DNA of 64,000 nucleotides from Saccoglossus kowalevskii (lineage: Eukaryota; Hemichordata; Enteropneusta; Harrimaniidae). The position numbers were made by a program, and so were the translations under genes. Numbering within the stretch: the stretch's first letter is position 1; each line of letters starts with the position of its first letter. The stretch is taken from positions 272,198 to 336,197 of the forward strand of contig NW_003156243.1 of NCBI RefSeq assembly GCF_000003605.2, read 5' to 3'. The notes under the pieces were generated by a model, which had not been told where the DNA came from, did not search any database, and saw nothing but the letters and a program-made list of their open reading frames with translations. This document shows, piece after piece, positions 1 through 64,000 of the stretch.

Positions 1-34
1 GTTTAACAAGTAAACCTCATTTCTGTGTTTGTAG

Positions 35-3000
35 TTTTTGTTCACTAGATGAAGAACCAGAAGAACGTCATCCCATGAACCAAACTATCCTGTACAATTT
101 TGGTGTTTTGGCTGACATATTTGATATTGTGGCTCAAGAGATTGATGTAAGATTAATGGTAAGTGAAAATGCTTCCTTGGTGGCTAGTAGTGTAACCATG
201 TGGCTCTATTTGCTCTAAGTAATGTTCAGTAGAAAAATCCTGTTGATTAGATAATAGTGGCATTCATGTTACAGATCTTGGCATGTTCCGAGAGTCTGGA
301 TTGGGTCGGCAAGTGCCAAAATGTGTGTGTGAACATATGCCAAAAAGAAATTCAATCTCGGTTCCAATAGAGAGTCGGGCATGAGATTTTGGTGTGATTT
401 TGGCACGAGCCAAGTAGAACCCAATGTGGCTGGTTCTAACCAACTGCTGTAATTCCTCTCCAAACACAAAAGACACGTTTTGAGATCCCGTTACATGAAT
501 GTAGCAAATATGTATTGTACCAGGTTTATCCAATTCCACGTGGTTTCCTTAACCTCAATTAATCCTGATCATCTGTTACTGTGATAAAATAATAATTCAT
601 GTTATGTTATTTTCAATGCATGTTTAATTTCAATGAGTCTTCATGTATGTATGTATGAGTAATGAAAACTTAGATACAAATGGTCACCATGATTTTGTTG
701 GGAACGAGAGCCACAAGACTTGTTTTCCATTCTCTCTCACCATCACATCTACTATTATACCATGGTTACAAAAAATTGAAGGTCAGTGGGCCTGATGAGA
801 AGATAACGTGAGAGAAAAGAAAACTTTGAGTGACAAAAAGTCTTGTTGCTCTCGCTCTCATAGAGAACCCATCAGTAATTTGTGTTCAAGATCTGTTAGT
901 GGAAATGGTGAACCCTTATAGGTGCAGATTAAGGTAGTGGCTTCCATTAAAATTCTAGATTATCAGATTTCATTAATTTATACAAAATGTGGTTTTAGTT
1001 GAGGCTATTGTTAATAAAACCTTGGTAAAAAATATTAGTGTCCAAATTAAATAATATTTTGAAAAAAAACTAGTTTTTAGTACAATGCTTTTTTCAGTAA
1101 AAATTAGGAATGGGAAATGATCTGGGTGTGATATTGGAAACTATATATACATGTACCTTTTAATACTAAAAGTGTTCTCAGAATAAAAAGAAATTGTGTT
1201 TATCGTGATTACATAATATACACATGAAGTGAGAAATAGGCAACACCTATCATGGATTTATAGTAGCTTCAAATAATAATTTGTAATTTAAATGCATTGA
1301 TTCTTCTTGAAATAATATAAATTAAGAAATATATAAAACATTTTTCATAGGGTAAAGTTTGTGATCAAGATTGGCTTTGACATTTTAGTGTACGAACTTG
1401 ACATTTCTTTTTTCAATAAACAGCAACAACTGAAGGGCACCAATAAACTAAAACATGTTCAGGTACGAGTAATTGTTAATACGGTATTGTGAGTGGTGTC
1501 TATAACCTGTGTTTTGTTTGTGTGGGCTAATTCTCACTCTAACTAAAATCTAAAGTCTTTGCTTTGTACGTGATATTGTTCATGCACATCTCTTGTTTGC
1601 ATTTTGATTGTTACTATCAATGAGCTGAACTCTCTGGACAGTGGACTATCTTTGCATGTCTGCACGGAAACCATTTAAACAACACAATTATTGAAAACTG
1701 ACAATAAATGTATTACTAAATTATAATACTTTGTGTTAATATTACAATATACATTGTACAAAGAAAATTGTTAAAAATTACTTAAAAGTTAATGTATCTA
1801 CAATTTTGATAAATGTACATAGTTTCTGTATATTTGTTTTCAAAGTAGGTAGCAAAAATAACATACCCCAGTAATACATGGCTGGCCAATACGAGCTAGC
1901 CTACTGTCAACTCTTCAAATGAATAATACAGTGCTTATCAGCATGATATGACAATGAGTCTTAACACATCTCCTACTGAGCCCATCTGTGGAGGCTTTCA
2001 GGAAGTGGGGTGGGAGGTGTACATCTCTGCTTCTTCACAATGTGACTATTACAAAACATTTGTAATTGTATGTTAACGCACTGAAATGTGCACCCTTTGT
2101 CTCCCACTTCTTTGACCTTTATCAGTGATTACGTAACTTTACTTTAGATCATTTCCTGGTTTGTGCTATTTTAGTCAGTATCCCATAAACCATCTTGTGT
2201 TTACATTTTGCCATCTTAGCCAGTCATTACAGTTTGCTTCATCATTTTGTATTTTTTTCCCTCTGTACTTATTTTATGTCTTATTTATTTATCAATAAAT
2301 ACAGCTGGGGGGGGGGGGGTTGTCACACAGGGAATCCATACTCTGTTTGGGCAACATGTCGCACTTGTCCTGAGATGATTTGGAAGTTACGACTCGCTGC
2401 AGGACATAGGCCTCAATGACGCCTACACATGGAGTCCCCTTAGATGGCGCCCTCACTCAAGTACCACATCGTTCTTGCCATGATGGTGGTCAAAGGCGAC
2501 CGATATCATGGAATAGACGGCTAAGCCGCTTGCATGCCGAGGCTCTTGATCCCCCCTACTTTTCTCGCATATCAATCTCTTGTGTCATTTCTAGTGTGTT
2601 AACACTTGTAAACAATGCAGTAACACACTGTAATAAAATAGTCGAGAATGAATTTTTCTGGGTTGAATTACATTTCCTAAAATTGCCTAATAATGAGAGA
2701 ATTGGAAACATATTAAGAGAGAAATATAAGATCATAGCTGTGACAGAAGTGTCTATGGTTAAAAAAAACCATATTTTAATTATTCATAATACAATGATTG
2801 GTTCATGTATTTAGCAATTAGCAAGTGCAAGCACAAAGACTTAAATACATGGTAAATTTTGCCAAGTATATAAAAACACTTGCAGTCCAATTGTGAAGCA
2901 CAACTTGATTATTTCTGTGACTACTGCAGCTACTAAACTATTTCTTTCACATTGACTTCAAATTTAAAGTGTGACGCGGAACTGGCACCAGGAAGGGTTT

Positions 3001-6000
3001 TGGTATGTATGCTGACTGCCTGTGTATGTCCTTTACTTTTGCAGTTGTATCATGATGATGATAATGCTAACTTTTATAATATTGTACATGTTATAACATT
3101 CTAAGTTTAGTGATATCTTTAATTTTGTAAATTTGAAGATTTATACGTTCTATTAGTAGTGTTGGCAAAAATGTTAATCATTCGGTATACATTGAATGAA
3201 TGCTTATTTTGGTTTAATGTGACTTTCTATTGGGGAAAAGCTTCTAATAGCAGCTAATAAATTATTTCAAACACAAAATTGAAGTACTTCTACTTTTATA
3301 TTGCTATTTTCTAGCAGCATTATAACTACCAGTACATATATAGAATAGAATAGAATGGAATAGAATAGAATAATGCTTCATATATGCCTCCCTTGCTTTA
3401 GTCTTGCAGGCATTTGATTAATTGCTCTCGCAAATTGTATGTTGTGCCCTCGGTGCTAGTGGTCTATGGTGCTTTTGTTTTTATATGAGCCCTTACATTG
3501 TTAAGACAAAGTTAGACAAATATATGCGATAACTTTAATTTTGTAAATTTGAAAATTTATATGCTCTATTAGTACAATGTAGTGTTTGTGCTTTAATGGC
3601 CAAAATTTTATTCATCCGGTTTACATTGAATGCTTATTTTGGTTTAATGTGACTTTCTATTGGAGACAAGCTTCTAATAGCAGCTAATAAAATATTTCAA
3701 ACACAAAATTGAAGTACTTCTACTTTTATATTGCTATTTTCTAGCAGCATTATTACTACCAGTACATAAATGCTTCCCTTGCTGTAGTCTTAATTGCAGG
3801 CATTGATTTCCTTAATTGCTCCTACAAATTGTGTGTTGTGCCCTCGGTGCTAGTGGTCTATGGTGCTTTTGTTTTTATATGAGCCCTTACTTAGTTAGAC
3901 AAACATATATGCGTATTGAATGTCTTTCCATTTCTAGAGCAATAAATAGAATTGTAAATGTCTTTGTCTTATCTGTTTCCTTTTTTGTTATATATGTCTA
4001 CTTCAAAAACTAGAAATGCATAGATCATTTAAAAATGTTGTATTAGAGTTCTTTATCTAAAACATTAATAATATTGAATTTAGTATAAATATCCATTATA
4101 AAGACTGCTAGGAAACAACATACATACATACTGAGATGAACATTGAATTTCTCTTCTTACTCTGTTGCCAGCAATTTGCTGATGTTAGGAAGTATATTTA
4201 TCAATATATACTTGCTATACTGAGATCTTACCAAGTTGATTTAATTATTAAAAACAAACATGGCATACAGTTTGAGTACCAGATTCAAAACTTCATACCT
4301 ATTCACTGACTGGTAAAAAGCATTTTTGTTAATGAATGTGGGAGTAGTTTTGAATCTCACTTCTGACATTGTAATTTTTTTTTCTTTTTTCCAAAAAAAC
4401 AAGTTATGCTTGAACAATGTATTTATTTAATTATTTTCACTAAATTTTCATTTATGATTAATACTAGTATATGCATATATGCTTAAGTTTCCCCATGTCT
4501 AATGTAAGTAAATTATTTATTGCTTGTAAAGAAAGCCAGACAAGGTTCAGAATAAACTGTAATATTATATATACTTTATCTGTAGTCTCAAGGCAAATCA
4601 AAAGTAGCTGTAAGTTATAGTAGAAGTATTCCACCATTTATTGTATCATTTTGATATTCTCCTGAAAGCACAATCAAGCCTATTGTTTTTTTAAATCCCC
4701 TAAAAGTTACTAGTTTCACATAAGATTTCATTTTTTATTTTTAAAAATTAACTAATAAATTTCGAGGCACACTTTTTCATCACTTTTATCAAAGAAGTTG
4801 TTGATCACATTCTGCTTATAGCTTCACCCATCTTGTAAGTGATGGAATTTGATATCACATCGCTGCTATCTTTTAAAGTCACATCCATGTTTTAAATGTA
4901 ATGGTACATAATACAAAGGAAATCATTGTGCAATTTCAGTTTTGAGTTTTAGTCTTCATTTGTTTGTTTTCCACATTATTCTGTATGTTTTCATTCTACA
5001 TGTGTCTTGTAGCACCAATGTGTGTTGTGCTGTTGTTGTTGCATGTTCTTAAGAATTGTTTGTCTCTCTTTATTATTCAGCTTGGTTTTTGACTAATGCT
5101 TGTCTGCTGGTTTCAATTCAACATTCATAAATTTACCCTAAAACTGGTATTTCTTTTGAGGTATTCAAAACATATTTTACTCACTGTACATGTGCGATGG
5201 GACGAGAAGGAACAAGAGAGTTTTCCATCCTATCAGGAAATCATGACAGTACATGCAGTTAATAATATTAAACTTTCCTGTTTTAATAATTAATTGTTTA
5301 TCCCACCAGGAACAATATTCTGGGTTACAAGCAATCTTCAAGAAGTGTTTCGCATTCCTTCAAGTTATGGCAAGGTAATTTAGGGTAGTTATTTATCAAG
5401 ACTGTATATATATGGCTATTGTGAGTATAGTGACCTCTAAGCTGATATGTGTCACTGATGCAGTTACCGTAGTTAAGTTTATTCCTGGATGCATCATTGA
5501 CACAATGGATAATATTAGGAAACACAAATTCCAAATATGGAGTGATTATGCACATAAGCGTCCTCTAATAATAAAAACAAACATGGCTGCCCCCAGGGTT
5601 TGACCGGACTCCACACAAAGAAGTTCGCTGATTCTGCTCCAAGCATTTTGGATTTTGGTATTCCCATGATGTATCCTTAGAAGGAAAAGATGTATAATAA
5701 TAAGGTTATTATTAGGATACTGGAAACTATGCATTCAGACAGTACATGGTCACATCAACCTCTGCTGCGTGTCAATCAATACTTCTGCTGTACTGTCTTC
5801 GCGCATACTTTCCAGTATCGTAATAACCTCATAGTAATTTGAGATATGGTAAAATGAATTCACATTAAATTAAATAAACAAGTGTAAAAACAAAAAATGA
5901 AATCAGATGCCACATTGATTACATTCACATGTTGTTCCTAGACTGCATTTTTCACTGAATTACTGTATGTATCAACTTGATACTTGTCTCTGACCTGCCT

Positions 6001-6815
6001 AGTTACAGTGGACAAGTTAAAATCTGTACTGAGTGCATTTTTATTTTTATGTTATACACAGGGGAAATGAAATCGTACAAAAGAGATTGTATGACAGATT
6101 AGATGTTCTACTCGATGTCAAAGGTGCTGAAGCTGAAATGGCAAAGGCTCTTACAGAGGTCAGGAAACATGTCCAACTCCATACTCAGAATCATTTGTTT
6201 ACAGATTTATTCATTTTAGGTCAAAAAAAACAAAAACATTTTGCTTCTCATTATTGCGCATGTCATTTTAAAACACATTTTTTTCTTGATTTTGTGTACT
6301 GGTATAAAGTATGCCTCATACAATTATGGTAGAATTGGAAAATGTGTTGTTTTCTGTTTCAGAGGATATTTTGTTTCTCCAAATCAACTTTAAATGCATG
6401 TTTTTAAAAAAATCATTTAATAATTGTTAAACAATGAACTTGTATCTTGTTGTGGTATTAAATCTAAAAAACCTTTTTTTCTTAGCCAAAAGGCAGAAAT
6501 AAGGGTTAGATAAGATGCTTGTTGTTACTTGCATATTTTAAGATAGTGGTAGTTTATTACAAAAAATATGTTTTATTATTATAATCACATAAACATCTGT
6601 TGCAAGAAATAATTTATTTTTATAAATCATATTTAACAATACCAAAAATAAATAAATAATGGTTTGTTTGTGTGTTTTTATTTAAGGTATTTACAGGTAA
6701 TAAGACGACATGCTTAAAAATCAGAATGCATCAAGTCCAGAAAGTAATGCATCTTGTATCACAACATTTAAATGAAGTGCCAGAGTTTCTTGAGTTGCTC
6801 AATGCTATTGTAAAG
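35..6815 (+). CDS. Gene A exons 1-4: central RIH/armadillo region, first part
   Basis: Exon 1 (35-158) begins with the last base of a split codon and encodes SLDEEPEERHPMNQTILYNF onward; exon 2 (5310-5374) and exon 3 (6062-6158) encode GNEIVQKRLYDRLDVLLDVK; exon 4 (6687-6815, 43 codons) begins VFTGNKTTC. These align with IP3R segments of the type GNQQNQALLHKHINLFL and the following helices of the middle armadillo repeat. Exon 1 has two in-frame donors, gtaaga at 147 and gtaagt at 159; the latter is stronger. Gene B has the same four exons (61307-59861). Intron 1 is about 5.15 kb and repeat-rich. I am sure of exons 2-4 and slightly less sure of the 3' end of exon 1. Confidence 0.88.
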
Positions 6816-9800
6816 GTATGTTATTATTACCATTTCAATTATAGAGCTAAATTTCATACCAAAGTCATTGTCACTCCCCTGCCTTAGCCTTTTCACCACC
6901 AGTTCCTTCTTTTCATCACACATTCACAAAATAGTCCCGCCCATAGTCTGCACTTTCCATCAAAAGATTTAGACAAAAATAGAAATTTTTTTTAGTAAAA
7001 ACTGAAAATTGACTCACATTTATCTGTTGGCTCTAAAATTAGGGATAATTCATAGAAATATTGAAGAAAATAAGAAAAAAGTGCAGAAAAATTAGGACAA
7101 GAAAATCTGGTAGTGAAAAGATTAGAAGGTTTGAGCTGAATTGAAGATTATGTCGTGTTCATCATATTTTCGTTGTTATTGGTCCATGCCATCAGGCAGA
7201 CCAAAAATAAAAAATGAAAATCGGGTCACTGGACAATTTTTTGAGATGTGTTTGCACAGTGAAAATGTTTTTTTGTTGTTATTTCAGGCTATAATCTCTC
7301 TAAATTATTATTACAAGCAGGAAAAAGATGTATATAAATAATAAGCTCATCACAAGTATACCGCAAACTATGCACTAAAGCTGTACGTTTTACATCAACT
7401 TCCGCTATGTGTCAATCAAGACGATCACCATTCAGCCTGCATGCATACAACTGTACTTGGCGGTATTTTTTTGATAACCTCCCACATACAAAATTTGAAT
7501 TTAGCTTGATTTTCTCTGACACAAAAAAATAGTGCACATTTGTCCTTCGCAAAAATTAAAGAAGAGGGACCTTTATTTCTGTGCAATGCTCTCAAGTGAT
7601 ATAAGGAAGAAATGTGTTAACTCCATATTGGATTATGGGATCGAAAATTTAACTATAGAGGGCTTTTCAACATCTCTTTGCAAAATTCAATATGATAGTG
7701 TTTAAATGTTTTGAATACTTTAAAAATGACTTAATTATTCACTGAATTTTAATGTTGCTATTTTTCCCTGATGAAAATGTTAAATTAAATGCATGTGAAC
7801 ATGTAAAATTACAATGGAACTTTAAAATCTAGTGTATATGATAAAAATATCAGAATGGTACAATCAAATATGAGTAAAAATTAAAGCTTTTACAGTAACT
7901 GCAACCCACCTTTAATTTTCCTTGAGAAAAATGTTCTAACATCATGAGACAAGATAAAAACATGAAATTCTGTTGAAGTGTACTTTTCACGGAGTTCCAT
8001 GAGTCACAATCACTTCTGCAAAATTGTATCATCTTATATTGAAAACAATTGTGGTACTAGTATTTGCTTGTTTGTTGTGGTAACATGCATTTATTGCTTG
8101 CTAAGATTATTGTTATTGTAGAGATTTACACTTCCACTGATTGTTATTGTGTTTTGATTTACAGGTTGAAGAACTGAACCTTCCAATCAAACGTAATCAA
8201 TCCTACGTGATGAAATTCTTTATGCAGTACAGACCAGAAGTTGCATATATCATAGATCAAACACCAGAAGAAAGGTATGTATATTACAAATATAATTATT
8301 GTAATATTATTACAATTTGGTTCATGTGTGTTTGCTTGATATTGTTCGTGATAGCAACAAAAATCACTGTTGATAATGTTCATGTTGCAGAGAAAAAGTA
8401 CTACTTTCTGATGAAAGCAACCCAGATTTGATATACATGTCGGCATTAGTGGATGTATTAGCAACATGTGCAGAGGTAAGTAAAATAAAAAAAAATGTAA
8501 TAATATTTTAAAGTAAATGATGCACTATTAGTCAATTTTATGGCATAGAATGACAACCTTTTAGTTACTGGTGAAATACATATGACTGTAAGACTATTAA
8601 TCTAACAACTGTTTTCTATGTTTTAGGGTGAGAATAGATTCATTGAGTCTATCTGTCAAACGATCTTTTCATTGGATGAGTTGCTATCTATATTGTCCAA
8701 TCCTAATATCAGCAATAAGATTAAGAAACCATTTGCTCGGTTCACCTTGTGGGTGTACTTGAATACAGCTGGTGGGATGGTTGATAGCGGTGCTGAAGAT
8801 ATGCCCCATGATAAGTAAGTATTAACAATTTGAAATAGTTATTTGAAAATAATAATAACAATTTATCATACACCTTGTATTGCCCGGCCATGTAACGCTA
8901 CGAGAAGTGTGCCCTCGCATCAGGGCAATAATTTCTCGTATCACGCCCGGCCCAGTGTGCCCGCCTTTCATCAATCAAAACTGAACACATCCTTCTAAAT
9001 TACGTTGTGTGTTTGAGGTAACGGCATCGTAAAATTGTATACATCTATGAGGTATATGATAAAACTTTCATGGTCTGGATACGGCTTTTGCTGCCCTCGG
9101 TTGTATGGCTTACATGTATGTGCCCTCGCAAACTCGGGCGATCTCACTGCATAACCTTGGGTTGCAAAAGCTGTATCCAGTCCATAAGGCCAGACTTTTT
9201 TTATTCCTTGTTTCTCGAGTTTTTATAAGGCTATTTTTTTGAATTCTTTTTTTCCATTAGATTTGTGTGATTCTCAAAGAATTGTAAGTGAGATCATTGA
9301 TCAGAGAGAAGAAATGAAATTAAATTTTATGTATAAGCTTGTTTCTCATCTGCGCGAGACTTCAAACCTTTGATCATGATACTCCCATGAAAATGCAACT
9401 TGGATTTGTTATGCGACGGGCAGAAAAAAAATGAAGATAAAAAGTTTTTTTAAGCAATTTTTTGCACTTACAAGTCGACAGGCGCGAGAAATTACGCTGA
9501 AATGAAATTTTATTTTTATTTCATTTTCGGCTCCTGTTCGTTCAGCGAGTTCGCGAAACAAGGGATAATAAAAATCTGGCCTAAAGAATAATATTCCCCA
9601 TCTTAGTTTTTGTACAGTTGTCCTACTCCACATTGCATACTTGCAACAGACATTCTGTCCTCAATTGTATCACTAGTTGCACTGTTATTTATGTTATGAT
9701 TTGATCAACTCTTCATATTTTTTTTGTAGGCGTTTTTGGGGAATAATGGAAAATATGACTAAAGAATTTGAGAGCCTCATTGAGTATATGAGCAATAATA

Positions 9801-12800
9801 AAAGCAAAGTAAAACAACAATTGAAGAAGGCACCAGCCAAGGTAGATCCAACAGAAGATGGCAAAAATCATGCTACATTGCATTATATATTTGATGGAAT
9901 GTTGCCCATGATTCAGGTGAGAAGATTATTACAATTATTTTGGATCACATTTAATTTATTCAATCAATATTAACACTGCGTAATAAATTATGAATAAACA
10001 CACAAATCAGAACTGTTTATGCATGACAGGTGTAATTTCAAAATATGTTTTGACAAGTATAAAGTGAACTTTGATTTTACCTGTAAATATGAATGATTTA
10101 ACAATTCACTTCATCATAACTGAAGAATTATGTTATTTTTTATTTTCCCAGGTGTTCTTTATGCAGTTTTATAGAATTGATAAAGAACAATACCCTGACG
10201 AACCAGATAAAGTTGATAAACTTGCGACAACTGTGCTGGTATGTATGTCACAGTCAATACTATATACATAATAAGACTTTTAGTGCAATAATGTGCTGAC
10301 CTGTATCGATAATTTTCTGAGATCTGACTCATCTGTTGTCATTTCAGTATTTTTGTTCCTTCTTTTTCACTGAGAAATATTGTGATTTCATCTCAAAAAG
10401 CACCTTGAAACAGGTGCAGAATGTACCTGAAAACACAATACATGAAATTACAAGTAATATTCCCCGGATTTCCCAATTTCACTTAGAAAGCTGGGAGCCT
10501 GATTGTAAAAATAAGGCTTAGAGGGAATGCTGATTTGATATGATGTTTAAAGGGTGGTGGTTATCGTAAAATTTAAATTTCATGTAAACAAAAAATGTAT
10601 TTTACACACTTTGTGTATGAGTCCCATAAAGACAAGGATGCAGCAAGAAGACCACCATCCTGTAATGTGTTCTCATTTTAACTGTCATTAATGATCATGA
10701 TTCACCATCAAATCCAAATTCATTTCGATTTGAAGGTCAATGAAACTTTCCTTCAACACAATGCTGCATCAGATATTAAAACACCATTGATGATAGTCAT
10801 GCAGCTACTGATTAGTTATTATATTAAATTATATCATTCCTTTTACTTTAAATTATGATTTATTCTTTTTGTAGAATTTTGTAAAGGTTGCTGGTGAGTT
10901 GTTATCTAATATGACACATATGAAAACAATGGTGTCTGCAAGTACTGCTTTGTTAACTGCATCAACTCTGGATATCAAGGTAGGTGATTTCTTCAATGTA
11001 ATCAATGTATTGCGTATTCGAATCTGGTAATTGTGAGAAAGTTAATCGTAACTTGTAATTGTGGTTAAAAATGTCTTGTCGGCAAAATATAATGTTTTCT
11101 CTTTGGCATGTGAAATTATATACATAATATAATAAATGTGAAAGTTATGGTACATTTTTTGTATTTGCAAAATCTCGACATCAAATTTATTTGCCGATAG
11201 CAACATCACTGAACAGTTTCATAGATTCAGTTGTGATTGAGTTTTCAGCATCTTAAGGTGTCATCAAGTCACAGAATCTCATGTGGGTTTCTATATTTGA
11301 CGGCCTAAGATAGGCTAATACACAAAATCATTATTTGATGTGAAGCATTTTCTGTTACAATTAGTCTGATATGCACACCAGACTTTTGGGTTTCTCTCTG
11401 TATAGCCATTAGGGGCCTTCCTTTTGAATTTATAGAACGATTATTTTACTTGTGATTTCACTGCATCTGAGAAAACTTCAACATTATATACTTCCTACTA
11501 TTAAAGGTTGTAGTTGTATTTAGCTCACACCTGTAGCATGTCAGCTTTCAATCAGTATACTAGCTGTAACTCACAAATGCAGTAAATTTTAGACTTCATT
11601 TTTTGCGCCAATATACTTTTATTAAATATCACGCTGTGTTGAATAGTGATACATGTATTCATGTAGATTTGATTCAACAATTTGGGAAATGTGCCATTCT
11701 TTCCCCTTAAATCTACTTCTCATAGTGACACTATGAATGTCACAATTAATACACCACATGCAACTATCATTAGTCTCAATCTCAATATGCAAGATACAAC
11801 ATTTTTTCATGAAATTTGCCTGATAATCCAAATTTTTTAATTGCATTTCTGTACCTTCAGAGCAAGTTTAGTTAATTTTTTTTCATTTTACCTATTCCTA
11901 GTCAGTGTTATTTACATTTTCATCACTGTTTTTCTATCACACAATATGATATACCCCATAATATTTCATGGAAGTTTTTTTTCTCAGTTACCTCTTTCTT
12001 CCGCATTTTAGCACTGAGATATTTTTCCGATCAAATCTTTTTAACCTGTTCTTTGCACTGTCTTAACCAACATCTTTTTTTTGACTGCGTAACCTAATCC
12101 TGTGACAGTTTGAGGTAACTTGTATAAAAACAATGTTTGTCTCAATAACAAACTTTGATATACATGTCGGCATTAGTCGGCATTCATTTATCTTTTAATT
12201 GTATTGCTTCTTTGTATTCTATTGAAAGTGGTTATCAATAGTTTTCTATTAATCACTTATTACTAATTAAACAACTAAATATCACTTTTTCTTCACTTTC
12301 TATCAATTATCATTAACCATGATGCATTGCAATTTGTGTTTCTCATCATCGCACATTTCAGTTTGAAACCAGTCTTTCTTCATAATTTTATATACCAGTG
12401 AAGTGTACCACATACTGTATAATGGAGGGAATATCTATTGTGTATTCTGAGTTCATGTATTTCTGTTTCAAAAGATGCTTTTAAAAATTCAAATCATGTT
12501 ATGCCTGAATTTGAACTGAGAAGAAACAAATGTCATAGCGACGTAGTATTTTTTGCAATTTTCCAGACACAATAATGTGGTATACGCATTTGAAGATGGT
12601 TAATTTTGATGAAGTGAAAAAGGTATCTCATCACAATATTCCCCTCTCCAAAGATTGGCATTTTGACATTGTGCTATAAAAATTGAATTTCCAGTTCAAA
12701 TTCAAATCATTCAATTTTTTCGACAGAGTTTGATTCTGTTTTTTTCACATAATATATAAGATCTTGCAGTGGTCAGAAAATCATCTATTGAGATAGATAT

Positions 12801-15800
12801 GTTACTTCTTTGTGTATCCTGTCATGGTTATGACCATCAAAAACCCATTTCATATAATTTTCAGAAATATTGTGTTTTTGTAAATACCAAATTTACAGTA
12901 CATTTGAAATTTATATGAAAGTACTAGCATTTCACAAATGTTTAATTCATGGCAATAACCACCATAGGTACATTTGTAACTAATTTATATGTGAAATGTC
13001 ATCCCAATAGAAGATAACAGCTGTGGTAAATGTTCCCTTGAATAGTTTATGCAACACAAATTGCAATGCATCATTTTACATGTATATTACATATATATAA
13101 TTTCTTCTACACTTTGTGAACTTGTGAACTTGTATGTATTAACTTCAGCAAATAGTGTCTGAGTCTTCTCACGCAGCCACAAATACTATACATGCAGTAT
13201 GTCAACATTTATATGATACATGTGTCAAGCTGTGAAGAAGAGACTGGATAAATACAATTTGTGAAATATATTTTATAGTATACTGTATTATTGTACATCT
13301 AGCACCAAAAACAATAAAATTCACTGCTTTGTACAAAACCATATTTGCATTTATTGCAAAACATATTTGCACGTGTGTGAATGTTCGAATTTCCCTTCAT
13401 ATGGGGTAAATTATGTCACCAGTATTATCACTCAAGCTCTGTCAATGAACACAAATGTTTGAACAACACAAAACATTTTTGATTGTCCTTTAAGGCTATA
13501 ACTCATTAATCTCATTAACTCATTAAATTATTAATACAAGCAGGAAAAAAAATATAATAAATAGTGAGGTTATCACCAGAATACCGCAAAGTATTATCTC
13601 AGGCAATTCGGGATCACATTAACCTCCATTGGTCAATAAAATTACCGCACTGCCTTCTTGCATACTTTGCGGTAACCTCATAATACTGCTTATATGAACT
13701 TTCAATATTTAGACGAAACAAAACAGCTGATGATGTGTTTTATACTTGTCATAGGTAATGGAAGATTTCAAAGCCAAATATACCCATGGTGGACGCTCAC
13801 AAGATGTGAGGAGTGATGCACAAAAGGTAGCTGAACTTTGTTTACCAAAAGAAATGATTAATACATCTTAAATAACAGCGATTGAATGTGTCATGTTACA
13901 TTATTAAAGTTAGAACTGTGATTTATTTATAACTCTGATTTTTCCGTTCATTCATTCATTCAATCAATATTTAATTCTGTACTTTATATTTATAGAAATA
14001 TGAAGATTATTATAAAGCTGAAGAGGAGGTGAATGATTTGTTAAACTTGTTTGCCAATAACTACAGTTTGTCTTATGGTGGTGAGAACACAGTGAGTGTG
14101 CAACTTAAAAAAGACAGTGATAATACACGAGGTGAGACTACAATTTTTTTATCTCTATCATTACGTAATCGTTAATACTGTTCAGTATAGTCTGAGCAGG
14201 TATTTGTTAACAACTTTGAGTATAGTTACTGTGTGTGTTAAACTGAGAATTGGGAAAGTATATCACTTATCCAGCTCAGTCTATGATTTCAACAGCTGGC
14301 CTTGATTATTAAAATGTCATTGTTATGAGGATTTAGTTAACCCAATGTTGTAGCATATGGTCTTGTTCATTGCCCATGTGTATGTTACAAATACAGATAT
14401 ATAAACAGCAGGAAGGTTATTACGAGAATACCTCAAAGTATGCACGAAGACAGTACAGCGGGAGTATTGACTGATGTGCAGTGGAGGTCGATGCGATGGT
14501 GTACTGTCTGAGTGCATACTTTGAGGTAATCCTCATAATAACCTTATGATTATACATGTTTTCCTTTCAAGGATACATCATGGGAATGCCAAAATCAAAA
14601 ATGTTTAGAACAGAATCAGCGAACTTCTTTGTGTGAAGCCCGGTCAAACCCTGATGGCAATCATGTTTGTTTTTATTATTAGGACACGCTTATGTGCGTA
14701 ATCAATTCATATTTGGAATTCGCATTTCCTAATATGGTAGGATGAAAATACCGCAAATTAACTTATGACATTACGGTGACAGATGTATAATATATATGTA
14801 ATTTTCTTTTTCAAAGAATACACTGAAATTGGTGGTGATGAAGAACTTCCTCTTGGTGAAGAATTTCAAGAACACGTAAACTGTTTCATATACAAAAGTT
14901 CCCATAACAGTTTACCAATACAGAATTTGAAAAAAAAGAAGAAGAAACAGACAGAATCCAAATATGAACTTGCCAGCAAACTGGTAGAAGAACTCTTGTA
15001 AGTACCTCTACATACCTCCCACTTTTAGTAGATATTAAGATTAATTTATTAAAAAACTGGACTCGTATCAGTATATTGCCAGTAAATAATATCCTAAAAC
15101 AGGTATATCTTGAACCAAAATAACCCAATTTACAATGGTTTTCTGCAATACAAAAAATGATGAACAACATGAATTTTTCCCTAGAACAACAGAATGATTT
15201 ATTAACAAGAAATATAAAGCAAATTGGCAAAGTTATCAAACAAAGATACATACATTTCTGGAGAAAAATATAATTAAAAAAACAAAACTGAGGACTTTAA
15301 AGAAATTCAAAAATTCTTATAATTTTGGAAAATACTTGGATGTGTTGAATTTGAAACAAAGAATTTCAATGACAAAATTTTGAACTAGTATCGGGGGTAA
15401 TCACATTTTACTATTAGAAAAAGGAAGAAATATGCAACCAAAAATACCTACTGAAAACAAAACTTGCAAACAATGTACACAGAATGAAATAGAAGATGAT
15501 TGCTATTAACTGATAGAAACATTGTATTTCTAAGGATGCAATAAAGTTATTATTATTATTACTTTTATGTGACTTTTATATCCTTGAAAATGATCAATCT
15601 GATTAAAATCTGATGTAGTGTATGGGCTTTAATTATTTTGCCTATAAACTTATTTTTATTTTTAATATATTATTACTTTTGTTATTAATGCCTTTTTATT
15701 TTATTATTTTACTTTGATTTTGTGATTATTTTTAATTCCACCTTGGCTTTCGCAATTACCAAAACTTCAAAAAATAAATACTAGATCAAAATAAAATAAA

Positions 15801-18800
15801 ATATAATGTGCTTAACATTGCCTTCTAAAATCCTCCATGGATATTAGAAATGAATAAGAAAAAGTGATGTCAGCAAGCAATTGCTCAAATACCAAATGTT
15901 TTTGTGTTGTATATAAACTGAATACAACACTTAGGATACAGCTATATACGGTAAACATATTGAAAACTGTAGAGTATCAATAATGTAACATTTGTGTGCT
16001 AAGACATTAAAGCTGTTTAACAATTGTTCTGTTTTCTCATAAGGATTTCTGGTAACAATCCCCGATCAACAGAGCGGGAAAGGCTATTACAAGAAGCATT
16101 GGATGTTAAGTGTTTGCAGGTAAATTAAATATTGAAAGAATTATCATCAAAAAGACACAGAATATTCCAAATAATTATGCACCTCACATTGTGTGCTTGT
16201 TCCATTATTGAACTCAGAAATATGTTATGTTGTTAACTCCTGGACAGAGAATTCTCATTGATATGTGATGTATTTTGCAGTTACTCAGAGCGTTAATTCA
16301 CAATGAAGAGCGTCAGTTACCAGAAGATTGGTTAAATGATCCTAAAAACAATGAAGAGTAAGTACTATTTTGCAGTGTGTCCTCTAACAGGACTGAATTT
16401 GTAGGAATCCTGAGTCAAAATTGTGTATCTTTTTACCATACACTCATATAAACTGTAGCCACTTGTATTTAAATTTGCCATTCATATATACATGTATAAT
16501 ATTTGCTCTATTAGCAGCACATTCACTCACATGAATTACTGAGATGTGTCTATATATAGTTGAGCATACAATAAATTTTGGTTTATTTGTCAATGAGTTC
16601 CATAGTTCCTAATATTGGCCACAAACTTAACCTGCTGGCTAAATAATTTGGTGTGTCTGCTGATAGTGACTTGAAAGTCAGAAAAACTACATTTGTATAA
16701 AATAGTAAATGCTGTGATTGATTGGCATATTTACAGAAGATAAAAATATCTCAAACATATCATATATTGCATATCCACTAATACAGCTGTGAAATATTTG
16801 CCATTTGTGACAACTGTATGATATTCTTTTTCTAATTTTATCAGTCAACTTGAAAAGATTGTGGCTGTACAAAAGGAATTGAATGAACATGGTGCCATGT
16901 TAAAAGTATTACCGTTATTGGCCAGGACAAGTGATAGTTTAGCAAGAGAAGTGTTAGCGTTTTTATCAGCTATGTTATTTGGTGGGAATGAAGACGTACA
17001 GGTAAGCATAACACTTCATATTCCATGCTAGGTTTTATATTGTGCAATCGTTTAATACTGTGATTATTCAGAATGTGGTAATTTTTAAGATTCATGTGAA
17101 CATCATAATGGCTTAATTCCTTTCTGCGCATTTGCTCTGATTTTTTTTACTTTCGCAAAAATGTTTTCACTTTCTGCCATCTCTAGAATGTCCCAGTGAG
17201 CAAACATCTGATATGAGTACATGATGAATTAGGCATAGCTGCCTTTAAGACAGAACTGGCTTTGCTGTTACCAAAATATGTATTCTATAAGGCTCTTAAA
17301 AAAGTAAATGAAGAAATAATTCATTGATCGGGCACCTGTTGAGTGTGTGGATTAAGATGTTGTGATTGTACATAATTCTTAACACAATAATCTATATTAC
17401 TTTTATCAGAAAAACTAAACTTGAATAATAACACTAAAAAAAAGTAATAATTGATGCTTTATTGTTTTATGGACATTTGTTTCATATTTACATACTGTTT
17501 ACTCTATCTTTGAGGGATTCTGTTGTGTACTATAGTTGAAATACTGTCTTGTGTGGCAGTTAAATTCTGTCATTGCATAGGACTATGCAAGGAGTAGCTC
17601 TTAATAAAAAAAAAGAATAACTTTAATCTACATACAGTGGGAAACTACTTTAATAAGTTGAAAACATCATAACTGAATAAATAGATTGGTTGAATTAAAA
17701 ATAAAAGTATACTAGTGTTTCCTACCATTGAAAGAGCCTGATGTTGTGGTACATTTCCTATGCCTGTGTAGTACAGCAAAGAGTTTTTACCCTGGAGCCA
17801 CTTTCTGGGTTCACTTGAAAGGCCGTACCCTCAGGAAACTATGAGGGCTATAGAAAGGGTTTATGAATGTGGCACAGATACATGTATGTATTCAATATCC
17901 TAAAAATAATGTTTTGTTTATTACAGTCAAGTCTAATTGATTATTTCTTAAGTACAAGAGAAGAACATTTCTTTATGGCGATTAAAAATCGTATGAATTT
18001 ATCTGCTGTGGCTACTAAAGAAAAGTAAGTTTTTATTTTGTGACTCAAGAACTGTTTGTGGCAGCCTTGTTATGCACAAGCAATTGGTGGTAAGCTATTC
18101 AATGGAAAAAAAACTAATTGTATTCTTGCATTTGCAATATGTATATACCGTAAACCATTTTAGTTTCCTGAGAAACAATGTTTTTCACTACCAGACTTTC
18201 TCACTCAAATTTGTCTGCACTTTTTACTTATATTATTTAATATTTCTGTTTTGGAGCCAACAGAGAAGATTTTAGTTTATTTTCAGTTTTTACTCAAAAA
18301 AATTGGCTATTTTCGTCACAACCTTCTGAAGGAAAGTGCAGACTATAAAATGGGACTATTTTGTGAATTTGTGATGAAAATAGAGAACTGGTGGTGAAAA
18401 GGTTAAAATTGATCATACATGAGGACTCCTGAACATCCACTTTGAAACCCACCCATGTTCATCCAACTGTATTGATCAATCTTCAAAATGTGAATATTAA
18501 TAGTAGTGATAATTTAATGCTTTACAGTTTTACTCAGTTTTATCATTTATCATTTATTTAATGTGATTACATTCAGGCGAGCACTTCAATCCCAACATCG
18601 AGCCAAAATTGATGAGGCATTGGAGCAACAGAAAAGTTTGAATAAAGCCTTGAGACATGGCAAGGTTATTGCTGAGGTAAGTAACAACAATTTGGAGTCT
18701 CAAGTAACTATATATAATAGTATAATAGTCACTGGTGCAATCTAATGGATTTACATCATCCGTTTGAAATAAACTGTAGCAAAGTAAGAAATAAAAAAAA

Positions 18801-21800
18801 AATCAGTTTAGTTAAGATATCAACTGAATACCAACATAATGATTATAATTTATAATTGCAGACCATCTTAGCTGGATCTATGATGATGAAAAGGAGTACT
18901 GCTGGCAGCAAAGGTAGACTTGGTAGTAGATTTGGTAGTAAGAGAGGTAAAGGAGGAATGGTTGGGGTAAGTTGCTTTGTCAGCTGTAATCACTACACTT
19001 CTATATTACCAAATGTTTTCATATACCTTGTTTGATACTAATCTTTATTTCTGTTATAAATGTATCTACCACAGAATTCTGGGATATATGATGATCCTTA
19101 TGTAGATTGCTTATTCCTCATCATTACTTTCTTTTATGGTGTGCCCTCTAAGCCGATATGATGAGCCATTGCCGCACAAAGATTTCGTTGTCTAGTTGTG
19201 ATAATTCACTTGATCGTCATTGACATAAATCATACATTGATCTAGTAATCTTTAACAACATATTACTCTAGGTAGGGAATTTGTAATTTGGTAAAATGAA
19301 ATTCACATTTTATAAACAAAATGAGTTCAAATACGAAGGAAATCAGCAGTCACAACATTTTTATTTGCGCCTCCACTCTCCGATACAATAACATACAAGT
19401 TTTTTCTTGACCTCAGCAGTCAACAAGCTGACTCAACTTGTTTTTTGGTGAATTTCATTTCACTTAGGATTTCTACAAAATCAGTCCTGTAAGAGGGAAC
19501 ACTGTTCTAATAGTTTCAGTACCTATAAAGCGTGGGGTTGTTAATAACATTTTTTTTCAGTTTATATTTTACTGGAATGAGAAGACAATAGGGAAACAAA
19601 AGCCAGATTAGTTGTTCTAACAACAACAACAACAACAACAAAAACAAAAATAATATCCCATGATTCCTAGGTGCAATCTTGTAGTAGATTGAGTAGGAAT
19701 GCTTAAAGCCAATTATAATGAATTGAGTAATCTTACTATCTTCTTTATTTTGTCACCACTGATTGTCTATGTGTTATATTCTATATATACCTTGTTTTCA
19801 CATTCTCTCTCTCTCTCTCTGACTTTCTAAATATGCACTCTCTACAGAGACACAGAAAACATAAGGTATACAATAACAGCCTTTCTTTACATAGTAATTA
19901 TCTTATTATCACAAATAATTAATTATTTTCAACTCTTACACTAGCCTGACAAGGTCGCGTGAGTTGCTCCCTCAACTGTGCTCCAAACCCAACACACGCC
20001 TGACAGAAAGATGTAGTTTTTCATTTCCCCAACGATTTTTTGTTGTTGGTACCAATCAAATTGAGGAACATCAGCATGTTTTTTAGCACAGTGACTCTTT
20101 CTCTGTCGTCCACATCTGTAAACACATTTTGTTTACTTCCGTTATCTAATCTGCTCTCAGGTTTAAACCTTGATTTTATAATTGACGGTGTTACCATGAC
20201 CACCAAAATGAATATTCATTGAAACTCATTGCAAGAAGGCGTGAACTTTTCGAATTTGCAGTATTGATCTTGCCGACAGGCATACACTATTCTCCGTTCG
20301 GCCGGTGAGGGCGCCACTCACACCTACATATCAGGCTACTCTTACACTTGATTTTTAAGTGAATAAGGCAAAAGACGAGTTTTGAGTTCTTGGGCATTTT
20401 CCATGGTTGCCACAAAAGAGGGGAGGGGGGGGGGCGATTTTACCACTGGTCACCCATTAAGTTAATGTTTGATGTATGTGCGATAAAAAACTGAAAACTG
20501 AAACTGGTATAATAAAATAATTTTTTGAAATGTGTATTTCTGCTGACCAGAAGTGAATCAATTTAATTTTCTATCACATGATGCACACAATACATTCATT
20601 TGATTGCTCAGTGCAGATGATTGAGAAATTATAAAAAAAGGTTTCACAGTTTATTTACAAGGCCTTTCAGGAAAGAATAGATAATTGATAGCTTTGAATT
20701 TTATTATTATTAGTCTTAGTTTTATTATTATTAAACTTATTAGTATTAGTAAAAAAATTTTAACACATTACATTTTACTTTTATACTTAACATTATAATA
20801 TTTTCTCTTTCTTTATTATTTCATTATTATTATTATACTTTGTTATACTTTTATTGCTACTGTACTGATAGAAATACTGTATTTCTAAAGATGCAATAAA
20901 TATTATTATTATTATTCACCCCCCCCCCCTTCGCACACATGGTAGCTTAGCAACCAGGGAACTTCAGGAACCTCAAACAGGTCTATTGCTTAATCGTATC
21001 GTTTATCGTACTGTATTCAATTTGCATGTGCACGTTTGAAAAATATTGGTGTCATTTTAACCCCTAGCTAATAGAAATGAGTAACCCTATCCATGTTATT
21101 ATATTTTTCAGCACACCAATAGTAAGATTAGGTTTTATAAATTTTCTCCTGTATCTTAAATTTTCAGAGTCAGAGATCAATGAATAGGCAAAAATTCTTA
21201 CAAGGAAGTCGACGAACATTGCGACCTCAAAACAAAGTGAATGATATTGATACTGCAATTTCAGCTGGTACAAGTGGTGCAGCGAATGGTTCAAAGAAAG
21301 CTTTGAATTCCAAAGAAAGTATTGAAATGGGTGGTATAAATAATGATAAAGTACCATTAATAAAAGTGGATAAACATGATAAAGGAGCTTCACTTAAAGA
21401 TTTGGGTGATATTGAATTTGAGGTAAACTTAAGTTCTTGTTTCTTTTAGTGGGATACTATCTAGACTCTATATTTGATGGCTTGGAAAGACACAAGGCAG
21501 TTTCAAATCATCTCAACATGTTACTGCAGATTTATCCAGTGCATCATGGGAGATAAGCTTCCATTGTATATAATGGAAAACTGTTATCACCCTGGAAACA
21601 CACTAAATTATATACAGATTTTTCATCCCATGTCACTGTAGAAACCAAAGTAAAAATTAAAATTTTTATAACTATTCAAGAAATTCAGACTCTTGTTTTT
21701 AAAAAAATTGTTCGATGACCCCACTATTTTTTGCTATTTTTAGTGTCCTGATGGATTGAATCAATAATAATGAAAGTATGACAAACGTGACATAATTTTC

Positions 21801-24800
21801 AGTTTGGCTCCAATTTTCTTAATTTACCAAAAACAAATCTGTAATAATTTGAGATTATCAGGCGTATTTGAGATAAGTATCACTGCTGGCAAATAATAAA
21901 GTTGATGGTCAATGTGTTTTCTCATCTATATAGGAACATCTTTTGTTATGTTTATTTTAATATTATTTTAATCTTATATGCTATTACACAAAAATATCAT
22001 GCTGCCACACACACATACAAACGAATCATGCAGTTAACAAGTCAACATCACTTGGATGGCTGGTTTCTAAAATTTATTGACAAATACAGTACATTTTATA
22101 AATTGTGAAATGCCTATGACTCTCCATATGCAGGATCTTCCACCAGAAGTTCAAAAATTAATAGAAGAAGCTGAAGCGGATGATTTGGAATTCAAAGATG
22201 ATGGATTCATTGAGTTAGTGTTAAGAATATTAGGACAGATGTGTGATGGACAACATTCATATTTACAGGTATTCTATCCATTTTTCATTTTTACTGGAAT
22301 TAATCTTTACTGACAAATTTTCTCATCATATACAACTTGTGTAAAAATCATTGTTTTCCTAAACTAAATCATGTGCTGCATGACTACTTTGGTGCTTCAA
22401 TTATGTATGCAATAAAGACAATCTTTATTTCTAGAGTGTAACATTACTTATAAAATCGTAGGCACGCAAAATGCAGAAGTTTTTCTTAAAATAATGAAGC
22501 ATGACTTTGTCCTCTACAAATTTTTGAAAAATACATTATTCAATGTAATTATATAAATAATCCATGAAAGGGTCAATGTCTTTTCTATGCAATGTCAGTT
22601 TTAGTATTTTATACTTTATTTTTTCTATTTTCTCCTCTTAATGTTTTACTTTTATTTAGTTAGTTTTATTATTTTAGTCTTTTGTTATTTTTACCATACT
22701 AAACCCCCTGATGGTTTTGGTTGTGTAATAAAGTTATTATTTAATTTTGGGCTAGTTGTTGAAACCCTCCTGAACAAGATTACACCTACATACCTGCAGA
22801 ATATATAAATTTGGTTATTCAGAATTGTTTTTCTTGATTTTAGCTGTTTTCACCGGCACTTTGACCAGTGTTCCACAGCAGCTTACATAGAGCAAATACA
22901 TCGTACCACAGTGCCCATCTTAGCATCATCAGTTCTGTGATGCAGCTATGCCCAGAGAATATGCTGAAATGTAATATTCCTTTCTTGATTTCAGAATTAC
23001 CTACGTGAACAACCTGATAACATCAAGAGCGTTAACCTAGTGGCAGAGACAGCTAGATTTCTTGATCTACTGTATTCTAATATTGACGATTCAAGTATTG
23101 CACTTGTTGAAGAACTCTTTACAACACTTAATGAATTTGCATCGGTGAGCCACACATCATAACTTGTTGTAATATTGTTACTGGCTGTTAAGCTTGTAGT
23201 CAGTTGAATTGTGATTATCAATAGCACTATGTCAGCAGTGGTTGTAAGTTTCTCAAAGCTTAAGATTGTATCAATCATACCAAAAAGGACAAATAATGTC
23301 TCGCGACTGGGATTCATTTTGTCGTATTTGGAGCCCCTGTGACAATGGAATATTTATAATAAAATAATTGGAAGTAACCTTTATTTTGTAGGGTAACCAT
23401 GCCAACGCAATGGTAATATTTGACAACAAGATAATAGAATATATTAATTATATTCTACGTGACACCAATATGGCTAGTAAGATAGTACTGGAGGACAACA
23501 AACAATTTGTAAGTATACAAATTTATTCATATTTTTCGTAACAGACCTTTCTCTACTAACTACCTAAAAAAGCAGAAAAGTTAAAAATTTTCCAGATTAT
23601 TGATGTTATGTGAATTTTGCTATCAGTTTACAGACAATGCAAAAAAAAGTTTGTGCGTTGGTGGTGTTTGATTATCTGATAATATTAAGCCCTTGTCTGG
23701 CAGCCATTTTAAAACAAAAAAAATTGTCAAAATGCATACAATTTAAATTCATAATTTAAAAACTATTTTGGGTACCTATTGATTCAGCAATTAATTATTA
23801 GAATTTAAGGAAATTCATGTTGAGAGATTGTGTTAGCTATGGCATCCACACCAGCAGATGCACTAGTAGAATTTTGTGCATAACACAAGCCATAATAAGC
23901 AATTGCTACTGTACGCTAGAACAATGGATAACTGAATCGCACACACACACAAATTGTTCGGCAGAAAGGAGGTACTTTAATACATCAGGGAACCAAAAAC
24001 TGAAGTGAACTGAGAATCTGCTGCCACTAGGTGGCGCTATACACAGAATCTAATAAACTAGCTACATGGTGATACAACACAGTATACTGAACAGGCAAGG
24101 CTAGACATGTGCAGCAATACAACAAATTTAACCTGATGCCACCATGAACCTAACACATGCTGATATCCTATTAAAATAATGAACTTCTTTCAGTGCCATT
24201 TTTGATTCTAATAATATATGCCACTGTGGGTCATTCATTATTTTAACTATATTTAAATAGTTGTTTATTGTATAATGATTACAGCTCTTTCTATTCTTTC
24301 CATAGCTTCACCAATTGAGGTTGTCTATTGCTAATCTAATTATGTCAATGATAGAAGAAAATAGTGCTGAAAGCACATTGTTGGCAGAAGAAGTCAAAGA
24401 AACCATAGATGAAGATGCAATACATGAAATAATGCTCGATTATTATAGAAAAGCAAAAGCGGTAAGAAACATTATCTTAGTATAAAAATAAAAACCTCAT
24501 CATTGTATTGAGGTTTAATATTGTAATTTTGACATCAAGATCACAGAAATTGACCATCGATATTAGTCTTCATTATTATTGACTTTATTGATGCACCGGT
24601 ATATAAATGTAATGCCATAAATCCTATCATAGAAGTGTCGCTGGTAGCGTAGTGGTAGGATTGAACAGCAAAAAACAACAATCAATTCTGCCCTGGGTGA
24701 GTGTGACGTACACACACTCAAGACTAAATCCACTGACAAAGATTCATTAACAAAATAATGCAACTTAGGGGGAAAAATCATGGGAGCTGCGTATTGGTTA

Positions 24801-27800
24801 CTGGTTTAAATTAGTCCCAGATATGCCCCAGATATTATATTTGTGTTTAAAGTTACATTTGGTTATATAATATTATTATTAAGAATCTTTTTAGTATTTT
24901 TAAAACATTTTACATTTGGTGAGTTTCCAGTGTTATAATAGTTATTCATTATATAGTAAGTTCTCTCTTATACGGAATTAGTTACAATGTAATACATAAT
25001 GGAAGCCATCTTGGACTTCTAAGGTTATGTTTGATTATCCTTGAGTTCACTGTATTCAGAGAATCTATTTTATCTTTTATTCTAAACCAACAGGCTTCAG
25101 ATAAGAGCACCAGAGAAGATTACACAGTAACTGGGTTTGCATATTATCATATTTTAATGAGATTACAGGATATAGATCCACAAATCAATAAAGAAAGTAA
25201 GAATTAATATCAACTTGAATCATGTATTTTGATTTATTATTTATTATGGGAAGGGGGAGCAGTGTCTTCTTGTCTCCTCTAGTATGAGTATGTCAATAAA
25301 CACATTGTTGTTAAACCTAAACACACATACATAAACCGTATATAAAATTTTATTGACATTGAAAACTGTCATATATCTTGTTTATGGTGGAAATAAAGCA
25401 TATTCTATTCTATTCTATTCTATATATCCTGGTTAAATCCTAATTTTGTTTTCTGGTTAGATTTGGTGAAAGTTAAAGACGATGATCCAAGTTATTCTAT
25501 AGAATGTGATAAAGGATGGGAATTCTATGCAGCTAACTCAATGTCAGTTGAACTACTTAAAGATGGAGAAGTTCAGAAAGTACACTTCAGAGTTAATGAT
25601 ACTGTAAGTTTTGTTACTATTTGTTCTAAGTGAAAAAATGGCTTGTTGTTGATGTGAATTTCTTCAGACATACACTCAAGAGTATGCATGTTATCTGAAT
25701 GCTTAATGTCATCACGCTTCTTATCGCTCTACCAATAACTATTCATGTAGTTGCAGTTCTCATTGCTTCTACCCTTAATCACCTCTGGTAGGTTCAGTTC
25801 CCACTGTTCTACTACCACCTCATCTACTAACCACTAACCACTAACAGTTCTCACTGCAGTAACCTTTGCAATATTTTGTAACTGTGTTTTGGGACTTGTA
25901 GTTTTTAATCTTGTTATTTGCTGTAAGTTTTCTACTTCTGCTTAGGGGGTTCACTGTGGTGCTTTCCATGTATACCGGTTTGCTTGCTACTGTTTTCTGG
26001 CTTGTATCCCAAAGTTGCTAACAGTGACCCCTCCGATTTGCCAAAAATAAATTTGTTTCTATTTTACTGTACAACTTCAAGTGTTGTGTCATAAATACTC
26101 AACAAGTATTTTACATGTATGTGAGGGTGCATCTTGATTGTACTTTATATAGTTTTGCTAAATGTTTATTTGTATCATGATGGATACTGTCAGATATCAA
26201 GGTTTCAATTAACATTAGGAATTTACAATTTGATTTGACTACAACAAATTACATCAATGATCTATGTGATTGTTTTTGAATGAAAACATACAAAAATGCG
26301 TATTTTGATTAGTAATCTTTTATTTTGTAGACTGTATTAAGAGAAGAAGTAAAAGAGAAAGTGAAGTGGAACATCAACAGAGAGTCACAGAGTGATAAGA
26401 TTGTGGATTTTGTTGATTGGTCAAAAGATATCATGAGTGACATCAAGTACCAGACCAAAGTTTTATCGTACAAACCAGCCAAATTTTTTATCACCTTAAC
26501 GTAAGTAGACATAACGTTCAAAATCTATTAGATTATAGATTTATTTATTCATCACCTATTATTAACTGATACAGAAATATTTTCTTAGATAGATTGATTT
26601 TGCTGACTTATGAAAGAAAATAGTCCCAAAATATTCAAATTTAATTTATTTTCATCATATATTGAAGTTAGTAAGATTGCATGTATGATATGTATTCAAA
26701 TCTTCTTGAGTTGTTAAATAGTGTGATTACAAAAAAATTTGAAAAGAATGTAAGTTGTTTGGGTGTCTTTATTCAATAATTTTGTGTAGATCTTATGTAA
26801 ATTATACATTTAATAAAAGTGCTGTTTTTTCATTGCAAACTGTACTTTATGTATTTTTTACAGGCCTTTGTGGAATTGGTCATTGTTACTATTGTCATTT
26901 GCAATCAATATTATCATAGTGGCAACATGGATTGCTCCAGCTGATACAAAAACGTAAGTTAAAAATAAATAAATTTACAATATTGTGAAAATCATGTTTG
27001 TTTGTGATTGTGGATGTACTAATTGTAATAATTTGTTTTCATTTATTTTTGCTTGGTAGAGTGAAACCTGACTTGCCTGCAACATACTGGGAAATAGTCC
27101 ACTATGCATTAGGAGGATTACACAATTTACTATCTCTTTGTCTACTTTTAAGTTTCTTTCTTTCAAATCATCCAAGATTTCCAACTGGAAATGAAATTAA
27201 AAACTTTTTCAGGTTTGTATAATTTTATCATGATACATAATTTTGTTGTTACTGTATGTATATTATAATTGTCCAAGTGAGCAAGTTTGGCAGCTTATGG
27301 AAAGTAGAATATTATAAGATATCAATACCAACATAGGTTTTAGGAAAAAGTTTATTTTAGATGAAAGTTTATTCATGACATAGCTTAATACAGGGCTCAA
27401 AACTAACAGCAGCCCAAGCCACACAGACTACCAATTCCTTCAAAATTAATAACTAATTTGTCTCTAAATTATGGGTGTCCAGCAAAAATTGGTCAAAATG
27501 TATTTAATATTTATTTTTATTGATACTTTTCTGCATGGCTGTTAGTACCTAATAAACCTGATAGACTACCCAATAATATCATAATAATACCATGGGAGTA
27601 CTAGCTGTACTTTTAAATAGAGTAACAAATTAAAGTTTTTGCCTTTTACTAATACATGGCAATATATGACCTCATTTAAGATCACCCTTGTGTCCACTCA
27701 AAATGAAGTCGAATATTTGATTTTTACAAAAGACATTTGTGAAAATTAAATATCATAATTCCAATTTTATACTATAAAATTTAGTATAGATAGCTGATTC

Positions 27801-30800
27801 ATTTCCAGAATTGGTCTTTGCTACATGCTAAATTGTTACTCTTGTCATTTTCCTTTAGACATCTGTTTGGTAAAGAAGTCCATGAAGAGAGACAGTCTAA
27901 CTTGGAGACAAAGTTCTTCAGTTTTACCACCTTTTACTACATTGTAAGTACATGGAACAGATCTTCTCTCCTTTGAAGCATCCCTTATGCTTTTGTAGTA
28001 ATTCAGATGGTATAATAATGTATATTTTTATTTTTTAGGTGTTTTTCGGATTCTCCATTGCTGGTACATTTCTCTATGGATACTTTTTTTGTTTCCATTT
28101 ACTTCACATTGTGATTATGAATCAGCTTTTGAACAGAGTGTTATTGGCTGTCACACTCAACGGTAAATATCATGTAGCTTTTCTATATTGTTTATATCTT
28201 ATTCTATAATGTTGGAGCATAACATTTCATTTGCGAAAACCAAGATTTGGAGTAGAGTACATTATGTTTTTTGTTTGTATTCATTATGTGAAAATAAATA
28301 AAAAAATTGGAGCATGACTTATTCGATGATTTTGGCATGTAACAATTCATTAGTAAAAACCAGGTTTTGGAGTAGGACTGTGTCAATTCTATAATATTTT
28401 AAACTACCAGAGTTATAACTTGATATATACTGTAACATGCTTTGATTGTTACCTAACTAGTCAGTAAAAGTAGTGAAATACTGTCAATACTGTTAAAGCA
28501 GCAGACTGTCACGCCATATATGATTCAATCATTTGTATTTTAACTTTACAGGCAAATCACTACTCTGGGTTTTCCTGTTGGGTTTCATCATCATTTACAT
28601 CTATGCAATTGTTGGATTTGCAGTTCTACGTAGTCATTTTGATACTGACTCGGGTCTCTACTGTGAAACCATGTTTCAATGTTTAGTGACATCTGTCAGG
28701 TTTGGACTTATTGATGGTCTGCAAGAGGTAAGAAGTTTTACTCTTACTCTGTCTTTGTTGTGTGTTTTCAAAAAAACATTTCTCATTATTTTATAAATTA
28801 TTTATATAATGTATGAAAAACATGCTATGCCTGAGAATATAAATAATAAGAGCAGAAAATATTAATAACTTGGTATTGTTATTAGCATGGTACAAAATGT
28901 TATAAATTTACATTTAATTATAATTTACGTTCCCTGTTATTTTTATAATGTGCCATTCCTGGCTTTAAATTTTAAATAGGTAAACAATTTTGTTAGCAAT
29001 GGAATTCAGATAAAAGTGCATGCCTTTGGACTTTATAAAAGATTATAAAATCTAGTTTGCATACCCCACTTTCAGTTGTACATTCTGTATGTTATTTTCC
29101 TATCTTTTTACAGTACTTGGCAATACCGGACACTGAAAACACTTTTCTGGCGTATGCATTACGTGCAATTTATGATATTACATTCTACATCCTGATCATT
29201 ACCATTGGATTGAACATCATCTTTGGTATCATTGTTGATACATTCTCAGAACTCAGAGATGCTAAGGTAAGAATGATTCAACTCTCAACTTATTATCGTA
29301 TAGTTTATGACGTCACAAGCCATTAGTTTGATAATTGGTATTTTACTACCTTAATTATAAAGTATATCAAAGCAGAGGGAAGTATATGAGTAGAACCTTA
29401 GGTAAAAGAATTTGCATCTTTTCTCTGCACTGACCAACCTTGTCTTGAGATTATGAATTGTGCCTGGGGAGGTGTGACAGGTAGTGTGAGTAATCGGCAT
29501 TAACTAATAAACAATGGATGAGATGACAGCTGCTGGGCATTGGATTCAAACTGTATTGAAAGGCATCATAAAAACCACATTTCAAACTTGGCACTATAAC
29601 AATCATACTATGGATTTGTACAATACAAGCACCTTTATAGAAACTTAAACCAAAAATCTTGACATTCAGTTGTAAATATATCTCAGGCAGTGAGTGGGTT
29701 TGAGTCTGCATTCCATTTACAATGACTTGTTTGTTTTTCCATTTCAGTGGAGGACAGATGAAGACATGAGAACATTGTGCTTCATTTGTGGGCGTGGCAG
29801 CTATGATTTTGAACACCATGGGAAAGGCTTTCGACATCATGTAAAATTTGAGCACAATATGTGGTCTTATCTCTTCTTCTTCATTCATTTGGATGATACC
29901 AGGTCAAATGACTACACAGCAATTGAACTCTATGTGTCAAATATGGTAAGGTTACCTATTCATTCAATTTTCACTTCATATATCATGGGCATATTTTCTC
30001 AAATTTATTTTCTTAATTTTATTTTCCTATTTTCTGACTGCTAACACCCAAACATCTGTGCAACCTCCATAGAAGATTTCATTAGTCAGATCTCAAAAAA
30101 AAATTCAATCTGGTTTTAATCAGATTGGTGTTTGTCTGTTGCATATTTTTGATTTCATTTATTGTCATCTTACAATTTATAACAACTTTAATGTATATGT
30201 TGATTGAATACTGCTTGTTGACAGATGTAATCAATGGATAATGATTTATTACAAACTAAAACATTGTGTTAATAATGCAACGAATAGAATTCATTTGTTA
30301 CCAGTACCTTCATATAAATTATTCAATTTTTAACCACATAGAGTTTTTCTAACATGCTTTACTCTAGTGTGTGCATATCAACCTGCAATAATTTAAGATT
30401 ATATTATAAAAATAATCATTGTTACTTTTATAGTTAAAAGAAGAAAATCATGAATTCTTCCCAGTGAATCGTGCATTGTGCCTTAGTAATGATGATGAAG
30501 ATTATGATACTAAAATAGATATGTTGATGGCAAGAGTAGATCAGATGATCAGGAGAAACAGAGAAGAGGTTGGTTTATGTAATTCCATTCTTAAACTGTA
30601 TTTTATTGTTAATAATAACTTTGTGTGATTGTGTTTTGTCAAATTCTGCTTATTGCTTATCAGGGAATAGTTGGTAAAAGCTTACCTAGAAATAGTTGGT
30701 GGCTACTTACCAGGGAATAGTTACCGATAATAGCTGCTTACCAAGGAATAGTTAGTAGCTACTTAACTTACCAGGAAATAGTTACCGGTAGTAGCTGCTT

Positions 30801-33409
30801 ACCAAGGAATAGTTAGTAGCTACTTAACTTACCAGGGAATAGTTGGTTGCTACTTACCAAAGAATAGTTGTTAGCTGCTTACCAAAGAATACATGTAGTT
30901 GTTGGCTACTTACCAGGGAATAGTTGGTTGCTACTTACCAGAGAATAGTTGTTAGCTGCTTACCAAAGAATACATGTAGTTGTTGGCTGCTTACCAGGGA
31001 ATAGTTGGTTGCTACTTACCAGAGAATAGTTGTTAGCTGCTTACCAAAGAATAGTTGTTAGCTGCTTACCAGAGAATAGTTGTTGGCTACTTACCAGAGA
31101 ATAGTTGGTAGCTGGTTATCTTCTACAGAAACATGTAGTAAGCACGTCTTTGCAACCTGTTTCACTTTACTTTGCAATATATCCTTAACAATGCTGAGGT
31201 TCAAATATAATAATTTACTTATTAAAACAAAATAAAAACAAGGTAGATATGTCTATAAATATCTATGATTTTTGCATATTGTAATTGGATTTGTTGTGCA
31301 ACTCTTCATGACCATGAAGTTTCGTACAGCAGAAAACAAATATGATTCCATGAAAACTTGAAATATCTCCTCAAATGCCTAGTCAAAATAAGTTATGGGT
31401 ATATAGCACATTGCTAATCACTTTACAATCAATTATTGCTGTTCTCTTACATCTCTGTAACAACTCTCATAGTCTTATTCTCTTAGACCTATCCCTGCAC
31501 TTATTGAGGCCTGTTTTACTCACATCACCATTTATGTTGACAGGACGCTAATCGTCGTCGTGATGAACTAAGACAGAAACAGATACAATGGGAGAAAGAA
31601 CACCGTGGATAATTGGAACTGCCAACATCTATTCCTCTGTATTGTTTACAGGTACACTTCTCTTCCATTCAACAGCTGTGGCAGATGGTTATTTACCCAT
31701 GTTAACCCATGTGATAACAGTGCTATATTCTTACCTGCATGTCTTCCTGAAAACTAACAAATATCTTGTAACTGTCACAGTCTTCTTTGCACAATTCACA
31801 GTATTATCTTGTTTAATTAACACTAAAAAATTATGTCATCTGTAGCTCTAACAATATTGCTACATCATGAGTGCTATGTGTACTTAAAATGATTACTTTA
31901 TGTGTGTACCGGGTAATAGGTGTGTCCATAGATTTTAGGATGTGGTTGTATTACCTTGTCTGTATCATCATGGAAAATGTCTGTCCTTGTTTTTGTTGGT
32001 GACTCCATACTAAAACCATTTTAGTTTCTGTTTGGACAAAGTCACAAAATGGGAACTTGGATTAACGTTCATCGGTATCCATGCAACCAAAAATTTGCTG
32101 AAATAAAACATTACTTTAGACATAGAAATAAGTGGACGGATTGAAGATATTCAACTGCTGATGATGTGAACCAGATGCTAGTAATTATTTCCAAGATTTG
32201 TCAATTAGTTAAGTTCAGTAAACAACTGTCCAGTTCAAGATACTCATAAAAGATATGGATGATCCATTTAATTCCTTCTAAATTTAAATACAATCAGGTG
32301 TGAATCGTTGTAGAAGTCTTAGACTAATTTTTTTGAGAAATGATGTAAATTATTACTTTATACATCTGCCACCAGAATGCCATTTGCGATATTACACTGA
32401 GTATTTGCATCCTACCATATTAGGAAATGCAAATTCCAAATATGGAACAATTATGCGCATAAGCGTCATCTAATACTAAAAACACAACATGGCAGCCCCA
32501 GAAAACTTTATTTGTAAATTTCACGAAAAAGCATGGAAACTTTTTGGATTTTTCAGCTTTAAGACTTTGTATTCACTGTGTTTGCAAATATGTGTTCTAC
32601 CCTTAGTCATCTTTGTCAGCATATTCACTCACATTACAGCTGTCATACAAGAACATTATAGAACAGTTACGGAAGGAGTAACTAAAAGAATTACCTGAGA
32701 TGTGTAAATTATATCCTTAGATCTTTTGCCAGCGTGTTAACAGAGTATATAAATTGTATTTTTTGTGGATCCAATACTCGACTCATTTACAGTGTGTATA
32801 ATGATTGTCAAGTGTGATCTCCCCCCTGACTTTCAGTTAGATTTGTGTTGCTGCAGCCAGGAGTTAATACTAAAGACAACTGCTTTTAAAACAAATGTAC
32901 TCAGTTCACTACTCAATTTAGAACTATACTAGTTATAGATGTATTGTCAAAAATAAAAAATATGGTTACATTTTTTTTATCTGTATATCATACAAAAAAA
33001 CAATTATTATTGCCTCAGATGGTTGTGTTATTGCACAAAAACAAATACGTGTAAATTTGATTTCTCAACTCTAGGGGCACTTTAAAATGTCGTGATTACA
33101 GAATAGGACAAATATTTTGTTAATAGTTTGTATAAATATAATGCCTGAGATTATTTCTGCACAAAAATTAATGCATGTTAAACTTAGCTTGTCACATCAA
33201 TCAAAGTAGTACTGTAAGCATTTTACAAATAGAGGCATTGTGTCAACAGTGGTTCTGTTAGTCACTTCTATTTATACTTATTTTTGCAGGATAAAATGAA
33301 AAAGAAACAGGAGCTGGCACAGAAAGATAAACAGAAACAACAACAGTGGGCTCAAATGATGCAACGAGCTACAACTGCGAAAGGAAGAAGTAGAGTACCT
33401 CAAGACTGA
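35..33409 (+). CDS. Gene A: IP3 receptor (ITPR)-like Ca2+ channel, C-terminal ~1,530 codons, 36+ exons (5' part outside window)
   Basis: Predicted endoplasmic-reticulum Ca2+-release channel of the IP3R/RyR superfamily, closest in layout to IP3R. Hand-spliced exons: 35-158, 5310-5374, 6062-6158, 6687-6815, 8165-8274, 8391-8475, 8627-8814, 9730-9916, 10152-10238, 10875-10979, 13755-13826, 13996-14131, 14817-14997, 16044-16119, 16281-16357, 16845-17001, 17927-18024, 18577-18676, 18862-18966, (19848-19865), 21168-21422, 22134-22268, 22995-23144, 23392-23508, 24306-24461, 25094-25196, 25461-25603, 26331-26500, 26864-26953, 27060-27212, 27859-27943, 28039-28162, 28552-28727, 29114-29266, 29748-29945, 30434-30568, then 31544-31612 or 33290-33409. 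All junctions keep frame and use GT-AG. The translated order matches IP3R1 from roughly residue 1400 to the end: RIH region, RIH-associated domain, third helical block, six membrane helices, CFIC zinc linker, coiled coil. The N-terminal IP3-binding core is not in the window, so IP3 sensitivity cannot be judged. A paralogue (gene B) lies downstream in opposite orientation. Confidence 0.93.
261..501. mobile_element. MITE-like foldback element in gene A intron 1
   Basis: Inverted ends: CATTCATGTTACAGATCT on the left and, read on the other strand, CATTCATGTAACGGGATCTC on the right, enclosing about 200 bases. No clear target duplication. The interior has no support as a gene. Confidence 0.55.
696..872. 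repeat. Imperfect foldback
   Basis: Left arm GAGAGCCACAAGACTTG and right arm whose complement reads GAGAGCAACAAGACTT, about 175 bases overall. Probably a small non-autonomous DNA element. Confidence 0.4.
1424..1462 (+). CDS. Gene A candidate 13-codon microexon in intron 1
   Basis: A 39-nt open segment encoding QQLKGTNKLKHVQ is bounded by a pyrimidine-containing acceptor (tttcaataaacag) and a donor (gtacga). Its length is a multiple of three and its phase (0) fits both flanking exons, so including it would keep the frame. Gene B shows no counterpart. It may be a cassette exon or a chance match. Confidence 0.35.
2300..2580. mobile_element. GC-rich repeat-like segment after a poly(G) run
   Basis: A run of 13 G at about 2306-2318 is followed by about 250 bases clearly richer in GC than the intron around it (ggcgccctc, caaaggcgacc, gccgcttgcatgccgagg). 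It looks like a piece of an inserted element, but I cannot assign a family. Confidence 0.3.
3113..3915. repeat. Tandem duplication of a ~400-bp intronic segment
   Basis: Copy 1 (about 3113-3528) and copy 2 (about 3529-3915) share long near-identical stretches, for example tgtgactttctattgg, cttctaatagcagctaat, aaattgaagtacttctactt and gtgctagtggtctatggtgc. Copy 1 carries an extra (GAATA)n microsatellite at about 3342-3372. Confidence 0.85.
5511..5831 (+). mobile_element. Foldback MITE, copy 1
   Basis: About 320 bases: a unique part beginning ATTAGGAAACACAAATTCCA with CATAAGCGTCCTCTAATA, ending in a hairpin whose arms read AGGTTATTATTAGGATACTGG and, complemented, GAGGTTATTACGATACTGGA. A second full copy lies inverted at 14411-14735. 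Confidence 0.75.
5840..5925 (+). repeat. Dispersed repeat fragment (shared with ~19283-19370)
   Basis: ATATGGTAAAATGAATTCAC and GAAATCAGATGCCACA resemble TTTGGTAAAATGAAATTCAC and GAAATCAGCAGTCACA near 19285. Similar spacing suggests a common repeat. Confidence 0.4.
7343..7481. mobile_element. Foldback MITE, copy 2 (hairpin part)
   Basis: Arms: TAAGCTCATCACAAGTATACCGC on the left and, complemented, GAGGTTATCAAAAAAATACCGC on the right, with tgtgtcaatcaa in the loop, as in copies at 5702, 13565 and 14411. Preceded by a shared lead-in (acaagcaggaaaaa) also seen before copy 3. Confidence 0.6.
8165..9916 (+). CDS. Gene A exons 5-8: RIH region (VEELNLP...CAEGENRF block)
   Basis: Exon 5 (8165-8274) encodes VEELNLPIKRNQ and FFMQYRPEVAYII; exon 6 (8391-8475) ends in SALVDVLATCAE; exon 7 (8627-8814) begins GENRFIESICQTIFSLDELL; exon 8 (9730-9916) begins RFWGIMENMTKEFE and ends FDGMLPMIQ. 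This matches the IP3R stretch with HLVELLAVCTEGKN, LPLDDIV and WKLFENF, a diagnostic landmark of the IP3R central solenoid. Exon 7 carries 95 bases identical to gene B. Exon 8 is 24 nt longer than its gene B partner; the extra codons lie in a charged loop (DPTEDGKNH). Confidence 0.93.
9071..9184. repeat. Foldback of ~114 bp
   Basis: TGGTCTGGATACGGCTTTTG pairs with the complement TGGACTGGATACAGCTTTTG of the right end. CCCTCG words in the loop recur in the region 8880-9140. Confidence 0.6.
9187..9582. mobile_element. MITE of ~396 bp with ~30-bp terminal inverted repeats
   Basis: Left end AGGCCAGACTTTTTTTATTC then CTTGTTTCTCGAG; right end complement AGGCCAGATTTTTATTATCC then CTTGTTTCGCGA. No coding capacity. 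It lies in the intron between gene A exons 7 and 8. Confidence 0.75.
10152..16357 (+). CDS. Gene A exons 9-15: central helical region up to the RIH-associated domain
   Basis: Exons 10152-10238, 10875-10979, 13755-13826, 13996-14131, 14817-14997, 16044-16119 and 16281-16357. They encode a mostly helical, charged stretch: VFFMQFYRIDKEQY, NFVKVAGELLSNMTHMKT, KYEDYYKAEEEVND, EYTEIGGDEELPLGEEFQ, and LLRALIHNEERQLPEDW. It corresponds to the IP3R segment ending KVLQTLREMM. Exon 13 holds a run of six lysines after NL, absent from gene B. The intron between exons 10 and 11 is about 2.8 kb and ends with a foldback element. All seven exons have in-phase partners in gene B. Confidence 0.9.
10980..13564 (+). 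other. Large gene A intron 10, nothing recognisable
   Basis: About 2.6 kb of AT-rich sequence between exon 10 and the foldback before exon 11. I see no exon, RNA gene or clear repeat. Confidence 0.5.
13565..13679. mobile_element. Foldback MITE, copy 3 (hairpin part)
   Basis: GAGGTTATCACCAGAATACCGCAAAGTAT pairs with the right arm, whose complement starts GAGGTTACCGCAAAGTATGC. Located 75 bases before gene A exon 11. Confidence 0.65.
14411..14735 (-). mobile_element. Foldback MITE, copy 4 (full length, inverted)
   Basis: Hairpin GAAGGTTATTACGAGAATACC ... TAATAACCTTATG followed by a tail that is the reverse complement of copy 1 (CATGGGAATGCCAAAATC, GAATCAGCGAACTTCTTTGTG, GACACGCTTATGTGCG, CATTTCCTAATATGG). 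It lies between gene A exons 12 and 13. Confidence 0.75.
15505..15563 (+). mobile_element. LINE-like 3' tail with (ATT)n
   Basis: CTGATAGAAACATTGTATTT, CTAAGGATGCAATAAAG and then ATT repeats. Nearly the same tail occurs at 20860-20918, indicating two retroposed copies of one family, 5' truncated. Confidence 0.5.
16845..18676 (+). CDS. Gene A exons 16-18: RIH-associated domain
   Basis: Exon 16 (16845-17001, 157 nt) encodes VQKELNEHGAMLKVLPLLAR and EVLAFLSAMLFGGNEDVQ; exon 17 (17927-18024) encodes SSLIDYFLSTREEHFFMAIK; exon 18 (18577-18676) encodes a charged helix KRALQSQHRAKIDEALEQQK. The pattern is that of IP3R/RyR RIH-associated domains (LNKxGAxxLVxDLI, ILLAIALLEGGN, then a segment with FFKVFYDRM). 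Phases 2/2/0 match gene B exactly. Confidence 0.93.
18862..21422 (+). CDS. Gene A exons 19-21: Gly/Arg/Lys-rich linker, mostly specific to gene A
   Basis: Exon 19 (18862-18966, 35 codons) encodes TILAGSMMMKRSTAGSKG followed by repeated RLGSRFGSKRGKGG-like blocks. Candidate exon 20 (19848-19865) is an 18-nt microexon RHRKHK with AG/GT borders and phase 0. Exon 21 (21168-21422, 85 codons) encodes SQRSMNRQKFLQGSRRTL and then a Lys/Asp-rich, low-complexity linker ending DLGDIEFE. In IP3Rs this position is a flexible linker between the RIH-associated domain and the next helical block, and is often spliced or phosphorylated. Gene B has only a 40-codon exon here (51309-51428), with no counterpart of exons 19-20. 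Role unknown; basic clusters suggest binding to an acidic partner or membrane, which is inference. Confidence 0.8.
19285..19470. repeat. Imperfect foldback
   Basis: GGTAAAATGAAATTCAC pairs with the complement of GTGAATTTCATTTCACTT about 150 bases on; related to the fragment at 5840-5925. Confidence 0.4.
19943..20337. mobile_element. MITE (395 bp) with perfect 11-bp target-site duplication
   Basis: The element begins AGCCTGA and ends TCAGGCT. It is flanked on both sides by ACTCTTACACT (19932-19942 and 20338-20348). It is richer in GC than the intron and has no coding capacity. An 11-bp duplication is within the range of Mutator-like elements (about 9-11 bp) rather than Tc1/mariner (TA) or hAT (8 bp). 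Confidence 0.85.
20860..20929 (+). mobile_element. LINE-like 3' tail with (ATT)n, second copy
   Basis: CTGATAGAAATACTGTATTT, CTAAAGATGCAATAAATATT and ATT repeats, followed by a C-run. Same family as 15505-15563. Confidence 0.5.
22134..26500 (+). CDS. Gene A exons 22-28: third helical block and junction to the channel
   Basis: Exons 22134-22268, 22995-23144, 23392-23508, 24306-24461, 25094-25196, 25461-25603 and 26331-26500. Landmarks: LRILGQMCDGQHSYLQ, NYLREQPDNIKSVNLVAETA, FLDLLYSN, GNHANAMVIFDNKIIEYIN, LIMSMIEENSAES, FAYYHILMRLQDID, WEFYAANSMSVELL, VHFRV and IVDFVDWSKDIMSD. They align in order with IP3R [27 protein letters not shown], the ANQ/ENQN segment, ALEFYAKHTAQIEIVRLD and the helix leading to S1. 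This block passes regulatory changes to the pore in the family. Exon lengths match gene B for most of the seven exons. Confidence 0.94.
22600..22745 (+). mobile_element. Retroposon 3' end fragment
   Basis: T-rich stretch ending CCCCTGATGGTTTTGGTTG and TAATAAAGTTATTATTTAA, typical of a 5'-truncated non-LTR element tail. Family not determined. Confidence 0.35.
24024..24037 (+). promoter_or_regulatory. CTCF-like core motif
   Basis: CCACTAGGTGGCGC fits the bilaterian CTCF core CCASYAGRKGGCRS at every position. It lies in the intron between gene A exons 24 and 25. A single match in 64 kb may be chance or part of a repeat. Confidence 0.4.
24637..24785 (+). mobile_element. tRNA-derived SINE-like element
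   Basis: GGTAGCGTAGTGGTAGG resembles a pol III box A, and CAATCAATTCTGCCC about 40 bases on resembles a decayed box B, followed by CTGGGTGAGTGTGACGTACA. Not a tRNA gene: no cloverleaf can be made. Confidence 0.45.
25300..25425 (+). mobile_element. Retroposon tail ending in (ATTCT)n
   Basis: TGGTGGAAATAAAGCATATT runs into four ATTCT units at about 25402-25422, as in 5'-truncated LINEs with simple-repeat tails. It ends 40 bases before gene A exon 27. Confidence 0.45.
26864..29266 (+). CDS. Gene A exons 29-34: six-helix channel domain with a non-canonical selectivity filter
   Basis: S1: PLWNWSLLLLSFAINIII (26864-26953). S2: HNLLSLCLLLSFFLSN (27060-27212). A cytosolic linker (27859-27943) follows. 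S3/S4: VFFGFSIAGTFLYGYFF and LLNRVLLAVTLN (28039-28162). S5: LLWVFLLGFIIIYIYAIVGF, luminal loop and pore helix CETMFQCLVTSV (28552-28727). S6: YDITFYILIITIGLNIIFG and GIIVDTFSELRDAK (29114-29266). The S6, NGKSLL and pore-helix CETM are plainly IP3R-like. The canonical filter GGGVGD/GGGIGD is absent: after TSVR comes FGLIDGLQE at the exon end, then YLAIPDTENT. I found no in-frame coding segment for a GGGVGD stretch in the 386-bp intron at this point. Confidence 0.93.
29748..30568 (+). CDS. Gene A exons 35-36: zinc-binding C-terminal linker and start of coiled coil
   Basis: Exon 35 (29748-29945, 66 codons) begins WRTDEDMRTLCFICGRGSYD and contains FRHHVKFEHNMWSYLFFFIH, the Cys-Cys-His-His linker motif shared by IP3Rs and RyRs, followed by TAIELYVSNM (compare TGPESYVAEM in IP3R). 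Exon 36 (30434-30568, 45 codons) encodes LKEENHEFFPVNRALCLS, like IP3R IKERNLDWFPRMRAMSL, and then an acidic, helical stretch ending MIRRNREE. The donor after exon 36 (gttggt) is weak. Reading on without splicing would add 19 codons (VGLCNSILKL...) and stop at 30628. Confidence 0.93.
30660..31117 (+). repeat. 25-bp minisatellite (ACTTACCAGGGAATAGTTGG family)
   Basis: About 17 diverged units of AGCTGCTTACCAAAGAATAG plus TTGTT, lying in the intron between gene A exon 36 and the first alternative last exon. Confidence 0.9.
31544..31612 (+). CDS. Gene A alternative last exon a (coiled-coil end ...EKEHRG)
   Basis: After acceptor tgttgacag the exon encodes DANRRRDELRQKQIQWEKEH, then RG and TAA (31610-31612). 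Its phase (0) fits the end of exon 36, so the charged coiled coil continues for 22 residues and ends. It has no usable in-frame donor before its stop. It competes with the exon at 33290. AATAAA hexamers at 32102 and 32952-32958 could serve this shorter transcript. Confidence 0.72.
   Translation, partial: DANRRRDELRQKQIQWEKEHRG
32413..32500 (+). mobile_element. Fragment of the foldback MITE family
   Basis: CATCCTACCATATTAGGAAA, GCGCATAAGCGTCATCTAAT and CATGGCAGCCCC match the unique part of copies at 5511 and 14411. The hairpin part is absent. Confidence 0.6.
33290..33409 (+). CDS. Gene A alternative last exon b (basic/Gln-rich tail ...RVPQD)
   Basis: After acceptor tatttttgcag the exon encodes DKMKKKQELAQKDKQKQQQW, then AQMMQRATTAKGRSRVPQD and TGA (33407-33409), 39 residues. 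Like exon a it begins in phase 0 with an Asp codon, so exon 36 can join either one, giving two different C-terminal tails. In IP3Rs the C-terminal coiled coil contacts the N-terminal domains of neighbouring subunits and carries binding sites for other proteins. The effect here is inference. Confidence 0.75.
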   Translation, partial: DKMKKKQELAQKDKQKQQQWAQMMQRATTAKGRSRVPQD

Positions 33410-34694
33410 TGAGAACCTCATTTGTGCTATTTTTAGAATATTTGCTGAATTCAGTTGACATACATGTATTGTAGTGCCTAATTTTATTTGTGATTATATG
33501 TATCAATATTTTTATTCAAATTATCCTGTTTGTTGTGAATAATATTGAGAAATTAGTTAATATAATCAGAAATGTCTACATTTGACCAGGGAAGAGCATA
33601 AATTGAAAATAGATTTTTTTTTCATTGTAACATGCTAACAGTGATCATGATCATTCATAATCCATCCATTTTTTATATATTAACTTTTTATAGGATTATT
33701 TTTTTGCTCAATTAGAAATGCATCTTAAAATCACTGATATTTCAGATTTCAGCCTTGTAAATGAAGTCTTGGTGGAAAATCTAAATATTGTGTTCACTTT
33801 CTGTGATATTTTCTGCCTTTATTTCAAAACTTAAACTTGTCCGTCCCAATGAAGTAAGATTTATAATCTTTAATTTATTTTCAAGGCTTGTTCACTGACA
33901 CTTTGTTCTCAATCTTGTATATTTTAGATTTAATTTATTAAAATTACCTCAAATGTTATTTTTACATTTGTTTTTCCGGAATTAGCTTTGCCTTCATTAA
34001 TTGTCACATGTCTTGCATTTACTTTTTGTATATCCATGATGTAACTGACATCAGTAGGGGGTCAGGAATGTATTGTACATATCATACATAGTACAACCTT
34101 TAATATGGACCAGACTGTTTGGTTTATATGACTGTTTGGTCTACAAATTATATATACAGGTTATTTCTATATTATTCTGTTCTACATAGCTTATCACAGA
34201 TTATAAGGCCACACATTAGCTAAACTTTGAATTTAATTTCACATCATCTAGGCTTGGCTAATATCTAGCATCCTGTAGGGTATTAAAATGTATGGCATAT
34301 ACTGTAATTACTGACTGACTTTGCTAGATCCCTTACCTTCAAAACCACAGTAAATGTACATTTTAGTTATTTTGATCACAAAAACTAACAAACAAACATG
34401 TCACTTTCCAACCTAGCACAGTCCAGTCCTCAATTGATCATAAAATAACAATTCTTAATTTTTAATATTTCATGTGTAATGCTGCAATTACTTATCCAGA
34501 CCTGGGTATTTTATCCTTGTTGTTACATATTTTGTATATTGATGAAAAGGGATTTTACTCGCTGTATATTTTTTTAAAAGATTTGTATTCACAGATTTGT
34601 ATTGTATTCCTTATACTTTTAGAGTAAATATTATTTTATACATGAATGTTGATGTGTAAACAATTGTAATTAGCCAAGATATTTATACAGAAAA

Positions 34695-34700
34695 AATAAA
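34695..34700 (+). promoter_or_regulatory. Candidate poly(A) signal of gene A (long form)
   Basis: AATAAA in aaaaaataaaattgac, about 1.29 kb after the stop of last exon b. AT-rich 3' UTR-like sequence without other features lies between. Other hexamers exist nearby, so the choice is tentative. Confidence 0.35.
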
Positions 34701-34759
34701 ATTGACTATGGTCATTTTTGTCCCCAAAACACCAAAAAATTGACTTTTGAACATGTCAT

Positions 34760-35060
34760 CAATTGTTTTGTGTTATGCATAGACCCATTAATTCAAATTT
34801 AATACTGACATCTCTCATGATGCATGTCAATTTTTTCTGAAAGAATTGGCCGAATGTCTGCCATTTGTTTTGTTTTTAGGTACATTTAAAAGATTTTGTT
34901 TAAATTTAGTACAAAATGCATGACATAATGAGTTACATGTTTGCTGCAATAATTTATGATGATTTTATTCATAATTGGAATGAACATCTCGCACAATCTG
35001 TCAATGATGCACATTGATTGTGATTTGAGTCACAATGGCTGACTGACAGCCATGCTGTGA
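34760..35060 (+). repeat. Left flank copies of a palindrome-bearing repeat
   Basis: AATTGGCCGAATGTCTGCCATTT (about 34846) and CAATGGCTGACTGACAGCCA (about 35030) are diverged versions of the GATGGCCGACTGGCAGCCATC motif that recurs four times at 37376-37830. Confidence 0.5.
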
Positions 35061-37240
35061 TAAGACTTTTCAAGCAACTTTTTCATCGTTCAAAGTAATG
35101 TTATGTAGACAGCTTTTTTGCTTTCCAAGTCAACTCAAAAAGTTGTATTATTCAAATGACATTCAAAAGTTTCTTGCCCAAAATGTGATTCAAAACTAAC
35201 ATTGAGTTTGCAGACCTCAAATTTTCTAGTCTTTAAAACCTCCCAAATTTTGCATATGACTATCTGAATTTTTCAGGAAAGGTTCCTGAAATTACTTTTT
35301 TTCACCTGTCGGGTTTAAACTTTGCAAACGACTGCCGTGAATACTTTGAGCAACTTTTCTGCCTTTCAAACAGTCTCCCCAAACTTTGCAGATGACTATT
35401 CATACTTTCAGCCAAATTTCTAGTCTTCAAAGGAAGGTTTCTAAACATTACAGATGGCTTTTATTCCAAAACAATTTTGAACGTTGTAGACTGAACCTTT
35501 CAGGCAAACTTTAATGCTTCTCTATTTAGCAACTTTCTTGACTTCCAAAACAACTCACAGATAATTCTTTTTTTCTTTTCAAGCAACTCTCTCACCTTTC
35601 AATACAAGGCTACTTTATGAATTTTGCTTTTTTGACTATTCAAGCAACAGTTTTGTTTGTTAGATGCCTTTGGGTCTTTTCAGGAACCTTTGAGGACCAC
35701 TTCCTTTGCTTCAAAAGCAACCATTTGGCCCTCAAATATGACATTTCAAATGTTTCAGAATGCCTTTGTGAAATTTTAGGCAATTTTAACACCTTTTCCA
35801 AGCAACTTTTCCACTTTACATAGCAAATTTTTGAGTGACTTTCTAAACTTTTCCAAGGCTTTTGTGATATTTCGGCTACTTATTTTATTCTCTGAACTTT
35901 TCAGCAAACTTTTAAGACAAATTTCCAAATATTGCAAATGGCTCACTTTACAGGTAGTAACTTTTGTTGCATTTTTTGGTTTTTAGGCTACTCTCACGTC
36001 TTCCAATGCAACTCTTTTAACTTTGCAAATCACTTTGCTGACTTTTCAGGCAATTTTTTTACATTCAAAATGACTTTCCTGCATTTCAAGTGAGTTGTGC
36101 AGATGACTTTAACGACAATTCAAGATTTTTACGACTGTTAAAGGCTTCTCTCTGAACTTTGTAGACCGCTGTCAAGAATTTTCAAGCAACTTTTCAAACT
36201 TTGCAGAATACTTTGGTAACTTTTCAAGCAACTTCCTTGCCTTCCAAATTGGCTCCCGACTTCAAATGGCTTTCTTGATTTTTCAGACAAAAGTTCCGCC
36301 TTTTAAAGCGACTTCTTGAAGATTGTAGTTTACCTATGGGGCTTTTTTTTATAGGCAATTTTGTTATAACCTTTCAGGCAACTCTCCTAATTTTCAAAGC
36401 AAAATTCTTAAATTTACAGATGACTTTAATGATTTTGAAATAATTTTACCACCTTCCACAAGCGATTTTTGATCTTTACAGACAGACAGCTTTCTTTACT
36501 TTCTTTGCATTCCATTTGTTCCCGAGTATTTCAAGACTTTCAATATTCAGCTTTCCAATGAGATTGTAGACGTTTAGGTTACTTTCTAGCCTTGTCTTTA
36601 AGACTTTTGGGGCTGCTTTTTCGCCCTTTTAAGCAAATTTTTGAATGTTGCAGTCTGCCTTTCAGATTATTCAGGTTACATTAACGCCTTCAAATGCAAC
36701 TCTTTGAACTTTTATGACGGCTTTCACGATCTTTTAGTCAAGGGCAGGAACTTTATTGCCTCCAATCTACTTTTCGAATGATACAGATTTCCATTGCGAC
36801 CTCCAAACTTTACAGACAGTTTTTGGACATACAGGTCATTCATCGCCTTCAGAGACTCTCCGAAGTGTCCATACGGCTTTCAGGACTCTTCTGACAACAA
36901 TGTCAATATCAACTTTTTGAACATTAGAAATGGCTTCTGGGTCTTTCTAAGCAACCAATCCCACTTTCGAAAACTATCAAATTAATTTGACTGCCTATGT
37001 GTGTGACTTTTCAGGTAACTTTTCTGATATCCAGGGCAACTATATGAACCAAGCAGACAGCTTTTGAGACTTTTTCACAACTTCTTCTACTAAACCGGCT
37101 ACTTTCAGGACTTTTCAGGCATCGTTTTAGCTTTTCACAGCAAATTTGCAGACTGCCTTTGTGACTCTTGGTTTTTTTTCACGCCTTCCACCAACACAAC
37201 TTTGTCAGTCTTTACATGCAACTGTCTCACCACCCAAAAC
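35060..37240 (+). repeat. ~2.2-kb degenerate tandem repeat
   Basis: Words such as TTTTCAAGCAACTTTT, CTTTCAGGCAAACTTT, CCTTCCAAA.CAACTC and ACTTTGCAGATGACT recur every 30-35 bases in fixed order, suggesting an old ~65-70-bp monomer (TTCAGGCAACTTTT-GCCTTTCAAA-CAACTCT-AACTTTGCAGATGACT). No coding signal. Confidence 0.7.
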
Positions 37241-37365
37241 TTATTAGTCTTATAATTCGATCTCTGTCCATGTGTCCGTCCGGAGTCAGAATCCCTAGGA
37301 CCAATTCCGTTCATTCTTCACATGTTCCTAGTACTTTATGTGGGACATATGCACATGCAGTGGTT

Positions 37366-37850
37366 TAGCGATTCGATTCAAAATGGCCGACTGGCAGCCA
37401 TCTTGCTTTTTGAAAATGTTGTATTTAGGACATGCTTTGTCAGTTTTCATTCAAACTTGGTACATAGATTATACATGTTAGGATACATGTCCATGACGAT
37501 TTATTTCGCAATTGGATCAAAGATGGTCGACTGGCAGGCATTTTGTTTTTTATGCGGTATCTTGGAAATGCTCTGTCAGTTTTCATTCAAATTTGGCACA
37601 TACATCATACATATCAGTGTGTTTCATAATCAGATCAATACATGTTAGGATGCATGTCCATGATAATTTGTTTCAAAATCTGGTCAAGAATGGCCGATTG
37701 ACAGCCATCTGACTTTTTGGCCTTACTACTATATTTCCACAATTTATGTACCATTTTCATTCGTATTTGGCACATACATCATACATATCAGTGTGTTTCA
37801 TAATCAGATCAAAGATGGCCGAATAACGGCTGTTTTTATTTTTGGCCATA
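37366..37850 (+). repeat. Tandem ~130-165-bp repeat with internal palindrome
   Basis: Four units carry ATGGCCGACTGGCAGCCAT or variants, then TCAGTTTTCATTCAAACTTGG and CACATACATCATACATATCA. The motif GATGGC-N7-GCCATC is palindromic. The same family flanks the 2.2-kb degenerate block on its other side. Confidence 0.75.
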
Positions 37851-38319
37851 TTACTACTACAATGGAACACGTGTTTTGATTTAATAAACAATATGTTGTA
37901 TACGCCACTTGGAACTCAAGTTTCAAGGACACGCTCGCAACAACCCCTCCGCTTTAATATGACTAGCACAAAGAGAACTTTCAAAAAATTAACGGGGACT
38001 GTGTCATTTTCAATTACTTGTCTCTACTGTCTTTACTTTACTAATTTGGAAAAAAGTTTCAGATACCTACCATCTCGCATTTAAAGTTGCATCCCAATCT
38101 AACCAGTGGTTAATTTAGGTAATATAAAAAGAATGAGAAAGCTGCTACGACCAAGAATATAATGAATATAAACGTAGTAGGTAAGTAGGTGAGTAGGTGA
38201 TTGCAATATATGAACGTATTTGTCAATAGCCTCCTTAAGTGTTAAATCTGAGTACATTGCCTTAAACTTTTTATATAAAGGTGGTCAGATAATATCATAG
38301 ACGGGCACATAAGTAGGAA

Positions 38320-39235
38320 ATATCACATCATGGGCATATGTACTACAGGGATCACAGCATAAGATGGGCAGAAGGACTACAAAGATCACATCATAAGATG
38401 GGTAGATGGACTACAAAGTTCACAACATTAGATGGGTAGATGGACAACAAAATCCACAGTATAAGATGGGTAGATGGACTACAAAGACCACAGCATAAGA
38501 TGGGTAGATGGACTATAAAGTCCACAGCATAAGATGGGTAGATGGACTATAAAGTCCACAGCATAAAATGGGTAGATGGACTATAAAGTCCACAGCATAA
38601 GATGGGTAGATGGACTATAAAGACCACAACATAAAATAGGTAGATGGACTATAAAATCCACAGCATAAGATGGGTAGATGGACTATAAAGACCACAGCAT
38701 AAGATGGGTAGATGGACTATAAAGACCACAGCATAAAATGGGTAGATGGACTATAAAGACCACAGCATAAGATGGGTAGATGGACTATAAAGTCCACAGC
38801 TTAAGATGGGTAGATGGACTATAAAGACCACAACATAAGATGGGTAGATAGGCTATAAAGTCCACAGCATAAGATGGGTAGTTGGACTATAAAGACCACA
38901 GCTTAAGATGGGCAGATGGACTATAAAGACCACAGCATAAGATGGGTAGATGGACTATAAGTCCACAGCATAAGATGGGTAGATGGACTATAAAGACCAC
39001 AGCATAAGATGGGTAGATGGTCTATAAAGACCACAGCATAAGATGGGTAGATGGATTATAAAGACCACAGCATAAGATTGGTAGATGGATTATAACGACC
39101 ACAGCATAAGATGGGTAGGTGGAGTACAAATATTACAGCATTAGATTGGTAGATGGACTTCAAGGATCACACCATGAGATGGGTAGATGAACAAGAACGA
39201 TCACAGAGTAAGATTGGTAGGCGGAGTTACAGCAT
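38320..39235 (+). repeat. 34-bp minisatellite (CACAGCATAAGATGGGTAGA family)
   Basis: About 27 units of ACCACAGCATAAGATGGGTA followed by GATGGACTATAAAG, the central units nearly uniform and the outer ones diverged. Single units also appear at about 39697-39731 and 40128-40172. Confidence 0.93.
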
Positions 39236-39300
39236 AAATAGTGTGTGTGGAGCGCTGGTAAAATTAAGTTGACTATAAAGTGAACATTATATTGTAGTAT

Positions 39301-40110
39301 TGTGTTACAAAGGCAGTCATTGTTATTTATTTATTTATTTATTTATTTATTATTTGGGAAGATAGCCACTAATTCACTGTAACTATTATTATATATCAGT
39401 ATTGATAGATAGACAGCAATTAGATAATATAACTATTATTCCATGTACTAGTGAAACAAGACATTCAAGGCTAAAATACTTATGCACACTAGTACTTTAT
39501 GTAAACAAAAGCACATGTTCAAGTTTCAGGGTCATTACCATTAAGTGTATTATCAATAACAGGATGTGGAGGTAATTAGTAGATAGGAGGCATTTAAGTC
39601 AGTCACACCCCCAGACAGACTAGCAAGGGATTAATATATGTTCTAGCAGGTCTCTCCTACTCCACTACGTGATCCATATGTACTTCATTGAATAAACTAT
39701 AAATACCACAGCATAAGATGGGTAGATGAACCCAACTATTATACACTTGTACTCAAAACCATCTCCGTGTACCTGTAGTGAAGAGTGTAGTAACATTTCT
39801 GGGGGCTCGTCCGGGAAACCGATTCAATGAGAAATAACCAGTAATATTCCTGAAAATTTGGAGGTGAACTCAACTGACCATAGAATTTTAGCCAAGTGAG
39901 TGGGCTGCCAGTGCAGTAAAGTGGGCATTCCAAGAACACATAGTAAAGATAACTGTGAGTAGATATTCTTTTCAAACATCCATCATGTCTAGTCCAGCAG
40001 TGGAAGAAACTCTACTGGCGGTTAGTGCACAGTTATATACTCTAGACATTGACAATTTGATCGTGGTATTTGACCAGTTGATAGTGATAGGGGAAACACC
40101 AGGAAAGAAG
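39301..40110 (+). mobile_element. LTR-retrotransposon fossil (5' LTR, primer-binding site, start of gag)
   Basis: An LTR-like segment TGTGTTACAA...GTAACA (about 39301-39795, with AATAAA near 39690) is followed after four bases by TGGGGGCTCGTCCGGGAA, which matches 17 of 18 bases of the complement of the tRNA-Pro 3' end. A leader and a gag-like start (MSSPAVEETL) follow. The element is broken and most of its interior and its 3' LTR are not present here. Family: retrovirus-like/Gypsy type is likely. The clean primer site suggests moderate age. Confidence 0.65.
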
Positions 40111-41629
40111 TGAAGAGTGTAACATTTGGACTACAAAGATCACAGTATAAGATTGATAAGTTGGGTAGATGGACTACACTAAAAGAAGTATGGAACTCAC
40201 TCAAACAGAAAGTCATTCTTGTAAGTCACTCTAAAAAACAATTAACAAGAATTCAAAATCAGGTGCAATGTAAATTGTTTATTAGTAAAGCAACACAGAA
40301 AAAAAGTTATCAATGCTGTTAATTTATGTTCAACGATTTGACCCAAATATTTAATAAGTCAACACTTTTATTAATTTGTTTATCATGAACATCCACACAA
40401 TTTCCCATTTGACCTGATTAAATTAGTAAAATGTTAAAACCATGACTGCACATGCTTTTTTATTTTGCTGAGTATTTTACTTGCAGAGTCTTAACTACAA
40501 CACTATGAAGATTCCAAATGGATCTATATACACTTTAAATATCATTAAAAATACAGTTTTTAGAAGATCAACCCTAAAATCTTTACAGGTCAACTATACC
40601 AACAGAATACCCTTAAATTACAAATGAGTGTCATCAATAAATTACAGGACACTCGTCTTAAGCGTGCAGTTTCACCAGGGGCGGTGATTCAATAACAAAA
40701 GAACGAGCATAGTATTGAGTACAATGCGTGTTTATATTGCAAATAAAGTGCCTAGTAAAAGGTTACCAAACATTATTAGTTGAACGTTTACTATACCATT
40801 TTTAGCAGATATATAAATATTAGTAAATGCTGAATATTTGAAAAACAAATAACGCATCATATTTTACTATATTTAAAAGGCCAAACGTAATTAAAGTTTA
40901 TTCATTCACGTTAAGTAGATGTATTACAGATTAAATAATGCGTAATTCATAAGATGATGTTATGATATCATTGCATTCACAATTATAGATGCAATATGTT
41001 TACTCTTAAGCAACGGCGTAACACTTTTTATATTTTTTTATTATCCGAGTGAAAGATGCTTGGATGAAAACACTTTCAACAACAACTATTAAAACTCGTG
41101 AAGTATAAATGCAGAGTCCATTAGCAAATAAATTATAAAATGTACTTCCCCTCAGCAAGCAATGCTCACAAATGATATCACAGTATATAGTATATCGATG
41201 TGAGAAAATATAAATAACTAACACATCCAACTGGAATCCACTAAACGAAGTTTGCCGATTGGATCAGTCGTAAATATCTCAATTTATGTTATGAATTGAG
41301 ATTATGTCTTGATTATATATTCCGTCACCATAATTTCAAACCGCAAAAGTTGTAAAAACATTACTCCACATCAAGCATATTGCCGTATTTCATCTTCTTT
41401 CCTGCAAATGAAAAAAGCGAGTAACATATAATAAGTATAAGTTGGCCTACTATTAATTTGCTAATATGTCTTTGTAGATGGATATGTACAAATAATAGCT
41501 ATATGTAATACCAGCAGTGTGCAATGTACGTATTTGTCACAGAAACCGTTCAAGGTGTGTTTTTCTTGAGTATGTGAAGCATGTTGATTCATGCATTGAA
41601 AAAGTCGATTCCCAAGTACAACTAACCTC
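40110..41629. other. Intergenic spacer between the two convergent genes
   Basis: Contains one diverged unit of the 34-bp repeat (40128-40172) and then about 1.4 kb of AT-rich sequence in which I see no gene. Confidence 0.5.
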
Positions 41630-41635
41630 TTTATT
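41630..41635 (-). promoter_or_regulatory. Candidate poly(A) signal of gene B
   Basis: Forward TTTATT reads AATAAA on the minus strand, 22 bases after the gene B stop. This would give a very short 3' UTR. More distal signals are possible in the AT-rich spacer. Confidence 0.3.
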
Positions 41636-41656
41636 AATTCAATGTAACCGACACAG

Positions 41657-43691
41657 TTAGTGTTGTAATGTTTCAATATTGTTTAGGCATAATGCACGGT
41701 TGACAGGGAAGAATCCATAATCAGGCACCTCCAACTGAAAATAAAAGTTGTACTAATTATTAATAATTCTAACAAGAGACAAAGTGACACTGATATTAAT
41801 GGTGGTGAAAGGGATGGAGATGTTGGGTTGACGCACATACCAATCATTCTAATCGACCTCACGATTTTGAATGAAGCAAACATCCGGGCTTTTATGTAAA
41901 TTTAGCTGTGGTCGATTTTTCAGATGTCTAACGTGTTTACGCTACCACATGTGTAACCATGGTGTTTGATAATTTGTTATATAACACGCAATGAGCATTT
42001 ACAAACCCGTGATGGGTTAGTTTCTACCCCTGTGTTTACGTATCAATATGCCCGCTACAGGATTATCCTCGCAATGTGAGGTATCAGCTGCCAATTATAG
42101 TATAGTATAGTGTAGTATATTTTATTTGACTCAAATTAATGAATTGGAAATACATTAACCATGGTCAATAATCATACACACAAAAAAACACAATAACAAG
42201 AAATACAGATATAAAAAATAAAATAAAATGTTAAAAACAGATAACACTAACAACTGTTAGGTATTACATTGTAAAATTATGTTAATATAAAATGTAGTTA
42301 GCTTATTAGGTTTAATTTTAGCAACGTGGCATTCATTTAATGCAAACACAATTGAGCTTAATTATGACGTGGGGGTTTATACCTACAAATCCCATGTTGC
42401 ACAACACAATTAGCGCAGTTGCTCGCACTGTAAAATGAATATTATATTTTGGTAAAATGCCAGAAAAAATAAAGAAAATACCACACCAATGAACAGCGAT
42501 GTATACATCCAACCATCATACCACATGCCTCAAACCCTAAAACGTCTGACAAAATGAAACAAAAGCAAATGACAATAAATATCACGACTAACTACCAATC
42601 ATTTTGTAACATAATTTTTGGACAATTTGAAAGTTACGCAGTGTTAATAAGTGGAGTCAATTCAGTGCGACCATTAATGTTTTGTCGATGGACAGTGTAA
42701 ATAGTAATGGTAACGAACAACAGAGCGGGATTACAGGACAGGTTGAGAGTGCCACACAATCTTTGCAGTGTGATCATGAACACGCAATATCATGTACCAA
42801 AACCTGGATCGACGACACACAGAAAACTACGAATTTGGACAGAAAGCAATATATTAGATGAGCACGAAACTTTTAGGCACCTGTGAAAGTGACCATGTGA
42901 TTATTGGAAACTACCGTAGTTAAGGTGGGTTACCTGAATCTAACATTAGTTCATAGGACAGAAGATGACCAACAAGAGACAGACATATCGTGCTCATGGT
43001 GCAAAAGAAATAACAGAAATAGAATAGAACATTAAAAAATTAAGACATCATGATATCGGACACCAGCCACCATGAAGTAAGGAGAAAACTGTCACAACTG
43101 TATCAACATACTTGCATCACAACAAGTAATTAAAAGCAATAGCACATCCTATGAAAAAGAAGACGGACCTCACAACGCTGTCATTTGTTTTCTAAAACAA
43201 CGTTGAGGACACTCGAAAATTATTAGCAGTTAGTTATTTATTTAATTAAATGCGTGAACGTTGACCAAACGAAGAAACATTTTTATGTACAAACATTGTG
43301 AGTGACCATCGTGGACGTGAAAAATATCTAATTACAGATTAAGGATATTGGATACAAGTTGTCTAGATTACAGTGAATCGTCGAGGTAATTGTCCGTTGC
43401 AGTTTCGAATTTCCATCTACATTACATTAATATAATAATCCAACTACTATCTAACTAATCTATCTACGTTTTAAAAAAATATAAAACGCTTACCATGTTC
43501 AAAACGTGGAGTTCCAATGCAGTTAGGTCGTTGGTGGCAGTTTCGTTCAGGTGAATGAAGAAGAAGAGATAAGACCAAACATTGTGTTCCAATTTTACAT
43601 GTTGTCGGAATCCGTTTCCGTGGTTTTCAAAATCATAACTTTTTCGACCACAAATAAAACACAGAGTCCGCATATCTTCATCTGTTCGCCA
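41657..43691 (-). CDS. Gene B exons 40-41: zinc linker and truncated C-terminus
   Basis: Exon 40 (43691-43494, 66 codons, same length as gene A exon 35) encodes WRTDEDMRTLCFICGRKSYD and FRQHVKLEHNVWSYLFFFIH, keeping the Cys-Cys-His-His set. Exon 41 (41734-41657) encodes LEVPDYGFFPVNRALCLNNI then ETLQH and TAA. It matches gene A exon 36 through NRALCL and then stops, so the coiled-coil tail is missing as modelled. No convincing donor lies before the stop. A further 3' exon reached by an unseen donor cannot be excluded. Confidence 0.85.
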
Positions 43692-46600
43692 CTAAAAATA
43701 TGGATTTAAAACAATACTACGTCAACTGACATTAGTCTGATGGACAATAACTACTGCATCTGTTTAAAATGTATTGAATTCATAAAAAGTAATACGAAAA
43801 TAATATAGTGTTAGGGTTAAAATAAAGGGAAAAAGTGGTAAAAATATATCTGTGATGCTATTATATCAACCTATATGTTATCTGAAAACTTAAATAGAGG
43901 TCGTTCTTACCTTAGAATCTCTGAGTTCTGAGAATGTATCAACAATGATACCAAACACAATATTCAATCCAATAAGCACGACTACTATATAAAATGACAC
44001 ATCAAATATTGAACGTGTGGTGAAGGTTGGAAAGTCGGTGCTCGCAGGAATTCCTATGCTCTAGTTAAGCAAACATCAAAACAAAAATGCATCACTATTG
44101 TTAACCCAATATTGTTAATTTATGAAATTTCACATTGTTTACTCTTATAATGCTTACAATATAACAAACTTGCATTTGACACAAAAAATTCTTACGACTG
44201 GCACGCACGTACTTATTGTATATAAAGTCACATCTTTTCCCAATTACTCACCTCGTGAAACGATTCAAGAAGACCATATCGGGCTGTGGATATAAAACAC
44301 TCAAACGTGGTGTTGCAGAAAAACATTTCAGTCTCTTCATCATTTATATCATAGCGGAAAAAACCAAACGCTGCTATGGAGTAGATGTATATGACTATGA
44401 TGCCAAGCAAGAAGACGTACAGTAGTGACTTGCCTGTAAATTAGAGAAACACATTGTAAAATATGCATTAAATGGCTACTTTCAAATAGTTTACAAACAC
44501 ATTTGCCATAAATACATTGTCGTGTGCAGTGTTTCAATAAAAATCTATAACGCAATGTTTCGTCACAGCTTTTTATAGTACTAATTTAGTAATATTTCTA
44601 TTACTGGCAAAATATATCATTGGCATAATCTTTTAGTTTTTTTAGAAAAATAAAAACAAAATTTAGTCTTAAACAGCGCGTTCCATCAATAAATTTGAAA
44701 ATGTCCCTTCTTGGCAATATTTTAAATACACATTGCCCATATGACAACCGATTTTATCCTAAAATCTAATCGAACTGTTTTTTGACGCATTGGCCAAGAA
44801 CGTTTTTAATTGACTGAGGTTATGAATACACATAGAAGACATTGGATGCATATCTCAGAAATCGGTTAATGGGTTGGTATCTATATCAAAGATATATTGT
44901 ATGGCAATTCGTTACAACGTGTTGTATTATCAATAAAAAACATTCAAAGAATTCGCAATCGAACCCAAACCTTGTAACCTATTATATTATTAGACGTTTG
45001 GATACTTTTTTGTCATTTAAGAGTTTTCCTAAAGACGTACAAATCAAATATGTATATATTAGATCAGCAATATTTAATAACGTCCAGTTATCTCCATATG
45101 GGACAACACTGATAACAAAGACATCATCTTACATAAAGTGACTTACCGTTGAGTGTGACAGCCAATAATACCCTTTTTAAAAGCTGATTCATAACCACAA
45201 TGTGAAGCAAATGGAAACAAAAGAAGTATCCATAAAATATAGTACCACATATGGAAAAAACGAAGAAAACCTGTGCAAAAATAAAACACACACACAAACT
45301 TATTATACTCGACGGACATGTAATAGTAAACGGATATTCCACTATTGTTAATTATTCTATATATGCATATTAATATTCAATTAATAATATGAATGATATC
45401 AATATGTCCCATGATATATATTACATGCCGTCAGCTGAATGCAATCTGTTACCCCTGTGATTAAACGTATTAAAGTGACATGCTAAAATGCAATATGAAA
45501 ATTAGTATTATCAGAATAATCATGGACGGAGCTGAAACTTACAATGTAATAAAATGTGATTTGACTGAAGAATTTTGCATCCAAATATGACTGTCTCACC
45601 CTACTGACTTCCTGTCCAATTAGACTCCTATGTGAATTAAAATATTTAAAAAAGTGTGAAAGATTAATATATTGCTTCTACCAGAATAAATACATCATAA
45701 GAAAAAGATGATCTTATAATAATTTATTTGGTTATGTTATGCAGAAAATGAGATGTGAACTTTGCAGACTGTGTTAATGTCACCACATATAAGGTGATCA
45801 TGCAAAGAAAATACAACACTAGCATACTTGTCTTCAAAAGTAGAATTATAGTGAATGAGGTACAATGTATCTCACATCGTACAAACCTGAAATCGTTTTG
45901 TATATCAGTTCCACTCGGTAATCTTGGACGATTAGACAGGAAAAAGCTTACAAGTAGGCAAGCAGATAACACATTATGTAAGCCGAAAAGTATATAGAGT
46001 ATTGCACCCCAGTATGACGCAGTTAATATAGGTTTGACTCTGTGAAAACAAGGCATAGTATTATGTTACAAGTACTAATAATCTTGTCCGTCCTTTCGGC
46101 TTCGGATTTGGTGATTTACTATTTATTCAGTGTCAAAAATAAAATATTTCCTTTACACAATTATTCACTTGTATAATAAATATTTATGACCATAAATTAA
46201 AAGATGAATTATGTGTATTTAGAATTGAAGTAACAATAATAAGACTTACTGATGATCGTCTGGTGGGGCAACCCATGTAGCGAGAATGATGATATTTATT
46301 GTAAACGATAGTAATAACAAAGCCCAGTTCCATAAAGGTCTATGAATTGAAAATATGTGGAGCTGCAAGTAAATCTATATTACACTGATTACTACCAAAT
46401 AATAAATAAGTAGCATATATCGCGCAAGCAAATTGTCATACAATAATATTATAACTTGTCAGATACGTTTACATTTATAGAATGTATGTTTGTGTTTTTG
46501 CGCTGTTGGGGAAAACAAAATAATGAAATTCTGATTATATCGGATACGAACAATGAGAATATGATGGATATATTGGTGTGTTTTTTACTCACGTTAAAAG

Positions 46601-47317
46601 TATAAAAAATTTGGCTGGTCTGTACGATAACACTTTGTTTTGATAATTGATGTCTTTCACGATATCTTGTGACCAATGAACAAAATCTTGAATCTTTTCA
46701 ATTTGTGATTCTCGTTTTATGTTCCATTTCATTTTCTCCTTCACTTCAGTTCTCAGAAGATTCTAAATAGAACATTGACATAAAATGAGTGTAAAAATGC
46801 TAATCCTGTTTAAATATTTGTCATTACCAGTAGATGACTATTATGACAATGTAAATACATTTACACCTACAACTCATATAACTCAATATCTTGCCAATTA
46901 TCGTCATGAACATGAAATGTGAAAGGTCAAACTACCAGCGCCTTCAATGCATGCTATATAGCTCCGGAATGCCATACATACTTTATAATTCAAGACTTTG
47001 TCACCGGATACAGGATTTAAAAAATATACTGAAAAACAGTATATTTTGAATGTAAATACTGTCACTTGTTCATGACTTACAGTATTCTTAACTCTGAAGT
47101 GTACTTTCTGGACATCACCGTTTCTCAGTATTTCAACTGACATCGAATTAGCTTCATAAAAGTTCCACGCTCTAATAACTTCTTGATTATGCGTATTCAT
47201 TGTTGGACTATGTTCATCATCGGTATCTTTTAATTCATGTAAAATATATCCTATGAAAATAATTCATAAATAAACAAATGAATAATAAAATAGCAGTTTT
47301 TAAATGTGATAAAATGG

Positions 47318-47371
<54 letters not shown>

Positions 47372-50300
47372 GACTCTGAAAAATGTTCTTACTTTCTTTA
47401 CTGATAGTGGCATCAATATCCTGTAGTCTCATTAGAATGTGAAAATATGCAAATCCTATTTGTGTATAACAGTTTTTGTCGCTTTCATTTGTATTTACCT
47501 GCAACAGAGAGTAAGATTGATTTTATGTTTTTTTAATCATACAAATTGTTTTAAGTTAATCTATTTGCAATAAAATAATTTTTGTTTTAATTATGGTGCT
47601 CACTATATTCTAAAAGAAAACATTTTTGTAGTTTTGCAGGTGTAAGTCAACAATTTATCGTTGAAATACTTCTGCAAGTGCACAAAAATTAATCTATGCT
47701 AAATAAAACTTGGGCATGAGTATTGCCATGATCTTCACCATCAAAATGGTTGTTGATATAAGTAATATAATTATAAATGCATTTGAATGCTTAACCACCA
47801 CGTTATCATCGCTCATATGTCATATGCTGCATTTGCTCTACATAAACTTTAGCATACAAAATGTTGACTTACAGCGAAAGATTTCTTGTAATAATCCACC
47901 ATTATTTCATGTATTACATCATTGTCTATTTTGTCCATGATTTCATTCGCAAATTCCGACCCTTCACGACTTTGTTCTTCTATCATCGACATAACGAGAT
48001 TAGCCATAACTAATTTAAGTTCATGTATCTAAATTGAAACAAGTTACTGATACTGTATCTACCTCAAACAGTTGTCTTGACTTCTTGACTAAAATTGTAA
48101 AAGTTGTGTTAAGTTTACTTTTACAGGTCAAACGGTCAAAAAATGAATCAGTAAACAGGAACATATCGGTCCTGGGACCAAACGCCCCTAGTGTATTTGT
48201 CACTAGCCGTCTTCTACACTATTTGTTGGGACGTTTTAAAAGTAGTACAAAGGACTGGCAGTGTCTAATAAATAAGAGCGATATTGACCCCCTGATCCAT
48301 GTAGTTTATGTTGTCATTAGCACTATTTGTCAGTAAATAGTAACCCAAATGAGGTAAGACATAAGTGTCAGCACTTGAAAAATGCGAATCTAGAGAGCAA
48401 AGTAGTGGGAAAGTGGTGCAAAGTGTTAAACTAGAGTGCCAAGTAGTGAAATAATGATGCAAAGTGTGAAACTGGAGTGCAAAGTAGTGAAATAGTGATG
48501 CAAAGTATAAAACCAGAGTGCAAGGTAGTGAAATAGTGGTGAAAAGTGTGAAACTAGAGGGCAAAGTAGTGGAATAGTGGTGCAAAGTGTGAAACTAGAG
48601 TGCAAAGTAGTGAAATAGTGATGCAAAGTGTTAAACTAANNNNNNNNNNNNNNNNNNNNNNNNNNNNNNNNNNNNNNNNNNNNNNNNNNNNNNNNNNNNN
48701 NNNNNNNNNNNNNNNNNNNNNNNNNNNNNNNNNNNNNNNNNNNNNNNNNNNNNNNNNNNNNNNNNNNNNNNNNNNNNNNNNNNNNNNNNNNNNNNNNNNN
48801 NNNNNNNNNNNNNNNNNNNNNNNNNNNNNNNNNNNNNNNNNNNNNNNNNNNNNNNNNNNNNNNNNNNNNNNNNNNNNNNNNNNNNNNNNNNNNNNNNNNN
48901 NNNNNNNNNNNNNNNNNNNNNNNNNNNNNNNNNNNNNNNNNNNNNNNNNNNNNNNNNNNNNNNNNNNNNNNNNNNNNNNNNNNNNNNNNNNNNNNNNNNN
49001 NNNNNNNNNNNNNNNNNNNNNNNNNNNNNNNNNNNNNNNNNNNNNNNNNNNNNNNNNNNNNNNNNNNNNNNNNNNNNNNNNNNNNNNNNNNNNNNNNNNN
49101 NNNNNNNNNNNNNNNNNNNNNNNNNNNNNNNNNNNNNNNNNNNNNNNNNNNNNNNNNNNNNNNNNNNNNNNNNNNNNNNNNNNNNNNNNNNNNNNNNNNN
49201 NNNATGTGAAACTAGAGTGCAAAGTAGTGGAATAGTGGTGCAAAGTTTGAAACCAGAGTGCAAAGTAGTGAAATAGTGATGCACAGTGTGAAACTAGAGT
49301 GCAAAGTGGTGCAAAATGTAAACTAGTCTGCAAAGTAATGTATAAGTGGTGCAAAGTGTGAAACTAGAGTGCAAAGTAGTGAAATAGTGATGCAAAGTGT
49401 GAAACTAGAGTGCAAAGTATTGGAATAGTGGTGCAAAGTGTTAAACTAGAGTGCAAAGTAGTGAAATAGTGATGCAAAGTGTGAAACTAGAGTGCAAAGT
49501 AGTGAATTAGTAGTGAAAAGTGTGAAACTAGAGTGCAAAGTAGTGGAATAGTGGTGCAAAGTGTGAAAATAAAGTGCAAAGTAGTGAAATAGTGATGCAA
49601 AGTGTTAAACTAGAGTCCAAAGTAGTGAAATAGTAATGCAAAGTGTTCATCTAAAGTGCACAGTACTGGGAAAGTGGTGCAAAGTGCGAATCTGGAGGGC
49701 AAAGTAGTAGCAAAGTGTGCTACAAACATTTTACAGCAGGGACGACCAAATTTTCGGGTTAATTTATGGTGTAATATTTCACTACTGAATATGCTCTATA
49801 GTTTGAAAAGTAGGTTTGGCATTCCAATTTCTTTCTGCAAACTTGAAACGGACAATGCAAACACATACACATAAGTGTATCATGTTTTTAGCTGCGTTCA
49901 ACAAACGCATAGTTCATTTTTTCTTTTACTGCGAGATCCTTCGTTATTCATAAAATCGAATGTAAAAACATAACAAGGTCATAGCGTCATAGCTGTGTTA
50001 AAACAACGCGTGGAATTCGTCAAAATATTCTTGGGGTAATTCTATTCTTATTAACGTGCTATGTATTTTTTATGATAGTTGATGTTTATGAAGTGAAGAT
50101 ATTTCAGCGCCATATTCCTCTCAGAATAGTATGTTTTTCGACAGTTAAATATATATATATAAAGAATGGAAAATCAAATCATTCGATTTTGCGACAGATG
50201 TTGGAACTGCACTAGAACACACAGAAACTCACATATTGGTGATAATGATGAGGAAGTGATATAACAAAACATTCAGTAAAATGATAATGAGTGCACAAAC

Positions 50301-53300
50301 TGAGAGGACCATACCAGTTGTTTGTGTTCTGATATCCTATTCTCTATGTTTGTATCTCGCAGAATAAAGTTGATAAGTTCTATAATCTTGTTATCAAACA
50401 TCACCATTGAGTTGGCAAGATTACCCTACAAAACAAAACGTGGTTATATATGTGGTCACAGAGCAGTTAAATAACATCGTTAAGAAACACGAATGTATGG
50501 CTACTAAGTATATAATTCCGTTGTGTAACTCACCGATGCAAACTCATTAAGTGTTGTGAATAGTTCTACAAGAAGTGCAATATTTGTGTCATCAAAATTA
50601 GCATATAGTATGTTCAGGAACATTGTTGTTTCTGCCACTATGTTAACACTAGTCATGTTATCGGGTTGATCTCTCAGATAGTTCTAAAATATAAAAACAA
50701 ATGTTATCTAAATGAATGTGAACGCGACATCGTACTACAATACGTACATTTATTTTTGTTATGGATGTGACTATATAAACATTAATTACCTGTTTATTCT
50801 GTACAACCATGCATATAAGTATATAAGTATGAGATGTTTACATACCAAGAATTTAAATGTACACATGTGTCTTGCACCATCGTCCTGCAATGCATGACTC
50901 ACTGTTAACCATGTCGGTACGAATTGATAATAATATAACGAATACTGCGGTAACTATACCTGTAAGCCTGTATGCTGTCCGTCGCACATTTGCCCTAGAG
51001 TTCTGAAGAGTAGTTCAATTAGGCCATCTTTTTTGAAATAATTCATTTTTTCTCGTTTTGGCTGATTCTGTATATAAAACAGTAAAACAGCATTAGACAG
51101 TGATTCAATACACATAAATTTGAAGTGATTTTAAATAGTGCAGTGAGTGTACAAGTACGCATTACATGTTATTTACAAACATTGAATTTGTTCTATATAT
51201 ATAATTTTTATATAGCAGAAATTACCGTGTCAAGCTATGGCCCTGACTACAACTAATAACCAGAAATATGAACAGGAAGAAGGATTTTGTTTACCATACC
51301 CACATTACCTTTTCATCACCGATATCTGGAGATACTTCGCTACTGTTAATTGTATCCATTTTCATTGCATTTCCTTCTGTGCTGTTCTGCGAGATTCGAA
51401 GACCATTAGCTGGTTTATCAGTTGAATTCTATAAATAAATAATTACATACATAGCGTATACATTATGTATTGTGAAGTATAATCCAAATTCATAGAGTAA
51501 CCGTAGTCAGGTGTAATATTCATATCGTGAATTCCTTTGAAATCTTATTCGGATTATCTGTAACTAAACACATATTCACATCTGAATCCCCACAATACTT
51601 GATATGGATAGTTTTGACTTGAATGTTCTGCCGTACGTAAAAGCTAAATAACATTCTCAGAGCAAATCCACTATGTATCCCTATATTAAAATACAAATAT
51701 TCAACTATGGGACGTATTTCATGACATGGGAGATATGAATTTTCTTGAGATACATGTATGTTTTAAACTATCAGCTCGGTCAAATTTGGGAAATTGTCAG
51801 TTATCCATTTGAGTTTTATGATCATTTTGTAACGCTATTGAATCACTTTCATATATGCGTGAGTTCGCACCGAATTACCGTGATACACACAGGTACACAT
51901 ACATGCTTGTTCACAGCAATAAACTACATGGATATGCATGTGCACTGCTTATGTTTATGGCAAGAAACTAAAATATGTATATTTTGTATACAAGCTGAGC
52001 TGACATGTTCACAAACCATCGTTATTATATATATAATCCACTCAGTTGCCTGAGTGCGAGCTCATCTTATAGCCTATGGTTTGTAGATAAGATAATGACT
52101 GATAAAATCCGAAACTGTCCGTGTTATTACTACTAAAAGAAGACATGGTTCATGTACAAGTGAGGCAAGCTGAATTCGAACTTGGCTGACACCCCAAACT
52201 AGATAATGATTTATCCAATTTTGACAATGATCTGATAACAATGACAAATGCTTGACATAGTGTAATATAGCAACATACTTTCTGTTTGAGTCAATCTCAA
52301 CAACAAAAACAACGGGAATATACGTTACCTTTCACCTATGTTAACACGCGAAAATTAAAAACGAAACGATAATTACTCACTTAACCTTGCTATAAACATA
52401 ATACATTATAGTACATACCGTAATAGATGTTGCTGTATTCGATTGCATTCTCAAATCCTCTTCCATTTTATTTCGCGCCTCAAGTTGACTGAAGAGTGCA
52501 CGTCTGGACAAAACAATGTGTATTATTATTAATAGTAACATTGCGTCACGCCTGTGTGTCGACACTTGGCATATCGCTGTTACTGGTATTTACATGACAC
52601 TCAGACTATATATATACTGCGTACAGTTAGTAACTGTGAAACATTAACTCCACTGATCGGTATCGCCGAGATGTAATCAAATTAAAGTGAAGGTGCCCAA
52701 TACACCTGGTAAATAATCTCATGAAAATGTATAAAAACGTAACAAGAACAATCTCAACTATTAATCGGGTGTTTTACGTTATCGCTCACACACACATATT
52801 GGTATACATACTTTTCTTTAATTGATATTTTAGATATATGCATTAAGTTCCTGGCCGCCATAAAAAAATGTTCTTCTCTTGAACGTCGAAAATAATTCTC
52901 AAGGCTGGTCTATAAAAGAAAATACAACCATATAATACAATACTATACACACAATCTACCCCCTCCAAATTGAAAGGCACTCGATTCAAAGGATGTGCAA
53001 ATTGCTAATCAATCACTTTCACACCATAGCCTAGAACTGCATTTTTTTCTGACAAAAGTAAATTAACAACTATATAAGTTTGTGAGTAAAGTAAAGTACG
53101 GTACATTACGGAACAGTAAAATACGTACGAAAGAGTAAAGCACGGCACAGTAAAGCACAGCACAGTAAAGCACAGTACATTACGGAACAGTAAAGTTCGG
53201 TACATTACGGAAAAGTAAAGCACAGTACGTACGGTACAGTAAAAACACGGTGCATTACGGAACAGTAAAGTTCGGTACATTACGGAAAAGTAAAACACAG

Positions 53301-56300
53301 TACGTACGGCACAGTAAAGTACGGTACATTACGGAACAGTAACGTACGGTACATTACGGTACAGTAAAGTACTGTACATTAGGACACAGTAAAGTATGGT
53401 ACATTAGGATACAGTAAAGTACGGTACATTACGGAACATTCAAGTACGGTACATTAGGATACAGTAATGTATGGTACATTAGGATACAGTAAAGTACGAT
53501 AGATTAGGATACAGTAAAGTATAGTACATTAGGATGCAGTAAAGTACGGTACATTGGATAAGGTTTAATACCTGTAAGCCGTGGGTGCCAACTTACCATG
53601 TAATAAGTTTGGTTGACGTCAGTACAGGAATACGGTCGTAAAATTCCTGCACAAACAGATCCGCATAGGTTGACAATATTTTATGTAAATATGTATATAT
53701 ATGTTTTAGTTTCCCTCAGCATCTGGCAGGGGGGATCGTAACCTCCGGTAGTGAGAACCAGTGTGACTGGCCTGCCCACAGAATGCTAAGGTTTTCATAG
53801 TAAAATTTATCAGTCACATCCGTTAATGTAATTTCGTTTTATTTATCCGTAAATCAAAAATCACATGAGGATACAGTAAAGTACGGTACATTACGGTACA
53901 GTAAAGTACGGTACATTATGATACAGTGAAGTACGGTACAGTAAAGTACGGTACATTAGGGTACAGTAGAACATGGTACATTACAGAACAGTAAAGCACG
54001 TTACATTAGGAACCAGCAAAGCACAGTAAAGTACGGTACATTAGAACACAGTAAATCACAATACAGTAAGGCACAGTAAATCACAGTATATTACGAACCA
54101 GTAAATCACAGTACATTACAAACCAGTAAATCACAGTACAATGCAAATAATGAAGTTGATAAATTACCTGAACTTGTACGTTGCCATTGAACAACATAGC
54201 TGAAAGAAAAGCTAACACCTCGTGTGACAATCTTTCACGCGTTCTTCCCAGTAATGGCAGGATTTGTAACATGGCGCCATGATTATCTAACTCATTTTGA
54301 ACAGATTCGATCTTCATTAGTCGACTGAAAAAGAGTGTGCAATTAATCGATGTGTTGTATTGCTGTCCATATGTACAGCAGTTCAATTACACTATACCTT
54401 ATGCGACATAGATGTAGTGAGTAGCACATGGGCGGGACATAAAAAAGATGTGATTTGTGATTATACTTTTAGATGCAACGCTTGAAAAATAAAAAGAATG
54501 ACTTGTATATATATCACCTACTCTGTGTGTTTTTTAGGATTTTCCTTCCAGTTATGCGGTAACTGACGTTCCTCGTTGTGGATCATCGCTCTAAGTATCT
54601 ATAACAAAATATACTCAGATAAAACCATGCAATAAAGAATTTTCGTTTTCGACATTGTACATTTTGTGTGCATTAAAATCATATTTATTAAATTTATTGT
54701 TCATAAATGAGTTGTGAACACACTATGTATTTCGTAATTTCATTTAGCTTCTCTTAGTCATAATTCAAGATAAAATGAAAGGTAAAAATAATAAAGAGAA
54801 TATAGCATATTATCTTTTTTTTCTGTTATATTCTTCTGTAATCGCTAATTGTTTTGCATATGGAATACATTCTTTATGAATTATTCTTAGTGTATTACTA
54901 GAATTCTTTTGTCAAAATACGTTGTTTTCAGGGTCCCCGCAAAAAAACGACAGAATTTTACAATGTCTTCAGTGTAATAAATATAAAAAATAATGAGGCA
55001 TAGACTACCAAATATGCATACAAATAATTGAATTTACCTGTAAGCTTTTGATATCCAATGCTTCCTGTTTCAGTCTCTCTTGTTCTGTTGATTTGGGATT
55101 GTTACAAGAAATCCTGACAGAAAACAAGAACATATACGGGCATTTACTATATAACTACTAGAAAAACGTAGCTGGGCCATAGAAACAAGTAAAATAAATT
55201 AATATCATTACAAAATTGCCGTAATTTAAATATTGTTTCTTACATGAGCCCTTCCATTAGTTTTTTTGCTCTTTGGTATTTGGGTTTTCTACTTTTATTT
55301 TTCAAGGCAGAGTGTGCTAAACTATTATCTGAAGTTGTTTTGTGCATGAAGCACTGAATATGTTCCTGGAATTCCGCCCCAAGTGGCAGCTCTTCTTCGC
55401 CACCTTTGTCATATTCTATAAATATAAACAAAACAAATGTAGTCAATGCTGGGCATTCCTTCATCATATTATTGAGTATTTAGAGAAAAGAATAAATCTG
55501 AATAATCTGTATTCGTAACGGTCTAGAGGAAATTCAATCCAAATACACGACTATGAACAAATGTAACTTCAATTGTTTGTCCCACGTGTAATTCATTATG
55601 AAGCTTTAATGTACTAATAATACAATATTGAATTTTTGATTCAATTATGTTTGATTTTCATACAACTAGATGGTTCGACCAGTGAAAACTAAGTGAAGTT
55701 TGGACAGCTTAAAACGTGATACTTGACATTTTGTTACTGAAGGCTATGTACCGAATTGAATGTGTAAAATAAACCATGCCGTGCGCTGGTGTTGGAATAT
55801 TTGATAAAAAGACGAGTTATTTTGATAAATGTCAAAAACATTTATGAACAAACTGGTGATTGAACGATATCACTGTATATTATATTATATTCAATTTCTC
55901 GATTAGAGTTAATTTGATGTTTACTCAATTGTGACCCAGAATGATGAATGGCGGGTGACACGTGTAAAGCATGGTAAGTTTATTCATTTCACAACACATT
56001 CATTGTTGAGTCTATGTAAAAAAAAAATTACCGATCTGATCACATTTTTTAAAGATATGATGCACTGGGATTAAACCGTTGTGAGACAGGTTAGTTTTAC
56101 CCTACTGAACATATTTGGAACATATTTAATATCTATCCTTCTCTCACCTCTTGTGTTATTGTTATTTGTTTTCAATTGTGCATCCACTGTATTTTCACCA
56201 ATGTAGCTTAACCTTAGGTTATTAGCGTAGTCATTCAAACAGTGATTGATATGTTCTTCTTCCCTGTACGTGTCTTGGTATTTCTAGAGGCAGATAATAT

Positions 56301-59300
56301 AATGAATTAACTCAAACATTGATAAATCCCATTATAGAAATGCATTATTGTCATTGATAGATGACGAGTTGTTAAAAGACAGAATGTGGTGCAGTTCAAT
56401 CTGATTAAAATCTGATAATATTATACGGCGTGAATTTATTTGTGTTATAATTTGCGCGATTACCACACACAGCAAATACATACCAAATTCAATAAGTGTA
56501 TGGTAAACATGAATATTGAGAACATATTTTTGTTTAAATGAGAAAAAAATAAGCCTAAACTACGATTTTATTTTAATCAGATTGGGTTTAGTTGAGACAA
56601 TTATTCAAAGCAATCATCTGCGCATGCGTGTCGTTGTTTACAAACATGCCTCTACCCAATTCCCTTTGCGTTTTTGCCGTACGTTGTTATCGCCGCCTAG
56701 ACTCAATTCCCGCGTGATGTGCAAGTGGCGATCCCTCCTCTTCTATGAAAAATCTTCAGTTATTAAAATGAAAATAGAAGGGAATCTTGATAACATTATA
56801 CTTAACAATATACCATTGCGACAATACTCAAACTAGTCATGTTCATTATGTTCTACAAATGCGTTACAAAAAATCGTCATTTATGACAAATGATTGTTAA
56901 GACGAATATTTAAATTCACTATGACAAAATGAATAGGATAGTGTACATATTTATTACCTGCTGAGCCACGCTCCTCGTATCGAATGTTTGATTTGCATAT
57001 CTAGCTAATTCCCCTTTCACCTTGAATCAGATAAAAAATTACATATTTTAAAGTTTGGTTTAAATGATTTATTACAAGTGGCCTTTAAAGCAATGGCGAC
57101 AACAGATAGATATGTCGAAAGAGAACAAAATCGTTGAAGATTCAGTAGGCCACGATCGACCGACACCTACAGAATTGCATACAGCCTGACGACAGTTGTG
57201 AAAGAGATGATCTTCCAAATTGCATATAGGCAAATGAGAACCTTTTAAACACAATGTGTCTATTTAAAAATAACCTGGTATGGTTTTCTAATATATCGCT
57301 TGGTGACAATTGATACTTATATACTTTATTCATGTACGGACTTAATGAATTCCTATAGACAAACTGATGAATTGCAAACATCGTCATTTGCCATGTCTAA
57401 ACTGTTTCAATATTCAGACCACCTACCGCAAGCTTGTTATCCAGTTCTGATTTATCTAACAACACCCTACTTGCTGACATCAGTATGTTGAAGTTTGTCA
57501 TATTTGTTATCATTGATATGCGAACTGTAGTCCTTACAAATTCCTGTAAATAATTTAAATAATCTTCACTAGCCAAATAAAATATCTTTATATATAATTA
57601 TATGTATGACTGATTTTTATTGCGATATTATGATCATACATGATTTGCACCTACCATAATAACCTCGGCAAGGTTGTTTACAACTTCTTGTTCATTACGG
57701 TGGTCGTAAACATCTAAATGACAAATCTGCTTAAAAAATATCTGAAAAAATATAATAAATTCTATTTCATTATTAATTGCAGGAAATACAAAATTGCGAG
57801 TCAATATATAATCATTGACTGTAAAGTTTTTCTTTTTTTAGAGATTGTAGTAACAATTTTAAAATTGATTGGATCAAACATAAGATTGACTAAGTGCACC
57901 ACCAAATAAATAGATTTAATTTCTCAAATAACGGAGAAATATTAATGCCGAGTGTAGTGTAGTGTAGTGTAGTGTAGTGTAGTGTAGTGTAGTGTAGTGT
58001 AGTGTAGTGTAGTGTAGTGTTGCGTCGTACATTACAGTGTAGCGCACTGTGACATGTCTCACCTGAATAATGGGAAATACTCCATCATACATATAATGCA
58101 ATGACACATCTACTTCCGATGGTATGTTCCTCAGTTGTTGTATTACTCTTCGCTCGTTATTGTCCATATATCTAGTAAGGTTTCTTATATCAATGATTAC
58201 GGTTTCCAGAAATAACCAAAACAATCTGAAATTAAAGTAATCAAACATGAGGTCAGTACAATCAAATTCAACACTAGTTACCTAGAAAGAAGTGCATAAC
58301 GCAAAACGGACATATATAGTTTGAAAAGTCTGCACGTCACACATCTTTAGAAATCCCATAGTAAATATTTAGATTTTTAACAGTTACTCACCGTTCGTGC
58401 ATTAGTTTTTCGGCGCCATCACCAGCTGTATTCATGTACACCCACAATGTAAACCTTGCAAATGGTTTCTTGATCTTATTGCTGATATTAGGATTGGACA
58501 ATATAGATAGCAACTCATCCAATGAAAAGATCGTTTGACAGATAGACTCAATGAATCTATTCTCACCCTAGTACACAAACACAAATGTACATTTATTTCA
58601 AGCCGGCAAAAAATAATTTTCAATCCCCAACGGAATTTCAAGTGTCCATAGTTCAGTAATTGTCTAATAGCGTTACATTTTTTGGACTTAATATCTTGAC
58701 ATGTGGTGTTTTATACTTGAAATGTGTGAAGCCTTCTTGAAAACATAATATAGATTAATAATATGACATGTCCAATTTAACACGTGGTGACGTATATGCC
58801 ATATTTATGAACTCTAAACAATTATACCTTTGTATATTAATTAATTTACCGTTTAACCCACATAAAATCAGCACATACAGAAACACGTAATAAGTGTATA
58901 AGAGTAGACGTTTTTCGATTTCTACGCCGTGAACAAATGTACGGGCCAATAATAGTCATTTTTTTGCACAATTTGAAATTTTAACATTTTAGTATTAGAT
59001 GTATTGGGATATGTTTAACAGTGTCCGCGTTTCTTAAGTTAGCCTTAGCTTCCGTATATCGCTATATGGTATGACTTCTTTCTAGTTTATATTCTATTTA
59101 AAGGTGTTCCGCATTGAAATTTAGGTCATCTTGTTAATTGTATCCATTACTAACAGCAAATTATAATTAAAGGTAACATACCTCTGCACACGTGGCTAAT
59201 AAATCTACCAATGCTGACATAAAGATCAAATCAGGGCTTCTTTCATCAGCACGTAGAACTTTTTCTCTGTAATGAAGGAAATGCTCGATTCATCTCTATG

Positions 59301-62300
59301 TAGGTGAGGATTTTTTTATTTTCATCTGCGTACGACCGATGGTCACAAAAGCCGTGTCCAGTTCATAAAGAAGTTATTATAATATGGCTCCATTATAAAA
59401 ATAATATGTAAGTAGGGACTGTGTGCCAGTATAAATCTAAAATAAGAATGTTCACCCAAATATCGTCGACCGTATAGGTAATTTTTACCAGTATGGGTAA
59501 TACGAGATTATTTAATTTTTCATTATACCTTTCTTCCTGGGTTGTGTCTATGATAGATGCAACATCGGATCTGTACTGCATAAAAAATTTCATCACGTAG
59601 ATTTGATTGCGTTTTATTGGTAAGTTCAGTTCTTCAACCTGTCATTGAGTACATCGTAAAACGTAAATAAACATAATGATTACAAGAATCTCATCGCAAA
59701 ATATACATATAACCTTATTTTATCTTATCTTCTTGCATATTACTCCATTAAATATTCATTAAATATTCCATTCTGTTTATTAATTAAATAAACAGTTTTA
59801 GCTATTTTTAATAGTTATTTAGGACTACGATTACCAAATATTATCTTCTATATATCATACCTTGACAAGAGCGCTCAGTAGCTCAAGGAACTCAGGGGTC
59901 TCATTTCTATATTGAGAGACAAGATGCATTATCTTCCCGACTTGTTGGATTTTGATTTTAAAACATGCTGTTTTGTTACCAGTAAACACCTACGAAAATT
60001 TAAGATATAGAAAAAACAATATGTATTTACGACTTTGAATAGTTTTAAATGGGTTTGTGTGTATGTATGCAAATATGGAAATATTTATTATAAGAGTTCG
60101 TACGCTTAGAGTATGTTTACATAGTGTATATCTTTACGCTTAGACTTTCTTTCTCATAATTCAATCTACAAGAGCAATATACAACGTGCTTTATTATAGA
60201 AATAATGTGAATATGGTGGAGAATACACAACTCCGTGTTATACGTGATTTAAATCGTATATGTGATGCAAATTAACAAATGTGGATATAGTATAGACTGG
60301 CAACAATGTATTTGTATCACCTCTGTAAAAGCCTTTGCCATTTCAGCTTCAGCACCTTTGACATCTAGTAAAATATCCAATCTGTCAAACATACTTTTTT
60401 GCACAATTTCATTTCCTCTGTGAATAGAAAGAAAACATAATGATCCTTATTGAGGTAATGCCAATTTACTATCTACAATTATTTGCCTTTATCATGTATC
60501 ACCTACAGCCAACGTCCTGACTCCAGAAATGGGGTTGGTGGTGATGTCAGTGTGTTTTAGCAATTGGCAATGAACTATACTGTTAATGGTTGCATCTACA
60601 TTGATGTGGACTTATCGGACCTTTCACAATCTTACAATATGCTATGCGGCCGTTATCATGAAAAACAACTTTCATTAGAAAATAGTTCTTCTTTTAACTT
60701 AAAAAGTCCAATGTGCCATCTAGGTATTAATTAGTTTATATTGATTGGATTCATTTGGGTAGAATTTTAAATCTAATTCCACCCGAAGAATTGTAACCGA
60801 ATTGTTAATCCAGTTCCTAGCAATTAGGTACAAAAATAGAGTATCCTTCCAACAATCAGTACTCTCATTTACGTGCAATCAACTGAGAAAATAATTTACC
60901 TGGCCATGCGTTGTAAGCATAAAAACGCTTTCTTGATGATTTCTTGTAATGATTTGTTATATTTATATTCCTAATGAGAATATTAATGAAATCATATTAA
61001 ATATCTTATCTCATAAAATTACTAAGATATGTTCACCATATAATTAAATAAAGTTAATATTCATTCACATTCTCCCCATAGATATTCATACAATCTCCTA
61101 AATTAAGTTCGTACATGTCAACAAATATAATATCCATAGTCAATATTTAGGAATCATATTTTTCGAGATTTGGACTATAAAAGAAAACTCACTGCATTCA
61201 ATCCATTAGCCAAGATGTCAAACATGTCATCCAGAACACCACTATTGTAGAAAATAGTTTGGTTCATAGAATGAGGCTCTTCTGGTCCACCATCTAAGGA
61301 ACAACAACTATCGAAAAACATAAAAATAAGTTATATGATGCCATTAGACAAACAGAATCAATGTTTTAATCTGAATAATTGAATAATAACATACACTTGC
61401 CTAATAAAGAAATCTAAAATTTCCCCCATTGTTTGACATTGTTCTCTGTTCATCTTAATAGCAGAAAGTCTCCTGAGTACAGGCAACTTTTCTTCACATT
61501 CTTTAAAAACCTTGACTGAAGTATCTGTCAGCAACAGCTGAATGACAGAAAAAATAAATTTACACAGAATAAAGTATGTACGAAAATCTATCAGATGGTA
61601 GTTGATGCAATTGTAGATTTAAAAATAACATCATGCACTTCCAGTATTTACAATATTCATAGCACAAATCATCAACCTGACAAAAAATAAAATAAAAATA
61701 ATCTCTCACCTGAGCTTGAACAGCCCGATTAAATAGATTTGAATACGATGAATATCGTCGATTTATCAAATACAGTGATTTTTGTACCATCTTATCATAC
61801 TTATGGTTTGACAAGTCCTACAAAATCAGTAAAATATGAGTTATTTTTAGAAATAATAAAAGATGCGATCCAATGCGATTCAATGACAGTATACTTACAA
61901 GTAATATTTCAGTTAATTTATCTTCTTTGAAATAAACAGTTCTTTCAAATATATCTGTCAAATGCTCGACCGTAGCGCTGGAAAAATAAAAACAAATAAC
62001 TTCGCACACAATGATCTCGAACATTACTAAAGAAAACCAAATCAAAAAACTAGGAAAAGAGTTGATTTTATGTTGAATTTTACGCGTGTTATTCCAACTT
62101 ACTGTGTGTCAGTGCCATGTACTTGCTTGAACTGTACAATACATTTCTCCAATCTTTCATTGAAACGAAAATTGAAGAATAAATCCACAATTTCCAGTGC
62201 CCTGTGAAAATGTAATTACTGAATATATGCACTAATGTTTATCGGTCCCAGCCTTATATACTTTTCACACATTAGCAGTTCAATCAATGTATATAAAGTG

Positions 62301-63823
62301 TATTGTACCGACTGTATGTTCGTGGACACATATAGTTCTTATATTCAAACTTGGCTTCACATTAAATCTGTTTGTTAGTATTATCTGACACTTTCATACA
62401 ATGTCGATGGTATTTTTTTCAGCAAAAGCTCCTCTAAAATTCTACACTGTACATGTGACATTAGAAAATATTCTAGATAAAATTGCGTTTCGGTGAACAC
62501 TGTAAATACATTACATGTATCTGATTGTATTAGTCAGGTTCGTGATACAAAACAAGCAACTTACATATATTTAACATCCACTACAGCCTTTGTCTCACGA
62601 TTTTTTTTAAACCTATCGATATTTCGATAGTTTTGTTTTTCTTCATCTGTAGGAGCCATCTTTTTCCCCTGACACTTTATCGTTGCCCTCGGTCTGTCAT
62701 TAGTACCTTTCATCAAACCCCTTATAGGTTTTAATAGAGCCTTAATATCATCTTGTGTAGTGTAATAACCAAACTTCACTAGTGTATGTACGAGTTTCAG
62801 TACCTATATAATTAACATAACTTGGTGGTTAGAAAAAAAGGTGTAGGAGCTGACCAACCAACAAACAAACCAACCAATCAATTTGTAATGATTCAATGTG
62901 AACACAATGGAACTACATACATGCAACACGTGACTAGTGTACCGAGTGGTTTGAAAAATGATAGTAAGCGTACCTGCTTCATCAATATGTTATGACCAAC
63001 TTTTGATGCTGTTAGTTGTTTGTTTTTACTTAACATGTCATTGATCCATTTCTTTAACTGTGGGAAGTATTTATTCTTCAGTTCAGAGTCAGGTACCTAG
63101 TAAACAAATCTTACAATTTATACATCATATTAAATTTTTTTTATTTATCTTTGGTTCAAAATTTAATTTTCATACTGATTGGAGCTGATTACCATAACAA
63201 GGGTCGCTCGAAACGCCATCTTGTTCAAGTTGGCATTCACTCTCGACAAAATTGTTCAGTTTTGTCACTTTCTCGCAAACATTGTACTACTTTTTCACAA
63301 AATGACTGTTCTATTAGACAAAATTAGATCACTTGTATATTTATAAAGCAACTCGGAGATTATAATCTCGTAAATTAACAGCGAAGCAAATGAAAAGATT
63401 GAACGAAAAGCAAGAAACGAGAGGTTTACGGGAGCTTTCGTAACCTAATCTCTTGAGCAAACATTAACACTGAAGCACTGAATCGTATTCACCTATGTCT
63501 TAACTTTCTGAAAACTATATATGTTGTTATAGCTACATGTTTCTTAACTGGTCTAGAATGTCCGAACCTGTAACAGTTGAAGGTCATGGTATAACATGAC
63601 GTGAGTTAACATTAAGGTGTGCAATATCACCTCGTCAATCAGATACAAAATGCAACAATAATTGACATATGATCTGAATTAATTTTTTACATTGTTAATA
63701 TGCAAATATTGTCGTTACTTACAGTACAACGTTCGCGATTTCCAGTGTCTATTTCATCCCATACAAATGATAGTTTCATTCGTTCTAAGCTGGAAATATT
63801 TTCACCAACATCAATAAAGAGAC
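41657..63823 (-). CDS. Gene B: IP3 receptor (ITPR)-like Ca2+ channel, C-terminal ~1,680 codons, 41 exons (5' part outside window)
   Basis: Paralogue of gene A on the other strand. Exons in transcript order: 63823-63723, 63096-62974, 62803-62565, 62201-62103, 61977-61899, 61817-61710, 61537-61401, 61307-61193, 60970-60900, 60417-60321, 59989-59861, 59638-59529, 59266-59182, 58567-58392, 58225-58063, 57741-57655, 57543-57427, 57020-56958, 56283-56148, 55415-55244, 55113-55038, 54598-54522, 54324-54168, 52909-52812, 52503-52419, 51428-51309, 51067-50960, 50683-50534, 50425-50315, 48028-47873, 47498-47393, 47250-47081, 46762-46593, 46339-46250, 46039-45887, 45627-45543, 45270-45147, 44433-44252, 44060-43911, 43691-43494, 41734-41657. 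The first seven precede the part of gene A seen here. The remaining 34 pair one to one with gene A exons, with the same phases and frequently the same lengths (65-71, 97, 129, 110, 85, 87, 136, 76, 77, 157, 98, 150, 156, 170, 90, 153, 85, 124, 198 nt). The frame is open to a stop at 41657. The start codon and IP3-binding core lie beyond base 64000. Confidence 0.93.
41735..43493 (-). other. Last intron of gene B, with a retroposon tail
   Basis: 1.76-kb intron. At 42096-42150 a minus-strand A-rich sequence runs into (TATAG)n, i.e. AAATAAAATATACTACAC then ACTAT repeats on the minus strand, like the (ATTCT)n tail at 25400. The rest shows nothing recognisable. Confidence 0.4.
43911..46339 (-). CDS. 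Gene B exons 34-39: channel domain with a non-canonical selectivity filter
   Basis: S1 PLWNWALLLLSFTINIIILA (46339-46250); S2 LHNVLSACLLVSFFLSN (46039-45887); linker 45627-45543; S3/S4 VFFVFSICGTIFYGYFF and LLKRVLLAVTLN (45270-45147); S5 LLYVFLLGIIVIYIYSIAAF with pore helix CNTTFECFISTA (44433-44252); S6 FYIVVVLIGLNIVFG and GIIVDTFSELRDSK (44060-43911). The filter position reads RYGLLESFHE then SIGIPAS, so all glycines of GGGVGD are missing except the one preceding LL. Exon borders and phases equal gene A, and the same intron splits the filter loop. Confidence 0.93.
46593..51067 (-). CDS. Gene B exons 27-33: third helical block and junction to the channel
   Basis: Exons 51067-50960 (LFRTLGQMCDGQHTGLQ), 50683-50534 (NYLRDQPDNMTSVNIVAETT), 50425-50315 (GNLANSMVMFDNKIIELINF), 48028-47873 (IHELKLVMANLVMSMIEEQS), 47498-47393 (FAYFHILMRLQDIDATISKE), 47250-47081 (WNFYEANSMSVEILRNGDVQ) and 46762-46593 (DFVHWSQDIVKDINYQNKVL). 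One-to-one with gene A exons 22-28. The intron between 48028 and 50315 contains a 41-bp minisatellite and the assembly gap. Exon 32 begins with a His/Asp/Asn-rich stretch not shared with gene A. Confidence 0.93.
47320..47371. repeat. (AAT)17 microsatellite
   Basis: Pure trinucleotide run in a gene B intron, about 20 bases downstream of the donor of exon 31 (47393). Confidence 0.98.
48360..49720. repeat. 41-bp minisatellite containing an assembly gap
   Basis: Units GCAAAGTGTGAAACTAGAGT plus GCAAAGTAGTGAAATAGTGAT on both sides of a 564-N gap (48640-49203). Seven or so units before and a dozen after. Reading frames through it on the minus strand are repeat artefacts. Lies in the intron between gene B exons 29 and 30. 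Confidence 0.95.
51309..51428 (-). CDS. Gene B exon 26: short polar linker
   Basis: 40 codons, NSTDKPANGLRISQNSTEGN then AMKMDTINSSEVSPDIGDEK, phase 0 on both sides. It occupies the place of gene A exons 19-21 (120 codons plus a microexon) but has no clear similarity beyond an acidic end. Ser/Thr-rich and probably disordered. Confidence 0.75.
52419..54324 (-). CDS. Gene B exons 23-25: RIH-associated domain
   Basis: Exons 54324-54168 (VQNELDNHGAMLQILPLLGR, EVLAFLSAMLFNGNVQVQ), 52909-52812 (TSLENYFRRSREEHFFMAAR) and 52503-52419 (RALFSQLEARNKMEEDLRMQ). Lengths 157 and 98 nt equal gene A. The third exon is 85 versus 100 nt and its end (SNTATSIT) differs. The 1.26-kb intron between exons 23 and 24 holds a 25-bp minisatellite. 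Confidence 0.92.
53090..54150. repeat. 25-bp minisatellite (ACAGTAAAGTACGGTACATT family) split by an insertion
   Basis: Array 1 about 53090-53558 and array 2 about 53866-54150, in the intron between gene B exons 23 and 24. The 300 bases between them are not repetitive and are bordered on both sides by GGATA. Confidence 0.92.
54522..57741 (-). CDS. Gene B exons 16-22: central helical region
   Basis: Exons 57741-57655 (IFFKQICHLDVYDHRNEQEV), 57543-57427 (EFVRTTVRISMITNMTNFNI), 57020-56958 (VKGELARYANQTFDTRSVAQ), 56283-56148 (KYQDTYREEEHINHCLNDYA), 55415-55244 (EYDKGGEEELPLGAEFQEHI), 55113-55038 (ISCNNPKSTEQERLKQEALD) and 54598-54522 (ILRAMIHNEERQLPHNWKEN). Each pairs with gene A exons 9-15 in the same phase. 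The lysine run of gene A exon 13 is reduced to LKNKSRKPK. Confidence 0.92.
57951..58020. repeat. (TAGTG)14 microsatellite
   Basis: Fourteen perfect pentanucleotide units about 40 bases downstream (in transcript sense) of the donor of gene B exon 15. Confidence 0.98.
58063..59638 (-). CDS. Gene B exons 12-15: RIH region
   Basis: Exons 59638-59529 (VEELNLPIKRNQIYVMKFFM), 59266-59182 (ends LVDLLATCAE), 58567-58392 (GENRFIESICQTIFSLDELL, ends LMHER) and 58225-58063 (RLFWLFLETVIIDIRNLTRY, ends YDGVFPIIQ). Exon 14 is 12 nt shorter than its gene A partner at the 3' end but identical at its first 95 bases. The donor of exon 15 sits about 40 bases from a (TAGTG)14 microsatellite. Confidence 0.93.
59861..61307 (-). 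CDS. Gene B exons 8-11: counterparts of gene A exons 1-4
   Basis: Exons 61307-61193, 60970-60900, 60417-60321 and 59989-59861. Protein: CCSLDGGPEEPHSMNQTIFY, EYKYNKSLQEIIKKAFLCLQ, GNEIVQKSMFDRLDILLDVK and VFTGNKTACFKIKIQQVGKI. These match gene A one for one with identical phases. Exon 10 shares DVKGAEAEMAKA with gene A, encoded by 36 identical bases. Confidence 0.92.
61401..63823 (-). CDS. Gene B exons 1-7 (upstream of the part of gene A seen here)
   Basis: Exons 63823-63723, 63096-62974, 62803-62565, 62201-62103, 61977-61899, 61817-61710 and 61537-61401. Landmarks: LFIDVGENISSLERMKLSFV, VPDSELKNKYFPQLKKWIND, LVKFGYYTTQDDIKALLKPI, ALEIVDLFFNFRFNERLEKC, DLSNHKYDKMVQKSLYLINR and LLLTDTSVKVFKECEEKLPV. 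They follow the IP3R order: the KIMEILQFILNVRLDYRISC segment, then [20 protein letters not shown], then QVQLLVTSQDVDNYKQIK. Exon 7 ends TTTATTAG followed by gcaagt, so its intron is GC-AG. The split codon AG|T gives Ser before CCSLD. Confidence 0.88.
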
Positions 63824-64000
63824 CTACATATTAAAGACAGAAAGATATAAAGTGATCTTTGTACTAAGAAAAGGACTTTCTAATCTGATTAAAACCAGAT
63901 CTTACTATTACTTTTTTATTATTTTAAATTAATAATTGCAAAAGCCCCTAAAAAATCTGAGCTCGCAAATAACTAGAATAGCCAATCAATAAGAGAAGGC

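What the first reader, a model, noticed from the sequence alone, without database searches (positions are those of the whole stretch)
28552..29266. IP3R-like channel without the GGG(V/I)GD selectivity filter (gene A)
Seen: the pore helix CETMFQCLVTSV and the S6 with GIIVDTFSELRD are IP3R-like, yet the loop between them reads RFGLIDGLQE|YLAIPDTEN. Known: IP3Rs and RyRs share GGGVGD or GGGIGD here, and this sets Ca2+ permeation. Inference: the channel has altered ion selectivity or conductance, possibly a third subfamily. The frame is intact over dozens of exons, so this is not decay of a dead gene.
Basis: partly seen in the sequence, partly recalled or inferred. Interest (0 to 1): 0.88.

Follow-up and report, generated by a model that had tools for sequence, protein, structure and literature searches.

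The report
Animal IP3R-B channels missing GGGxGD filter
An acorn-worm gene, its neighbour and related genes in many other invertebrates encode relatives of the IP3-receptor calcium channel in which the glycine-rich ion filter has been replaced while the gate is tightly conserved, so this known but little-studied channel family probably handles ions differently or not at all.

Summary
The window is Saccoglossus kowalevskii genome. Gene A (+, 5' half upstream of the window, stop at 31612) splices 28552-28727 to 29114-29266 in phase 0 and reads VRFGLIDGLQE|YLAIPDTEN where IP3Rs read GGG(V/I)GD. Its convergent paralogue gene B reads ARYGLLESFHE|SIGIPAS. Neither intron can code Gly-Gly in a forward frame, so a hidden microexon is excluded. 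It is no quirk: both fit the described IP3R-B subfamily (lost in vertebrates, absent in fly and nematode; reported not to bind IP3). In my tree all 63 bilaterian/placozoan representatives lack GGG; the 120 listed IP3R-A controls (mostly arthropod) all have GGG(I/V)GD; most choanoflagellate-type members and homoscleromorph sponges keep GGGLGE. The filter state changed at least 5 times, while the S6 gate is the most conserved of ten segments measured, the Ca2+-site acids mostly persist, and the IP3 beta-loop motif is gone. Best reading: a Ca2+-gated, IP3-independent channel with a remodelled permeation path. Main rival: a natural pore-dead scaffold. No electrophysiology exists here. The subfamily is known; my searches listed no report of its filter loss, but the key 2015 paper could not be read.

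The parts
48..31612 (+). gene A (IP3R-B-type channel, Saccoglossus public model P0001): about the last 1,550 residues, 36 exons in my model; 5' half upstream (P0001 residues 458-563 map to L010 = C4564:252198-262197)
28552..28727 (+). gene A exon: S5, pore helix CETMFQCLVTSVRFG and first part of replaced filter LIDGLQE
29114..29266 (+). gene A exon: YLAIPDTEN loop and S6 with gate NIIFGIIVDTFSELRD
28728..29113 (+). intron splitting the filter; no Gly-Gly in any forward frame, no cassette exon candidate
29748..29945 (+). gene A exon: zinc finger CFICG...HVKFEHN
22134..23144 (+). gene A exons of the RIH_assoc domain (22134-22268, 22995-23144) with the two Ca2+-site acids (MCDGQ, TLNEF)
26864..28162 (+). 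gene A transmembrane exons before the pore (26864-26953, 27060-27212, 27859-27943, 28039-28162)
31544..31612 (+). gene A last exon, C-terminal charged tail and stop
41660..63800 (-). gene B, convergent paralogue (public model P0005 residues 775-2473), 5' part beyond the window end (L011)
44252..44433 (-). gene B exon: S5, pore helix, replaced filter YGLLESFHE
43911..44060 (-). gene B exon: SIGIPAS loop and S6 gate

Best explanation
Genes A and B encode IP3R-B-type members of the IP3R/RyR superfamily: proteins with Ins145, MIR, RIH, RIH_assoc and Ion_trans domains (domain content shown by sequence; tetramer and ER location inferred from the family). The ancestral IP3R-B filter, most likely GGGLG(E/D), was replaced in the animal lineage by a glycine-poor stretch two residues shorter (replacement shown; direction inferred from the tree). 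The cytoplasmic gate in S6, the Ca2+-site acids and the zinc finger are retained and constrained (shown), while the beta-loop motif that binds IP3 is gone (shown). I infer a channel opened by cytosolic Ca2+ or other inputs rather than by IP3, whose open pore conducts through a remodelled filter with different selectivity or conductance from IP3R-A and RyR.
For: Homology: human IP3R3 chain 6dqj at 8.9e-44; Pfam RIH_assoc, Ion_trans and RIH over cut-off for gene A, RIH_assoc and Ion_trans for gene B; P0001 carries PF08709, PF02815, PF01365, PF08454, PF00520. Fold: AF2 monomer of mollusc relative P0012 matches IP3R3 first, E 1.5e-24. Family-wide loss: 98 of 115 pore-covering proteins of the 120 listed lack GGG (5 do not cover); after dropping 6 incomplete rows and collapsing at 90% identity, 79 of 93 lack it, and all 63 rows of the bilaterian/placozoan clade are among them (one row, P0025, is unnamed). 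Control: 120 of 120 listed proteins of the IP3R-A search have GGGIGD or GGGVGD (best 120 of 2613 hits, mostly arthropod, many isoforms). Gate: over those 63 rows the S6 gate has mean rate 0.15 and the zinc finger 0.40, against 0.85 for all well-filled sites and 0.94 for the nine filter sites, the 71st percentile of 583 nine-site windows. IP3 site: 0 of 65 IP3R-B of 2440 or more residues match RTTxR (3 of them lack the stretch), 59 of 65 have K for R504, 57 of 65 have S for Y567. Ca2+ site: first acid D in 58, E in 6, N in 1 of 65; second E in 65 of 65. An acid stands at the canonical place or within three residues after it in 60 of 79 no-GGG representatives. So constrained a gate is hard to explain if nothing passes through it.
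Against: No recording exists. In mammals G2498S in the GGGXG motif of IP3R2 gives a dead pore (PMC7939385 passages) and D2550A in IP3R1 stops conduction (PMC10406432 passages), so replacing the whole motif may abolish flux. An acid at the canonical place is kept in only 30 of 79 no-GGG representatives, and 19 have none there or within three residues; filter sites evolve faster than most windows; both look like relaxed constraint. Capsaspora IP3R-B was reported to show no IP3-evoked Ca2+ release (recalled abstract). S6 could be conserved for assembly alone. IP3 alpha-site bases K508, R511, R568 and K569 are mostly kept, so loss of IP3 or other phosphate binding is not shown.
Confidence: 0.55

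Rival explanations
1. Natural pore-dead IP3R: the protein assembles in the ER but does not conduct; it serves as a scaffold or sensor, for instance at ER contact sites or for store-operated entry.
For: Pore-dead mammalian IP3R1 D2550A restores store-operated entry (PMC10406432 passages) and pore-dead IP3R1 and IP3R2 support ER-mitochondria contacts (PMC6700175 passages). Filter sites evolve faster than most nine-site windows and GGG changed state at least 5 times on the tree.
Against: The gate is the most conserved of ten segments measured, the Ca2+-site acids persist, and filter sequences are coherent within clades, e.g. GLIGD(M/L)F(E/D) and (S/T)PYTTFE in molluscs.
Confidence: 0.33
2. Modifier subunit: IP3R-B joins IP3R-A in mixed tetramers and lowers or alters their flux.
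For: Tetramers with two mutant-filter and two normal subunits keep part of their function (PMC7939385 passages). This genome also holds the N-terminal part of a canonical-looking IP3R at C300:93973-106775.
Against: Capsaspora IP3R-B was reported not to associate with mammalian IP3Rs (recalled abstract). Gene A's C-terminal region is only 25-26% identical to fish ITPR2.
Confidence: 0.09
3. Artefact: mis-splicing, an unseen microexon that restores GGGxGD, or a decaying gene.
For: No transcript of this locus was examined here; the public model P0001 itself skips one exon.
Against: No Gly-Gly in any forward frame of either intron; the same absence in gene B, in the 63 rows of the bilaterian/placozoan clade and on contigs barely longer than the coding sequence, which look like transcripts, e.g. 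P0059 (2605 aa on 8915 bases); 79% identity to Glandiceps over the C-terminal region.
Confidence: 0.02

Closest known systems
IP3R-B subfamily (Alzayady et al. 2015, Mol Biol Evol; leech IP3RB, PMC7992859)
   Same: Taxon range: leech, limpet and polychaete proteins fall in my clade and the leech paper names these and acorn worm in its tree legend; no vertebrate, fly or nematode name stands inside my clade. IP3-site residues changed; PMC9113742 (passage) cites Alzayady for IP3R-B not binding IP3, though it also says that RyR replaced it in Holozoa.
   Different: I found no mention of the filter loss: the leech paper has 0 occurrences of selectivity, pore or GGGVGD. The 2015 paper is not held, so it may say so.
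Canonical IP3R-A (ITPR1-3, insect IP3R)
   Same: Domain order, S6 gate, zinc finger, second Ca2+-site acid; alpha-domain basic residues K508, R511, R568, K569 mostly kept.
   Different: GGG(I/V)GD in 120 of 120 listed controls and absent here; RTTxR loop absent; R504 to K, Y567 to S; two residues fewer from pore helix to filter acid.
Ryanodine receptors
   Same: Pore region matches RyR structures at about 1e-33.
   Different: Metazoan RyRs have GGGIGD (PMC7399828 passage) and about 5000 residues; gene A's public model has 2536 and no RyR-specific or SPRY Pfam domain listed.
Paramecium and oomycete Ca2+-release channel homologues
   Same: Some Paramecium CRCs depart from the six-residue filter consensus (PMC3213138 passages); some oomycete ITPRs read GGGLG(G/S) (PMC7399828 passages, whose figure also shows the choanoflagellate Salpingoeca rosetta).
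   Different: Distant protists; in animals the loss covers a whole subfamily beside an IP3R-A that keeps the motif.

Membership tests
IP3R/RyR superfamily | RIH_assoc and Ion_trans C-terminus; Ins145 and MIR N-terminus | tested here: met
   window part; P0001 precomputed Pfam
IP3R/RyR superfamily | GGGxG selectivity filter | tested here: not met
   superfamily membership rests on homology and domains
IP3R-B | falls in a clade apart from IP3R-A, with leech, limpet, polychaete and Capsaspora members | tested here: met
   (Helobdella P0106, Lottia P0073, Capitella P0109, Capsaspora P0080), with fish and mite IP3R-A as root; no RyR in the tree, and no accession-level link to the 2015 sequences (P0080 is CAOG_04510, named only hypothetical protein)
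IP3R-B | does not bind IP3 | not testable with these tools
   sequence proxy only: 0 of 65 match RTTxR, 3 of them lacking the stretch
IP3R-A | GGG(V/I)GD filter and RTTxR / RxRQKxxR / YRKN IP3 contacts | tested here: not met
RyR | about 5000 residues with SPRY/RyR domains, GGGIGD filter | tested here: not met
   domain list and length
Functional cation channel | conducts ions | not testable with these tools
   gate conservation only

The most novel reading that the evidence does not exclude
A whole animal subfamily of intracellular release channels has given up the glycine filter shared by IP3Rs and RyRs, more than once, and conducts through new kinds of filter (in one modelled mollusc protein a short helical turn ending in an acid; in others Thr-rich or hydrophobic). 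It would be an IP3-independent, Ca2+-gated channel with its own ion preference, used in specialised cells such as leech touch neurons, which express ip3rb2.
Probability: 0.4. Interest if true: 0.85.

Novelty: new variant of a known kind. Interest (0 to 1): 0.6.

Why it matters
The GGGxG filter is treated as a fixed signature of IP3 and ryanodine receptors, and single changes in it stop conduction in mammals. A large animal subfamily lacks it yet keeps the gate under the strongest constraint of the segments measured, so either there is another way to build a permeation path on this fold, or animals have carried natural pore-dead IP3Rs for over half a billion years (age by general knowledge). 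Vertebrates, fly and nematode are reported to lack the subfamily, which is why it is little studied; in leech one member marks touch neurons. Recording from one expressed IP3R-B would decide.

Tried and rejected
Hidden microexon or cassette exon: none in either intron. Decay: rejected by intact frame and conservation. Conserved acid at the canonical place as a general rule: rejected, 30 of 79; a further 30 have one only at the next three places and 19 have none. Single change of the GGG state: rejected on the trees (0% of bootstrap trees); but gains and losses cannot be told apart by parsimony: one search's 3 changes could be one loss and two regains; one search's minimum is 5, and by my own reading 8 losses if GGG never returned. 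Long branches and unnamed rows (P0096, P0079, P0147) weaken the deep part. Rows were chosen: one search used 44 and one search used 59 of the 164 proteins.

Structure: two AF2 monomers only: in no-GGG P0012 the pore helix 691-704 is followed by a helical turn 707-710 (block pLDDT 81); in GGG control P0096 the helix 729-742 is followed by coil (block pLDDT 79). One model each, no tetramer, not of gene A itself; weak. Canonical IP3R-A pore of the same genome: the contig holds exons only to about residue 896 of 2676, and the search for the pore elsewhere did not complete, so the within-genome filter control is missing. RyR was not put in a tree. The exact beta-loop pattern RTTxR finds 93 of 120 IP3R-A controls (RxRQKxxR 111, YRKN 112), so it misses some true sites. 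brought nothing on IP3R-B; one search showed that weak hit L034 is unrelated.

Full report
WHAT IS THERE. The window is acorn-worm genome: gene A's best public match is P0001 from Saccoglossus kowalevskii, 93% over the searched region, and the window lies at G000:C4564:272198-336197. Two IP3R-like genes face each other tail to tail. A comparison of open frames on the two strands found matching exon pairs along most of the window; gene A is on +, gene B on -, and the drafts are 50% and 58% identical over the two main aligned stretches. A splice-aware model of gene A ends with a stop at 31612; the gene B draft matches P0005 at 96%. The IP3-binding region of gene A's public model (residues 458-563) lies on the same contig, in the second 10 kb stretch upstream of the window.

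THE PORE. Gene B has the same intron position and also no filter glycines (its acceptor scores lower, but P0005 uses it). Neither intron can code Gly-Gly in any forward frame.

FAMILY. Three homology searches gave 283 proteins; searches list only the best 120 of 160 and of 2613. Among the 120, 98 of 115 that cover the pore lack GGG, 17 have it, 5 do not cover it. An alignment-free count over the 164 proteins gives 108 without, 43 with, 13 not scorable; these include distant protists. In the IP3R-A control 119 of 120 read GGGIGD and 1 reads GGGVGD. The control is mostly arthropod and holds many isoforms of single species; 'IP3R-A' is my label from the names given.

TREE. With the filter columns left out, 93 representatives put all 63 bilaterian, acoel and placozoan rows in one clade, none with GGG. 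A careful tree of 59 chosen rows, rooted on fish and mite IP3R-A, has that group at 100/100 (23 rows), 14 of 15 rows of the clade that holds Salpingoeca rosetta with GGG, the homoscleromorph sponges Oscarella and Corticium with GGGLGE, and other sponges and Capsaspora without (one odd exception, P0147). Five changes of state are needed and forced by well-supported branches; gains and losses are not told apart. Most choanoflagellate-type rows are unnamed; only P0125 and P0127 are named Salpingoeca. The sponge label of P0076 and the source of P0138 are recalled from gene-name prefixes.

WHAT CHANGED AND WHAT DID NOT. From the conserved G after the pore helix to the filter acid there are 9 residues in GGG proteins; in the others the place is 7. 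An acid sits there in 13 of 14 GGG representatives (the odd one, P0115, is probably out of register) and in 30 of 79 no-GGG ones; another 30 have an acid only at the next three places, e.g. the mollusc PYTTFE type, and 19 have none. Site rates over 63 rows: S6 gate 0.15, zinc finger 0.40, S4-S5 0.41, upper S6 0.44, pore helix 0.61, filter 0.94, next loop 1.75. The first Ca2+-site acid (E in ITPR2) is D in 58, E in 6 and N in 1 of 65 IP3R-B rows, the second E is kept in 65 of 65 (in P0073 the first is misaligned; site identities recalled from IP3R and RyR structures). IP3 contacts: RTTxR in 0 of 65 IP3R-B rows of 2440 residues or more (3 lack the stretch), against 93 of 120 in IP3R-A by the same simple pattern; R504 is K in 59 of 65 and Y567 is S in 57 of 65; the 65 include GGG-bearing members. 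Contact numbering is recalled.

KNOWN OR NEW. The leech paper (PMC7992859; passages read) takes IP3RA, IP3RB and RyaR as the three bilaterian types, says IP3RB is lost in vertebrates and absent from fly and nematode, names Saccoglossus in its tree legend, and finds ip3rb2 in touch neurons of Hirudo (its Helobdella orthologue did not show that pattern in juveniles); it does not mention the pore. PMC9113742 (passage) cites Alzayady 2015 for IP3R-B not binding IP3. That paper is not held. The listings of my searches (several cut at 20 of up to 426 papers) showed no paper that reports the filter loss in this subfamily; this is not proof of novelty.

MECHANISM. Shown: homology, filter replacement, conserved gate, changed IP3 site, spread over phyla. 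Inferred: ER tetramer, Ca2+ gating, changed selectivity. Passages in PMC7939385, PMC10406432 and PMC6700175 show that filter mutants of mammalian IP3Rs are dead pores yet can still act as scaffolds, so the scaffold rival keeps about one third. I lean to a working channel because constraint peaks at the gate and most members keep an acid at or just after the filter's end.

Noticed in passing
27060-27212: A 51-residue exon with a transmembrane stretch is skipped in the public model P0001 but present in gene B/P0005 and largely in P0006; donor gtttgt is non-consensus in both genes and skipping keeps the frame, so it is an annotation error or alternative splicing.
   Followed up: partly
41660-41734: Gene B's last exon runs into a stop soon after FFPVNRALCLNN, so it seems to lack the C-terminal charged tail that gene A encodes at 30434-31612.
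   Followed up: partly
30656-31118: Minisatellite in a gene A intron (unit about 25-81 bases, CTTACCAGGGAATAGTTGG...).
   Followed up: no
38353-39220: Regular 34-base tandem array, 25.6 copies at 89% match, between the two convergent genes.
   Followed up: no
53085-54140: Long imperfect arrays of AGTAAAGTACGGTACATTA-like units in a gene B intron.
   Followed up: no
proteins P0006 and P0103: Saccoglossus has further IP3R-B models: P0006 with pore YGFLGILPEQL, also no GGG, and P0103 that does not cover the pore. No third pore locus showed up in this assembly (six matches).
   Followed up: partly
L028 (C300:106000-110883): The canonical-looking IP3R of this genome has exons on contig C300 only to about residue 896 of ITPR2, so its pore could not be checked.
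   Followed up: partly
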